From assembly GCA_902728285.1 (NCBI GenBank), contig CACVBU010000696.1, positions 1 to 64,000 on the forward strand: a stretch of 64,000 nucleotides of DNA, given 5' to 3'. The position numbers and the translations under genes are program-made. Position 1 is the stretch's first letter. Each line of letters begins with the position of its first letter. Source of the DNA: Clytia hemisphaerica. Taxonomy: Eukaryota > Cnidaria > Hydrozoa > Leptothecata > Clytiidae. Under the pieces are notes generated by a model. It was not told the origin of the DNA. It made no database searches and saw nothing but the letters and a program-made list of their open reading frames with translations. This document shows, one piece after another, positions 1 to 64,000 of this stretch.

Positions 1-410
1 CAAGATTGCGGATTTTTTCATTTAAGCAGCATACACCATCTGAAGCTGAGGATTCAGCTTTCTGTGGTGAAATTTTTTTTAGCTATCATTTCCAGTCATT
101 AGCGATAGCTAAAGTTTAACAGTCATCGGGCCGATTTTCAGACCGCACCGGCCAAACTCCCCACACCCTGCCACACGGAAGACTAGATTTCATCCACCAT
201 TTTTGGCGCGATTTTGGTGCTTCCGAAAATTATTTCTTGCTGGCGTGGTGTAAGGAGGCGATTCTTTGAAAAGGTGATTTTTTTGTGTTTTGAAAGTGGA
301 ATAACTTTGGGAATACTTAACCAATTTTAATAAATGACCCCTCATTTTTCTCACAAAGTAAGGACTTTCAAATAAAATTAGTTTGGTTTCTTAAAATTGA
401 GGGGAAAACT

Positions 411-612
411 TTGGCCTGTCCATCGTACCCTCGACATGGCCTGTCCACCGTACCCTCGACATGGCCCGAGAATTCTCGGGCCAAAACTTTTATTGGAATT
501 CGCGTAAAGCCTGAGTATGGCCCGAGCTGGTCCGAGAATTCGGGCCGTGTTCGGGCCACACGCGGGCCGTGTTCCGGGCCACGCAGCACGGGCCACACTC
601 AGGCCAATTTTT
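411..612. repeat. GGCCCG-rich repeat cluster
   Basis: A GC-rich island in AT-rich DNA, made of many direct and inverted copies of words such as TGGCCCGA and TCGGGCCA, with a near-duplicate of about 27 bp (GTCCATCGTACCCTCGACAT, then GTCCACCGTACCCTCGACAT). Open frames here exist only because stop codons are rare in GC-rich repeats. Related clusters lie at 1238-1358, 1640-1760 and near 2703. The rest of 1-825 shows nothing recognisable. Confidence 0.6.
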
Positions 613-825
613 GAAAACATGACTTAAACAGGCGTGTAATTTCAGGACTGAATTTTTTTAACATTTTCTTTGAGAAAAACTTGGTTTCTCTTAATTATAT
701 TTTAAATATATGAATGTTGTAAATTCATATAAATATTAAATGTCTTATTTGGTATGAAAACATAGTTATAAATATACTTAGGGTGGAAATATTTGCTAGT
801 AAACTGGTCCTGGTTTTAAACTGAA

Positions 826-1131
826 GCGTGTCCACACATTGAGTTTAAAGCCCGAAGGGCTAGAGTTCAATCTCTAACCTTTCTCAGGCAAGAAAAGTGA
901 AGCCTTAAAAAATGCGCCGCATTTTTGACGACAGATTGAATCTAGCAATTCCTTTGTTTTATGATTTTTTTTTCGAAATTTAGCGGTAAATTTAGTTCAA
1001 TATGTCATTTTGTGTAAAAAACCAGGCGAGCCGCTCAAGGCCGCGCAACTTTGGTAGGATTTGTTGGCTTCAAATCCTACCAAAGAGATTGACTTCTAGC
1101 CCTTCGGGCTTATACTTCATTGTGTCCACGG
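826..1131. mobile_element. Inverted-repeat element (MITE-like), ~305 bp
   Basis: The two ends are imperfect inverted repeats of about 47 bp. The left end starts GTGTCCACACATTG and contains AGCCCGAAGGGCTAGA; the right end carries TAGCCCTTCGGGCT and ends near CAATGTGTCCAC read on the minus strand. No open frame lies inside. The structure fits a non-autonomous DNA transposon. No clear target-site duplication was identified, so the exact ends are uncertain. Confidence 0.5.
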
Positions 1132-1237
1132 GAAGCTCGTAAAGTTTTTTTGAGCGATATAAACAAAACAGACAAATCTTATTTTGCACTATTTTGTTTG
1201 ACTGGACATGCTAAATCAATTTAAATATGGAATCTCC

Positions 1238-1358
1238 TGACATGGCCCGAACATGGCCCGAATGACTCGGGTCATGTTCGGGCCAAAAGAATTGATAGGG
1301 TCTCTCGGCCCGAACATGGCCCGAAGAGGCCCTAGAATTCTCGGGCCATGTCGAGGGT
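1238..1358. repeat. GGCCCG-rich repeat cluster, second copy
   Basis: Repeated CATGGCCCGAA and TTCGGGCCA words in both orientations, belonging to the same family as 411-612. The words CTCGGGCCATGTCGAGGG here and CCCTCGACATGGCCCGAG in the first cluster are reverse complements, so the two clusters share sequence in inverted orientation. Confidence 0.55.
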
Positions 1359-1791
1359 CGTACTCTTTGAAAAAAGTCTATTGAGTAGAATAGTCATTGA
1401 GTCGGTAAATTTGTCGGACTTTTTCTTTCCTCCGTTCAAAAATTTTATTATTGCTCATTTTTTGCGATTGATATCTAGCGCATTCACAGCATTTTGACTT
1501 TGTTTATCATTCATGCGCCATTTTGGTCGGAGGTCACAGTGTTCAAAGGTCATAATTTGAGACCACCCATAACACAAGCGGTTTTTTTGGCTGCTGGCTG
1601 GCTGGCTGGCTGGTAGTTTCCTTCAAGAATACACTCCAAAAACAACCCATGGCATGGCCTGAACATGTTCGGGCCTCTTATGTTCGGGCCTCTTGATTAA
1701 TACTTTTTAAAAATGGCCCGTGCGGGTCTGCGCAGTTTCGAACCATGTTCGGGCCAGATTTTCGAAAACTTGCTACGATCGCGCGTGTAAT

Positions 1792-2396
1792 CAGTCGAGT
1801 GTTTAAGATAAAAACTGCAATTATTACTCTTTTCGGAAATTATTGCCGAAAACGGCCATTTTTTTAACGATGAAATGCTGAATCAGCAGAAAAATAAAAA
1901 AGTAAATAAATGAAAATTGCCGTTTTTTGGCAATTATTGCCGTTTTTGCAAATAAAAGTTTATTTTATTATTGAACACGTGGTATTTGACACCCTCGCGA
2001 TAAGTAGGCCCACTGTGCCTCGTTTAGTTTTGTTTTCAACTGGTTTTTGTTGGAAATGCAGATAGCAAAATCGAGTCATATGTAAACAAATTTACAACGG
2101 GGGTTTTGTCATCTCTTTCTGACTGTGTTTCGGCATCGATGCAGGATCTTTTAACATATTATTTTAGAACTTTTCATGTTATTGAGCAACGAAAAATTGA
2201 AAAAATCACTTTTAAAAATCCGAAAAACCTTTTTCTCGATGCAATTTTACTATTTTCAAACACCTCTGACATCTTTGCCCTTAAAAGGACAACACATTTT
2301 GCTGATTCAGCATTTCATCGTTAAAAAAATTGCCGTTTTTGGCAATAATTTCCGAAAAGAGCAATAATTGCAGTTTTTATCTTAAACACCCTACTG
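1792..2396. mobile_element. MITE with 96-bp TIRs and 5-bp TSD
   Basis: Left TIR 1792-1887 and right TIR 2301-2396 are inverted copies of about 96 bp with only a handful of mismatches. The element starts CAGT and ends ACTG. It is flanked on both sides by GTAAT (1787-1791 and 2397-2401), a 5-bp target-site duplication. The interior of about 410 bp has no credible coding sequence (short frames at 2106-2367 are fortuitous). It is a non-autonomous DNA transposon; the superfamily is not assigned. Another element at 34947-35517 also starts CAGT and has a 5-bp duplication. Confidence 0.85.
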
Positions 2397-2982
2397 GTAA
2401 TTTCAGGACCCAATTTATATTTTAAATTCCTTATTTTAGCAAACAAATTTAAAAATCTTCATCTTTATTCAAATATATATTGTTCAAATATAAAAGTTAA
2501 TCATCTATTTTCTTTTTATTCTTTATCCCATTCCCTTTTCTCGTGGTCTTCTCCTATTCGAAGCAGAATTTTTCTGGATCGTTTTTTGTACTGTTATACA
2601 ACTTTGTGAATCAAACTGGTATTTGGAACTTTGAATTTGTCTAATGAAAATATTTAACAATGAATGATGATAAACCAGGAAAGGTAAATAAAATCAAATT
2701 ACATGGCCCGAACATGGTCTATTGTAACCAAAAATGATTGTTGATTTTAAAGTTGTTAAAAGTGCAAAGTAATTATCTTTGGAGTAAATGAACTGAAAAT
2801 CAATTAAAACAATGTAACAAAAAAGTTACAGAATTATGTCCATTGTACGGTTACGATTGATTCATCTTTTATACTACTTAACTGACAAGGAATTTACAAT
2901 GTTCTCTACCGTTTTGACTTTCTCACAACTATGGGTAAGTACTTTCTTTTACATAATGAAAAGAAACGGATTTTACCAAGCT

Positions 2983-3124
2983 GGGAGGCTAACATGCATA
3001 GCCCTTAAATGAATGACCTGGCTGGTCATTAAAATACAAAGTTTGCAGCTCTACTCTACCATTTTTGTTTTGATTTAATTTTGTATTTTGTCCATTCATT
3101 TGAGGGCTATGCATGTTAGCCTCC
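2983..3124. mobile_element. Small palindromic MITE-like element
   Basis: GGAGGCTAACATGCATAGCC at the left recurs in inverted orientation at the right, where GGCTATGCATGTTAGCCTCC is read. The arms are about 32 bp with one mismatch and enclose about 75 bp of AT-rich DNA. The structure fits a minimal non-autonomous DNA element. Target duplication is unclear. Confidence 0.55.
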
Positions 3125-3788
3125 ACTGATGCAAGTTACCCAATCTCACGGGATAGACTGAAACTCTTAGATCAAGATTATGGAATTTTGACTACGGGCT
3201 GATTTTACTTTTGCTTTGAGTGGTTAATTCATTTTCGATTTTAAGCCAGCATCTTAGCAACGGGGTGCTCGCCCATAGTTACAGGGGTTTGTGCAAAAAA
3301 TTAAACATTCCAAATCCCCCATTTCAATTAAGGTGACAAATACAAATATCTTCTAGTTAGTCACACGAGCGTCCCGCCGAAAAAATTTGAGCCAAGCCAA
3401 CCATGAGAACTAGTTTGAAGATCAACTTCCCAAGAAAAAGATCTAGAGGGGAGACAGACTTAGATCCGTACACCGTGCGGAATTGTTTTTACTTTAGCAT
3501 ATAAACAAGGCCTTAAAAATCGAAGCGTTGTCTCTGGAATTGAATGGCAAATTTTGGTTGGCTGATTTTGGCTGCTACACGTTTTATTTTGTTTCAAACT
3601 TTCAAGTTTTAATTTTAATTGTCTTGCAAACTTGATTTAGGTAACTCTCATCCTTGTTGTTGCAAATACATCCTGTAGATGACTGATGTTGTTTTCTCTG
3701 AAAGCTTGATTTCCTAGTGTGACTAGCTGTCTTCGTTTCGCGTTGCCCGACCGACTCTTGAAAATATTGAGTAGAATTTGGTGAGTCG

Positions 3789-4740
3789 GTAAATTGTTAC
3801 CAGCTTTTCTCGAGATTGGCTCATTAGTTTTTTCTGTTTTTTGGCACAAAGATGCAAAATGGCAATGCCCAAAATGTGACGGAGCCCGACTTTTGAATAA
3901 AAATTTCCGGCCGAAAATGGCGGAAATATGCTGGAAAAACTGTTTTTTTGGCATTTTCTCGAGATTTTATCATTAGTTTTTTCTGATTTTTTGCCCAAAG
4001 ATGCGTATTAGCAATGCCCAAAACATGGTAGAGTCCGATTTTTGAGGAAAATTCTTGTCCGGTCAAAAATGTCGTTTTTGCAGATTTTCATCGGACTTTT
4101 TCCTTATATTTCGTAGTTTTTTTCACACAAAAACAATATTAATAGCAATGCCCACCAGGAAGCATATGGTTCAATTGTCAATAAAACTGATTTTTGAGGC
4201 AGGAACTTACTAAAAATCGCCGTAGCAGCCGATTTTCGCCGGAAAAACGGTATTACTTGAATTTCTCGAGCTGTCCTTTATATTTTTTTATGAAATTTTG
4301 CACAATGATGCAAAATGTCAATACCTAAAATGTGACGGAGCCTGATTTTCGAAAGACATATTTTTCCGGCCGGAAATGCCCGGAAATATGCCGAAAAAAC
4401 CGGTATTTTCTTGAGATTTCATCATTTTTCGCGCAAAGATGCGTAGTAACAATGCCCAAAACATGAGCGAGTCCAATTTTTGAGAACAAAATTTTTGCCG
4501 GCAATCGCCGTTTTTCTAGATTTGCGTTGGGCTTTTTCCTTATAATTGGTTGTTTTTTCATTCAAAACATTATTGATAGCAATTCCCACCATCAAGCATG
4601 TTTTAATTTTCAATAAAATTCATTTTTGAAGCCGGAGCTATTTAAAAATTGCCGGAAGAACCTATTTTCGCCGGAAATACAGTATTTCTTGAATTTCTGC
4701 TGTACTTTATATTTTTTTATGAAATTTTGCACACTATGAG
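3789..4740. repeat. Diverged higher-order tandem repeat
   Basis: Three related subunits of about 130-155 bp occur in order and the trio is then repeated. Landmarks are AAAGATGCAAAATGGCAATG near 3848 and its relative near 4306; AAAGATGCGTATTAGCAATG near 3997 and its relative near 4434; and TAGCAATGCCCACCA near 4142 with TAGCAATTCCCACCAT near 4576. The subunits resemble one another (AATGCCCAAAA, GGAGCC/GAGTCC, GATTTTTGAGG), so an older 145-bp repeat was probably triplicated and the block duplicated. Minus-strand open frames across it are by-products. The flanking 3125-3788 and 4741-5720 hold no gene that I can support. Confidence 0.6.
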
Positions 4741-5727
4741 ACGAGATTAGACCAACTTACAGTAACACGGGGTTGTTTTGGTTGCTGGCTGGCAGTTTCC
4801 TTCAAGAATATATTCTAAAAATGGATGATAGATGGATGAAAACCCGAAAATTTTTACAACCGACCGACCAACTCACTTTTTAGACCCAACGAGGACGCGA
4901 AATGAAGATATCTGCCTATTGCAATGAATTTTGCACCTATTCTTCAAAATGAAAATATTCAAAATTTTAAGTTCTTCTTTTATTCAATGATTTTTTACAG
5001 CACTTTGTTGACAATCTAACTCTTAAATTTATCGCATTATATTCGAAAGCATCACTGGTCGAGATATCATGATATCACGAAATACCGATTCGGCTGATTT
5101 TCTAAAAATATGCGTGTGCACAGTTAGTTTTCACATAATAAGCACGCCGCACGCTATTGTAATTATATCGCACATTTCGTACTCCAGAACACCACAACTT
5201 TTCGGAGTTCTGATGCAGACCAAATTGCCGAAAATTGTGCTTCGGAGCACTGGCAGTGCTCTGGAATCTTCCGGTGTTCCGGAGCACGAAAAAACAACAT
5301 TTATGCTCCGGGCGATTCCGGAGCGTCAGCGCCCACTAGTCCTTCTGGTTGAAAGTTAAATCAAAAACCTGACTGAGCGCTGGGGTTGATGATTGACAAA
5401 ATTAGCAGGTTGTAAAATCTCCTAATATCATAAAAGTGATGTCGTGCATAATTATGTTTAATATCATTGTTAAATTTGATATTACACATCCAGCAGCCAT
5501 TCGAGAAATTCCAGCTCAGAGTTTTTTTTAATGATGGAGGTCATCATGTAATTGATTGTTATTGGTCAGACTAGGGGGAGAGTATTAACATTGATGGAGG
5601 TCATCATGTAATCACTCACAATCTGGAAAATTACTAGTTAAACCCTCGATTTATATGTCACCTTTATCCAAAAGTAAGTACAAGTAAGTATAGCCCTCAC
5701 CTTATTAATCAGTGAGTTAGGCTAATA

Positions 5728-6138
5728 CTTTTTTATTGATTGGTTTACGGAATCGCCGACGTTATTTTAGCCAAAATAAAATAAAAATAAAATAGAGATT
5801 TCAAAAACTTTTATTTACTTTTTCTCCTTCGACCTTCAAAAAAGAAGAAATAAAAAAGCCTTTACTTAAGCAGGAAAACAAAAGAAAAGAAGAGAAAGAT
5901 AGAGGACTGCACATGTGCTAGGAAGGAGAGTTGTCGAAGAGAGACTTATTCAAAAAATTGATACTTAGGAAATTTATAAAATTTTATTTTATTATTTCCT
6001 TCGATTCCAGATTTTAAAAAATAAAATAAAAAAAATCTAAAACATCAATTTTATTTTTATTTTTTTTCCATCCTCCTGTCCAAAACTTTTTCTCATAATG
6101 TCCGTAAACCAGAAAATAAAAAAGTAATTGCCTTAGAG
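5728..6138. mobile_element. Possible inverted-repeat element
   Basis: TACTTTTTTATT followed by TGGTTTACGGA at the left is matched by TCCGTAAACCA followed by AATAAAAAAGTA at the right, giving imperfect arms of about 35 bp. The interior is A/T-rich low complexity, which weakens the call. The boundaries are approximate. Confidence 0.35.
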
Positions 6139-6196
6139 TGAAAAAAAGTTTTAGCAAGGGGGGTGCATTTTTTTAACCCTTTTGAAAGGGGGATTC

Positions 6197-6382
6197 CAGG
6201 CCTGGCCATGAACAATACCTTGTGCATGCCAAAATAGCACTCCATGAAATATCTCATAAACTCTGGCGTGCTATTATTCTTGTATATTTTAGGAGTGCTA
6301 TTTTAGCACTCACAAACCATTTTAGGTGAGTGCCAGCGTATGTGTGAGTGCAATAGCACGCCATAATCTACGGCCAGGCCTG
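6197..6382. mobile_element. Small MITE with CAGGCCTGGCC ends
   Basis: The segment starts CAGGCCTGGCC and ends GGCCAGGCCTG, a perfect 11-bp terminal inverted repeat, with internal copies of AATAGCACTC and TAGCACGCCA. It has no open frame. The CAGG end would suit a hAT-like element, but no 8-bp target duplication was visible. Confidence 0.5.
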
Positions 6383-6734
6383 GTTAGGGGTGGGGATGGA
6401 AAATTATTTTCATTTTTTTGAATTTTTTTTATGAGATGGATGTTTTTTGCTCATGAAAGCATAATTTTGAAGAATATTTGTGTTTAGACATGAAATTTTG
6501 GTTGCTAGAAAAATTATCCATATAAAGAATTACTATTTATAAGCTCAGATCAATTTTCCTAGCCAAATTACTCAAATTTTTGAAATGATTGGTCATAGAA
6601 TGCATCCCCCCTGGCTCTTAGGGGGGGGGGCTAGAACCTAAAGTTCTGGCTGGGGGCTCTTTTCCCCTAAGATCAGGGGGGGATACTTACTCAGGGGGGG
6701 GCTATTTGTTTAGGTCTGTTGACTGGGGGCTAAC

Positions 6735-7060
6735 CTAACAACTTTTTCCAAAAACTAAGTAATTTTTCTTTGTACATTTTGGTATTTTGTTTGTGTAATA
6801 TAATAACGCGGGCACTCGATCTGAAAACAACCATACGTTCGCCCAAAATTTGGCTTCTAAAATCGGACCCTTACAGTGCAGTGAATTTCCATGAAAAATG
6901 ATACCCTTACAGTGCACTTTTTCAAAATTTTCCAAGAAAATGTGGAATTTTTCCTCTAAAATTGACCCTTACAGTGCACTAGCTGAACTATGAAAAACCT
7001 ACCCTTAAGGGCCGAACGTCTGGTAGGTCATATACCTTGAGTGCCCCCCCCCCCGGGTGT
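6735..7060. repeat. Dispersed repeat with CTTACAGTGCACT units and C-tract
   Basis: CCCTTACAGTGCACT-type words recur at about 6867, 6904 and 6965, and the segment ends in a tract of about 13 C. The same material lies inverted at about 34540-34890, where GGGGGCACTC, GACCTACC and GGCCCTTA occur in the same order on the opposite strand. G-rich flanks at 6610-6730 and 7210-7300 share the homopolymer character. Confidence 0.55.
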
Positions 7061-7360
7061 AATAATGAAGTCGTACTATTGAGGTTTGTTGATTAGAATT
7101 TCAAAAGAAGACATTATACATTTGGTATCTCTTTCTCTTGTGTGGACATGCAAAATGAAGACCTTGCATTGTTTGAAATTTTTTCCATTCTAACATTTTT
7201 GTTTTTTGTGTATTTTGGTAGGGGGGCTGTCTATTTCGAATTTTGGTGGGGGGCTAAATCTCTGGGGGGGGGGCTGAACCTTCAGGGGGGGCTTCAACCC
7301 CTCTGCACTCTATGTTGGTTTAACGAGCACATTCACTTAGATATCAATTATATATGTGTT

Positions 7361-7802
7361 CAGCCCTGTGAATCCAGGTCGGCATTCGGCAATGCCGACC
7401 TGAAAGCGGACGTAACCTGAGCTGAAGTCGGCTTTTATTTGCCGACGTAATTTACACTCTAGGTCGGCGTGCTGACAAAAGAAATGTTTTGGGTCGGCAA
7501 AGCCAACCTAAAGAGGAAAAATATTATTTGTTAGGTTAATCTAATTGTGCTATCATTTGATAACACACGATAATCGAGCCTCATTCCATTCTCTTTATAA
7601 AACATAAAACTTATTAACACAATTATTAAGGATAGTTAAACTAACTGTAGGAAATTTATTGTCTTTGCCGACCTAAACAAGCTACTTAGGACGGCTTTGC
7701 CGACCTAAAATGACCTCTAGGTCGGCAAAATTTTGCCGGCCTACGGCCGGTTTTGGTCAGCACTTACGTGCCAATATGATTTCTTCTGAATTCACAGGGC
7801 TG
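7361..7802. mobile_element. MITE with CAGCCCTGTGAAT ends and 6-bp TSD
   Basis: The element starts CAGCCCTGTGAATCC and ends GAATTCACAGGGCTG, so the ends are inverted repeats. TGTGTT flanks both sides (7355-7360 and 7803-7808). The interior is rich in short AGGTCGGC and GCCGACCT words in both orientations. It has no coding sequence. The CAGCCCTG terminus is shared with the element at 19448-19790. Confidence 0.8.
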
Positions 7803-7825
7803 TGTGTTAAATGCATTTAACCAGG

Positions 7826-8176
7826 TACCCTTGTCTCCCGAATAGACGGGGGGTCCGAATAAGCAGGGGGTAGGAAAATTTGCTAAATTCTAATAAGCGG
7901 GGGGATGGAATAAGAGGGGGGGGTAATTTGAAGACAGCATTTTTTTTAACTGATATCAATTTCAACAACAAAAAATAAACTTTAACAAATGAACACGTAA
8001 AATAAGAACCAATACTAACAAAAAGGAAAATTTTACCCAGTTTAAGGTCTATCTACACTGTAATAAAGTATTGAATTATTCGAATTTAATTAGCGGGGGG
8101 TCTTAATAAGAGCGGGGGGATGGATTTTTTTCTCTTAGCAATTAGCGGGGGGACGTCTATTCGGGAGACAAGAGTA
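7826..8176. mobile_element. TA-flanked MITE with internal G-runs, copy 1
   Basis: The left end TACCCTTGTCTCCCGAATAG and the right end, read on the minus strand as TACTCTTGTCTCCCGAATAG, are inverted repeats bounded by TA, the target of Tc1/mariner-like elements. The interior has several AATAAGCGGGGGG-like words in both halves. Relatives in architecture lie at 40993-41132 and 43331-43633. Confidence 0.75.
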
Positions 8177-8695
8177 GGTCCATAAAAGAATCGCTTGTTT
8201 TCTCTGGTGTTTATCTTGAATTGAGAAACATTTACTTGGGCTTTCTTACTTTCAAGCAATGAAATGCTTGTATGCTTTCTTTACAGAGGTGGGTTCAATT
8301 TTAAATTTGCAAAAAATATTCAAAATTTGCAAAACTTTGGACAAAAACCTTAAATTCCAATGGATTTTTCGGGAGGAGAATTTAGATTATTTTCAGATGG
8401 TTTGACAGAAATCAGGGGAAAAATTGCCAGAATTGCCAAATCTGGTACCCGCTGCCCTGAACTCCCCTACATCTTTAACCCATTTTTGACCCATAGTAAG
8501 TTTTCAATATTTTCACCGAATTTTTCTCAGAATTTTAAGTTTGTCACAGATACGCGATAAAACTTTGAATTTCTCATAAAACTTTGAATTTCTCATAAAA
8601 CTCATATAAAATCATTTTCTTACATGTCCAAAGTCCAAATAAGGCAAATTTAAAATAATTTTTTGAATTTAAATTTTGAGCAAAATTAAATCAAC

Positions 8696-9247
8696 ATGGA
8701 GCAATTTGATGCATGCTCTTCATGTGAACATAGCAAAAAAGGGACACCTTATGACCAATCACTTGATGAAATGGAATTTCAACGTGGAATCTGGCAAGCG
8801 GCTATTGACAATGATATAAACAAAATTAAAAGACAATACTTAAATGGAACTGATATAAATAGTGTTGACTCATCAGGTTATACAGCTTTACATTACGCTT
8901 CTCGTAACGGACATAATGAGATAGTCAATTTATTGATTGGTTATGGAGCTTGTGTTAACTGTGTTACAAAAGCTGGTAAAGATACCCCACTACACAGAGC
9001 AGTTTATGTTGGGAATTTAGATATTGTGAGACTTTTAATTTCAGCAGGGGCATCAATAAGGCAACAGAATGTCGATGGACAGACTTCTTTGCATAAAGCT
9101 GTACAAAGGAACCATACTGATGTTGTTAGGTACCTGTTAAAAATGGATTCTGAAATACAGACTGTAAAAGATAACAAGTCCAAACTACCTATTGATTATA
9201 GTTCGTCTGAGGAAATGACAAACTTGTTAAAAATTTATAAATACTGA
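8696..9247 (+). CDS. ANKRD39: Ankyrin repeat protein, ANKRD39-like
   Basis: A single-exon gene for 183 residues, the same length as human ANKRD39. The N-terminal stretch EMEFQRGIWQAA (about 26-36) matches the family's conserved EMDFERGIW lead-in. It is followed by ankyrin repeats at about 60-91 (GYTALHYASRNGH), 94-126 (DTPLHRAVYVGN) and 128-160 (GQTSLHKAVQRNH), with degenerate repeats on either side. The family is a small soluble ankyrin protein of poorly defined role; it acts through protein-protein contacts. The start is the only ATG that yields the family N terminus. It is the first of four co-oriented intronless genes. The orthology call is from remembered family features, not a search. 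Confidence 0.88.
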   Translation: MEQFDACSSCEHSKKGTPYDQSLDEMEFQRGIWQAAIDNDINKIKRQYLNGTDINSVDSSGYTALHYASRNGHNEIVNLLIGYGACVNCVTKAGKDTPLHRAVYVGNLDIVRLLISAGASIRQQNVDGQTSLHKAVQRNHTDVVRYLLKMDSEIQTVKDNKSKLPIDYSSSEEMTNLLKIYKY

Positions 9248-9980
9248 ACTAAAAGATTAAACAAAAATCATCTTATTAAAAAGAACACATTCATAGTCGT
9301 TATTAATTTGTCTGTGTTTCTGTGTTCAATTACTTCTTCATGTTTTTACTGACTTTGAAATACAATTTATTTGACAAAACAATGTCAATTATGTGACTTT
9401 GTTTACAATTTTGAGTACTTAGAAAGACTGATAGGGTAAAAGTGGTAAAAAAGACTTGCCCCGAGACAGCTCAAATATATCTTTGGATTGGATGAAAGCG
9501 TTCATGAAGGTTAAAGAAATTTTCTGCTCTGATAAAACATTAACCCTATTCATATACTAGGCTTTTAGGGAGTGGTTCAGAACTAGGAGGCTTTTCCTCT
9601 ACCACTTAACTTTTGATTTGATTGATATTTTTGAAATTTATATAATATTTATTTACTATATTATTTATAAACTATAAGGTCAAAGATATTTTCATTTTAA
9701 ATGAACATAAAAAATCTTGTAAATAAAAAAGATGTATTTTACACTTTTGAAAGTACAGCTACTTTGAATAATTCATTAACGAAGAACAGACTACAGTAAG
9801 CTAGTAAAAGAACAGGATTGATAAAAAACCAAATCATCTATTGGGTTGGTCTTTAGCTGATCGGTCTTTCTGGTAGTACTAAGTTAAATTGCTTTAAGAG
9901 CCAGACAAACCCAAACTGTAAGATACAAATCAATATAATAAAACATTTGATATTTTAGCTCAAAAAAATTATGAAAAGAA

Positions 9981-11306
9981 ATGTTTTTAGAGGTAATTTT
10001 GGAAAGTATGAAGAGAAAGCTGCGTCTTAGTGAAAATCCATCAGCTACTAAATATGAAGTTGTTAAACAAGATGAAATACCTCCTGACGAATGTCCACCT
10101 AATCAAATGCAACAGCCAAAGTCAAAAGGTGGTGGTATTCTGTGTGCTTCATCCAGGAAACGGTTTTATTTTTTGCTAATTATCACTGGTGTTGTTTTAT
10201 TATGGATTGGTATTTATTATAAGTTGTTGAATCATCGGTTCGAGTTGCCTGAACCGTTTAGAGAACTACGACGGATGTTTGGAGATGGACCTTCTAAGAA
10301 TAGAAGAAGGTTTCGTGAATCAGAGACAGAAAATATCGAAGAGGTGTCACTCCACAATGCTGCTATTCTCAACATTGTTGTTGTTGCTTGTAAAGACCGA
10401 GTTGGACAAGCTATCACTGCTTTGAAATCAGCAACATTGTTTACTAAATATAATGTACATTTTCATATATTTACTGACAAAACGGACGATAAGAAATTAG
10501 ATAATGAGTTAATGACATGGCCATCCTATCAAGAAAGGTGGATGATGTATTATATTTATCCTGCAAAATATCCTGATATGCTTGAAGATGATGAGAAAGT
10601 CGATTGGGAAGAGTTGTTTAAACCATGTGCTTCATTGAGATTATTTCTAGCACAACTTCTACCAACCACAGACTCTGTTATCTACATAGACACCGATATT
10701 TTGTTTTTGAAACCACCCGAAGATTTGTGGAATCTCTTTAATGATTTTGATAAGAGACAAGCTGTTGGGTTAGCACAAGAATGTGGAAAAGGTCAAGAGT
10801 TTTGTTGGTATTCAAAGGGTCCTAAGAAAGCACGCCACCCTTATGTACAACCTTATGGTGTAAATAGTGGTGTTATGTTAATGAATCTAACCAGATTGAG
10901 AAGGCTCAACTGGGAGAAAGAATTAATATCAATATACACGAATAACCGACTATTGATACGATATGGTGACCAAGACATTCTTAACATATTTCTTAATGCT
11001 CATCCAAAATTCTTGTATACCCTACCCTGTGAATGGAATTACAGACCTGACTTTTGTTATTTGGGCAATCATTGTCATCGGGCTATCAAGAATGGTATTG
11101 GAATTTTACATGGCTGTCGATTAAGCTTTCAGAAACCGAAAGTACAACCTGAATTTCATGCAATATATGAAGCATTTAAAGAATATTCTTTTGAAGATAG
11201 TGTTGAAGATAAAATTGTCAACGTTACTAAGTTTGTTTTCAAGAAAAAGTTTTCAAAAACCACTTGCGGCCAAATGATGAATTCAATTTTAATGTTTAAT
11301 ACATAA
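9981..11306 (+). CDS. GXYLT1: Glucoside xylosyltransferase (GT8 family)
   Basis: A type II Golgi glycosyltransferase that in other animals adds xylose to O-glucose on EGF repeats, for example in Notch. The 441-residue frame has a short cytoplasmic tail, one membrane segment at about 62-80 and a lumenal GT8 domain. Key motifs are YIDTDILFLKPPEDLW (235-250) with the DTD metal/nucleotide-sugar site, GVNSGVMLMNL (293-303), YGDQDILN (328-335), LPCEWNYRPDFC (348-359) and GIGILHG (372-378). It is intronless here. A likely splice acceptor (TGTTTTTAG) ends at 9990, just after the first ATG. If it is used, translation starts at the in-frame ATG at 10008 (MKRKLRLS), giving 432 residues; this start is preferred by its basic, family-like tail. 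GXYLT1 and GXYLT2 cannot be told apart, so the symbol is approximate. Confidence 0.9.
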   Translation: MFLEVILESMKRKLRLSENPSATKYEVVKQDEIPPDECPPNQMQQPKSKGGGILCASSRKRFYFLLIITGVVLLWIGIYYKLLNHRFELPEPFRELRRMFGDGPSKNRRRFRESETENIEEVSLHNAAILNIVVVACKDRVGQAITALKSATLFTKYNVHFHIFTDKTDDKKLDNELMTWPSYQERWMMYYIYPAKYPDMLEDDEKVDWEELFKPCASLRLFLAQLLPTTDSVIYIDTDILFLKPPEDLWNLFNDFDKRQAVGLAQECGKGQEFCWYSKGPKKARHPYVQPYGVNSGVMLMNLTRLRRLNWEKELISIYTNNRLLIRYGDQDILNIFLNAHPKFLYTLPCEWNYRPDFCYLGNHCHRAIKNGIGILHGCRLSFQKPKVQPEFHAIYEAFKEYSFEDSVEDKIVNVTKFVFKKKFSKTTCGQMMNSILMFNT

Positions 11307-12077
11307 TATTTTGTATATTTTATAGGTTCTCGTTTTTTACAATCATTATCTTTATTTATTTCAAACTGTTAATGTTAAAGTTTAGAAATGTTTCTGTTTA
11401 ATTTATATTCATTCTTTTTCATTAAACAAATGTGAGTTTTATTGTGACTTGTCTGTGAAAATTTAAAATCATTTTGTGAATTGGTGCACTGACTTGAAAT
11501 AATGACCTTGATTTTCTGTCTGCTAGTGATCTAAATATTACAACTTTTTTTCTCAACTCTTAAGTCGTCTTGCTATCAAAAACCCTAACTTTTAAAGTAG
11601 TCAACACTCTGTAGAATTACACCCTCTAATGTTAGTTATAGTGCTTCATAAATAATTAAAAGACCTAAAGAAAAGAATTTCCTGTTTTTATATTTTACTA
11701 TTCAGAAATTCAACTTATTTCCTCAATTTAGATTTTTTTTCACGTAATTAAGTTTAATAACAATTATTTATATTTTCTAATGACCACCATGTATTGATAT
11801 TTATTTCAATTTTAAATTCTAATGGTCTGGACCTGTTGTTATTTTTTTGTTTTGTCTATTCCTTTTGTTAAATTGTATCCAACCATTCTAAAAGTACTTT
11901 ACACATGAATTTTGACCCTCTCGTGGCTTTGAATTTGCCCATCAAAGATCTTCTTAATCAAGTGAAAGGAAATCTTGTGAACTGAACTGAACTGGCAGAA
12001 TCGTATTTTTCTAATTATTTTTTCTATGAAATAATACCAGTTTCATTTTCCATTATATTATAGCAAAAGTTATAAAA

Positions 12078-13004
12078 ATGTCAGAGGAAAATATAGCAAA
12101 AGACATCCCATTGTTTTTATCAGCTATGAATTCTTTGAAAACCATAACGAAGGATTCAGACGCTCATATCAAAGGATTAATGGAGAAAATATCTACAAGT
12201 GAGGAAGATAGAAATGATGGATTAAGCTTCTTGGAAATGAAATTTCATCTCGTTTTGGATTATCTGATCAATTTAACTTTCACAATGATCTTGAAAATCA
12301 ATGGTAAAAGTTTAGTTGAACAACCATGTATTGATAGGTTAGTTGAAATACGAACTGTTTTGGAAAAGATACGACCAATCAATAAAAAGTTGTCGTACCA
12401 AGTTGATAAATTGATTAAAATGGCATCAGAAGCTGTTGAAGGACAAGCTAATCCATTGAGCTTTAAACCTAATTTGAATAATTTGGTGAACAAGGATGAG
12501 GAAGATAGTGAAGGCTCCGAAGAGGAAGATGGGCACAAGAAAGATGAAGTTTATGTTCCACCACGTGTTACTGCTGTTCCTTATGATGAAGAAGAAGATA
12601 AACAGAAAAAGAAAATGGAAAAAGCACGTCAAAAATCTTTGAATAATGCTTTATTGCAAGATTTGAGGAATGAGTATAGTGAGGCACCTGAGGAAATCAG
12701 GTCAGGGAGAAATGGTAATATGCGTGCTAAGCTACAAAAGAAAGAAGAAGAACGACAACGGTTTGAAGAAGATAATTTCAGGCGGTTAACTGTGACTAAG
12801 AAAGACCGTTTGATGAAAAGGAAATTAAATGATTTGGATACTGTGGTGAAACTGGATTCATTCCACGGTGCTGGTGATGATGACAGTGATAGTGATATGG
12901 GTGATGACCGGTATAATCCAAAGAAGAAGAAAGGTAAAGGTAAAAAAGATAAATTCAAGAAGAAAATCTCTGGTGGAAGTAGTGGGAAGAAAAGAAGAAG
13001 ATAG
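12078..13004 (+). CDS. NGDN: Neuroguidin-like Sas10/Utp3 protein
   Basis: An intronless gene for 308 residues, close to the family size. The N-terminal helical Sas10/Utp3/C1D-type domain (about 8-120) includes the segment GLSFLEMKFHLVLDYLINL. An acidic linker (139-152) follows, then the family signature YVPPRVTAVPYDEE (159-172) and a helical KARQKSLNNALLQDLRNEYS (182-201). The tail is strongly basic (281-308, KKKKGKGKK and GKKRRR) and probably nuclear or nucleolar localising. Relatives function in small-subunit ribosome biogenesis and, in vertebrates, in eIF4E-linked translational control. An acceptor-like TATTATAG ends at 12063, 14 nt before the ATG. Confidence 0.9.
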   Translation: MSEENIAKDIPLFLSAMNSLKTITKDSDAHIKGLMEKISTSEEDRNDGLSFLEMKFHLVLDYLINLTFTMILKINGKSLVEQPCIDRLVEIRTVLEKIRPINKKLSYQVDKLIKMASEAVEGQANPLSFKPNLNNLVNKDEEDSEGSEEEDGHKKDEVYVPPRVTAVPYDEEEDKQKKKMEKARQKSLNNALLQDLRNEYSEAPEEIRSGRNGNMRAKLQKKEEERQRFEEDNFRRLTVTKKDRLMKRKLNDLDTVVKLDSFHGAGDDDSDSDMGDDRYNPKKKKGKGKKDKFKKKISGGSSGKKRRR

Positions 13005-13513
13005 TAGAATATTGGAAATTTATTATTTTCATGATTTTTTAATGAAAATAGAAATATATAATGCTGCTGACCCTAGTTTCTTGTTTTGTTTTGGGTGTTT
13101 TGCCTAACTTTTTTGATTTTTTCATTCCAATAACTTCACAAAAAATTTAGACCACTTCTAGGCCAATGTAGAGTACCATAATTTCAAAAATTTTCCCAAC
13201 CATGGTGGGGCCTCCTTAGTCACTATATCATTTAGCCCCTAACTTTTAAAACCGATTCGCCGGCCCTGGTTCCAATCCCTTTGTGATGAATGACTATCAA
13301 GCATTTTATAAAATCGAAATTTACGCTTGCTTTGCATTGTTATGTCTCTTTTACATTAAGTTTTTGATCTCTCAAAGCTTTCTTATATCTTTAGCTATTA
13401 AAACAAAATAGCAACAAGTTGTATTAATCAATTTTACTTTCTTTCATATTTTATTTTCAGATAAATACTACGCAATAAAATAACAATATAAAAGTATAAT
13501 AATAAAGCAAAAG

Positions 13514-15967
13514 ATGTTGCCAGCTTATCAATGCCATTGGCCTGAAGATTCCCTGCCAGAACAAAAGATTACTAAATCAATTTGTTCCTGGTCATCTAAG
13601 AATTGGATTGCTTATTCTACTGGTTATGAAAATGGAAACTCATCGTTGGATGTCAACACTGTTTACATTTTGAATCCAGATATGCCTTGGGAAAATTTCC
13701 CCATAAATACTGGTCATCAAGGGTTGATTGAGCATCTAGAGTGGGACGCAAGTGGTGATTATCTATTAACAGTTGATAATACAGGGATGGGCAAAATTTG
13801 GAATCAAGAAAAATCATTGATTAACAATTGGACTTGTCTTGAGAATTGTACCATTGATTTGAATAATGGTGGTCGAATATGTAAGATTGCCTGGTTAAAT
13901 AGTACAGCACATCGTTATTTGCCAGATTTTGATAAATCTGGAACCATGAAAGAATGGTTTCATCGGTTCAACCAAAACCAATCTGATTTGTTATTAACAT
14001 CTTACAAAGAAAACAATGTTGGCTTTGTTATGATCACTGCTGAACGTTTGGTCAAAGTCCATTTTTTAAACCCCAGCAACAAGCTTAGCAAACAGGTCTA
14101 TTCTGACCGTTTAGGGACATTGAAATCTGAGATTATTTCTTCAGATTTTGTTATCAGTGACGCAGGGAAGCTCTTTGTTGCTGCAGTGACTGAGCCATGT
14201 ATGGTTGAATTGTTTTCGGTCACTTTCATGGATGGTCCTAATGGCTTGGACATCAGTGAAGAAGTCTTTCCGTGTATTGTACCTTACGTTACTGGTGAAC
14301 CCGATTTTGATGAGTACGAAATCACAGATGTCAAATGTGTTAAAAAATGCAATCCAAATTTCAGCAGTGATCTAGTCGTTGTGTCATCCAAGAGTGCTAC
14401 AGCATCTTCTGTCAAGATCTATGAAATCAGGAAGGAAATAGTCAGGCTGCATTCTCGGTTTCAATCACAAGGTCAAACAGGTCAACCAACAGACACTGTG
14501 AATTGTTTATTAACCATCCAATATCCAGATGTACAAATTGAGCATATTTCGATAACTAGTTTACAATTATCTGCTGCTCATACTTCTCAAATCACAAGTC
14601 AAACGTTGTTACCGAAGCTGCTTGTTCTTGATAATCAAGGTGCAGTCCATTTGTACTCCATGTACAATCTCCAGCAAATTGCTCAACCATCAAGCTTTCC
14701 AGAATTGAAAAACGATCCTTTCGATTCTACAAGTTTTGCACCAACTGACCATGCAATGTTTTCAGTGTCTAGAAATGCCAAATTAACTTTGCTTACTTTT
14801 TCTAACCAGTTGAATTCTCAAGATAAAAACAAAGCCAAGAGTATTGTCACAATGTTGCAGTGTTGTTTGGCTGAATCACGGTCACCTTGGGATATTATGC
14901 TTCACATTTCAACCTACGAGAAACCATTTATTGATCAATGTCTTCAACAATTTGTTTCTGAATTCAACGAAAATGATGGCAACACCCAAAGCTTGTTTCG
15001 ACAAAGTTTCAGCCACTTCAAAGCTCTTATCTTTGCCATACTCAAAGATTACAAAGGGGTATTTGAGAGCTACAATCAAACATTCCTACACAACATCTAT
15101 TACCATTTAACAGCATTACTACAAAACGAAAAGGAAATCAACCTATTAGAAAAAATCCATAATATTTGTCTTGCCAACAAAAAGGAATTCGAAATGACCA
15201 AAATCGTACCCCTCCTGGACACCAAAGATGTTACTTTTTCCGGATTAAGCAACTTATCAACCAAACCAATCATCCAATGGCTCACCGATTACATGCTCCA
15301 TCTTGTCCGGTTGCTCTTAGCAACAAGCCACCATCATAACGACTGGAAGATAGTTCTTCAATACTTTGATGCCAGCACCTTCTTTATCCTTCGTAAAACT
15401 TGCATTTTGTTTTACATCTTATTCCAAAAGAATCCAAACATTCAACCCGTCTATGTTACCATGGTGAACTCCACTGAAGTCCTCCTCCAACTCTTCAAAA
15501 TGATATCCAAGCTGTATGCAGCATGCCTCGGTGACCCGCAATCGGGGGACGCACTCCTAAGTGAACTTCCGTTCAGCAGTTTACCTTTAATGTATCTGAA
15601 TTATCCAACACAGGATCCAAGAGGAACTGTTCTCTCAACGACAAGTTTTAACGCAATGGGTAATAGCAGTTTCAATCATTATGATATTCAACTCACCGTT
15701 GATGACTGGCAAACTGTCCATGAGACAGCTCTCAAAAATCCTTTAATCATGGGTGCCCATGATATTTACACCCAAAAGAAACAAATTTACGATGGTATCC
15801 GTTTGTCACCGACTTCTTTAGTTGCAAACGAAAGTGTAAAGCAATGTTGTAGATGTGCAGTTTTGACCATTTATAATTGCCATCAGACACGATCTTTTAA
15901 TGAACTATGGGCTAATAGTTGGAATGATAATTGCCTGTGTGGAGGTAATTGGAAGAAAATTTATTGA
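13514..15967 (+). CDS. MED16: Mediator complex subunit 16
   Basis: An 817-residue single-exon protein of the Mediator tail module, which links transcription factors to RNA polymerase II. The N-terminal WD40-like half includes HLEWDASGDYLLTVDNTGMG (about 76-95), matching the family's CLEWDQSG segment. The helical middle is divergent. The C-terminal end has the diagnostic cysteine cluster CCRC ... CLCGGNW (about 777-813), seen in animal MED16 as CTRC ... CLCGGLW. Length is close to the vertebrate form (about 870). A strong acceptor, TTTTATTTTCAG, ends at 13460, 53 nt upstream of the ATG, which suggests a 5'-UTR intron or trans-splicing. The part from about 14.9 to 15.5 kb is visibly richer in C at third positions than the 5' half. 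Confidence 0.92.
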   Translation: MLPAYQCHWPEDSLPEQKITKSICSWSSKNWIAYSTGYENGNSSLDVNTVYILNPDMPWENFPINTGHQGLIEHLEWDASGDYLLTVDNTGMGKIWNQEKSLINNWTCLENCTIDLNNGGRICKIAWLNSTAHRYLPDFDKSGTMKEWFHRFNQNQSDLLLTSYKENNVGFVMITAERLVKVHFLNPSNKLSKQVYSDRLGTLKSEIISSDFVISDAGKLFVAAVTEPCMVELFSVTFMDGPNGLDISEEVFPCIVPYVTGEPDFDEYEITDVKCVKKCNPNFSSDLVVVSSKSATASSVKIYEIRKEIVRLHSRFQSQGQTGQPTDTVNCLLTIQYPDVQIEHISITSLQLSAAHTSQITSQTLLPKLLVLDNQGAVHLYSMYNLQQIAQPSSFPELKNDPFDSTSFAPTDHAMFSVSRNAKLTLLTFSNQLNSQDKNKAKSIVTMLQCCLAESRSPWDIMLHISTYEKPFIDQCLQQFVSEFNENDGNTQSLFRQSFSHFKALIFAILKDYKGVFESYNQTFLHNIYYHLTALLQNEKEINLLEKIHNICLANKKEFEMTKIVPLLDTKDVTFSGLSNLSTKPIIQWLTDYMLHLVRLLLATSHHHNDWKIVLQYFDASTFFILRKTCILFYILFQKNPNIQPVYVTMVNSTEVLLQLFKMISKLYAACLGDPQSGDALLSELPFSSLPLMYLNYPTQDPRGTVLSTTSFNAMGNSSFNHYDIQLTVDDWQTVHETALKNPLIMGAHDIYTQKKQIYDGIRLSPTSLVANESVKQCCRCAVLTIYNCHQTRSFNELWANSWNDNCLCGGNWKKIY

Positions 15968-16630
15968 AACTTTTTGAAGTATATTGTTGTATCGACATGT
16001 AATTTTTTAATTTTTTTAATATTTAGGTCTTTATGTTAAAAATGCTGACCCATAACCTTTCTTTCTTTCACTGGAGCCTTAAAAATGATTCGCCATTTTC
16101 CTAGTTGATTTCAAAAATTGTACTTGTGTAGGTTTGGTTTTGATTTTTAATTTGAATAAAACATGATTTGCACACTTTTCACTAGGATTCGGAACCTTGG
16201 CAGATTGTATAAAGGAAATGATGAAGTGTTTTTTTCTATTTGCTATGCTAATGTTAGCCTTGACGAAATGTGGATTTCTTTAATTTTGTTTACTTTATGG
16301 CGAGGTCATATTTTTTTAGTTTATGAAAATAATTCAAGATTTTTATAGCTTAATATAGAATTGTTTTTTATTTTGCAAATGAACGGTGTTATGTTTTTAT
16401 TAAAAATTCGATACTGTTGGTATACGTTCTATTGATTTAAAATGTGCTACGTAGTAAGACATCCATGCTTTTCCTTGCCCTTGTATATTCCAGATAAATA
16501 AGATGTTTGACTTTGAAACGTTCAGCAAAGATAATAAATTTCAGATTTAAAACCGTGTAAAATCTTTTTTCAGTAGCTTTTATTCTCGAAACAATGCAAA
16601 GTAAGTATGTCTATTATCTTTCTTTTACAG

Positions 16631-16683
16631 ATGAAAAAACAATTGTATCAATGATGCATGATGGAAAATTAAGTAAAATTTAA
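16631..16683 (+). promoter_or_regulatory. Two short upstream ORFs before TAPT1
   Basis: A good splice acceptor (CTTTCTTTTACAG) ends at 16630. If the TAPT1 leader begins there, its first bases form a 7-codon frame (16631-16654) and an overlapping 10-codon frame (16651-16683), both ending before the main ATG at 16707. They could damp translation. This is inference from sequence only. Confidence 0.35.
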
Positions 16684-16706
16684 GAAGTATCATCAATAGT
16701 ATAAAA

Positions 16707-19700
16707 ATGGAAAAACCGAAAGAAATGTTTCGCTTTCCTGAGTCTTTTGATGTAAGTGACGATAATTTGGACAAGGATGGTACAACACCCTCTCCGCTGG
16801 ACAACCCATCGACGACGCCATCTTTTTTTGTAAGGAATGATGAAGAAAAGGAGAAGACGGAAAGTGCAAATGAGAAAGATCGTAAGACTGAACCTCCTCC
16901 TGTTAAACGAGGTAAAAATTCTTTGGGGTTTTTGCTTGTTTACCAAGTCTTTCGATTGTAATACCAACCAATCCTTTAAAATTAAAAAAAGCCAAAATAT
17001 TTCTACATAAGTCTCTAACGGCTTCTTCTATACACCTAATCTTATCTCAAAATATTTATTTGGTTGATCATTTTTTAGGACGTTCATTGCTGTCTTTCAT
17101 ATCGGATGAGTTGGAAAGAGATTATTTATTGGAACAAAACGAGAAAAAATTGAAGGAAAGACGGAAGAGAGTTTATACTTTCTTCAAGACACCGCAACAT
17201 CTTGAAAAAGTAAGAGAAATTGGGCTACTATCGTTCTTATAAGGGTAGCTGTTTCTATGGAAAAATTAACCCATACATAGCTTTGTAAGTGAAAAGTATC
17301 CACTTTCAAAAACAGACCAGTAATTCCAATGCTTTCGAATCCCCTGAAATTCCTTATTCTTGATCTATGGCTTACCATCAATAATTAAAGGTTTCTGTTT
17401 TGATTGAAAGGTCTGATGATGCTGATGTAGTAAAAAAAAGTGAGACAAGATTAGAAAAAAGGTTCTGAAAAAATGAAAATACGTTGAATAAAAAAACATT
17501 CTTCAAACAAAGGGACTTTTTTACTGATACTCTTTCGAATGTTTTTATGTTTATAATAGATAGAATGTTTTCTATCTTAATCAAAACATTCGATTGTAAA
17601 TTTGCTCGAAATCAACTTTGCTATTTTTTGTTTACAATTAAGCAATAAAATGTGAGGTCACATATCGAAACAACTTTCGATCTTTCACTTGTTTGTAGGA
17701 TATCGTTGCGAAAAAAGTAGCTTTAATTTATCTAAAGACACTGCCTAAAATAAGCTCCATTTATTCCCGTTGAAAACCTTTTAACAGCCGAAATTAATCA
17801 TTATATTTGACCTTCAGTTTTGAATTTCGAAAGCTTTAAACTTGTTTGTTTTAGAGGTTTTTATAGAGTGGGTATTCAACAACTTTAATTGTGTTTTTCT
17901 TTTTCAGTTTTTGTTTTTTGGTTTCTTGCTTTGTTTCGATGTCTTCCTCTTCATCTTCACTTTTCTTCCCATTCGCATCATCATTGGATTGTTGAGAGGA
18001 TTACGTAATATATTCAAACGCAACGGAAGGTAAAAGCAACCATTTTCCCCAGTATTTTTCTTTCTGGATTTTTCGACACTTAGGACCTGGCAACACCGCT
18101 TTTAAGCAAGTTCCTCATCAAAAACCGGGATTTTTCTTTCCGTTTATTGGTGAGTTGCACTTTGACGATTTTCTAAAGAAAAAAAGCCTTTTTAGTGTTC
18201 TGCCGACCGCAAATTCGATGTTTCCCTACTGCAAGAGCTTCGAGTTTAAACTGACGTCAAAAATCGAATGTTTAGAGCCCCAATTTGGACGTTATTGCGT
18301 AGAAAAAAGGGTACATGTCATATACATACATGAAATAAAAAAATATATGCACGTGTTTTCACGGGGTAATGGCATTTGCTGCACTACCAAATCCCAACAT
18401 TCGCTCTTGTCGTAATTTTTCTTCTTTTATATCTAACTGAAAGCGATATCTTTTTTTATCATTTCAGAAAAATATTGAATCCTGTTCAAAAGGTGGACCT
18501 ATTAAAAGGTTTGTTGATTCTTTTCACTTGCATTTGTTTTTTTCGCGGTATTGAACGCTTTATTTATCATAACCTTTCCTGGCCATTGATATTGTCTTTT
18601 TTGGGGAAAATATCTTAGTGCCAGGTATATTGAATAACTTAGCTTTGTTACTCGAGGTATACTCACAACGACTATCCCTGTTATTGAAAATGAATCCCTT
18701 AAACGGTTTAGATTTCCCACATTTTTTCCACGTATCTAGCCATCCTCCTCAGTTAAATACAGTAGAGTCTCCATAAATCGAAGATGCACGAGGAACTCAA
18801 ATTTGTTCGAGTTAGTTAAGGAAATTTCGAGTTATGGAGACTAGTTTCGTTAACTGGGAGACCAACAATATTGTTCGAGTTGAGGAGACATTCAAGTAAT
18901 ATAGGTTCCAGTAATGGAGATTCCACTGTCCTTCTCATCTCTCAGCGAATATTTCTTTTATTTTTCACTTTAGGCATCATCCTGGTTGTCGTTTCACTGT
19001 TTATGCAAAGCATTGATACGTCAGTTATTTATCACGTGGTTCGTGTCCAGTCCGTCATTAAGTTATATGTGGTATACAACATGTTGGATGTAAGTCGTCG
19101 CTTTATAAGTGATTTTTTGAAATTTAAAAAAAATTTCTTTAAAGTTCATGGTATTTCCCGGTACAAATAAACAGATTTCGAATAGTTCTGTTTTTTTTTT
19201 GTTTTTTTTTTTGTTTTTTTTGTGTGTGTGTCAAGAGATAGTTACTAATAAACAAACACTAATTGGTTAATGTGTTCACGTGCTCAATTTTAGCCAAGCC
19301 GGATTAGGGTTTGGTCTAGTTTTAAACTTATGTGCTAATTACACGGAATCAAAATATTGAAATAATTATTCGTATTTTACATATTTTTTCACCAGACTTT
19401 TCAAGTAGTCTATCAAATATATATGGCGATTTTATGATTTCTCCATGCAGCCCTGGCAATTCAGCTTTTTTTGCCGCGGCAAAATGCTCTTTATCAAATT
19501 TGCCGAGGCAAAATAGCATTTTGCCTCGGCATTTTTTTGTTTATTGAATTTTGACTTGAAAAACTCCTATACACCCTATGTCATCCAAAGTACTAGACGT
19601 CTCCTACATGATCAGAAAACAAAGTTAAAAAACTTAAACGATTTGGCACCTTTGAAGTTTCTTTGATTTTATTACCATTTGTCAGAAAATTTACGGCGGC

Positions 19701-22700
19701 AAATTATGCCGATGCAAACAAGGAATAATCAAATTTACGGCAGCTTTTACCGCGGCATTTGCCTCGTGCCGCGGCCAATTGCCAGGACTGCCATGTTATA
19801 TGAAAACAGATAAATATGACCTTCTTTTTTTGTCTTTTCAAGATGGCGGATAAGCTATTAGCCTCGTTCGGTCAAGACGTGTTGGATGCACTCTTTTGGA
19901 CAGCTACTGAACCACGTGACCGGAGAAGAGAACATATTGGAATCATACCTCACCTTTTGTTGTCTTTCGCCTATGTCTGTATCCTTTTCATTTGCAACAT
20001 TTTCACACCCTTTAAATGTGTCGGTCAAAATTAAGTCGGTCAAGCTCCTGAGTCGATGCTTGAAAATGTTTTGATTGAAACAGTGAACAATCTCTTTACC
20101 ATAGATGTTTTGAGAATAATGATAATTTTTCAGAGATGACCCTTGCTTGTTTTGTTTTTAACCAAGCAAGTCAAGATTTTCATTCAGTCCAACTATTCTT
20201 TGTTATTGGATTTGATTTCGGTGTTTAACTTCCCCTTTAATTTTTATTCCCCTTAACCAGCCAACCTTTTTACCAAACAGCTGCACATGTTTTGTTAAAC
20301 TTATCACAAGCAATCGTACTGAACGTGGCAATCAACTCCTTCAGTAAAGCTTTACTCACTATCATGATATCAAACCAGGTCGGATTTTCTGTGCTAAACT
20401 TTATTTTCATGTCTAGTATACTTGTCGCAGTGTGGATCATGGATAATCATGTCTGATTAGGCTCTTTTGGAGACAATCTTCCAGAATCATTACTGTCAAC
20501 ATTGGGGTATAATTGGGGTTTTACTTCATCTTTAACTTGATAAAAAAGTTTAATACTCCTGATCTATTCTTTCCCAAGAAAGCGTTTGAAAAATAAAGAT
20601 AAATTTGGTATTTTTCTTCGTCATTTCAGTTCATAGAAATCAAGTCAAGTGTGTTTAAAAGATTCGAAAAGAATAACTTGTTCCAAATGTCATGTAGTGG
20701 TAAGGGATCTTTCCTAATTTAATTTATAGGAGTGTATTTCTCAATTCTATTGACCTCTATGAAACAATCTTACATCTTTACAATTTATAGATCTTATCAT
20801 TCCATTAGTTTGTCAATTCTAGTTTGAATTTCCCTACGCACGGTGCATTTACAACATTGGTTGCCAAACCGTTCCAAGTATCAATGCTCCTATAGTAAAG
20901 TGAATTCGTTTGGTATCCTCTAATGCCGTCTTCAGCGAAATTCCTCTTTAATTCGAGATTGTGCTTACGTTGAGGTCGATTTCGAAGAACGAGTTTCTGA
21001 CATAGGGAAGATTTATCATAGACATTAAGATGTTTATATACTTCCACCATGTCCCGATTTTACGCCGGATCTTGAGCAGGGTAGGTTCATGACTTGTAAA
21101 CGTTCTTCATATGAATGGTTTCTATAACCACCGACAAGTCTTGTGGCCCTACCTTGGACACTTTCAATTGCATCAGAGTGTTTGATTAGCCGTGGAGACC
21201 AAACTGCTTGCGCGTACTCAAGGTGAGGTTTCACAAATGCAATGAAAAGTGTGCGGAGCATCTCGGGAGAAAGGAAGTCGAAGCTTCTGTTAATCAATCC
21301 AACGATCGAGTTAGCCTTTTTGATCTTGGTGTAGATGTGCTCTTCGAAATTCAATTCACTATCAATAATCACTCCGAGATCCTTCTCTTGATCGACATGT
21401 TCTAGGACAGAGCCAGCGATCTCGTAAGGATGTGCATGTTGAATGTTCCAGAATTTCCCTAGTGTCAACACGTGACACTTGTCAGGATGGAATTTCAACA
21501 ACCAGTCATCAGACCACTTTTCCATTGCCTCGATATCGTGCTGAAGTCTAATTGCATCTTCAGCGTTCTTTATTTCTTCAACCAGCTTTGTGTCATCGGC
21601 AAAGAAGAACATTTTTGAGTTGGTGACTTCAGCTAGATGCTGTAAATAACAAAAAGGAGTGGATCTAAGAAATTTCCTTGTGGTACACCACTATGCACAT
21701 GATATTTCTTAGATAACTTTCCATTGACCTTCACATATTGGTAACGATCGGACAAAAATGCTTTCATCCAACCAAGTACCCTTCCTCTGATACCTTACGC
21801 TTCGAGTTTTCTTAGTAATCTGCGATGTGGAACGGTGTCAAAGGCCTTTGCGAAGTCGAAATAGATTACGTCAACAACCTTATCATTGGATATCGAGTCC
21901 GCACATTTGTCTAAGTAGTGTAGTAGTTGGGTTACTGTCGATCGCTTTCCTGATTCTTTGAATAACCAACACTAAAATAAGTTAAAATTAAAATTAACTC
22001 AAGGAAGAATTCACGCATATGTGAGCAACTTTCTCGCATGCACAGTGGCCCTATTTCGAATTGATATATACCTATTGAGACCCTTAAAGCGTTAGGAGAC
22101 TGGGTTATAGTTTACCGAGTATGATAGACGTGAAATGTTTGTAATATGATAAACAACCAAGTCCGAATATGAGCATCTTTCTGATCTTTCTATAAAAATT
22201 CAAGAAAGAAACAAGATGTTATGTAAACAGAATATTTTCTAAATGTTTGCGTCCGTAGGAAGACCAATGTAACAACTTTAGACATTTGACGCTTCTTCCT
22301 AGTAAATTCTAACCCGGTCGTTTCACGCTTTCATGATTGTTACCAGGTGTATTAGTGAGTAGTTAAGTATGTCCATTATCGATGCTGACGGAAACGGGAA
22401 GTTAATATTCTGCAAAATTTACCGCTGTCACTTACATTAGTAAGTAGACGTGTCGGTTCATTGGAATTGGAATAATTAAAATTCTTTCTGTTTTTGTAGA
22501 TGCCAGAGAGAGGTTGCACTATTCGATCATTCTTCTTGTAGTAGCTTTACGTAATTTTGCTGAATATGAATGGAATATTGGTAGGTTTGTTTATGGAATT
22601 TTACTTCACTTGCATTTCCTTTCGTTTGATTTACTGAAATACAGTTGAATTTCTCTAATACTATCTTGATGTGACCAAAAATTTTCTTCGAAATGGAGAA

Positions 22701-25700
22701 AGATTCGAATCGCAAAGAGTAATTCAAACCACTTTCCAGCTGAAGGGACCAATATATTAGTTCGAATTACAGAAAGATTCGATAAATAGAAGTTCGAATT
22801 AAAGTGAGTTGGCTGTACATACGATATCTTAATAGTTATCGAATATTCTGGAATATTATATAATTCAAAATTTGCCTTGTTTTTGGGTCATTTTGAATGT
22901 CCAGGGGTCAACTGATGCTTGTCCGGGGGTTGAGATTTGTTGTCCGGGGGGGGGGGGGTTAAATTTCCAAAAAATGTTATATCCTCCAAGGGGATGTCTC
23001 CATATTCTAATTTTTTCTGGAAGGGCCCATTGGAGTACACGCCACCTTAAAAAATAATACAAACTTTTTGTTTTGCTTTCTTTAGAATACGCGTACTCTT
23101 CTTTCTTCCCGTTCGCTGCGTTGGTGATTGGTTCTGAATTTCTCGTGGATTGGTTCAAACATGCTTTCATTACCAAATTTAATAATATACAACCTGATGT
23201 AAGTTTTTTACGATCTTCTTCTTTCTTTATAGAAAAAGATAGTAGGTCTATCGATAGAATTGAGTGATTGATGTTAGATGCCACTGACACTTGCGGTTGG
23301 TTTCAAGGCTTAGTTAATTGCCTGCTGAAGAAATTTCAAATAGTTAGTCTCGACTTTGAAAAAGCATGATTTCCAAACAAGTTTGATAAAAACCCTTGTC
23401 ACTGTTGGTATTTTTATACTTTAGTAAGATTGGGCTATTCCAGAAAAAAATTGTACCTTTTTGGCACCCACTGGATTTCTTTTTTCAATTTTTCAGGACC
23501 CCTTGGGTTTTTTTATCTCACTTCTTGGACCACCCTGGATTTCCCTGCACAATTTACTAACCACTAAGGGATGCAGACTATTTCTGGAATACCTTATCGG
23601 CCAAAACTTAGTCGGCCCTAAGTGACTAAATTTTGGCTTGGTGACTAAAATTAGGGCCGACTAAAATTTGGGCTGACTAAAAATTTGGGCCAATTTAAAA
23701 GTTTATAATTAAGCTTTCCTTAACCAACTTTTTTGAATATCACATCATTACGTCCGCTACAATTCATCATTTTGTCCGCTATTACTCATTATATATTAGT
23801 TGGCCATTAGTGACTAAATTTTGACGAGGTGACTAAAATTAGGGCCGACTAAAATTAAGGTCGACTAAAATTAAGGCCGACTAAGTTTTGGCCGATAAGG
23901 TAGCCACTTTGACCAGTCGTCATTGAAGAGTTCGTCAAGTTGATCTTATCTAAGTCTTAAAAGTTGACTTAAACTGAAAATCTTTCTCTTTCAGATTTAT
24001 CTGACGTATCGAAAATTTTTAGCGAAGAACATCCTCTCAAGTCGAGATGATTTGGTAAAAATAATTTTAATTGTCGACTTGAAAATATATCTAATCTGAT
24101 TGACTTAGGGAGAAGCCACTACTCGTTATTTTTTTCTTTTGCGTACAAAGATTTTACCCTATTATACTCATCGTAAGAATATTTAAGGAGTGGAGGCCAA
24201 GTAACGCCCATTATCCTTTGCTCAGCTATCGGTATCTAGACTATATTTACTTAGACGGAGAAGTTAATTCTTTTTATTCTTGTTCAGGTTTTCACAGGAC
24301 ATACAGACCAAGTCTCAAGAAGAATGGGATTCACTGCACTTCCCTTAGCCATTCTGGTGAGTCTCTTACGCTAAGTATCTGACAATAGACCTTTTCATAA
24401 ATTACGTCACGGACATCACTTGCCTCGTTTTGAAATTATTACCATGGTGATTAACTGCAAGTGGATTTTAGTTAAACTACTTCCAATTCATAAAAAAATC
24501 ATTTAATGTCTCAAGGGACATAATTACCATGGTAATTGTTTGAATACGAGGCGAGTGATGTTCGTGACGTAATTTATGAAAAGGTCTATTTGATCTGTTT
24601 ATAAAAAAACTAAATTATTTCTACTTTCCACACAATATTACTTTAGATTTTAATTCTTAATTCCTTCCTCGGGACACTCGTATGTTTTGTGGTATGTTAG
24701 CTTTGTCACAAAAACATCCTCCAAAAATAACTTAAAGCCATGTAAAGAATTTTGTTAAAACGGCTTAAATTCTGATAACGGTTTAAGCGGTTCAAAAAAA
24801 ATGTTTAATGCTGTTGGTTTTGAATGTTTTAGATCCTGATCAGTTTAGCATGTTTGTTTCACGAAAGAAATTGTCATATGACGCTTCTCACAAATTTCTG
24901 ACATGCTTATGTTGTCACGCGTGTTTTTTGCTGTTGTATTACTCATATATAGTATTGAGAGTTGATTCAAGGTTAAAATTTGATAGTCCTTTGTGTGCGA
25001 ACAGCAAATGTCCGAAAACCACGACCACAACCAGGGCCTCAATTCCATTCCAATTCATTGCTATTCACCCGCAGTAAAATTCTCCGAGCAGATTCCGATA
25101 CTTCGCGCATGGCACGCATTTACTCTAAGGGCCAGGTTGGCGCACCGCTTTGATCTTTTTTATCCAGATTTGAGATCAATATTAAATGAGCTTGCTAGCT
25201 CGGTGATTGGTCAAAACAAAACAATCGTACCAAAATCAAACCCCAGTTAAAACATAAACATTGAACCCAGTCATTTTCGATTTCGCTTTCGTTTTCAAGC
25301 AAAGAGCTACGCGGTTTTGAATGGGTTGCCTAAACAACCAGGTCCTATAATTTAGAGCAGAGCGTAGTACGTGCAGAAGGAACGATCTGTTATGAGATTA
25401 AATTCCGACATAATATTTTGTCAGTCTCTTATTGGTAGGTCTTCTTCTGTGATGTGAATTACCCTCATTTTTTTCTTGAGCCATTCTCCAAAAATTGCGA
25501 CATTCATATAATCATATCATCACCATAAACACTTTTTTACGTGTGATCGTGTTACATTAAAAAGGCTCAGATCCTGTTTTGCCAATTGCTAGGTGAATCT
25601 TAAAGGCTAAAGGCGATTTAGATCTCTCAATTTAATGCAATTTTCTGTTTTTGTGATGTAACAAAGCCAAATCTCCTTTCAGTTCGCTGCTAAAAAAGCC

Positions 25701-26825
25701 ACCAAAGTGGACGTTTTTAAAAGCTGATGTATTTTTGGATTTTTCGAAGCTCCTGAGGGTTAGTGCTAAACTTTTTTGTCTCTCTTTTTTTACAGTTGAT
25801 CAAAGTAGTTGGACAGTGTGTGTCATTAAATGGAATCAATGGATTGTGTTTCGCATTCTCTGGTTATCTATGGTAAGCACTTGTTAATCTTCAAATGAAA
25901 ACTAATTCATTTTTCATTTTCAGAAAGTGCAATTTGACGACTACTGAATCAAATTTTGGATTTTTTTTTAAATCATACCCCGAATTTAAGATTAACTATA
26001 TGGGCAAATATTATGACATTTTACTTTTTTCTCAGCACCCAGTAATGGGCCATTCCATTTTATATCTATACAGTTTCTCAAATTTTTCCAGGGAGTGAAA
26101 AATTATTCCAAATCTTCCTGAGGCTAAAAGACTAGTTTTAGTTCGTTCACCCTCACTTTTAATGTATGAAGAAGATTTTTTCAAGGTTTTTTGCAAGTTC
26201 TGCCATTTCCCAGGAGGTATGGACGCTTTTTCATGAACCTTTTCTTGAACAGCCCAATGCTTACGTGTTAAAAAGTCATGCACATTTGGGGTTACAAATC
26301 TGTGTTCAGATTTTCTCATATTTCTCTTAGATAAAGATTGCATCCCTGTGAAGTAAACCGATTTTGGCTATTTTGAGTCTTTTTGACTCTTTTTGACTAT
26401 ATTTGTCCTGCTTCACAGAGCTGTAACGTTTCATTTAAGAAAGATAAGAAAAGTCTGAACACAGATTTGAAGTCTTAACGAGATTTAAATAAACATTTAA
26501 GACTTTGGTATTCCTTTTTAATTTAACGATTTAGCAAAAGGTTCAAATCTTCAAAACTCTTGACAATAAAAAGTCTTTCCTTTTTTCTTTCAGTCTTTGC
26601 GCTTTGAAACTACTGGTCAGCATTACTGTATTCGGAAAAGCGTCAGAGTACATCAAAGATGATGTCACCCCCGTTCTGGATGCCAACACGGTTCGAAGCC
26701 CTAATGACCCAACAGAAAGTAATGACAAAATATTCAAACAGAGTTGGTCGTTTGAACCTTTGAACAGTGTACAAGATATTTACGGAGGGTTTAATAGTAA
26801 TACGAAAATATTTACCGGTCGTTGA
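16707..26825 (+). CDS. TAPT1: TAPT1 family membrane protein, 14 exons
   Basis: A complete gene reconstructed from splice sites and reading phase. Exons: 16707-16911, 17079-17209, 17908-18029, 18468-18508, 18974-19089, 19843-19978, 20281-20378, 20630-20699, 22500-22580, 23086-23198, 23995-24054, 24288-24356, 25796-25872, 26594-26825. The sum is 1551 nt, 516 residues, with every junction in phase. Family landmarks appear in order: LLSFISDELERDYLLEQNE (exon 2), HVVRVQSVIKLYVVYNMLD (exon 5), LLASFGQDVLDALFWTATEP (exon 6), FKRFEKNNLFQMS (exon 8), VDWFKHAFITKFNNI (exon 10) and RRMGFTALPLAIL (exon 12). Several hydrophobic segments fit a polytopic ER/ciliary-base membrane protein; vertebrate TAPT1 is needed for axial patterning and ciliogenesis. 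The start is the first in-frame ATG downstream of an acceptor at 16629-16630. All introns are GT-AG. Confidence 0.94.
18758..18930. mobile_element. Pogo/Tigger-like MITE, copy 1
   Basis: Begins TACAGTAGAGTCTCCATAAA and ends near GGAGATTCCACTG, which are inverted ends. The interior is rich in TTCGAGTT words. A close relative is at 50768-50932 and a more distant one at 22640-22817. The CAGT(A/T)GA terminus next to TA is typical of pogo-like Tc1/mariner elements. It lies in TAPT1 intron 4. Confidence 0.65.
19448..19790. mobile_element. MITE with CAGCCCTGGCAATT ends and 5-bp TSD
   Basis: Starts CAGCCCTGGCAATT and ends AATTGCCAGGACTG. CCATG flanks both sides (19443-19447 and 19791-19795). The interior carries repeated GCCGCGGCAAA and TGCCTCGGCA words. 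It ends about 50 bp before TAPT1 exon 6, close to the branch-point region of intron 5. No coding sequence. Confidence 0.78.
20790..21965 (-). pseudogene. 5'-truncated non-LTR retrotransposon (reverse transcriptase)
   Basis: Read on the minus strand, the segment encodes the C-terminal half of a LINE-type reverse transcriptase. The palm motif FDFAKAFDTVPH is near 21860-21825, SGVPQG near 21690-21670, and the catalytic FADDTKL near 21605-21585. Thumb and C-terminal sequence follows to 20805. A stop codon (about 21797) and at least two frame changes (near 21640 and 21050) interrupt it. The endonuclease and ORF1 are missing. It sits antisense in TAPT1 intron 8, so it is a dead, 5'-truncated copy, the usual result of target-primed insertion. 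The right edge near 21965 is approximate. Confidence 0.85.
22640..22817. mobile_element. Pogo/Tigger-like MITE, divergent copy
   Basis: Starts TACAGTTGAATTTCTCT and ends GTTGGCTGTA, bounded by TA. The interior repeats TTCGAA/TTCGAAT words as in the other two copies. It lies in TAPT1 intron 9, just after exon 9. Confidence 0.5.
23429..23905. mobile_element. GGCTATTCCAGAAA-ended element split by an insertion
   Basis: The left end ATTGGGCTATTCCAGAAAAA is matched by TTTCTGGAATAGCC at the right once the element at 23590-23902 is removed. The interior carries CACCC(A)CTGGATTT words like those at 60811-61086. It is a member of a dispersed family; likely relatives or fragments are at about 22890-23035, 26045-26262 (reverse orientation), 48190-48356 and 60811-61086. 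Confidence 0.75.
23590..23902. mobile_element. TA-flanked MITE nested in another element
   Basis: Perfect terminal inverted repeats of about 28 bp (TACCTTATCGGCCAAAACTT at the left and its inverse at the right), bounded by TA. Internal GGGCCGACTAAAATT repeats occur in both halves. It has inserted at a TA inside the right end of the element at 23429-23905, in TAPT1 intron 10. Confidence 0.85.
24386..24588. mobile_element. MITE with AGACCTTTTCATAAATTACG ends
   Basis: Near-perfect inverted arms of about 34 bp (one mismatch), starting TAGACCTTTTCATAAATTAC and ending in the inverse. The internal halves also share ATTACCATGGT words. It lies in TAPT1 intron 12. The TAGACC terminus resembles that of the hAT-like element at 29263, but no 8-bp target duplication was found here. 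Confidence 0.72.
26045..26262 (-). mobile_element. Degenerate copy of the GGCTATTCCAGAAA family
   Basis: On the minus strand the segment begins ATTGGGCTGTTCAAGAAAA and carries CATACCTCCTGGGAAATGG, a diverged version of the ends and body seen at 60811-61086; the other end reads ATGGGCCATTCC. A long minus-strand frame across it (26032-26343) is not a gene. It lies in TAPT1 intron 13. Confidence 0.4.
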
Positions 26826-29062
26826 CTGGCTGTTGTGGATATGCAAATCGGGAGGATTTTTTTGTATCATAAACTGTTAACTTTTTTCATGTAGATAGTT
26901 TTCGATGTTGAAATATTCGATACTCTACTGGGTGTTGAAGCAGAATCGTTAAGTTGGATGTCTTGAAATAATCTTGAAGTCTTGCCAAGTTTCACTTATG
27001 ACGATAATTTACACGAAAACACTTACACAATTTGTCCTTTTCACGCTTTTAGACAGATTTAGTAACTCTTATGTTCTTTATATTTTCTTAGATCAAAGAT
27101 TTGTAAATTATTTTAGGTAGGGTAATTTTTGAACTAAAAAGAAAGCATCGAAACTGATAATTCATTTAAGAAATGATTTGTATATCGTGTTATTTTGAAA
27201 AAAAACATCTCCCCTCTAGGATGAGGGGCGTTAATTTGATGCAAGTAGCTGTAAGGAAGTTTAACTTTAGGAAAACTTAGACAAGTGATAATAATTGTAA
27301 TCTTTTTGTGTCCATAACAACGTATTTAAAGGGACATTAAAGTAGTAAAATGTAAACATTGCGCGAACCACGTGTCATTAAAGAGACAATTAAAATCACG
27401 TGTCCAAAACAAACTTGTCAAACAATTGAACAATCAAAATTAGCCATATTTGGTTTAATTTTTTATTTTGACATGTGACATTTGTTTTTATGTTGTATCC
27501 GCTGCATACAGTTTGTTTACAAATTTCGCAAGTACTGTTATGTCCCTTTAGATATCTAGGCCCGTTTCTGAATCTCTAATCAAGGATTTATTATACAATG
27601 GATATACATGCCGATTTCTCGTGTACTAGCTATGTCCGCAGTAATGATATTATTGTTCACTCTCCTTCCCTCGTTAAACGATTTTTCGAAGCATTTTTAT
27701 TGCACTTCTTATCGAAAATCACTCATCCAATTCCCAAAAGATACTTAAAACTTTCCTGTGAGAGTCAGATTCTTCCACTTAATTGCTTTGAACTAAGTCG
27801 TTATGACGTTTCAAGCTGTGAGAAAGATGCAAAAGACGTGTTGCCACGTGCCTCAAAAGGATTTTCATACCACAGTGGAGCCAAGACACTCAAGTCTTAT
27901 GTAGGCTAATTTCAGCTTTTCTGGGGACAATCTTGGAAAGATATTTCCAATCGAAAATTTCGTGTCACTAAAGCATTTTGTCTGAATTTCTTGTCTAATG
28001 ATGTTCTTCTCACATTAGATTTCACAAATGTATCCAGCTTGCAAATGTACAAAAAGAAAGAGCTAGAGAACCTTTTAAAAATAAGATTGATAAAGATTTT
28101 TTTAAATCAGACATCTTCGAGCCGCCATGACAGTTGTCCTTTGCGGACAAAGCTAGAACATCAATTGTTTTCTAAAACAATGAAAATACAATCGATCGCT
28201 CTCCATCGTTTTATGAGTCGTTTATCCAGTGTATAATAAATCTTTGCTCTAATATCGACATAATTGTTTCAATTAATGATAAATAAGGCAAAATAGCGAA
28301 AAATTATACATATAGAAGTTTGATTCAAATACACCCTCTAGTAAGCAATTTGTCTGCAAAATTCTCCGTCGATAAAAAGTGGCATGTTACGAAATTTCTA
28401 CCTGCGAATTTTTTTACCAAAGAAGTATCCTTATTGTTTTTCCAGAGGAGCTGAACACCTTATTTTTCAAAGGCTTTTCAGTGTCATAAATTGATTTTGA
28501 TTCGATAATGCTCGGATTAATCGAATCAGCGTGCAAGCGTAAAGTTAAAAAGAATATACTCTTTCATTTTACGAGTTCAATGACTTTATTGGCTTGAGAG
28601 AAGCTTGAATGAGAAAATTGCTCTTACCGATAATAGATCTCTAATCTTCGAAGGTTTCGCTGTAAGTTGAATAACCCCCGCAGATTTTCAGACGAAAAGC
28701 TGTTCAAATTCCGCGTTTTCATTTATTGGGTGCATGTGGTAGGCTCTATCCCTTAGGCTGCATGCATTCCCTATCTGATATGATTTGATATAGGGGATGC
28801 GCAATGTCACATGCATTTGTGCATCTTTTCTTGATGATACGTCTATCAACCCAGCCATTTCTAAACTGATCGTTTAGATACTGACGGAGAATTTTGTATC
28901 ATGGACTATTTTGAAACCATTTTTGGCGGTCAAATGGCGGGGTATAATTTGCAATACTTCAATGTTATCAACTGTAAAATTATATTCTTTTTCATAATAT
29001 ATACTGCATTCTAATATTTACAAACATGGTAAGAAGATTAACAATACATTTGAAAATAACAT
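26826..29062. other. Intergenic stretch, TAPT1 to reductase
   Basis: No gene is supported. A candidate MITE at about 27327-27556 has ends TTTAAAGGGACATTA and ATGTCCCTTTAGATA. Open frames at 27598-27909 (ATG start, 103 codons) and 27991-28236 have no recognisable domain; they might be remains of a degenerate gene. Confidence 0.5.
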
Positions 29063-31310
29063 CTAATTGGGTGTTCCAGAAGTTCTTTGAGTTTTGGCAG
29101 CTTGGGCCCACCATTCAACTTGAGTGAATAACTTCTTGAGACTGCTGTGAATATGAGTGTTGTCTGTGCTGCCATCTTCTTTCACTTCATTTTGAACCTG
29201 AAGAGTAAGGAAACGTTTAGTGGAGCACTTTTTAAAGAAGTTAGAGTTATGAAGACTCTTTAGACCATGTTCACACGTTACTGTTCCGTTTTACTCCGGT
29301 ATGATTTTCGTTACGGATCGAGAGTGTTCATATTGGTTTTGGAACGTTCGTTTCGGATCAAGAAAACGAAACAGCTTCGTTCCGATGAAAAAAGTGGAGC
29401 GAAACCGTTTTGATCTGTTTTGCTTTGTTGACGTCTTTTTTAAATTTAACGTTTCGAATTTTGACGTTCGCCGTTTCGGAACGAAACCGTAACGTGTGAA
29501 CATACTCTTTATCCTCTGGTTAACAGGATGAAATCTTGAAATTTTGCAAATAAGAACCTTCTTATGAAAAGAATTCTTAAAAAACTGGATGATAAAATAT
29601 TATTAGATGAAATTCTGAGATCGTGTTTGAGGGGAATTGTGATCACGCAATGCAAGATTATTTCAATTTTAACTTACGTAAGGAATGACAACGAAATGTT
29701 TGACTGGCAAACATCCCATTTCTGATAAGAATGGTCGTGCAGCTGCCATTGCCATAGCACCTCCAAGGTTCCCTTGCGAATAACCAACCATACCACTAGG
29801 TTTGAATTCGAAGCTAAAAAAGGTGAAAAATGAAATAACATTTATGTAAATACCCTAGTTCTAGTCGCCCGGTGAGAACTTTTTTCAACTGGTGAGGATA
29901 TGAAATTAAAGGTGAATAAGCTGAAATATCCTTCAATAAAGTTCAACAATTTGTTTAGGTTGTTTTACCACTGTTTTTCAATATTCAAAGCTCGGGCCAG
30001 AAATCGGTGTTTCAGCACTTTCTTTTTATTTCATTGGATATTTCGATTTTGGAGGGACTTAGTGGTTGCTAGGTTATATATCCCAGCCTTACAGTACTAG
30101 AATAATATTGACCTTTTGAATCCCGAGATCTTGATATCCTTTATGACGTAAGTCTCATGTTAAAATTCAGAGCAAAATCCTTTAGAAAAAGTAATAAAAT
30201 CGTTTGTCTCAACATTTAAGACCAACAGAGTCATCAAAGAACTTGTAAAAACTCCAGCTTGACCCAAACATTCGAGCACTTGAAAATCATTTGTTGTGTT
30301 TAAGATTTGGCAAAAATTCCCCTTTTTAACACATATTGTACACTTTGTTTTATGCCATGATTCACTTTTTACAGTTTAAGCCAGTGAGGATTCAGAATTT
30401 TAAGTGTTTTTTGATAAAGAGGATATTTACAACGAGACTGAAATTCAGGGTTGCGGTTAATTTTCTTTCGAAAAGGACGTTTAATTGCTATTTTTCAATT
30501 TTGGAAACCTCCAATGGGTTGGTGTGTCCCTTCAAGTTTTAAAGCACAAAACAAACGTTAACTTGCCTTGGAGGAGGTAAGTGGTTCATTAAGTTGGTTA
30601 AAGCAGGTGGCATGCTTCGATTGTATTCAGCAGTGAGAATGATGTATGCATCGGCCGCGATGACAATGTCGTTCAATTTTCGTAATTTTTCTGGTGCTTC
30701 TGATTGATCAGGGTAGAAATGAAGAGGTGTCTTCAAGACTGGAAAATCGTATTCCTCAGGATCTAAGAAAGGAAAAGAAATCTTGTTCAAAATCTGAAAT
30801 CTATATCATCTGAGCAGTTTCTGTGTCCAACAGTTAGCATCTGTCGAAAAAAGAATAATTCAATTTCATAAAATAATCTGGATTCTCTCAGGGCAGTCTT
30901 CTTTGCCTTCTTGTATGATACACCTTTTTATAAGAACAGAATATATAAAGAATAACGTTTTGATTGTCAAGATATGCTAAGAAAAAATAAAGAATTTTTT
31001 AAGGCTTTGCGGACTCTTAAAACACCATGTCTGTTCAGAAAGTTGAAGGAATCATAAAATGGTGAACGTTAAAACATTTAGGATGTTTTTTCATTTTTAT
31101 GCGTTAATCAAAGGCTAGTTTCTACTTGCGAACTGATACAAGGATTGAAAGTAGATAAAGCTAAAAAGAAAACTTACCGATGAAATGAATAGAATGTCCT
31201 TTGGGTGTCAAGATTTCATCGAATTGTTTTTGAATAAGAATTCTCATGCGTTCTGCCATTCGTCCATCACGAACTGATGACATGATACAAACGATTTTCA
31301 GCGAAGTCAT
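29063..31310 (-). CDS. NADPH-dependent FMN reductase, left copy
   Basis: Four exons on the minus strand: 31310-31178, 30762-30567, 29813-29678, 29197-29063 (133, 196, 136 and 135 nt; 199 residues). The product is a small flavodoxin-fold NADPH-dependent FMN/quinone reductase. The FMN phosphate loop is IMSSVRDGRMAERM (about 9-22), the flavin-binding stretch is AEYNRSMPPALTNLM (about 89-103), and a glycine-rich GYSQGNLGGA lies at about 120-129. Intron 2 has a GC donor (AAG|GCAAGT); the others are GT-AG. Exon sizes and the translated protein match the right copy exactly, as far as I compared them; the differences I saw are synonymous. Intron 3 holds a MITE at 29263-29503 that the right copy lacks. 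The role is probably cytosolic detoxification of quinones or flavin reduction (family inference). Confidence 0.92.
29263..29503. mobile_element. hAT-like MITE with 8-bp TSD
   Basis: Inverted ends ATGTTCACACGTTAC and GTAACGTGTGAACAT; the 8-bp duplication ACTCTTTA lies at 29255-29262 and 29504-29511. It sits in intron 3 of the left reductase gene. The corresponding place in the right copy (near 33060, CTAAAGAGTCTTCATAACTC) has a single copy of the target and no insert, so the insertion is later than the duplication. It contains repeated CGTTTCGG-like words and a fortuitous open frame. Confidence 0.88.
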
Positions 31311-31414
31311 CTTCTTGTTGTAAAGAGTTGTTTATTCGAGCTTCAAAGTTGCTTTTTTTGACTCACTTTGCTGTTTGAAACAGGTTGTGTTTGACTTTCT
31401 TGCTTAAATGAACG

Positions 31415-31423
31415 CCTTTTATA
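31415..31423 (-). promoter_or_regulatory. TATA box of the left reductase copy
   Basis: TATAAAAGG on the minus strand, about 105 nt before the start codon at 31310. Its setting (GCAAGTATAAAAGGCGTTCA) is mirrored by the right copy. Confidence 0.7.
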
Positions 31424-31598
31424 CTTGCGTCGTAATCACTCCAAAAGGATGATAATAATAGGCAATCAAACAAAATATCAGTTCATTATTACTCCCTTAA
31501 GCGTACATATTTGTATCCACAAGGGAGTAACTATGAATTGATATTTTGTTTTTTGTTTATGATGCTATCATAATCACCCTTTTGGATAGTTACGCAAG

Positions 31599-31607
31599 TA
31601 TAAAAAG
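31599..31607 (+). promoter_or_regulatory. TATA box of the right reductase copy
   Basis: TATAAAAAG, about 98 nt before the start at 31705, in the conserved setting GCAAGTATAAAAAGCCGTTC. Together with the left box it forms a divergent promoter of about 390 bp. Confidence 0.7.
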
Positions 31608-31704
31608 CCGTTCATTTTAGAAAGAAGTTAAACAGAGCTCATTTCAAACAGAAGTGTAAGTAAAAAAGAACTTCGAATAAACACTGTACACCAAAAGATA
31701 AAAG

Positions 31705-33258
31705 ATGACTTCGTTGAAAATCGTTTGTATCATGTCATCAGTTCGTGATGGACGAATGGCAGAACGAATGAGAATTCTTATTCAAAAACAATTCGATGAA
31801 ATCTTGACACCCAAAGGACATTCTATTCATTTCATCGGTAAGTTCATGTTTTATCAACTTTTAATATCCCTGTATCAGTTCTAAAGTGGAAACTTGCTTT
31901 GATTATAGCAGGTTGAAGATACCCTCAAAGAAGGCTGACCAGAGTCATTCAGATATATTTTGTAAAACTGAATCAATTAAAATGCTCGAGGTTCTTCGAC
32001 GGTTGCTAACTATTTTGTACCCCTTGTTGTCAGAAAATTTTCTTATCAAATAGATTTCAGATTTTGAATAAGATTTCTTTTCCTTTCTTAGATCCTGAGG
32101 AATACGATTTTCCAGTCTTGAAGACACCTCTTCATTTCTACCCTGATCAATCGGAAGCACCAGAAAAATTACGAAAATTGAACGACATTGTCATCGCGGC
32201 CGATGCATACATCATTCTCACTGCTGAATACAATCGAAGCATGCCACCTGCTTTAACCAACTTAATGAACCACTTACCTCCTCCAAGGCAAGTCGTTTTG
32301 TTTGTCTCTGTTCTCAATAGAGAAGGGAAAAGGGGCACACAAACTCAGTTTTAACTTTCCCAACCCTGAATTTCGAATCCTGCCAAATTACTCTTAGCTC
32401 TCGACCTCTTAAAGAAAAATACTGATATTGAGAAACATTATTATAATAGATTAAAAATTCCCATTGATTAAAGGCAAAGAATCTCAATAATTCTATTGGT
32501 TGAAAACAATGCCTGCACTGATTTAAAGCCAAATGTTAGCAATTTAATTTCATTATCGCCAGTTGAAAACAATTCTTATCGAGAGACTGAAACTGGGTGT
32601 TTATCTAATGGCCATTTCATTTTCACCTTTTTAGCTTCGAATTCAAACCTAGTGGTATGGTAGGTTATTCGCAAGGAAACCTTGGAGGAGCGATGGCAAT
32701 GGCAGCTGCACGACCCTTCTTATCAGAAATGGGATGTTTGCCAGTCAAACATTTTGTCGTCATTCCTTACGTAAGTTAAAATTGAAATCGTTATGGATTG
32801 TGGACATTGCAATTAGCAAAAAACTTATCAATATGATTTTGGCAATACTCACTCGTCGTTATGCTTAGCGCTTTTTGGTTCTTATGATAAAATATTTCTT
32901 CGGTGAATTTCCAATTTTATGATATTTGGTCTCTACACTGCCCCCTGGAACACTATCCCTGAATTTCGTCTGATAATTTTATTACATCCAGTTCTTTTAA
33001 GAATTTTTTTATAAGAAAGCTTTAATTTGCAAAATTGAAAAAATCTGTTAACCAAAGGCTAAAGAGTCTTCATAACTCAAACTTCTTTAAAGTGTGCTTC
33101 ACCTAAGGTTTCTTACTCTTTAGGTTCAAAATGAAGTGAAGGAAGATGGCAGCACAGACAACACTCATATTCACAGCAGTCTCAAGAAGTTATTCACTCA
33201 AGTTGAATGGTGGGCCCAAGCTGCCAAAACTCAACGAACTTCTGGAACACCCAACTAG
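31705..33258 (+). CDS. NADPH-dependent FMN reductase, right copy
   Basis: Four exons: 31705-31837, 32092-32287, 32635-32770, 33124-33258; 199 residues, same family and motifs as the left copy (IMSSVRDGRMAERM, AEYNRSMPPALTNLM, GYSQGNLGGA). Intron 2 begins with a GC donor (CCAAG|GCAAGT) and ends in TTTTTAG; joining in phase gives PPPSFEFKPS across the junction, which supports the GC donor over any alternative GT. An AATAAA polyadenylation signal lies at 33327-33332. The introns are shorter than in the left copy (254, 347 and 353 nt against 415, 753 and 480). It is transcribed divergently from the left copy; shared promoter words suggest co-expression. Confidence 0.93.
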
Positions 33259-33332
33259 ATGTTATTTTCAAATGTATTGTTAATCTTCCTACCACGTTTG
33301 TAAATATTAGAATATAAGACAAATTGAATAAA

Positions 33333-34946
33333 ATAAACTTTACATCAAGAATTGTGTTGAATTGTGCTTCTCCCTTTTTCAATTCATAAAAACAGCTTCA
33401 AATACAGTTCATGATACAAAATCCTGCTTCATTGTGATAAATGAAACAGACCGTTCCGAAGACGTTCTATGGTTATTTTCTAGGAAATTTCCCCCGCTGT
33501 CGATGTCCAACGCAGGCAGTCAAAGCACTCTATAAAAATTAGAATGAGAAGTTATTGAAACTGGATCTTAGGGCAATGAGAGTCGAATGAGGTTACGGTA
33601 TTGCAGAAATCGACAGTTTTTCACTTTGAAATATCGAAAATCAGCAAAATCTGTGTTTCGAAGTCCTGCTGAAATTAGTTTGGTTATGGAAATGAAATTA
33701 GTTTAGGAAGGGGAGGGCGCCACTACTCCTTTCCACTCTTCCTCTCTCTATAATCAGACTTTCGTGTATGCCCCTTTGGAAGAAGACTGATGCTGAATTT
33801 AGATACTTTTGACCAAAGATTCTAAGCAAGTGAAAATTAACGTATCAAATTCAACCATTCTTGAAAACTTGTAGAAAAGTGCTTTAATGACGTCAACATG
33901 AAACCAAAACGCTAATCAAGAGTTCTTTTTCATACCCTCGAAGGTTCTCCCGGACTGAAGAGTAAGGTAAGGATGCTTCTTCATATTCCAAAAAAAATTA
34001 TTTTCAAAAAATTGATATACGTTAGTAAACTTCAGCATTTTTCCTTTTCGATAAATGTTGACGTCAATAAAAATATTCAAATTTTTCAGTAAAGAACATT
34101 CATCACCCCCTCTCTGGAACTACTAGTACTACAACATAAGCCTCTGATAATGAAAATTCAAGGGGCATTGTTAACCAAGGCGTGGTCCAAAAGAGATCCA
34201 ACAACCAAAAATCCGCCATTATAGATTCCCAGATGAGAAGTTTACATTGTCCAGCAGAAGTTAAAAATATGCTTCTTCTTATTAAATCTTATTTACCAAG
34301 GGACCTGAAAACTGACCCTTAGAGAGTGATTTTTGCTGAAAAGGTGACCCTTGGAGACTTTTTTTGAAAAATATTCTTCGTTTTTTGAAAAACGTCCTAC
34401 CCTTAGAAAGACTCATTATTCTCGTATTCTCTCTCTAAACCTAAAAATGGTGAATTTCCCGACCCTTAATTAATAGAGAGGACTAATTTAAAACTTTCTT
34501 ATTTTTGCAACGCTTAGGAACTTAAAAGAGACTTTGAAAGGTGAAAAAAACCGACCCTTACCGTCAGCACATGCCCCCGGGGGGGGGGCACTCCAGGTAA
34601 GTGACCTACCGGGACGTGTGGCGGCCCTTAGGGGTAGGTTTTTTGGACTTTGGAAAGTGCACTGTAAGCTGTAAGGGTATAAAATTTGAGAAAATACCAA
34701 ATTTTGAGGTAAAATTTGAGAAATTTCAAAAAATTTTGTCCTGAAAAAGGGCAAAGAATTTCGTAAAAATGCATTATAAGGGTCGATTTTCAGCCAAATT
34801 TTTCCTGCACTTTAAGGGTCAGATTTTAGAGACCTGATTTTTGGCTGAACGTACGGTCGTTTTCAAAATCGAAGTGACCCCCCCCCTCGGGCCCCCGCCC
34901 CATCCACCGGGAAAACCCAAAGAAAGTTAGTCCACCCCACCAAAAT
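33333..34946. other. Intergenic stretch with a C/G-tract repeat
   Basis: No gene is supported. From about 34540 to 34890 lies an inverted copy of the repeat at 6735-7060 (GGGGGGGGCACTC, GTGACCTACC, GGCCCTTAGG, AGTGCACTGTAAG), ending in another C tract. The 34310-34470 segment has CGACCCTTA/GACCCTTAG words that probably belong to the same family. Confidence 0.5.
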
Positions 34947-35517
34947 CAGTCAAGAACACCTTCAAATTAGCCTATCATAGGCTGATTAGCCTATCATAGG
35001 CTATTTAGACTATTTTATATAGGCTATTTAGCCGAAAATCGATGAAAACCTTGATTTCTGACGAAATATAAATAGTCGCGTCTATTTTTCACCATTGCTT
35101 CATTGCCCAAAGCCAAAAGAATCTTTTTCACTTAAACTGATATAACATTCAATTTTGGAAACAGAAATATGAATAAATTTATTATCCATCGGCTAACTAA
35201 CCGATTATAGGCTAATTTTCTGATAATGAAGTTCTGCTGAATCGACAAAAAGCCCGGTTTTCTTACCCTACGCATGCGCAGTACCAAAAAGTGGAATATA
35301 TCCTAAACCAAAATTGACCCAAAGTCAAAATTTGTCATGAGCATTTCTCTGACAATGAGAAACTATGTATTCCTTAGAGAAGACGCGACTATTTTTATTT
35401 CGTCAGAAATCGAGGTTTTTATCGATTTTCGGCTAAATAGCCTATATAAAATAGTCTAAATAGCCTATGATAGGCTAATCAGCCTATGATAAGCTAATTT
35501 GAAGGTGTTCTTGACTG
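34947..35517. mobile_element. MITE with 137-bp TIRs and 5-bp TSD
   Basis: The left TIR 34947-35083 and right TIR 35381-35517 match over about 137 bp with about four mismatches. The element begins CAGTCAAGAACACC and ends GGTGTTCTTGACTG. AAAAT precedes it and follows it (34942-34946, 35518-35522). Each TIR contains internal repeats of GATTAGCCTATCATAGGCT. The core of about 300 bp is non-coding. The low divergence of the arms implies a recent copy or one kept homogeneous by conversion. Confidence 0.88.
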
Positions 35518-35822
35518 AAAATGGATAAGAAGATATTTTTTCCGGCGGTCTGTCTACTTTTACGCCGGAATGGATAATGGATGAAAATCTTTGTTTTCAG
35601 CTGTCTAAAGATAATTCGACGGGGGTTGAAAACAAAGTTTTAATCGTATTTTCAGTGGGATTTTGTTAAACTTAGTAAATTTTAAACAAAAGAAGAATCA
35701 GTAGATTTGATATAAATTCTGAATAACTTTTGCATACTTTATATTGCATATAAATAAAATGCTTTTGTGATGTTTTGGGGCAATCTTTGGCTTATACCCC
35801 CGTCTTTGATTTAGCGCCAGAC

Positions 35823-35834
35823 TATAAATAAAAG
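35823..35834 (+). promoter_or_regulatory. TATA-like box before RHOBTB exon A
   Basis: TATAAATAAAAG, about 150 nt upstream of the ATG at 35975. Its presence suggests that exon A has its own promoter rather than being an internal exon. Confidence 0.45.
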
Positions 35835-35974
35835 TCGAGGAAAAGTGAAAGTGCATATAATAATTTACAAGCTTGCTGTTGGAGGGTCAAGTAGCTGATT
35901 TAACTCCCAGAAACTGGCTGAAATATGACAAAAAGGCAATATATCGAAGGTAGTAATTTTAAGTTTTGTTGACC

Positions 35975-37483
35975 ATGAATCATGATAGAGCTAGAGTTTC
36001 TTTAGATGCTTATGATGAGCAACCAAGACAAGAGTATGTCAAATGTGTAGTTGTTGGGGATACAGCGGTCGGCAAGAGCAGATTGATTTGCTCATATGTT
36101 TTTGGTCAACCGGGACTTTCTTTAACTACCCTTTATCAAAGACCACACATACCAACTGTATTTGCAATAGACCAGTATGTGATAGACCTAGCAGTTAGAA
36201 AGCGTGCATCCACGGTTGTTAACGGAGCACCTGTCCAGCTTAGGATTTGGGATACATTTGGTGATCACGAAAAAGACAGACGTTTTTCTTTTCAAAACGC
36301 ACATGTTGTTGTTGTATGTTTCAGTATTGGGTCTTGGTCATCTTTAAGAAATGTAAATGCAAAATGGTATCCTGAAATAAAGAAATATTGTCCAAGAGCT
36401 CCAATCATTTTGGTTGGAACTCAACTTGATAGGAGACATTCTGACCCAACACTTTTCAACCATGCTTCACAAGTCACAACTTTGACTGATGTTCTAAACA
36501 GTAGTTTTAAAGGATTGTGGTGTAAATCAAACAACAACGAATTTGTAAGATCTATTGCTCCAGAGATAGGAAGGCAGACATCAAGAGAGATCAATGCATC
36601 CTCTTATCTAGAAACCAGTATTGTTACAAAACATGGGGTTGACCAAGTTTTTGAAAGTGCCATCAGAGCAGCATTGGTCTACCGTCGTCAAACTAGAGCA
36701 ATGCTGTTTTCATCATATTTGAAATGTGTTGAAGAGCCAGGCATTCAAAAACCTTATTTGCCAGAAAAATTACCTGAGCCAGAAATTCATGCATTTTCAC
36801 CGTATAAATTTTATGAATTCAAAACTCTTCTCAAAGAACAAGGACTCTCAGATGTTACATTTTTAGTTGGCCATGAAATGATCCCTGCACACAGTGTGCC
36901 TTTAATTGCTTCTTCAAATATCATGAAACTACTGTTGTCAATCCCCGAACTTTGCAACCTTTTAGGTTACAAAGAAGTTCCGTCACTTTCTTGTGGGAAC
37001 ATTAAAACAATGGAGGGGTACGTAAATGGGTTTTCTGATTTCAATCTCCCACAAGGCTATCATTCTGTAGAAGTCACACCCAATCAGTTTGGTGTACACA
37101 ATGTTTGTGTCCAAGTTTTAAATGTTGACCCAATCAGTTTCGGATTGGTCTTGGAATATTTATATACTGGAAGTATCAGTAACATACCCGACCCAATACA
37201 ATTGCTGGATGTGGCATCATATCTTCAGGAAGAATTGCTTTTATGTTATCTTTCAAATTTAATCAACAAAGAAGATTTTTTAAACGCAAGTATTAAGAGT
37301 CAATTTCAAGGAGTTCAACAAAAGAATTGTGAAAGTTTATTGGAGCAACCATTTTATGCTGATGTCATTTTTTTGGTTGATGGTATAATGATTCCTGTAC
37401 ACAAGCAAGTTTTGGTATCACAATGTCCTATGATGGATGCAATGTTCAAAGAAGGAGTTTTCAAGGAAAGCATGCTGGAACAG
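35975..37483 (+). CDS. RHOBTB: RHOBTB-type large first exon A (503 codons)
   Basis: Encodes an atypical Rho-like GTPase domain fused to BTB domains. P loop GDTAVGKS (28-35), the RHOBTB-type switch II IWDTFGDH (91-98), a degenerate guanine-specificity loop VGTQLDRRH (147-155) in place of NKxD, and YLETS (211-215). First BTB starts at LSDVTFLVGHEMIPAHS; the second starts at YADVIFLVDGIMIPVHK and is cut at residue 503 by a good donor (CAG|GTATGT) in phase 0. Reading on gives a stop 8 codons later (37506). The true start is the ATG at 35975; upstream in-frame TTG codons were not used. No matching 3' exons were found in the following 16 kb: no WPPxW-coding stretch occurs before the second RHOBTB exon. 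It may be an alternative first exon spliced to 56565, or a truncated paralogue. RHOBTB proteins act as Cullin-3 adaptors. Confidence 0.87.
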
Positions 37484-40400
37484 GTATGTCAATTTTTTCT
37501 TTACTGACTAAATCTGTTTGTTTATTTACCTTTTAGAACATCTCAGTGTTAACTTGATACATTGTCTAATTTATCACTGATTTTTGGTCCACAATTTCCA
37601 AAACTAATCTAAAAATCTCTCCTGGTTTCTTAGTACCAAAACAACAAATTTGACAAAATCTATGCATTGACCAAATGATCTTGTCGTGTATTTAAAGTAA
37701 CTGAGATACACAGAGTTTTTTGTGTTGTTTTTGTTAGTTTTTTTCCAATTTCTGCAGTGAGCACAAATTAAACATAGCTTTGGTTAACAGTTGGGCTCCA
37801 TCAAAATATACTATGCTTTCAAAATTATAAGATATCATAACCACTGACCTTTATATCTTACTTACCTATGACAATCCAATAGTTCCTGTACGATAAGTGA
37901 GTGATATATAATGTATGTTTCTGCTGAACCCGACTAATTTTATGACTATCAAACTCATTTTGTTTTTCATGTCTTGCAAACTTTGAATTTTCAAAGAGTT
38001 TTCAGAAACCACTGAATATAAGTCTGATTTTAAAATAAACTTATGCTAAAGGATTACAAGTTAATTATAAACACCAATATATTGCATATTTTTACTCCAA
38101 ACCCATCAGATTTCCATATATATTTTCCACTTCTAAGCTCGGCCAAAGGGTGGTGGGCTCTGTGATTTGAAGCTGGTGGTGTTTATTTAATTTCTTATTG
38201 AAAATAATTTAAGTTCAAAATTCAAATATATATTTGTAGGCTTCCTGATTAATACTACAATTTTTAAATCTTTTGCTTGAATTCTCAAAATTTTTTTATT
38301 TGAAACTCAAAATTTGTGTTGGAAGTCGTGGTTTTCTGCAAGCTTTTTCACATAGCTGCCTAAATACCAAACCATGATTTTTTGGGGGATTTATTTCTCT
38401 TTTTTTTTTGATAAGACAGGCTAAGCTTAACAAAATAAAAAATTTGCAGTTTCCCCCACAACAGCTTTAGCTTCTGAGATTAGATTTAGCTTCTGAAAAA
38501 GATGTCAGGCTTTTGTTTTTCATTTTGAATATTACTATCTCATCCTTCGAAATTATGAATATAATATACTTTTTTGCTTATCTTTTTTTCTCTTATCATG
38601 TAGATTTTTTTGGATCAAAAAGGTAGCACTGCCATGGTATTATATATTAAATTGCTCCAAATTTGTTAAAGCAATATCTCAGAGTTTGAATCTCCAGGAG
38701 ACGGATAAGTTAGGACCTTTTTCCTGTTCAATTATGATTAAGGTTTTTATAAACGATTCACCATGAACCAAAAGAACATCTTTAGAAGCAGGGGAAAAGG
38801 GAACATAGATTTGTGCATTGATAACAAACATAGCATCCTAAGAATTCTTTGAATGATCTTGCTTCAAAGTTGTGACGTAAATTGTATTTAAGCAAAGATA
38901 AAGTTTTATAGATTTATCACAAATTTATTTTTCTCGTATAGCTTCCTCTTTTAGGTCTTTTTTTTACGTTTGGTTCTTTCAGCTACTAGTACTAAGTTTT
39001 CTTATTTCCATTTTGTTTGTTTTTTATTTTGCAGAGAATGTTTTTGGAATCAAATTTTAGTATTTACTTTCTGAATGATCTTAGAATTATGAAATACTAA
39101 GTATGAAACCTTCTAAAACGGCTATAAGAGTCTTACAGAGGCCAGTCTTAACATATATAGTAAGTTTTCTTTGATAATAAAATTACTATACGAATAATAA
39201 TTGTCTTTCAAGAACAGTCTAAAATGGGCAGCATCGTGTGTGTTATTTTCTTACAATATTATACACCTGTATTCAGTCTGATTCAGTAGGAAGCTTGAAA
39301 ACGAAACCATCAGTGTATTGTTTCTTGCTGTCAATATTCTGTCGTAGTGTCAGTTGTCAAAACGATTTCATTTGAAGCCTTTTAGGCACAAGATTGTTTT
39401 GAAGTGAAAAGCTGATAAAATGTTGTATTCAATTCATTCAAGATAGTGTTATAAACTATTATTAGATATTGTACAGTGGTTTTAGATTAATTTGAGTATA
39501 GCGCTCTCATCACTTATTAAAGGTTAATTGTTTTTACATAAGTGTTCCCGTTTCATATCAGACACATGTTTCATATCAGGACAGTGTCTGCCGTTTGTTA
39601 CATTATGCTAATATAAACAAAAAATGTTTTTCTTTTCATCTTTCTGACCAATCTTGCTCCACATCTGTGTCAATCCAATGTGAAAAAGCTTGTGAATTAA
39701 AATTGATTAGTAAGCAAACGATATCACCCTTATTTAAATAAAAAACCTTTAAGTTAAATTTGTTACATACTATATTACGTAATAACGTCACGAAATACTG
39801 TTTATCAATTTGCACATTCCAGACAAAAGATTAAAAGGTTTTACGGTTTTTCGTAAGAACACGAGGCTTAATTTCGCATAGGGGAATCTGCCTCTAAATA
39901 AAATGAAGTTCAGTCGGAGATTATCTAGAGTTCTTATGAAAAGCTTGTATTTCGATACGGATTTCTAGTTTCTTATCGAAACATTTTCAAGGTCGGTCAT
40001 CTTAAACCTGTTTATCACTTCCCTGTTTTTTATTGTATCGAAAAAGTATAGACTTTAACTTTTATCTCCTTTTTTCAAACGATTTCTACATGAGCCCTTT
40101 TTGTGAATGAATTTCTAAGGAGCTTTCTATCAAATCAATTTTTTTTTGGTTTTATATGTTAGGGTTAGGAAGCTTATCGTTGATGAAGCTTTTCTTAAAA
40201 TATTTTTGTTATAAGATTTATCATTTTTGGAGGTTTGTGTGAGTGAATTGATTGAAAGTGACACTTTGTTTATAAAGAGATGACATTTTATTGGAATTTC
40301 CAAAAGGTCTTTTACATGTTGCAATTCATCATCGTAAATGTCATATAAGCAAGTGCGACCTGAATGAATTCTCTGAATGAATTTTTAGGGTCCGAGCGTT

Positions 40401-40992
40401 GTACATTGAACCTTTTATTTTCCCGACCGTAGGCAAGTTTTTTGAAATAAAAAGATTCCTTTGTGCGTAGTATTTGATTATTTTTCATAGTTCCACCCTT
40501 GGACTACATCCTCACTCACAGGCACTGAATCGAAAATTTTGACTCGTTTAATAATCAATAATTGGAAATATGTTTTTCATTAAAAATTCTAATACCATGC
40601 TTTCCATTTCCATAGCATTAAAATTCGATTGGAACGTGGAGATTTGTCAGCCTACTTCCTATTTTATACATCAAACCTTATAGGGTCTTTTAACAACTTT
40701 TTGTCATTTCATTGGCCAGTTTAATTCCCACGTAAGCGTAAGGGACGAGCTAAAATCAAAGTTTTTTTTTTACTTTTCTTAGAAATAAAAATATTGTATG
40801 GTCTTATACGGGGAATCGCTATAGTTTTGTTTGGCAAGTGGATTACAAATTTTAACCAGTTGAATTTCTAGCTAATTCGCCTGAATTTGATACTTAGAAT
40901 GATGAGTCAAATATTTAGGCCGGTGAATTTTCTAATTCTACCTGGCTAGTACAAACCCCTGGTCATATTTATACATAAATTACACTTATACA
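37484..40992. other. AT-rich non-coding stretch after RHOBTB exon A
   Basis: No gene, RNA gene or clear transposon is supported. If exon A joins the shared tail, this is the start of a 19-kb intron. Open frames here are short, start at random and lack family features. Confidence 0.45.
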
Positions 40993-41132
40993 TACTCTTG
41001 GGTACGTAATGTAAGCGTCCCCCTGCTAATTAATTAACGAAAATTTTCCACCTCAGCGCTTATTAAGCTTTGAGATTTTTTACAACCCCCGTGCTTATTC
41101 CAAACCCCCCGGCTATTAGGTACCCGAGAGTA
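40993..41132. mobile_element. TA-flanked MITE with C-runs, copy 2
   Basis: Left end TACTCTTGGGTACGTAAT; right end, on the minus strand, TACTCTCGGGTACCTAAT. It is bounded by TA. The 140-bp body contains CGTCCCCC, AACCCCCGTGCTTATT and ACCCCCCGG, the same C/G-run plus TTATT pattern as copies at 7826 and 43331. Confidence 0.72.
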
Positions 41133-42019
41133 ATATGCACTTAATTGTTGACAAGCATCGCTTAATACTTTTTTCCGCTTTGTTTCTTCTTCTTTTTCTG
41201 CTATCGTTTATAAATATAGAGACTTGAATGATTGATATATCTTTACTCGTCTTTCCAAATAACCAAGCATTTTTGTATTTTGATTGTAGGAACGTAGGAA
41301 CATTTTCTATTTTTAAAATCCGTTGGTTTCTAGAGAAAATTATCTTTCAATCTTCAAATCTTTTTTTTTGTTGAATACTTAAGTTTTCCAATAAAATTCG
41401 TGGGAGCGATCTTTTGTGCTTTTGACTGACTCGAGGGGAGCGCTTATCGAAAGTCGTCATTAAAATGTGGAGTGCTTTAGTGTTTAGTTTCATGAATATT
41501 TTGTGTAGGTGTTTTTTAAATGTTAAAGCTTATATTCTTCTACGTTTAGAATCGATGCAAAATTTATAAATTATCTTTGTTGTTTTCCTTTTCCAAAATA
41601 CCTTAATATATAAATTTTGCAAAATACCTTTACATATAAATTTCGCAATTACCTTTATGTTGTATAAATTTTGCAAAAAAAACTTTATATTTGGAAGAAT
41701 TTTGAAGATTTTTGTGATTGTCTTTCCATCTGGCTTTAATGATAGCTAGGTGTCTAGTTGTTATGAAAAAGAAGAAGAATCTATTTGTCTATTTAAGAAA
41801 AATAAATCTTTACATATTGTGTGTCTGATAAGAGGATAACTTTAAGTTGAATTATCAAATACTTGATTTAATCTTTTAATGAGTGTCATCAGAGGTGAGA
41901 ACGATTTTTTTAAATCTTCAAACTTTCTCACGATGACATAAAAAGTCCAACTCCAATCAAAATTTCTAAAGGTCATTTCATAGAAGCAAAAATTCAAGAA
42001 CTTGTGTTTGAAGATTGCC

Positions 42020-42178
42020 ACACGTTTTTTTTATAAGAACATCCAAAAATTTCGAAGCCTTCAGATGTTCTTAACTTTTAGAGTTTTAAGCCTAAAAATG
42101 TTCTTAACTTGTTCTCAACATTTTGGCCATCGAAGCCTTATGTTACTTATGTAGTTTCTTCTTATAAAAAAACGTGTA
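42020..42178. mobile_element. ACACG-ended MITE family, copy 1
   Basis: Ends ACACGTTTTTTTTATAAGAA and TTCTTATAAAAAAACGTGT are inverted repeats. The body has GAAGCCTTCAGATGTTCTTA, AAGCCTAAAAATGTTCTTAA and TTTTGGCCATCGAAGCCTTA. At least six other copies lie in this window. Confidence 0.75.
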
Positions 42179-42671
42179 ATTCAGAATAAAAAGAGAAAGT
42201 GTCATTACCAAGTCGTCAAAGGCGTCAATTCCAACAAAATTATCACTAGTGTATATGTATAAGAATTGCGAAGCGATCCAGGCAAGTCACTCGATTCGCA
42301 AGTTGCAAGCAAAATATTTATAGGGTCACGTGATTTTAAAATAGATTCGTAATCAATTCGTAAATACAAACCCCGCGAAACCCCGACAACTGCTAGGGTC
42401 CAGGAAGACTTAAGAGATTTACTCAAACACTTCAGACGTACAAACTTACGATGTTTACTGAGGAAAATTATACAAATTTTTTTATGAATCGCTGGAAAAT
42501 GAGCACTTTCAAATGAATGTGACTTATAGGGTAAAAATATTCCCTTAATCCATTATGCTCTTCTCTACTCTCTAAGAATATTCAATAAAAAGTTCAATAA
42601 TCGTTTTTTCTCGGGAAAGTTTGTCTGCCTTAAAAGCATTTTAAGTATTCTTATTTATTATTTTTTGTTTT

Positions 42672-42752
42672 GAACTTGTTTTACTTCCGGTTTCGAATTC
42701 CTTGAGTTCGAACTTGTTTTACTTCCGGTTTCGAATTCCTTGAGTTCGAACT
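42672..42752. repeat. 38-bp tandem duplication
   Basis: A 38-bp unit starting GAACTTGTTTTACTTCCGG and ending TTCCTTGAGTTC occurs twice head to tail (42672 and 42710), followed by a further partial GAACTTT. Confidence 0.8.
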
Positions 42753-43330
42753 TTCGAATCTTTAATTTCGAACGTTTGAATTATAAAAAGTACATTCGAA
42801 AACTCTTTTTCCAAAATGCAAGTTTTTGACAAACCCCTTAACGAAAGAACTAACATAAACACGTACCCCTGTGTCACCTTACCGCTGGAAAACTTGATGG
42901 AAACATTTCGTCTCCGGTGAAAAAATTACCATCTGGCTTCTTCAAAAAGTTTCCCTTGCAGAGCGAGACCCTAGTGGCAACAAAATTAAACAAACTTGAG
43001 ACATCGGCCGGTTTATTGAGACAGGGATGTGAAATACAGAGAATTTAATGGAAATAAGTTGACTTATGCAATTTCAAAATTCAATAATCATACGCAATTA
43101 GGAATATCGTATAATTGCATCATAAATTCTGAAAATTTTAACAACGTTCTAAAATTATATTAAGACTATTAGTGCTGTAAAATCCTGAGATGAAAATAAT
43201 GAAAAACCAGATAAAAGTAAAGATCTGAGATTTAGAAAGTATTCTTCAACGATTCTACTAAGCAAAATCTCTAAATTTTACTGGCTGTGTATTTTTTCAA
43301 AGTTGGGAAATCTAAAGGCTCTTAAAATTT

Positions 43331-43633
43331 TACTCTTAGGTGCCAAATAAACGGGGGGGGGCGGTTCGAATAAACAGGGGGGTTGGAAAAATTTTTCAAA
43401 TTAAATAAAAGGGGGGACCTAATTACCGGGGGGTTTGGGAAATAGACCTTAAAAAACCCTAAAAAGGGTCAAAGTAGACTAATTTTAGGCTTTTTAGAAT
43501 ACTTTCCTTTTGGTAGCTGGGAATTTTTTCAAAAATTAATAAACGGGGGGTCCTAATAAGGTCCAGGGGGTTGGAAAAAAATCGAAAAATTAACAAGCGG
43601 GGGGGGGGGGCGTTTATTTGGCACCTAAGAGTA
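43331..43633. mobile_element. TA-flanked MITE with G-runs, copy 3
   Basis: Perfect inverted ends of about 23 bp (TACTCTTAGGTGCCAAATAA and its inverse), bounded by TA. The interior has several (T)AATAA..GGGGGG words, as in copy 1 at 7826. The longest G runs here are about 9-10. Confidence 0.8.
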
Positions 43634-44376
43634 AGTATGTTGGAGACAAATATGACAAGTCTTTTACCCTTGAATTGCTGACAAACAGGAGCAAACTCTT
43701 CACATAAAAAAGTAAAAAAAAATCAGTGACTTCTTTCTCGGCTGTGTAGGCTGTATTAATTGTAGCACAGAAATTTAAAACAGTTAAAGTGCATCATAAA
43801 AATAATGTCAAGTTTTGTCGATGTATTTTGACATTTTACAAGTCATTACAATTATCATTATCAACAATAAAATCCTTTAAAATACAATCACATGTCAATA
43901 TATTTCTCTGACCACCAATGCGTATTCATATAAACAACAAACAACAACCACGGAGTCCACATCATTGAGCAAGGGTCGGCCAAGCCAGAATTTAAAAAGC
44001 AACAACAAACAAACAGTTCTTCTTCCACTCAATAAGGGGAGGAATAAATTCTTCATATCCAAAATATACTATCTTTTTCCCATTTCAAAACATACTAAAA
44101 GTCCAAATTCATGTTGTGGTCTCTACTACCAAGAATCAAGATCCAATCATCCAAGCCCAAGGAATGGTTCTCCCACCATCATAATACAGTTCATTTTTTA
44201 GCTTTGAACCTCTTTTTGCAACGAAGCAACAACTCCGTTGAGGCTGCTGTCCTGTTGATGAAACAATAAAAATTCCATCTTCTTTCTTTCTTATTCCACA
44301 GTTTTCATTTCTTTTCATCAAGCACCGTCTGGTCTCTTTTCAATTTCAAAACAACAATGATTTTATTTTTAAAAGA

Positions 44377-44430
44377 CAGAGTCAACATTCGAATTCAGAG
44401 TCAACATTCGAATTCAGAGTCAACATTCCA
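44377..44430. repeat. 19-bp tandem repeat
   Basis: AGAGTCAACATTCGAATTC is repeated head to tail, about 2.7 copies, the last one diverging to CATTCCAAAG. Confidence 0.75.
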
Positions 44431-44928
44431 AAGTCTTTGCCCGAGTCAATGCAACGACTTCTTGAAAAACGAGCGTTTGAACGCTTCTTGAACGCTTCCA
44501 GCCCGCGCTGATTTTCCGATCTCTTCTTTAAATTTCCTAATTTAAACATTAGGGAGATAATCAGAACAGAAACTCGCCCGAAGATTATCTCCGTAACTAT
44601 TTAGATCTGGTATACATCCTCTACACTAAAAACCAATTGTTCCAAATTTACGGAAGCGACGGATAGAAATGTATGAGAAAGTGCCGCCTGATGGATCGAA
44701 ATGATGTTTTCGGTACCGTAGAAAACGCACATCAATTTTTCCTTGGCGCTCCCCTGGTATATAGAATTTAAAGGTACATGCAAAATTATCTTGAATTTTG
44801 ACCAGTTTATTTCAAGCTGATCTTCTTGTTGTTCACAATGAAGCAAAAAACAAAACCTCTAAAGTAATATGATAACAATAATCATCAGCCTGGATTGGCT
44901 AAATTTCAAACATAAGAAGGTCCGTCAT

Positions 44929-45152
44929 ACACTTTTTTCAAAATAAGAACAAACTATAAATAAGAACATAAGGCTTTAATGGCCAAAATGTTAAGAGCAA
45001 ATTAAGAACATAAGGCTTTATCAACTATAGAACGCTGAATTTCATAGGAAAATGGACAGGAATGCTCAAAAAATTTACATTTTGAGGCTTTAAACTCAAA
45101 AAGTTAAGCACACCCCAAGGCTTTAAAAATTTTGGATGTTCTTATAGTGTTA
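44929..45152. mobile_element. ACACG-family MITE, copy 2 (inverted body)
   Basis: ACACTTTTTTCAAAATAAGAA at the left and GGATGTTCTTATAGTGT at the right. The body shows AACATAAGGCTTTAATGGCC and AAATGTTAAGAGCA, the reverse complement of the body in copies at 42020 and 45354. Confidence 0.5.
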
Positions 45153-45353
45153 TAATAATGATAATTATACATTTATTAGTAATACCTCAATTTTGCCCTA
45201 AAACCAAGAACAGTCGAGCCTTAACAGGAATTATCTGCTTTTTATAGAAAAAATGATTTTGTCATATCCTAAAGTTCATATCAATCAAGTTGATTTATAC
45301 CAGAATGCTTCTCTTTTGTGAGATGCATGAATCTTGAAGCGTCATGAAGATTT

Positions 45354-45592
45354 ACACATTTTTTATAAGAACATCCAAAATTTTTGAAACTTTCGGATGT
45401 TCTTCACTTTTTGAGTTTTAAAGCCTAAGAATGTTCTCGACATGTTTTTATTTTCACTTTTTGTGAGTATTTTAGTCGATTTTCCTAAGAAAATAGGTGT
45501 TTTAGGGTCCGCAAAGCCTTACAATGTCCTTAACATTTTAGCCATATAAGCTTTATGTTCTTATATAGTTTGTTCTTATAGAAAAAACATGT
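45354..45592. mobile_element. ACACG-family MITE, copy 3
   Basis: Ends ACACATTTTTTATAAGAACA and TGTTCTTATAGAAAAAACAT. The body has TTTCGGATGTTCTTCAC, AAGCCTAAGAATGTTC and AGCCTTACAATGTCC as in the other copies. Degenerate pieces continue at about 45930-46110. Confidence 0.65.
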
Positions 45593-46717
45593 ATATGAAC
45601 CTTGAAGCATCATGAAGATTTACAACGGGAAGAATGAATACGTGCTTCCTTCTTGTGTTCATAATAATGATTGATTTCGATCGACATCAAGTCATATCAA
45701 CCAATTTTATTGTTTACTAAATCCAAGTAGAAATCAAACATTCGAAACAACATTGATATAATCATGTCAATAAAAAAAACCATCATTTTTTGTGTTAAGC
45801 AAAGCAAGGATGTACAGATCAGTGTTCACTGTGTATTTCATAATCGGAAAGCAAGAGTTATTGAAGCTTGAATTTGAGTTTGGATTTGGTATTGAATGTG
45901 ATTTTTGGCACTTTGAGCCTCAAATTGTTCTTATCCTGTTCTTATTTATAAGGTGTAAAAAAGGTATTTTAGGAGCTATACCCAATTTTTACTACTCTAA
46001 CCCCTAAATTGCTTGAATTTGAGTAATTTTAGGCTCAGCATTGTTCTTAAATTGTTGTTATTTTTTGGCTATTTTGAGCCTCATTGTTCTCATATAAAAA
46101 GTTTATAAGGTAGAATAAAGTGAAGATATAGCATTTACCATTGCATTTTGGTTCTCGAAATTCGCTCTTCTTTATGGCACGTAATGCCAAAGTATTTTTT
46201 CATGTAGATATTTCTATAGACATCAATCAGCACGAGTCCGCACATAATTTTAACGTTGAAGCAAGGAGTTTTTCTTTACAAGAAGTTTTTTTCAAAACGA
46301 TTTAATGGAATCTCGGTAAACCTAAAAGCAACGTCTTAATAGTCTCTGATGAAACACGTTTAAAATTACCTTCAATTTTGGTTGCTCAAAACTCTTTAAA
46401 CATATAGGATGTATCATAAAGGATACCCTGAAACTGGAACATTTAGAACCTTGCCTAAAGATACATTTCTTATTGGACATTCTACTGTATTCATTATCAT
46501 CAATGATGATTTTTTTTCCTCAATAATTCTGTATCAATCAGCACATCCATCAAAAGGAAGCGTGGTTTTAACCTATTAAACTTCTTGTCGTGGTCTATAC
46601 TCTGTAACTTCCCCTTGATTTCTTTGGCATTATCTGCTTAGTATTGCATAAAAGATGATTTTTTGGCATTTCATAAGAAATACTAAAGCCAATATCTGGT
46701 AGGAAACTTTTAATTTC

Positions 46718-46918
46718 GTGGAGACTATTAATTTAGTCAGCCGAGCTGATGGGGCCATCAACCTATACCTCTATCCAGCACACATCGCAGAGAAATTTAA
46801 GAAGTCTAGATTTGAGTTTGAAAGGGAACAACAGTTCCTAAATGATCCAGTTGATAAATCAGGGGTATCGAGACATAAATACCACGTTAATTATCCAACA
46901 AAGTTTCGGACATGACCT
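46718..46918 (+). pseudogene. Unidentified coding-like fragment
   Basis: An open stretch of about 65 codons with balanced composition, unlike its AT-rich surroundings. Its translation includes INLVSRADGAINLYLYPAHI and EKFKKSRFEFEREQQ, ending in a TGA. I do not recognise the family. No upstream exon or good acceptor in phase could be assigned, and no ATG begins it. It might be a remnant exon or a fragment of a mobile element. The rest of 45600-48180 shows nothing recognisable. Confidence 0.25.
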
Positions 46919-48189
46919 TTTTCGAGTTGGTCTGACTTTGTGTAAATGAATCTCCTCTCTTGGCAAAAAAAGTGATCTCGCTTACACTGATTACAGAGCG
47001 ATCGAGATAACTGCTTTATAGATTAATGAATGGAGATTCAATTTGACGACAGATTACTCAATAAAGGAAGTAGGCCGTACCAGTTGCACTGATAGGATAG
47101 ATAAAGGAAAAATCCTTCGCTATTTACAGTGTTATTCCTTCGATGTAAATTTTACTTGTGATAGTAAGACATTAAAACCCTTTTTATGTTGACCCTTCTT
47201 TATCTATCTCTAGTATTGAAAAACTTTATTCAAATAAAAGGTTCTACACTCGACTTTTTTTATTGACCTGATCTTGACCTTTATTTACAAAAATTACTTT
47301 ATAATCATTTTCGGTCATTCATTTCGTCATATAAGTGGACGACTACTCAACGTGGGTACACTTGACATTACAAATAGTTTAATTACTAAGAACACCATGT
47401 TTGTTTTGTTTGACTAATCGTCTCTATTTCAATATTAAGGTAGAGGGTTAAGCAGTAAGAAAGCTCTCGTATTTCCGGGTCCTCGTAGCAGGGTTTAAGG
47501 AAGTAGAAATATCTTGTTATAAAGACATCTTACTTTCGTTATTACTCAGTCAGTTTCTGTTTAATGTATGTAATATGATATTGCGGATACTAGAAAGTTC
47601 AAATGCTGGTGTTTTTCGATCTTACACTTGTATCGCTAGTTAATCTTTTTTTGTCTGATGGCTCTTTGGTTTTAAGACTATTATTAATTAAGTCTCATAA
47701 TGACAGTGTATGTGGTGAACATTGACACGTCTTCTACCACTTATTTGTATGGACGGAGAGATAGTTGAAACATTGTTCTTAAAACTGAGTGGGTAGTATA
47801 TGAGTTAGTACTAGTTTGAGTTTAGACTTTAAGAAAGGAAACATTTTGAAATAAATCGTCGCCACACGGTTTGTTTAGTTGCTTTGAACAAATTATCGCT
47901 AAATTTTTTCCTGCATGTGTCTCTCAACTCGAACTATTTCACGTATTTTGTAATATGCATAACATGAAATCCGTTATCTTACGTAACTATCCGCCAAATA
48001 CTTATTGTTTATCAAACGCTTAAGATTTTCGTTTAGCAGTTCATCATTTGATTTGGAGGTGTTATTGTTTCGTAGTACTATCATACTGTATATACATATA
48101 TTATTATTATTATTATTTGGATATTTCTCTTCTCAAGCAAGTTTCTTGATTAAGTTCAGCTAAATATTTAAGATCCATCTCCGTTCCAA

Positions 48190-48356
48190 GGGGGTAAGGT
48201 TTGATATGTGGCGGAATTCCATAGGAAGATACAAAAATCTGTCAAAAATAACTGGAATTCCATGGGGGTAGCCTTTTAAATCCAGCATCTCCAGCCACAA
48301 AATGATGGACCTCCTCAACAGGGGGTGTACGGTTTTTTTCTGGAAAAGCCCATTGC
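48190..48356. repeat. Fragment of the GGCTATTCCAGAAA family
   Basis: Ends in TTTTCTGGAAAAGCCCATTG, similar to the right end of 60811-61086, and contains CCTCCTCAACAGGGGGTGTAC, close to CCTCCTCAACATAGGGGATAC there. The left half is poorly conserved. Confidence 0.5.
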
Positions 48357-48394
48357 TTTAAAAATAAAAACCTATTTTGATCCTCATGTCTTTT

Positions 48395-48600
48395 CAAAAG
48401 TACGTGAACAATTTACTATTTTAACATTTCCCAAACATCCACTTATTTTATTATACACCGTTGGAAAGATATCATCGAGGAGAATAGTCTAACAGGTTTT
48501 TGAAGCCTTGAAAAATGAAGATTTTCACAGATACCAACAAAAGTGGATGCTTTGAAAATTTTAAAAAATTTAAAAGGTTCCCTTTTTAAGGATCTTGCAG
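48395..48600. repeat. Dispersed repeat, CACCGTTGGAAAGAT family
   Basis: TTATACACCGTTGGAAAGAT followed by CGAGGAGAA also occurs at about 59727-59760, with similar flanks (TTTTCAAAAGTA, TGAAAAATGAAGATTTTCA). It is a two-copy repeat in this window. Confidence 0.6.
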
Positions 48601-48609
48601 GCTCTAAGT

Positions 48610-48750
48610 ATACGTTTTAAAAATTTTTGAAGCCTTCGGATGTTCATAACTTTTTGAGTTTCAAGCCTAAAAATGTTCTTAACTTGTTCTTAACATTTTG
48701 GCCATCGGAGCCTTATGTTCTTATATAGTTTGTTCTTATAAAAAAACTTT
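48610..48750. mobile_element. ACACG-family MITE, copy 4
   Basis: TACGTTTTAAAAATTTTTGAAGCC at the left (end eroded) and GTTTGTTCTTATAAAAAAAC at the right. The body shows AAGCCTTCGGATGTTC, AAGCCTAAAAATGTTCTTAA and TTTTGGCCATCGGAGCC. Confidence 0.6.
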
Positions 48751-50767
48751 TATGCTTATAAATGAAAAAAGAACTGGTATCTACCAAAATCATGACAGTA
48801 TTTTGTTATCATCTTTAGAAAGGCCAGGTTGATCACCAGTTATTCTTTATGTTTTTTACCGATAAAGAAAGTATCGGGTTTTCTTTCAAATGTACAGACG
48901 TTTCAATCATTTGTCAGCTTGTCAACAGCATGCTTTAAAATATTTAGTTATGATTTGTCATTGTGTGACTAGGTTTCCAGATTGCTCAAAGAGACTCCTT
49001 TGTATCTGTTTTAAGTCTGTTTCCGAAAAAACACTGTCTGACCCAGTCATTTTTTGTCTAACCTACTCATTATGTCATCTTAACAAGTCCTGCTGTGACA
49101 TGTTTGAAAGGTTGACGAATTTGAAAGTACGCTGACACTGTCTAATTCGATTTTCAAGGGGAACGGATTTTCAAAGGGAATGGATTTTCATCGGATAAGG
49201 GAAAGTATCGAATACTAGAGTGTCGTTTAGGAGAATTTCTTGTCAACGGTAGCTTTCGATGTTATCGAATCATTGAGCGTATCTAGAAATAGAACGTCGA
49301 ATTTGAAAGAATTAGTATTTACGTGAGCTGAGAAACTGATGATGTCAATAAACCTTTATAGCTATCGTGGTTAGCTTTTGCTTAGGGAAGCTTATACTTA
49401 CACAATCATAGCTTGTGTTTTTAGCCTTGTTAGTGCAACTTTTTATGCAATGTTAGTAGAATTTGTATGTCCTTTGAAAAAGAACTGGCTATTAATTCTA
49501 GCAAGGCTCAAATCAATTGTTCGTTAGTATCCTAGGCAACACCCTTTTTGACGATGTGTAACCCACTCTAAGAAAGTATCGACTTGTCATATACCGACAA
49601 AGCAATCGGCTTTATGACTGTTTTCATGCAGCTATTTCAATTTTTGCCAATCTTCATTTTCTATTTGTCACTTTTGTCCTTTCTTATAGTATCAGGGCAA
49701 AATAAGACGTCAATATTTGGTTTCAAAGGAATTCTGAGCACGAGTTTAATTTGTCCTGACGCTAAGCTGATTTACATGATTTCACTTAATAAAAGTTCCA
49801 GTGAAACAGTAATCAATACAATATATCAATCTATTATTTATCTAAAGGGGAAATAAATGTGGTAGGGGGTATCGATAGATAGGTATAGTTTATTCAAGTT
49901 CGCTATAGAAATTCCCGGGACATTTTTTTGTGAAATATTGAATACATCCTAGGTATATTTTGGATCCACTTGATTAGCTGGGTTGTTTGCACCTTTTTTG
50001 CATACTTTTTCTTGAATCTTAGAAAATTATTATTTAGATATTCAATATTTTAAGGGTTGGTCCCTGTTTTTATGAAGGTTGATATATTGATCTTATTGTG
50101 GGATAAATTTTGCCAATTTTTCTTAGCTCGAACCCCTCTTTATTAAGAATTAGCAAAACACGGAAGACGGATCGAGGTCTTCATTTTCAAAACTTGACGA
50201 GAATCTGGGTCGACTTTTATAAGGCTAGAAAGAAAGAGAAAAGATGGGGGATAATTTAAGGAAGAGAGGGTTTGGCCTAACCCTGTTCCTCATTATATAT
50301 ACGATTTCTTTGTAATACATAATGCTAGTTTCAAGTTTAACACCTTAATCTAACCATAACTGCTAGAAGCTGATTTCATAACTTTTAATGTATTTTGATC
50401 TGTTGCCAGATAATTTGTAAAGTATTTGTCTGGTGATGATGATTAGTTGATAGGTGCCAGTCAGTTAGATGTCGAGATCGATTTATTTCAATGCAATTTA
50501 AACTGTTATTTCAAGTGCTTCACAGTCATCACCACATGGAATTCGAGCAACTAAATCTGTTCTGACACGTCATACTGGCACCTCTTTTTTACCTGACAAA
50601 GGAATATGTATAACTTTTTGTGGTATTCGCAGGCATTGACATTTTTTAGTCGTATTAGTCAATGTTAGATTTTGATTTTATCATATAGAGAAAAACAGAT
50701 TTTGTCATAAAACCAGTATTCTGTACGACTTTTGTGATTTCAAGTTTCGTACAATTTGGTAGAGAGT

Positions 50768-50932
50768 TACAATAGAGTCTCCATAAATCGGCCACGCACG
50801 GAGAACGCAAATCTGTTTGAGTTTTTCGAGAAATTTCGAGTTATGGAGTGAGAATTATAAGACACTGTTAACTGAGGGGACCGTAAAACTTGTTCGAGTT
50901 AAGGAGAAATTCGACTTATAGAGGCTCCAATA
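50768..50932. mobile_element. Pogo/Tigger-like MITE, copy 3
   Basis: Begins TACAATAGAGTCTCCATAAA and ends TAGAGGCTCCAATA. It shares GAAATTTCGAGTTATGGAG and TTGTTCGAGTTAAGGAG with the copy at 18758-18930. Confidence 0.65.
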
Positions 50933-52350
50933 TGTGAAAAGCTATTTAATTTTGTTCGGGTCTGAACTAGGGTGTAAAGTGTCGGTTACTGATAGCATCT
51001 GTTTAATTTAATTTGAAAGATTCAAATCTATTGGTTTTTAACCGTTAGAACGTACAGAATATTATGGTTTTTGATGTTTACAACTTTACGAAAGACTCCA
51101 GATTAAAAAAGAGCAACATTTTTTGGATTCTTACAAGTTATTCAATAAACTGTTAAAACATTGTTCGAAAAAGCCGATTTTCATTTTTGTTATAAACGTG
51201 ACCATCATTCTGTGGCGAATACAAGATAACAGTTCTAAACAAAATTGGCAACATTCTAGTGACGCTGTTATGAATTAATCCGATTCTTGTGACATACCGA
51301 TAAGTATGGAAAGTCCTAAAGCTTTATCCATTAGTTTCTTAGACTGGAGTCGTTTATAATGCGTGTAATACTAATAATACCAATACTAATAATAATAATA
51401 CGGGATTTAGTTTGTATAAAATTGTTCCATTCATTACTTTTTGCTTTATTTCTACTATGTATAAATTAGTCGTCTAGCTTGCTAGACTATTAGTTTCTAC
51501 GCATTCCATATTTCACCACAGGTTTCCACTAAGTTAAGCATTATTTCAAGTAATTCATTAAAAGAATCTTTAAGTTCATTTGATCTGTAAGATAAGGGCA
51601 ATATTAGATTTTAAGTCCTGAAAATCAAGGGTTGCAATACCCCGTTATCATTCCTATAAAAATAAAGATCTTGCTTTTATGTGGTAAGTTTTGTGAGTGC
51701 GGTTGATGCTCTGATGTAATGATTTGATTGTAATCAAGGAACTTGTTGTAATTAATTTGATTGACTGAAAACATGGATATGACTTGATGACGTAATCTTG
51801 ATTAGATTTCAACCAATCGAAAGTGACTGTGATTCAAAAAATGTTAACAAAAATGATTTTCTTTCATTTCCCGTCATATCTTTTTCTGTTTTCTGTATAC
51901 ATATTCAGTTGTTTCATTTTTTTGGTTCGTGGTATATGTTTGTGGTTCGTATAGAGAGGCTGTTCTGGAGACGGAGTGTTTGGTTATGACTGATATGGCT
52001 GGCTTGAATTGAAAATGCTACCTTAGAGCTAACTTTTTAAGTCCTTCGACTCTGGTTATTACCTATTAAAAGACGGCTGATATGTACGACTGACTTTGAG
52101 TTATCGGTGATGATCATATCTGTTAGGTTTTTTACTTCCATAAAGATTTTAGCTACCTTTGGCCCTGTTTGGCTTTTTATTAGTGTAAACATCACGATAT
52201 ATAGTTATCCTAATGTGGTCACTCTGGGGTTTTGCGTTGTCATTTTTAACACCATGTCTGGTTCGAGACGCCTCTGAAACTTGTTAAAGACATTTTCTCA
52301 CAAATAATCTCTTCACTTTCTCTGAAAGTTTTTGGTTCGGGTTTTTGTGT

Positions 52351-52694
52351 CATTACACGCTTTTCTTTATAAGAATGGTGTTTTTTAATCATGATGGATA
52401 TTCTTAACTTTTTGGGGAAAATCATCCTGAAATATTCTCAGAGTATTCTTACGTTAGGATCCGATCTAGTCTGATTTTAGGATGTAATACATACCTCAAG
52501 CAAAGATTTGGCATTTTTGTGAAAGCTTATAGCATTGCTAGGAGATATTTCATGATTACCAGGTAAAATCTTTTAAAAATTGATATTGTTACAGTCAGTT
52601 GGCAAATTCCATGATGGTGGCATATTCTTATTTTTTTTGTCATTTTCATCATGAATAGTCTTATAAAGTATATTCTTATAAAAAAGCGTGTAAT
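52351..52694. mobile_element. ACACG-family MITE, copy 5 (longer subtype)
   Basis: Perfect outer ends CATTACACGCTTTT and AAAAAGCGTGTAATG. The body has ATAAGAATGGTGTTTTTTAA and ATCATCCTGAAATATTCT, shared with the copy at 62308 rather than with the short copies. Confidence 0.75.
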
Positions 52695-53239
52695 GCAAAA
52701 TATTTCTCTACTATTCTGTCGAATTCTCTAGAACATTACTTCACTGTGGATTAATCGGACCTTAAAATGCCAATGATTGCTAAAGTTATAAAGCGTTGCA
52801 GTAATTAGAAGTTTTGAGAGTTGATTGTATTGTCCATAGTGTTGGGAAGAAGAAAAGCTTGGGATAAGCGTAGACGAAAAATCGTACGTGCGACTACGGC
52901 TACGGCGGCCGGAACATTTTATTCGTTCAGTTTTTTCTCCTCTCACTTTCTCAAACTTTGTTTTGGTTCAGAGATGTTATTATTTAGTTGCTCATTAATC
53001 TCCTATCAAACATGATATGTTATACTGTATACATCCTGTCTGACATCTACTAGCTCAAGAAAATTTTCTCTTTTTAATTTCTTTCAAACAAGAAAAAAAA
53101 AGTAATCGATCGGATGAAGAAAAAAGAGCCGAGTTGTTTATGGTAGAGGTGATCTATTGTTTAACGTAAACACGTATAAGCAGTTGACAGAGATTCGAAA
53201 TTTCAAAAGTCACACTCAGCATATTCGTCAATATATAGC

Positions 53240-53248
53240 TATAAAAGG
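53240..53248 (+). promoter_or_regulatory. TATA box before RHOBTB exon B
   Basis: TATAAAAGG, about 100 nt upstream of the ATG at 53348, an independent promoter signal for exon B. Confidence 0.6.
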
Positions 53249-53347
53249 ATACAATGATCGCTGAAGACATGCAGTTGAACTAATTATTACAATATAATCA
53301 ATCATATTGGCGAATAGAATCTTTGTAGGCCAACATAAAGCTTTAAC

Positions 53348-56300
53348 ATGGCTGGAGTTGTCAAGAAAATCAGCCGTCGATTCGGCCCAAAATTGAATGA
53401 AAAGGAAATGAAATGTGTCGTTGTAGGAGATAATGGAATCGGAAAAACTCGTTTAATTTGTTCTTACGTTTATAATCAACCGTGTACCGATATTGATGCA
53501 TTGAACTCACCCACACATACACCGACCATATTTGCCAATCATAACGTCGATAAAAACACGGCAGAATTTCAACTCCGTCATAAGTACGGTCGTCGTAATG
53601 TGAAACTTTTGATATGGGATACATTCGGCGATCATCAGAAGGATCGGGAATATTCTTATAACGATGCCGATATCATATTTGTCTGTTTTAATATCGGAAG
53701 TCTCCAATCATTAGAAAGTGTAGCATCGCATTGGATATACGAGCTTAAGAAGTATTGTAAACATATTCCCGTCGTCCTAGTAGGATTACAAGCCGATCGC
53801 CGACATAACGATCCAAAGAAATACTATAATCATGAACGTAAAATCCGGTCGTTGAGGGAATACCTTCAATGTCCAACTCGGTTATCGACGCGTCGCTCCA
53901 GGCGTAGCAAACGATCCAGATGTATCGATTCTGACATTGCGCGGAAAGTAGCTTCAGATATCGGCGCTCTTTTATATTTCGAAACGTCGGTAGCTACAAA
54001 ATTCGGTGTTAGGGAACTTTTTTCGACTGCCGTTCAAATAGGCATGCTTAAGAAATCACAAAGGACTGAAAATGCATTTCTAAACCGTAAAGCTGAGATG
54101 CTTCAGCCACCCTATTTGAATGACAAATCCAAAGAACCATGTATAAGTGTTAAGCACAAGACAGATTTTTTCTTTCGATCTTTATTCAAAGACTTAACAG
54201 ACACGCCATCAAAACTGACGGATCTTGAATTTGAACTCGATGATGGTACAATATGGGTACATAGTCTAGTTCTAGCATTATCTGTACCAACACTGAAGAC
54301 TTTATTTCAAGACCTATCAACACTATATACAGAGGATTCAAAACCTCGTGATCGATTTTCGTTAGATTTCCCTGGATTCGAACGATGTTCAGTTTCATTT
54401 GAGAATCAGAAACCTCGTTTTCATTTCAAAATTCAAGGCCAAATAAACATTTTCAAAAGCATTTTAGAATTCTATTACACTGGAGATATTTCAGATTTGG
54501 ATAGTTTTGAAGACATTATAGAAATGGCAAATTCGTTGGACTTTAGCGAAGTAGTTCACTATCTATCAGATGATGAGGATTGTTCAAGGCTCCTACTCAG
54601 TGCATACATACAATACATGGGTCAACATTACACGGAAAATAACATTCTATCAGACATAACATTCTTGGTCGGACAAGACTTGGTAGAGATTCCAGCACAT
54701 AGAGTGATTTTATCACAACGCAGTGATGTTTTTTCAGCAATGCTTTTAAATGGTGATTTTGTAGAAAGTTCAACTTGTAAGGTAAGCTATTTCTGCACAT
54801 TCAATTGCTTTTATAGTGTCTTTGCCAATCAGCAAAATGTTTTCTACAAACTTTGTCATTTGTAGTCAGTATACAGTAATAAACTTTGAACTTCTCGTCT
54901 GATTATAATTGGTCTCATGTTTGAGACAAGAGGCTGGTAATGATGATGTATCAGCATAATACCCCTCTTGAGGGCTAAGCATTCTGCACCAAACTCTTGC
55001 TTGGTGATTGTTTATTAGTAGGGTACGGGGCAAATAACTTCTAGGATTTTCGTACATATCTTGCGTGTATAGGCAAGGGTCATAGCCTTCTTAAGGAACC
55101 AGAACATCTAACATCAGTTAAACATATCCAAAACACGAATTTTTGTTTATTTATATTCGTGATTTCCTTTCAGAAACTGTTTCTGTTTGTTTATTTGTCT
55201 TATGAGATATTTTATTTAACATCACATCTAAATTTATTAAGTAAACATGAAAGTGTCTAATTCTAAAACCTCCAGGCCTCAGACATGTCTGAAAAAGCAT
55301 GTTAATACTTGATCGCTTTTAGCAATAAAGAAGGAAAAGAGCAGATACGAATCCTAGCCTAGGCTTTCGATCGGTGCGTGTGCGCTGCTCGGTTACTGTG
55401 TAAAGCGGGAATACAGGTAGTGAGCACCCCACTTTCAATTAATTAATTGCGTAGAAAAAACGCGGGTGACGTCTAGTATAGGCTAGGATGCAGGTAATTT
55501 CCCTTAGTAAGATATAGGGTATATACGTCACATTGAGACACGTTCATTTTACATGAATATAGATTAGAACTATGTTTACATTGCTTCTCTCAGGTTGAAA
55601 GAAAAATATTTTTTTGTTCATTGCTTTAATGAATTTCCTTTCCACTTCCCTCTTACGAGAATCTTCTCATCTGGATGATGACAACAAAATTTTCTTCAGT
55701 TTTTTTTTACTTCCGTATTTCGTTATAACCTGCTCTTTTCCTTTCGACAACATTTATCAAAGCATAATCAATTAATGATTAATTTACTCGTTAATTAAGA
55801 TTCCTTTTATCATTAAGGGTAATTACTGACGATCGTTTAGTCAGCTGATAAGGAGCTGATAAAAATAAAGATGTACGTACACGGGTATATTATGATAGAT
55901 TTACACCTGTTTTTTTTTTAATCCGAGTACCCAACCATTACCAATAGCATACTGATAATAATAAAGCTTTACAGGTTTGCAGGCCACCGTGAAGACACAT
56001 GGGCATCTATAAACCGCTCGTACCGTTTACAAATTATAGAGGCCCATTCTGAAAATTTAACCAAAACACTGACGTAGAGAACATTTTAGTCTTATCTTCT
56101 GCTTATATAGCCCGGTAACCTAGCGACGGAAAGCCGTTTACTGAATCTGTTTTTTAATGGCGATAGCTTCAGCAAGGAGAGCTACATGTTTTTTTATAAG
56201 AAAATCCAAATTTTTTGAAGCCTTCGGATGCCCTTAACATGCTCTTATTTTCACCATTTTTTGGTAATTTTTGACCATTTTCCTAAAAGATATGGTGTTT

Positions 56301-57724
56301 TTGAGTCGGCAAAGCCTTAAAATATTCTTAACTTTTTTTTAACATTTTTGCTATCGAAGCCATTATGTTCTTATATAGTTTGTTCTTATCATAGTTGAAG
56401 TAATGAAAATTATTGTTTCAATACTGACAGTTTCATATTTTTTCAAAAATTTCTTATAAATAAAAAATGTGTAACTTCAAGTGTCTAAAATCTTTTCTTT
56501 AATGACGATAGCTTTAGCAAAAAGAGCTAAAATTTCAAGTGTCGAAATCTTTTTTTTTTCATAGGTTGATTTTCGTGATACCAATCTTGAAAGTTTCCGA
56601 TCCGTGTTGGAATACCTCTACACTGGTGAATGCAAGGAGATGTCGGATTTGCACGGAACACTTCAATTGGCTAACTTCTTATGTTTGAGGCATTTGGTAA
56701 TGATCTGTGAAGATCGTATCGCGAAATATATCACACAGATGAGACAAGAAGAGAATAATGATGTCTATGAATATGTTATTGGTACGTATAATCTGCTTCC
56801 CCCAGCCGGGTCATACCAAAGATTCCCAAAATGGTACTTTATGCCTCTCTGCTTGATGCTCAGCAATTATGTGAAGGATCAAGGATATGTGGAGCAATCC
56901 AGAGAGAAAGAGTGGCGCCCTCCCCTACCTTCGGGTGGATAGCTATCGAAAGAGGAGCCTTCGGGTCGCCTCCGACTGCGGTCGCAGACTTATTTACTTA
57001 TAATCTGTTTCCACAAAGGGATTTGTTTGATTTTCTGGAAGAGCAAATTTCAACTTAATGCTGGCAGTCCTCCCTGCTCTGTTCTGGTTTTATGATTTAT
57101 TTTCAATTTTTTCAAAATTTTAATCAACTTTAGCCCTTAAATTTTTGCCAAGCTTTCAATAAATATTCATTCAAAATATGATAAGAAACTATTTGGACTG
57201 GACTTTTTTTTAACTACAGGAGAGATTGGGGAGTATCAAAATCTTTGAAAGTCTTTTAATGCTCCTTTAAATGTTTTTGGGGGAGTTTCATTCTCATAAA
57301 ATGAATGGAAAACCATTCGGGTGCATAGTCTTTTTGTGTACTCATAAACCTTGATGGAATGTTCGTTGATCCTGCAATGTGAACTTTTATATCACTTGCT
57401 GAATAAATCAATATGACCAATTCCTTAATATCTTTTTCAGGATCGTATATTCTTGGTGAATACCACAATGCTCCACAATTGTCAGCATGGTGTCTTCATT
57501 TCATGTCGACCAACTATAACGATTTGTGTCGTCACCAGAAAAAAGAGATGAAGAATTCACTTGATGAGGAAACCTTGAAGCATTTGGAGGAACATCGTTG
57601 GCCACCTGTCTGGTATTTGAAAGAACAAGATTATTATGAGAAGACCGTCCAAAGAATGCTGACTGAGCAAAATGAGAAGCGGGAACGAAAGAAAAGGAAA
57701 CGAATCTGTTCTGGATGTTTTTGA
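53348..57724 (+). CDS. RHOBTB: RHOBTB family protein, complete three-exon model
   Basis: Exons 53348-54781, 56565-56781 and 57441-57724 (1434, 217 and 284 nt; phases 0 and 1) give 644 residues; human RHOBTB1 is 696. GTPase domain: P loop GDNGIGKT (27-34), WDTFGDH (90-96), LVGLQADRRH (144-153, not NKxD) and FETS (211-214). A basic loop RRSRRSKRSR lies at about 182-191. First BTB near LTDLEFELDDGTIWVHSLVL; second BTB near LSDITFLVGQDLVEIPAHRV, continued in exon 2 (FRSVLEYLYTGECKEMSD). The C-terminal RHOBTB region has GEYHNAPQLSAWCLHFMSTN and HRWPPVWYLKE, nearly identical to the vertebrate signature. The tail is basic and ends CSGCF, with no CAAX box. Intron 1 holds MITEs (about 55351-55489 and 56184-56473); intron 2 a GC-richer insert (about 56796-57055). 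Family role: Cullin-3 substrate adaptor with a GTPase domain that probably does not cycle normally. Confidence 0.93.
55351..55489. mobile_element. Possible MITE in RHOBTB intron 1
   Basis: ATCCTAGCCTAGGC at the left and TATAGGCTAGGAT at the right are inverted ends of about 12 bp around a GC-richer core. Short ends and no clear target duplication keep this tentative. Confidence 0.4.
56184..56473. mobile_element. ACACG-family MITE, copy 6
   Basis: ACATGTTTTTTTATAAGAAA at the left and CTTATAAATAAAAAATGTGT at the right. The body has GAAGCCTTCGGATGCCCTTA and TTTTTGCTATCGAAGCC. Near its end TTGTTCTTATCATAG suggests an internal insertion of about 70 bp. It ends about 90 bp before RHOBTB exon 2. Confidence 0.65.
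56796..57055. repeat. GC-richer insert in RHOBTB intron 2
   Basis: Between CCCCCAGCCGGGTCATACC and CAAATTTCAACTTAATGC the GC content is clearly above that of the flanking intron, and both plus frames are partly open. The part AAAATGGTACTTTATGCCTC resembles SINE-like sequence known from several invertebrates (from memory, unverified). It is not part of the RHOBTB reading frame. Confidence 0.35.
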
Positions 57725-57734
57725 TTTGGTTAGT

Positions 57735-57905
57735 TTTTTACGTGGTAACTCCTGGTTGGTTTGATTGGTCACGTGATTACTGCTGATTGGTTGGATCGGT
57801 CACGTGATTACTTCTGATTGGATTGATCGGTCACATGATCACTTCTGATTGTTTGAATCGGTCACGTGATTACTTTGATTGGTTGGATCTGTCACGTGAT
57901 CACTA
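57735..57905. repeat. 31-bp minisatellite with CACGTG and ATTGG motifs
   Basis: GTCACGTGAT occurs at 57768, 57799, 57861 and 57891, with a variant (CACATG) at 57830, spaced 31, 31, 31 and 30 bp. Between them lies TCTGATTGGTTGGATCG or close variants. Each unit therefore pairs an E-box (the extended form GTCACGTGA is bound by the MITF/TFE family) with an inverted CCAAT box. It starts within 50 bp of the RHOBTB stop codon, so it may be in the 3' UTR or act as a regulatory array. Confidence 0.85.
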
Positions 57906-60810
57906 ATTAGCATGATTTCTTGGAGTTAAACCTTTCAATCAAATCCCCTTTATAAGAAGTGAAAAAAAAGATCCGATAAGCGAGTAATCGCTGTAATGTA
58001 AGTGTTTAATATGTAATCATCATTGAATTATTTGGGCAAGTTTCATTTGTCTTTTTTTGGCTATGACTCTAAGATCCTTCCCAATGTTGTACTTCTTACT
58101 GTAAAACACGTTTTTATATATAAGCATTTTCATAAGTTTAACGATGCTTAAATAAAAAAGAATTCTCAAAATATGTTTCGCTTGTATCAAGTTTTTTATA
58201 AAGATTACAAAAATTGGATTGGGCCTTATGATTCTAAATCTCTTTCAGTTTTGGGCCTTAAAATATTCTTAAAATATTCTTAAATTTTAACAGAAGGTAC
58301 AGTTTTATTTTTAGAATAGTGGTGGAAAATATATATTTTCCTTTCAAGTATTGTCTAAAACTTAAAGCTCGAAAAGCCTTTTCGATGAACAATTGGAAGA
58401 TTTTGCCTGAAGAATTTGATTCTTAAGATTCTAAAAATTTTGGAAATTTGAGCCTTATGATTCTTATAAAAGAATTCTTCTAAAAAAACTGTCATGCAGT
58501 AAACTGAACATCATGTAAATGTTTTGAAATTTCATTAAGTGAAGTATTTCTTGAAATTTGAGCCTAGCCATGCTTATAAACATTATGCTTACTAAAAAAA
58601 CGTATCCAACCAATCAAAAGTTTATTGGGGATCTTGTAGATCAGTAGTCTGAAAAATAATTTCGTTCAGATATTTTAGTTTTTCTTTGTATACGAGTAAT
58701 ATATTGTTGTATCTAATTGTACAAAATGTTCGATGCCGAAGAACTAATCTATGATAATAATATCATTGATTATAAGCTATACTTTATCGGGGCTAAAAAT
58801 GTCGGCGGGATTACTGTAGTCGGGGAAAAGCCACCCTTCGACTTTCCCCCCCTATAAGGTTCTTTCATGGGTTGGTGGTTCTCGCTGGTCGAGAATCCTT
58901 TTTTTACTTTTTTGGAAGCAGCAAATCTTACCAAAGTTCGATCTGATGTTAAAAGCATAGTTGTTGCTGTTTAAACATGATATATTGATTTGAACACAAA
59001 CTAAATTGTAACTGATTTTTTTAGTTCTGAGTAGGTGCGAATTTGGGGCCTCTTTGTGACTGGTTTATATCTAACTGCTGCATAAAATGTTCACTTTTTC
59101 AGTCGCTTTTCTTCTTTGTGTTTGGGTTTGACTTATTTTTGCGTAAATTTTTTCGTAGCTTTTTATGCTGTTGATTGTTCAATGTTTATTGTTTCTTGTA
59201 ATATTTTTGTTCATACTAAGATCTTTTTGGTCCAGTTTGATTTGGAAGGATTTAGCCCGAATTTAGAATTAACATAACAGTCTTTTCAGTTTTACAACTT
59301 TCGAAAAAAAATTTTTTCGGACAAAACAACTTTTCCTCTCATCTGCCGGACAGATTGTCAGGAACTGGATACTGTCCGAAAGTAATTGAGAAAAACTCTA
59401 ATCAAGGGCGTCTCATTGATATGTATGACCAAAAATTTATTATCTTATTATTTTGTCGAATTTAAAATAAAGACTATATTATTATTATATTATTATTCTT
59501 AAAAAATTTGTTCTATATTATAAAAACAAACATTTTATTAAACGGAAAAAATTTATTATCATATATCGTTCTTTTTTATATAAAAATTTCATTGTTATTA
59601 AAAACAGAACGGCGGATATAGAGGATGTGAAAATTTCATATTAGATAAAAATCTTTCTCAAAAGTATGTGGACACTGTAGTTTTTGAGCATTTTTCAGTA
59701 TCCATTTATGCTATATTAGAAAGTTATACACCGTTGGAAAGATTTTTCCGAGGAGAACGATCTAAAGGATAAAAAGTTTTTGAAAAATGTTGAACCAGAA
59801 GAAAAAATCTTCATTTTTCAATTTTTCAAAAATCTTCTATACACGCCCTATCAAATTCGACCTTTTTAGAGAAAGTTGCCCAATTTCAGTCACTAATACT
59901 TTAAACTCTATGAAAGTTGAAAATTTTTGAAAATTTTAAGATATTTTCACATCCGCCGTCATTATTGTAAACGAATTTTTTTTTGCAGATTCCCAAAAAT
60001 TGTAGAATTTTTTTTTGCTTATTTATTAGGTTGGATTGTTATTTAAAGAAATTTCTTTTTGATATTCTTGAATATACTTTTTATCGTTAAGACCGTTCGC
60101 TAACTAGATAAAAAGACTTCATTTTTTTAACAGGTCACAAATGCTCCAAAGTCTCAAAATCACCTTTGTATTATTTTTCTTTATTTTTCTTACCGGGGAG
60201 TACGTACTCCATGAAATGTATATCCCGAATTTTTGCAATTCTGGTCTCTGGGATACAAAACAAATAAATTTCATGACTTTTGTTCTATTTTAATTAGGCG
60301 AGACCAATTTGATTAGTTGTTTTACGGGCGCGACCGACCCTGAAATTCCAAAAATCTAAAAAAAAAAAATTTCATATTTTAGTAGTACATTTTTATTTTC
60401 ATTGCTTGAAAGACTCCCGAATTTTCAAAATCTCAGTAGTTTTTCCAAGGCTTTGAGAATTTTATGTTCATTTTTCATTTAATCCGTGAAGTCGACCTTT
60501 TTTGTGCCTTTTTATTTTCTATATACTTTTACTTTTATTTTTTCCTACCCTCTTTTTGGGAAGCTTGGCCCGTAAAGCAACAAATTATCGCCTTAAAAAG
60601 AAGTAAAGAACTAACTTACAATTGCTACACGGTGTTTCATGCTGGTGCAATCTTCAGGCAATACAGTGTATTGTATTTTATGTCAACTCCATTTTAATTA
60701 TAGAAAGGATAATTTTTAAATTCCAATAAATGAGAGCCTGTTGAGTCAGTTTAATGAAATTTGCATTCATTTTAAAACCTTTGAGTCCATTGGTTAGGCC
60801 CTCATTGACT
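57906..60810. other. Non-coding stretch with dispersed repeats
   Basis: No gene is supported. Degenerate ACACG-family-like words (GCCTTATGATTCTTATAAAA) occur at 58190-58600. At about 59607-59967 an inverted pair (GAACGGCGGAT with GATGTGAAAAT; ATTTTCACATCCGCCGT) encloses the second copy of the CACCGTTGGAAAGAT repeat (59727 onward). Confidence 0.45.
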
Positions 60811-61086
60811 ATTGGGCTATTCCAGAAAGAACTTGTACCCCCTATGTTGAGGAGGTCTCTTTTGGGAAAGATGACCCCCTGGATTTTTTTCTTGTTTTTT
60901 TTAACCACCCTGGATTTTTTACCTCGTTTTACTGACTACCCTGGACTTTTTACCTCATTTTGCTGACCACCCTGGACTTTTATACTCGAAAAAAACAGAC
61001 CCCTGGATTTTTTTTTATTACATACCACCCTGGACGTCACACCTCCTCAACATAGGGGATACAGACTATTTCTGCAATAGCCCAAT
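60811..61086. mobile_element. GGCTATTCCAGAAA-family MITE, fullest copy
   Basis: Ends ATTGGGCTATTCCAGAAAG and CTATTTCTGCAATAGCCCAAT are inverted. Between them ACCACCCTGGATTTTTTACC-type units repeat four to five times at about 30-35 bp, and CCTATGTTGAGGAGGT pairs with ACCTCCTCAACATAGG near the ends. Confidence 0.78.
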
Positions 61087-62307
61087 TTTTGGGCAAAAAT
61101 ATCCTTCCATTGCTGTTTGTATTGATTATATTTTTCTTTCAGTCAATAAATATATTAAAAGATAATGAAAAACAAATCACATCAATTTAAAACATGAGGC
61201 TCCTCGAAGCTTCCTTTGTCAAACTCTATGGTACAGATAATTTTTCAGAAACGTTGTATGCATGGATATTTCACATCTTTTTTTATGATATGGCAAGCCA
61301 AAAATGAAGAGTTGGATGTCCCACTTAGGTATGATCCATTGTTCTTATAAAAAACAGGTTTGGAAGCTTATTGTTTTAACTTTTTCTTGGCCTTTTCATT
61401 CGTTATATCAAAAGATAGAAATCGATTTGTTCAGTTTTGGACACGTTACCAAGTGGGATTGGTTTAAAATTTAATCACATGATCAAAAAGTGAGCAAAAC
61501 AAACTCAACACAACAGTTCATGTAAGATACAATGGAAAGGAACAAAAAGCTTCCAGACCGGGGTTTTCTATAAGGGCTATGGTATGCTTGAAACTTATGC
61601 AATTTTTTACCAGTCAAGAAAAAATGGAATATAGAATCTTATCTACAGTACGCGAGAATCGCTTCTTCGCGAATGTTCTTTGGAAAATATTTGTAGCTTT
61701 GTTTTACATTATTTTCATTTTGTTATTTTGATGAAATAGCTCTCTGATTGTAAGTGAGGTAATTTTTGCAAAACCTGGGGTCCTGTGACATTTTTTATGA
61801 GTATACCAAACTGATTTCATACGGTCGGACTTAGGCTTGGAGGTGGGACGTTTAAATTAGCCAATTTATGAATAATTATCGACCGGAGTTACTATAATTA
61901 AATCTATTATATTCTCGATTTGAAGTGATAAGTTTAAAATGAAAATACTGCGGATATATTCTCATGGGTAATTAAACAACAACGGATGGTGTAATATCAT
62001 AATATTCCTTGATAATAGCTACTTAATTACCCCTTTTTAACTTTCAAGAGAACATGTCGTTCCATAAAGATTCTCAGTTCTAAGAAAGTGTACATCGGTG
62101 CTTTCACATGAGTAAATTTCGATCACAGTTTCCTGGTAATTTATACAGATTTTTCTCGTTGGAATTTTGTTTGGTTTTCAAGATTAAAGATGCCAGCTGA
62201 TTTGCTGAAGATCCGTCTAAGGTATGTATTGAAATTTGTTTTGTTTTGTCCGATTCTTAGTTCTGGATAATTTGACAGGTTTAAGGCATCTCTTCCTTGC
62301 AATCTTG

Positions 62308-62888
62308 TACACGCTTTTTTTATATAAGAATGGTGTTTTTCTAATTTGTCATGAATATTCTTTGCAATTTGGGAAAAGTCATCCTGAAATATTCTTATGG
62401 TATATTCTTGAAGATCTAGCATATAATATATACAATCAGTGACAAAATACTATCGGCACAAAATGGAAATTCAGTGGGGTGTTTTGAAACCACAATCTAT
62501 TTGTAAGTGCTCTAAAGTAGGTTCGAAGGGTAGAGTTTTAACGCTAGACTAAAGACTTAGGACCTTAGGATCTGAGGACCTTTAGGATGTGAGGATCCAA
62601 AAGTTCAAAAATTGTCCAGTAGGGCTTGAAATATAGCCTAGAAACCAATAAATCCCTCCCAGATCGAAATAATCGATGAAATCAAGTTGAAGGCCTAGAA
62701 ATTGACATTCTCGCTCAAACTTCAATTTTCGAAAAATGGTAAATTTAATGGTTAAAACGCTCTGATAATGGCATTCTTCTTATGCCCGATTCCACGACGA
62801 TGATAATCGCACCATATATTCTTAATTTTTTGGCCAATGTCATCATAAATATTCTTATAAATAGTATATTCTTATAAAAAAGCTTGTA
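62308..62888. mobile_element. ACACG-family MITE, copy 7 (long)
   Basis: TACACGCTTTTTTTATATAA at the left and TATTCTTATAAAAAAGCTTG at the right. The left half shares TAAGAATGGTGTTTTT and CATCCTGAAATATTCT with 52351-52694; the middle of about 380 bp is unrelated and includes GATGTGAGGATCC-like direct repeats near 62563-62600. Confidence 0.5.
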
Positions 62889-63209
62889 GTTGCTTCATAC
62901 TCTAAAGTAGTTAAGGTTCTCAAACAATCAGTCTTAGATTTTTCAACCTACTTTGCAACCCCCTGGAATTTACGAATTATGGAAGAATGCCCCTCTAGAG
63001 CAAAAATTATTTAAAGGCTTCGTCTAGCATTATCATTATCTTTGGGTTAATATTTTCGAAAGCTCATCGAGCTAAAGCTCCTTTTTTTATTTCTTTTTCA
63101 GTACTTTTCCCAACCAGCACTCAAAGTTCTTAAAGATTATTGACTAAAAAACAGCTGAAAATGTTGTTCGCTAATCAGAGGTGTCTGCCTTTTACTTAGG
63201 GAGTGGTCA

Positions 63210-63360
63210 GAAAGTATCTACTAGGGGGGAGTGGAGGATATTTTGAAAAATCCAAAAAAAATTCGCACCCCCTCCCCTAACCTTGAAAAAATTTTCGAAC
63301 CCCCCCCTGATAAGGCCCAATATTTTTTCACACCCCCCCCCCCCTACAGGAAAATTTTTA
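63210..63360. repeat. C-tract-rich repeat
   Basis: Runs of 6 to 14 C alternate with AAAATTTT-like words, for example CACCCCCTCCCC, GAACCCCCCC and CACACCCCCCCCCCCC. It resembles the homopolymer-bearing repeats elsewhere in the window but no inverted ends were found. The remaining end of the window (63650-64000) shows nothing recognisable. Confidence 0.5.
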
Positions 63361-63530
63361 CGCGAAAAAGAATTCATACAGATGCGGTATAAAGAGTATT
63401 ATTTGTTTGTATTGTGACGAAGGGATTTTAGGTCTTTTTCCAATTAATACTACGTTATCTAATAAGTGTAACACGTAAATAACATCAAATAAATTAGTAA
63501 CTCTGGCATGTAATTAACGATAGTCTCTGT

Positions 63531-63630
63531 TCAAGTCCTTCTCCTTCAAGTTCTCCTTTTCAAGTCCTTTTCCTTCGAGCTCTTCTTTCCAAGTCCTCTT
63601 CCTTCGAGCTCTTCCTTCCAAGTCCTTGAT
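63531..63630. repeat. 29-bp minisatellite
   Basis: CAAGTCC recurs at 63532, 63561, 63590 and 63619, exactly 29 bp apart. The unit is CAAGTCCTTTTCCTTCGAGC followed by TCTTCCTTC, pyrimidine-rich on this strand. Confidence 0.85.
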
Positions 63631-64000
63631 TTCTTTCCTTTTTTCACTCATATTCTCTCGCCCTATTCAGGGGTCTGGGCTCGAGGGCCTGAGCCACACT
63701 CTATTGATTTCTATTCATCTTTCAGTTCATTAATATCGTGTTGGCTCAGTCCCAGTCTCTGCTTGCATTATTCATCAATGATTAGTTTACTTGCTTCACA
63801 GTATGACAGTTTTTTATGTCAAAATAAGGTAAGGGAGTTAGTTTAGCCCTGTTAAGTTAAAGTATAAACAGGGTTAAGACAAGAATCATCAAGTGTTTTC
63901 TCTGAGTTTCTGTAAGATTTGGAAACAATTACGGCTTACTTTCCCCCCAGTAGCGACCTGGCTTAATTTTCTGGGGGTGCAAACTATGAAATTGGCGCCC

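Follow-up and report, generated by a model that had tools for sequence, protein, structure and literature searches.

A RhoBTB locus of Clytia hemisphaerica with two diverged head exons and one tail that they probably share

The RhoBTB locus described here raises the question of how two large, diverged head exons (A and B) are completed where a single tail is recognised, and in particular whether the upstream head reaches the tail that lies behind the downstream one. The window, meaning the whole stretch of 64,000 nucleotides that was analysed, represents bases 1-64000 of the 85,379-bp contig C483, within an assembly of 417 Mb and 951 contigs. The arrangement that fits best is a single RhoBTB gene in which A and B are alternative first exons and probably share one tail.

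Two RhoBTB heads and one tail

The features of the locus are the following:
35822-35830, plus strand: TATA-like box CTATAAATA, 153 bp upstream of the ATG of A, from a pattern scan and weak alone
35975-37483, plus strand: head exon A, 503 codons, with a RhoBTB GTPase, BTB1 and the first half of BTB2; phase-0 donor CAG|GTATGT
37484-53347, plus strand: inter-head stretch of 15.9 kb, a putative part of the 19-kb intron of A, with no tail homologue found
53239-53247, plus strand: TATA-like box CTATAAAAG, 109 bp upstream of the ATG of B, from a pattern scan and weak alone
53348-54781, plus strand: head exon B, 478 codons, with a diverged RhoBTB GTPase, a weaker BTB1 and the first half of BTB2; phase-0 donor AAG|GTAAGC
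56565-56781, plus strand: tail exon 2, probably shared, with the second half of BTB2; phase-0 acceptor, end in phase 1
57441-57724, plus strand: tail exon 3, probably shared, with the C-terminal region, including HRWPPVWYLKE, and the stop codon

The first-pass annotation had assigned to both heads a GTPase, a BTB domain and the start of a second one, and the open frames and Pfam (Ras and BTB in A as well as in B) bear out this content together with the lengths and limits of both exons. The heads align over almost their full length (158/496 identical, E=2e-69; 34% in a second alignment), and an open frame of 503 codons has a chance probability of ~4e-17 at the local base composition, so that a chance origin of the heads is out of the question. 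The claim that both exons halt in phase 0 at the identical point of BTB2 also holds, this point lying in the alignment four residues past a shared F-x-E-S. Each head is preceded by a short open frame, one of 15 codons at 35925-35972, ending 2 nt before the ATG of A, and one of 9 codons at 53254-53283 ahead of B. Hexamer coding scores, for which the training set amounted to just 19.6 kb, came out negative for the known exons A, B and 3 and were discarded.

Both tail exons are present where they had been placed, at 56565 and 57441, and their extents could be refined to those listed above. In Pfam, the tail holds the second half of a BTB domain (profile 55-107). The BTB2 half of A, which scores 30.1 bits alone, becomes one BTB domain covering profile positions 3-107 with 71.4 bits when joined in frame to the tail, and that of B rises from 35.2 to 76.3 bits; a complete BTB2 arises solely upon this joining. 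The joined products, of 669 residues for A and 644 residues for B, read through to one stop, and their C-terminal HRWPPVWYLKE agrees with an approximate human RHOBTB2 sequence. Starting 16 bp past this stop, and likely within the 3' UTR, a 31-bp unit is repeated 5.4 times in tandem (57740-57904).

Membership in the RhoBTB family is indicated for both heads by their GTPase domains. RhoBTB1 and RhoBTB2 are described as having insertions before and after switch I (6 and 10 residues) and a two-residue deletion in switch II (PMC4931677). Compared with Rac1, the best PDB chain for the GTPase of A (116 bits), this domain shows insertions of 8 and 10 residues around switch I and lacks 2 in switch II, while that of B, compared with RHO1 (its best chain, 87 bits), has 8 and 9 extra residues and the same shortening; both heads therefore carry the switch I insertions and the switch II deletion of the family. 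No RhoBTB was found in solved-structure searches among the best 60 of 267 matches, nor among the best 60 of 229. In addition, the BTB1 piece of each head gives two BTB stretches, as in a bipartite BTB1 with an insertion. In A, the best of them is N-terminal (profile 1-42); in B it is C-terminal (profile 60-100), suggesting that the N-terminal part of BTB1 is weak in B. A second BTB domain and the C-terminal region are added once the tail is joined, for A provided that splicing to the tail occurs. Pfam gave no match to a BACK domain, and a search of viral and prokaryote contigs found no relatives.

The two heads have not departed equally from the family norm. With an approximate human RHOBTB2 sequence as reference, which is a rough yardstick for all identities measured on it, the GTPase is identical at 100/202 positions in A (50%) and 73/198 in B (37%), the linker plus BTB1 at 58/198 (29%) and 26/171 (15%), the first half of BTB2 at 19/58 (33%) and 19/54 (35%), and tail exons 2 and 3 at 29/71 and 36/90. 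By these identities and the PDB scores, A is, at the level of sequence, the more canonical head, closer to ordinary Rho GTPases, whereas B has diverged. One observation runs counter to this: where Ras has G12, B holds the asparagine described as a feature of RhoBTB1/2 (PMC4931677), and A a threonine. At the G4 position, B reads LQAD instead of TQLD.

Elsewhere in the window, a glycosyltransferase of family 8, a Sas10/Utp3 protein (neuroguidin-like) and Mediator 16 are encoded at 9975-15967 in single open frames of 443, 324 and 827 aa; with three neighbouring genes each in one long frame, this region may be intron-poor, like the RhoBTB heads. A 218-aa frame on the minus strand (21034-21690), with a weak Pfam match to RVT_1 (E=1e-4, below the curated cut-off), is probably part of a retroelement.

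The search for a second tail

A sensitive protein search of 37.5-53.3 kb for diverged tail exons found none; at a power of ~90%, this gap of 15.9 kb gave no tail that had diverged to the same extent as the heads. This power was estimated with pieces of B, which find A at E<0.1 in 76/82 cases at the length of exon 2 and in 69/78 at the length of exon 3. The best hits in the gap were at E=0.11 for exon 2 (minus strand, gapped) and at E=0.37 for exon 3; the latter, which is the best plus-strand hit (48502-48552), runs into an immediate stop and is expected by chance. Other terminal exons for A were rejected as well, the longest phase-0 frame that follows a fair acceptor in the gap having 74 codons (206 acceptors), compared with 106 codons in one control stretch (229 acceptors) and 93 in another (72 acceptors); a short, unrelated terminal exon for A may still lie there. 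A dispersed repeat of ~63 bp occurs between the heads at 42027, 45359 and 48602, and again in the intron of B at 56190. The statement of the first-pass annotation that no plus-strand WPPxW lies between A and B agrees with a six-frame scan, where the motif has one occurrence on the whole contig, at 57596.

Across the assembly, head A as query gave 19 matches, among which solely A and B reach past the GTPase part, the other 17 reaching no further than residue 240. Used as queries, exon 2 and exon 3 recovered themselves alone at E<=10 across the 951 contigs. As a control, the same type of search with a 110-aa piece of B, which begins at the end of BTB1 and reaches the donor, finds A at E=0.0027 and 31% identity, with one BTB match on another contig ranking above it and six more below. 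The genome search scores the best candidates alone, and its first pass gave one candidate for each tail exon. Its listing for exon 2 omits partial similarities to BTB1 of both heads (30-33% identity over 40-54 residues), which a search confined to the contig does detect. With short queries the genome-wide search thus has a lower sensitivity than would appear from the control, and a second tail of weaker similarity elsewhere in the genome could be missed; the assembly, moreover, may be incomplete.

Among the Pfam BTB matches that start, like exon 2, at profile position 53, C22:468179 is the sole one that lacks a listed first half on its contig. This candidate (C22:468179-468346) was rejected as a second RhoBTB tail, being 26% identical to exon 2 (E=0.002), with an apparent first half seen by eye upstream and no exon-3 tail in the surrounding 9.9 kb. 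On the same contig, C22:469576-470580 holds a repetitive open frame similar to that of L009 2827-3369, both with WVNIWGCFFHF and FGAWGRVFRQNEAKTLGQPGDFKN, and these frames are probably a dispersed repeat. Matching or near-matching BTB hits in the contig pairs C397/C417 and C207/C435 indicate that the assembly may hold some uncollapsed haplotypes; RhoBTB head A was found once.

Splicing of the heads and rival readings of A

Measured with approximate matrices against the plus-strand sites of the window, the donor of A lies at the 99.6th percentile of GTs, that of B at the 99.8th, and the exon-2 acceptor at the 99.9th. By the same measure, no good acceptor is present within 100 bp upstream of the ATG of B, where all five AGs are at or below the 68th percentile. 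Skipping of a downstream first exon is known from protocadherin-type loci. The locus combines tandem homologous first exons, whose in-frame donors are of equal phase, with a single constant set of 3' exons, within the sensitivity of the genome search. The TATA-like boxes noted in the first-pass annotation do exist upstream of both heads, although as evidence they weigh little, since CTATAAAWR has 11 matches on both strands of the window, compared with 5.4 expected.

In the proposed arrangement, A and B would each stand behind a promoter of their own. Transcripts started at A are predicted to join 37483 to 56565 and to pass over B, which as a first exon would lack a usable 3' splice site, while those started at B would join 54781 to 56565. 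From the middle of BTB2 to the C-terminus the two products would be the same; the GTPase, BTB1 and the initial half of BTB2 would differ, and the products may have different roles. The pair may have originated when a head exon and its promoter, or alternatively the gene, underwent tandem duplication, one tail being lost afterwards in the second case, after which A would have stayed nearer the family norm and B would have diverged, chiefly in BTB1. An intron of 19 kb is within the ordinary range, as the first introns of the two scallop RhoBTB genes measure 11.3 and 13.4 kb and those of bivalve Rho genes reach 28.4 kb (PMC4669188).

Splicing of A over 19 kb to the shared tail, which had been put forward from the first inspection of the locus, is the best-supported reading, given the one tail found, the preserved BTB2 half, the strong donor, the fitting frames and the lack of a good acceptor close before B; it leaves some probability to an A that is truncated or whose tail is lost or unassembled. 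One argument for it is conservation, since a half domain that is never completed would presumably have decayed by the time the heads had diverged to 32-34% identity, and A should consequently use the tail. Against sharing, B alone of the two heads lies close to the tail, and with heads so dissimilar one shared exon must fit two unlike BTB2 halves.

In a rival reading, which we regard as unlikely, A would be a separate truncated gene, a whole-gene tandem duplicate that lost its tail and ends by intron retention or intronic polyadenylation with a product of ~511 aa (GTPase, BTB1 and half of BTB2). Its frame continues for 7 codons beyond the donor to a stop ending at 37507, and AATAAA/ATTAAA signals follow at 37767 and 38034, with others at 38434, 38646 and 39176 (five in the first 2 kb), which makes a truncated product possible. 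Loss of the link to constant exons is, furthermore, a proposed fate of clustered protocadherin exons and one of the two origins put forward for Pcdh-beta in a review (PMC7811963). Nevertheless, the uncompleted BTB half of such a gene should decay, yet that of A keeps its 30.1 bits and is about as near to the approximate human RHOBTB2 as that of B (19/58 vs 19/54), and the strong donor has been kept at the same residue as in B.

Less probable still is a tail proper to A that is missing from the assembly, misplaced in it or diverged past recognition. The shortness of the contig (just 85 kb), a search power in the gap that falls short of 100% and the weaker performance of the genome-wide search with short queries would be consistent with it, against which stand a window free of N bases, a search of all 951 contigs that gave no further copy of either tail exon at E<=10 although a 31%-identical paralogue was found by the same means, and the apparent first half and missing exon-3 tail of the sole unpaired BTB candidate. 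Finally, expression of A is putative, and A might be a pseudogene or an unexpressed relic; this is very improbable for an exon with 503 codons open despite the divergence of the heads, with intact RhoBTB GTPase hallmarks and with a sequence nearer to other Rho GTPases than that of B.

Should the tail serve A as well as B, diversification of this Rho-family ubiquitin-ligase adaptor would have proceeded through whole alternative head exons and not through full gene duplication. Sharing would also turn the joint within the BTB domain into a natural test of how much change is tolerated in one BTB half with a constant partner half, and gene counts based on domain searches could take one such gene for two, or a working head for a broken gene. 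The shared-tail arrangement further allows a rather speculative model, in which a putative promoter-driven switch would select between two ubiquitin-ligase adaptors with a common C-terminal part. A would act as an ordinary RhoBTB, and B, through its altered GTPase and weakened first BTB, might dimerise with A and recruit cullin 3 poorly, constituting a built-in antagonist.

Comparison with known systems

The layout of the locus is known from other genes, and RhoBTB is a family without precedent for it among the papers listed in the literature searches, which took in few subscription papers and gave no RhoBTB gene with alternative head exons. For RHOBTB1, an alternative 3' splice site, rather than an alternative first exon, is described (PMC7477197), and what PMC13313548 says on isoforms has no bearing on alternative heads. 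The products themselves resemble mammalian RhoBTB1/2, which have a GTPase with switch I insertions, two BTB domains and a C-terminal region (PMC4931677), and their 644 and 669 aa fall inside the mammalian RhoBTB span of 611-727 aa (PMC4931677, PMC4669188). The gene structure is different from that of both scallop RhoBTB genes, which have nine exons, whereas the head is here one exon; and unlike the three bivalves listed with one RhoBTB gene each (PMC4669188), the locus has its head doubled before one tail.

Closer parallels in layout are found in UGT1 and GCNT2 of vertebrates, where tandem large first exons are spliced, one at a time, to a small constant exon set, GCNT2 having one to three variable exons depending on the species, close to the scale of the RhoBTB locus (PMC1885805). 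Contrary to the RhoBTB heads, with their 32-34% identity, the variable exons of these genes are reported to resemble one another very closely, and they encode enzymes (PMC1885805). In addition, the splice joint of the RhoBTB locus falls inside a domain, and the splicing that is established for UGT1 and GCNT2 is a prediction here. Gr39a of Drosophila also has several large first exons, which encode most of the protein and are completed by three small shared exons; it differs in encoding a chemoreceptor, in its four heads in D. melanogaster (with a fifth in most of the other species examined in that study) and in isoforms known to be expressed (PMC2204066).

The alpha and gamma protocadherins likewise join promoter-linked variable exons onto constant exons, although with more than 12 variable exons per cluster and a stochastic promoter choice (PMC7811963), compared with the two heads of the RhoBTB locus. 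The term 'protocadherin-like', given to the locus in the first-pass annotation, is accordingly right for its layout, while UGT1, GCNT2 and Gr39a are nearer to it in scale.
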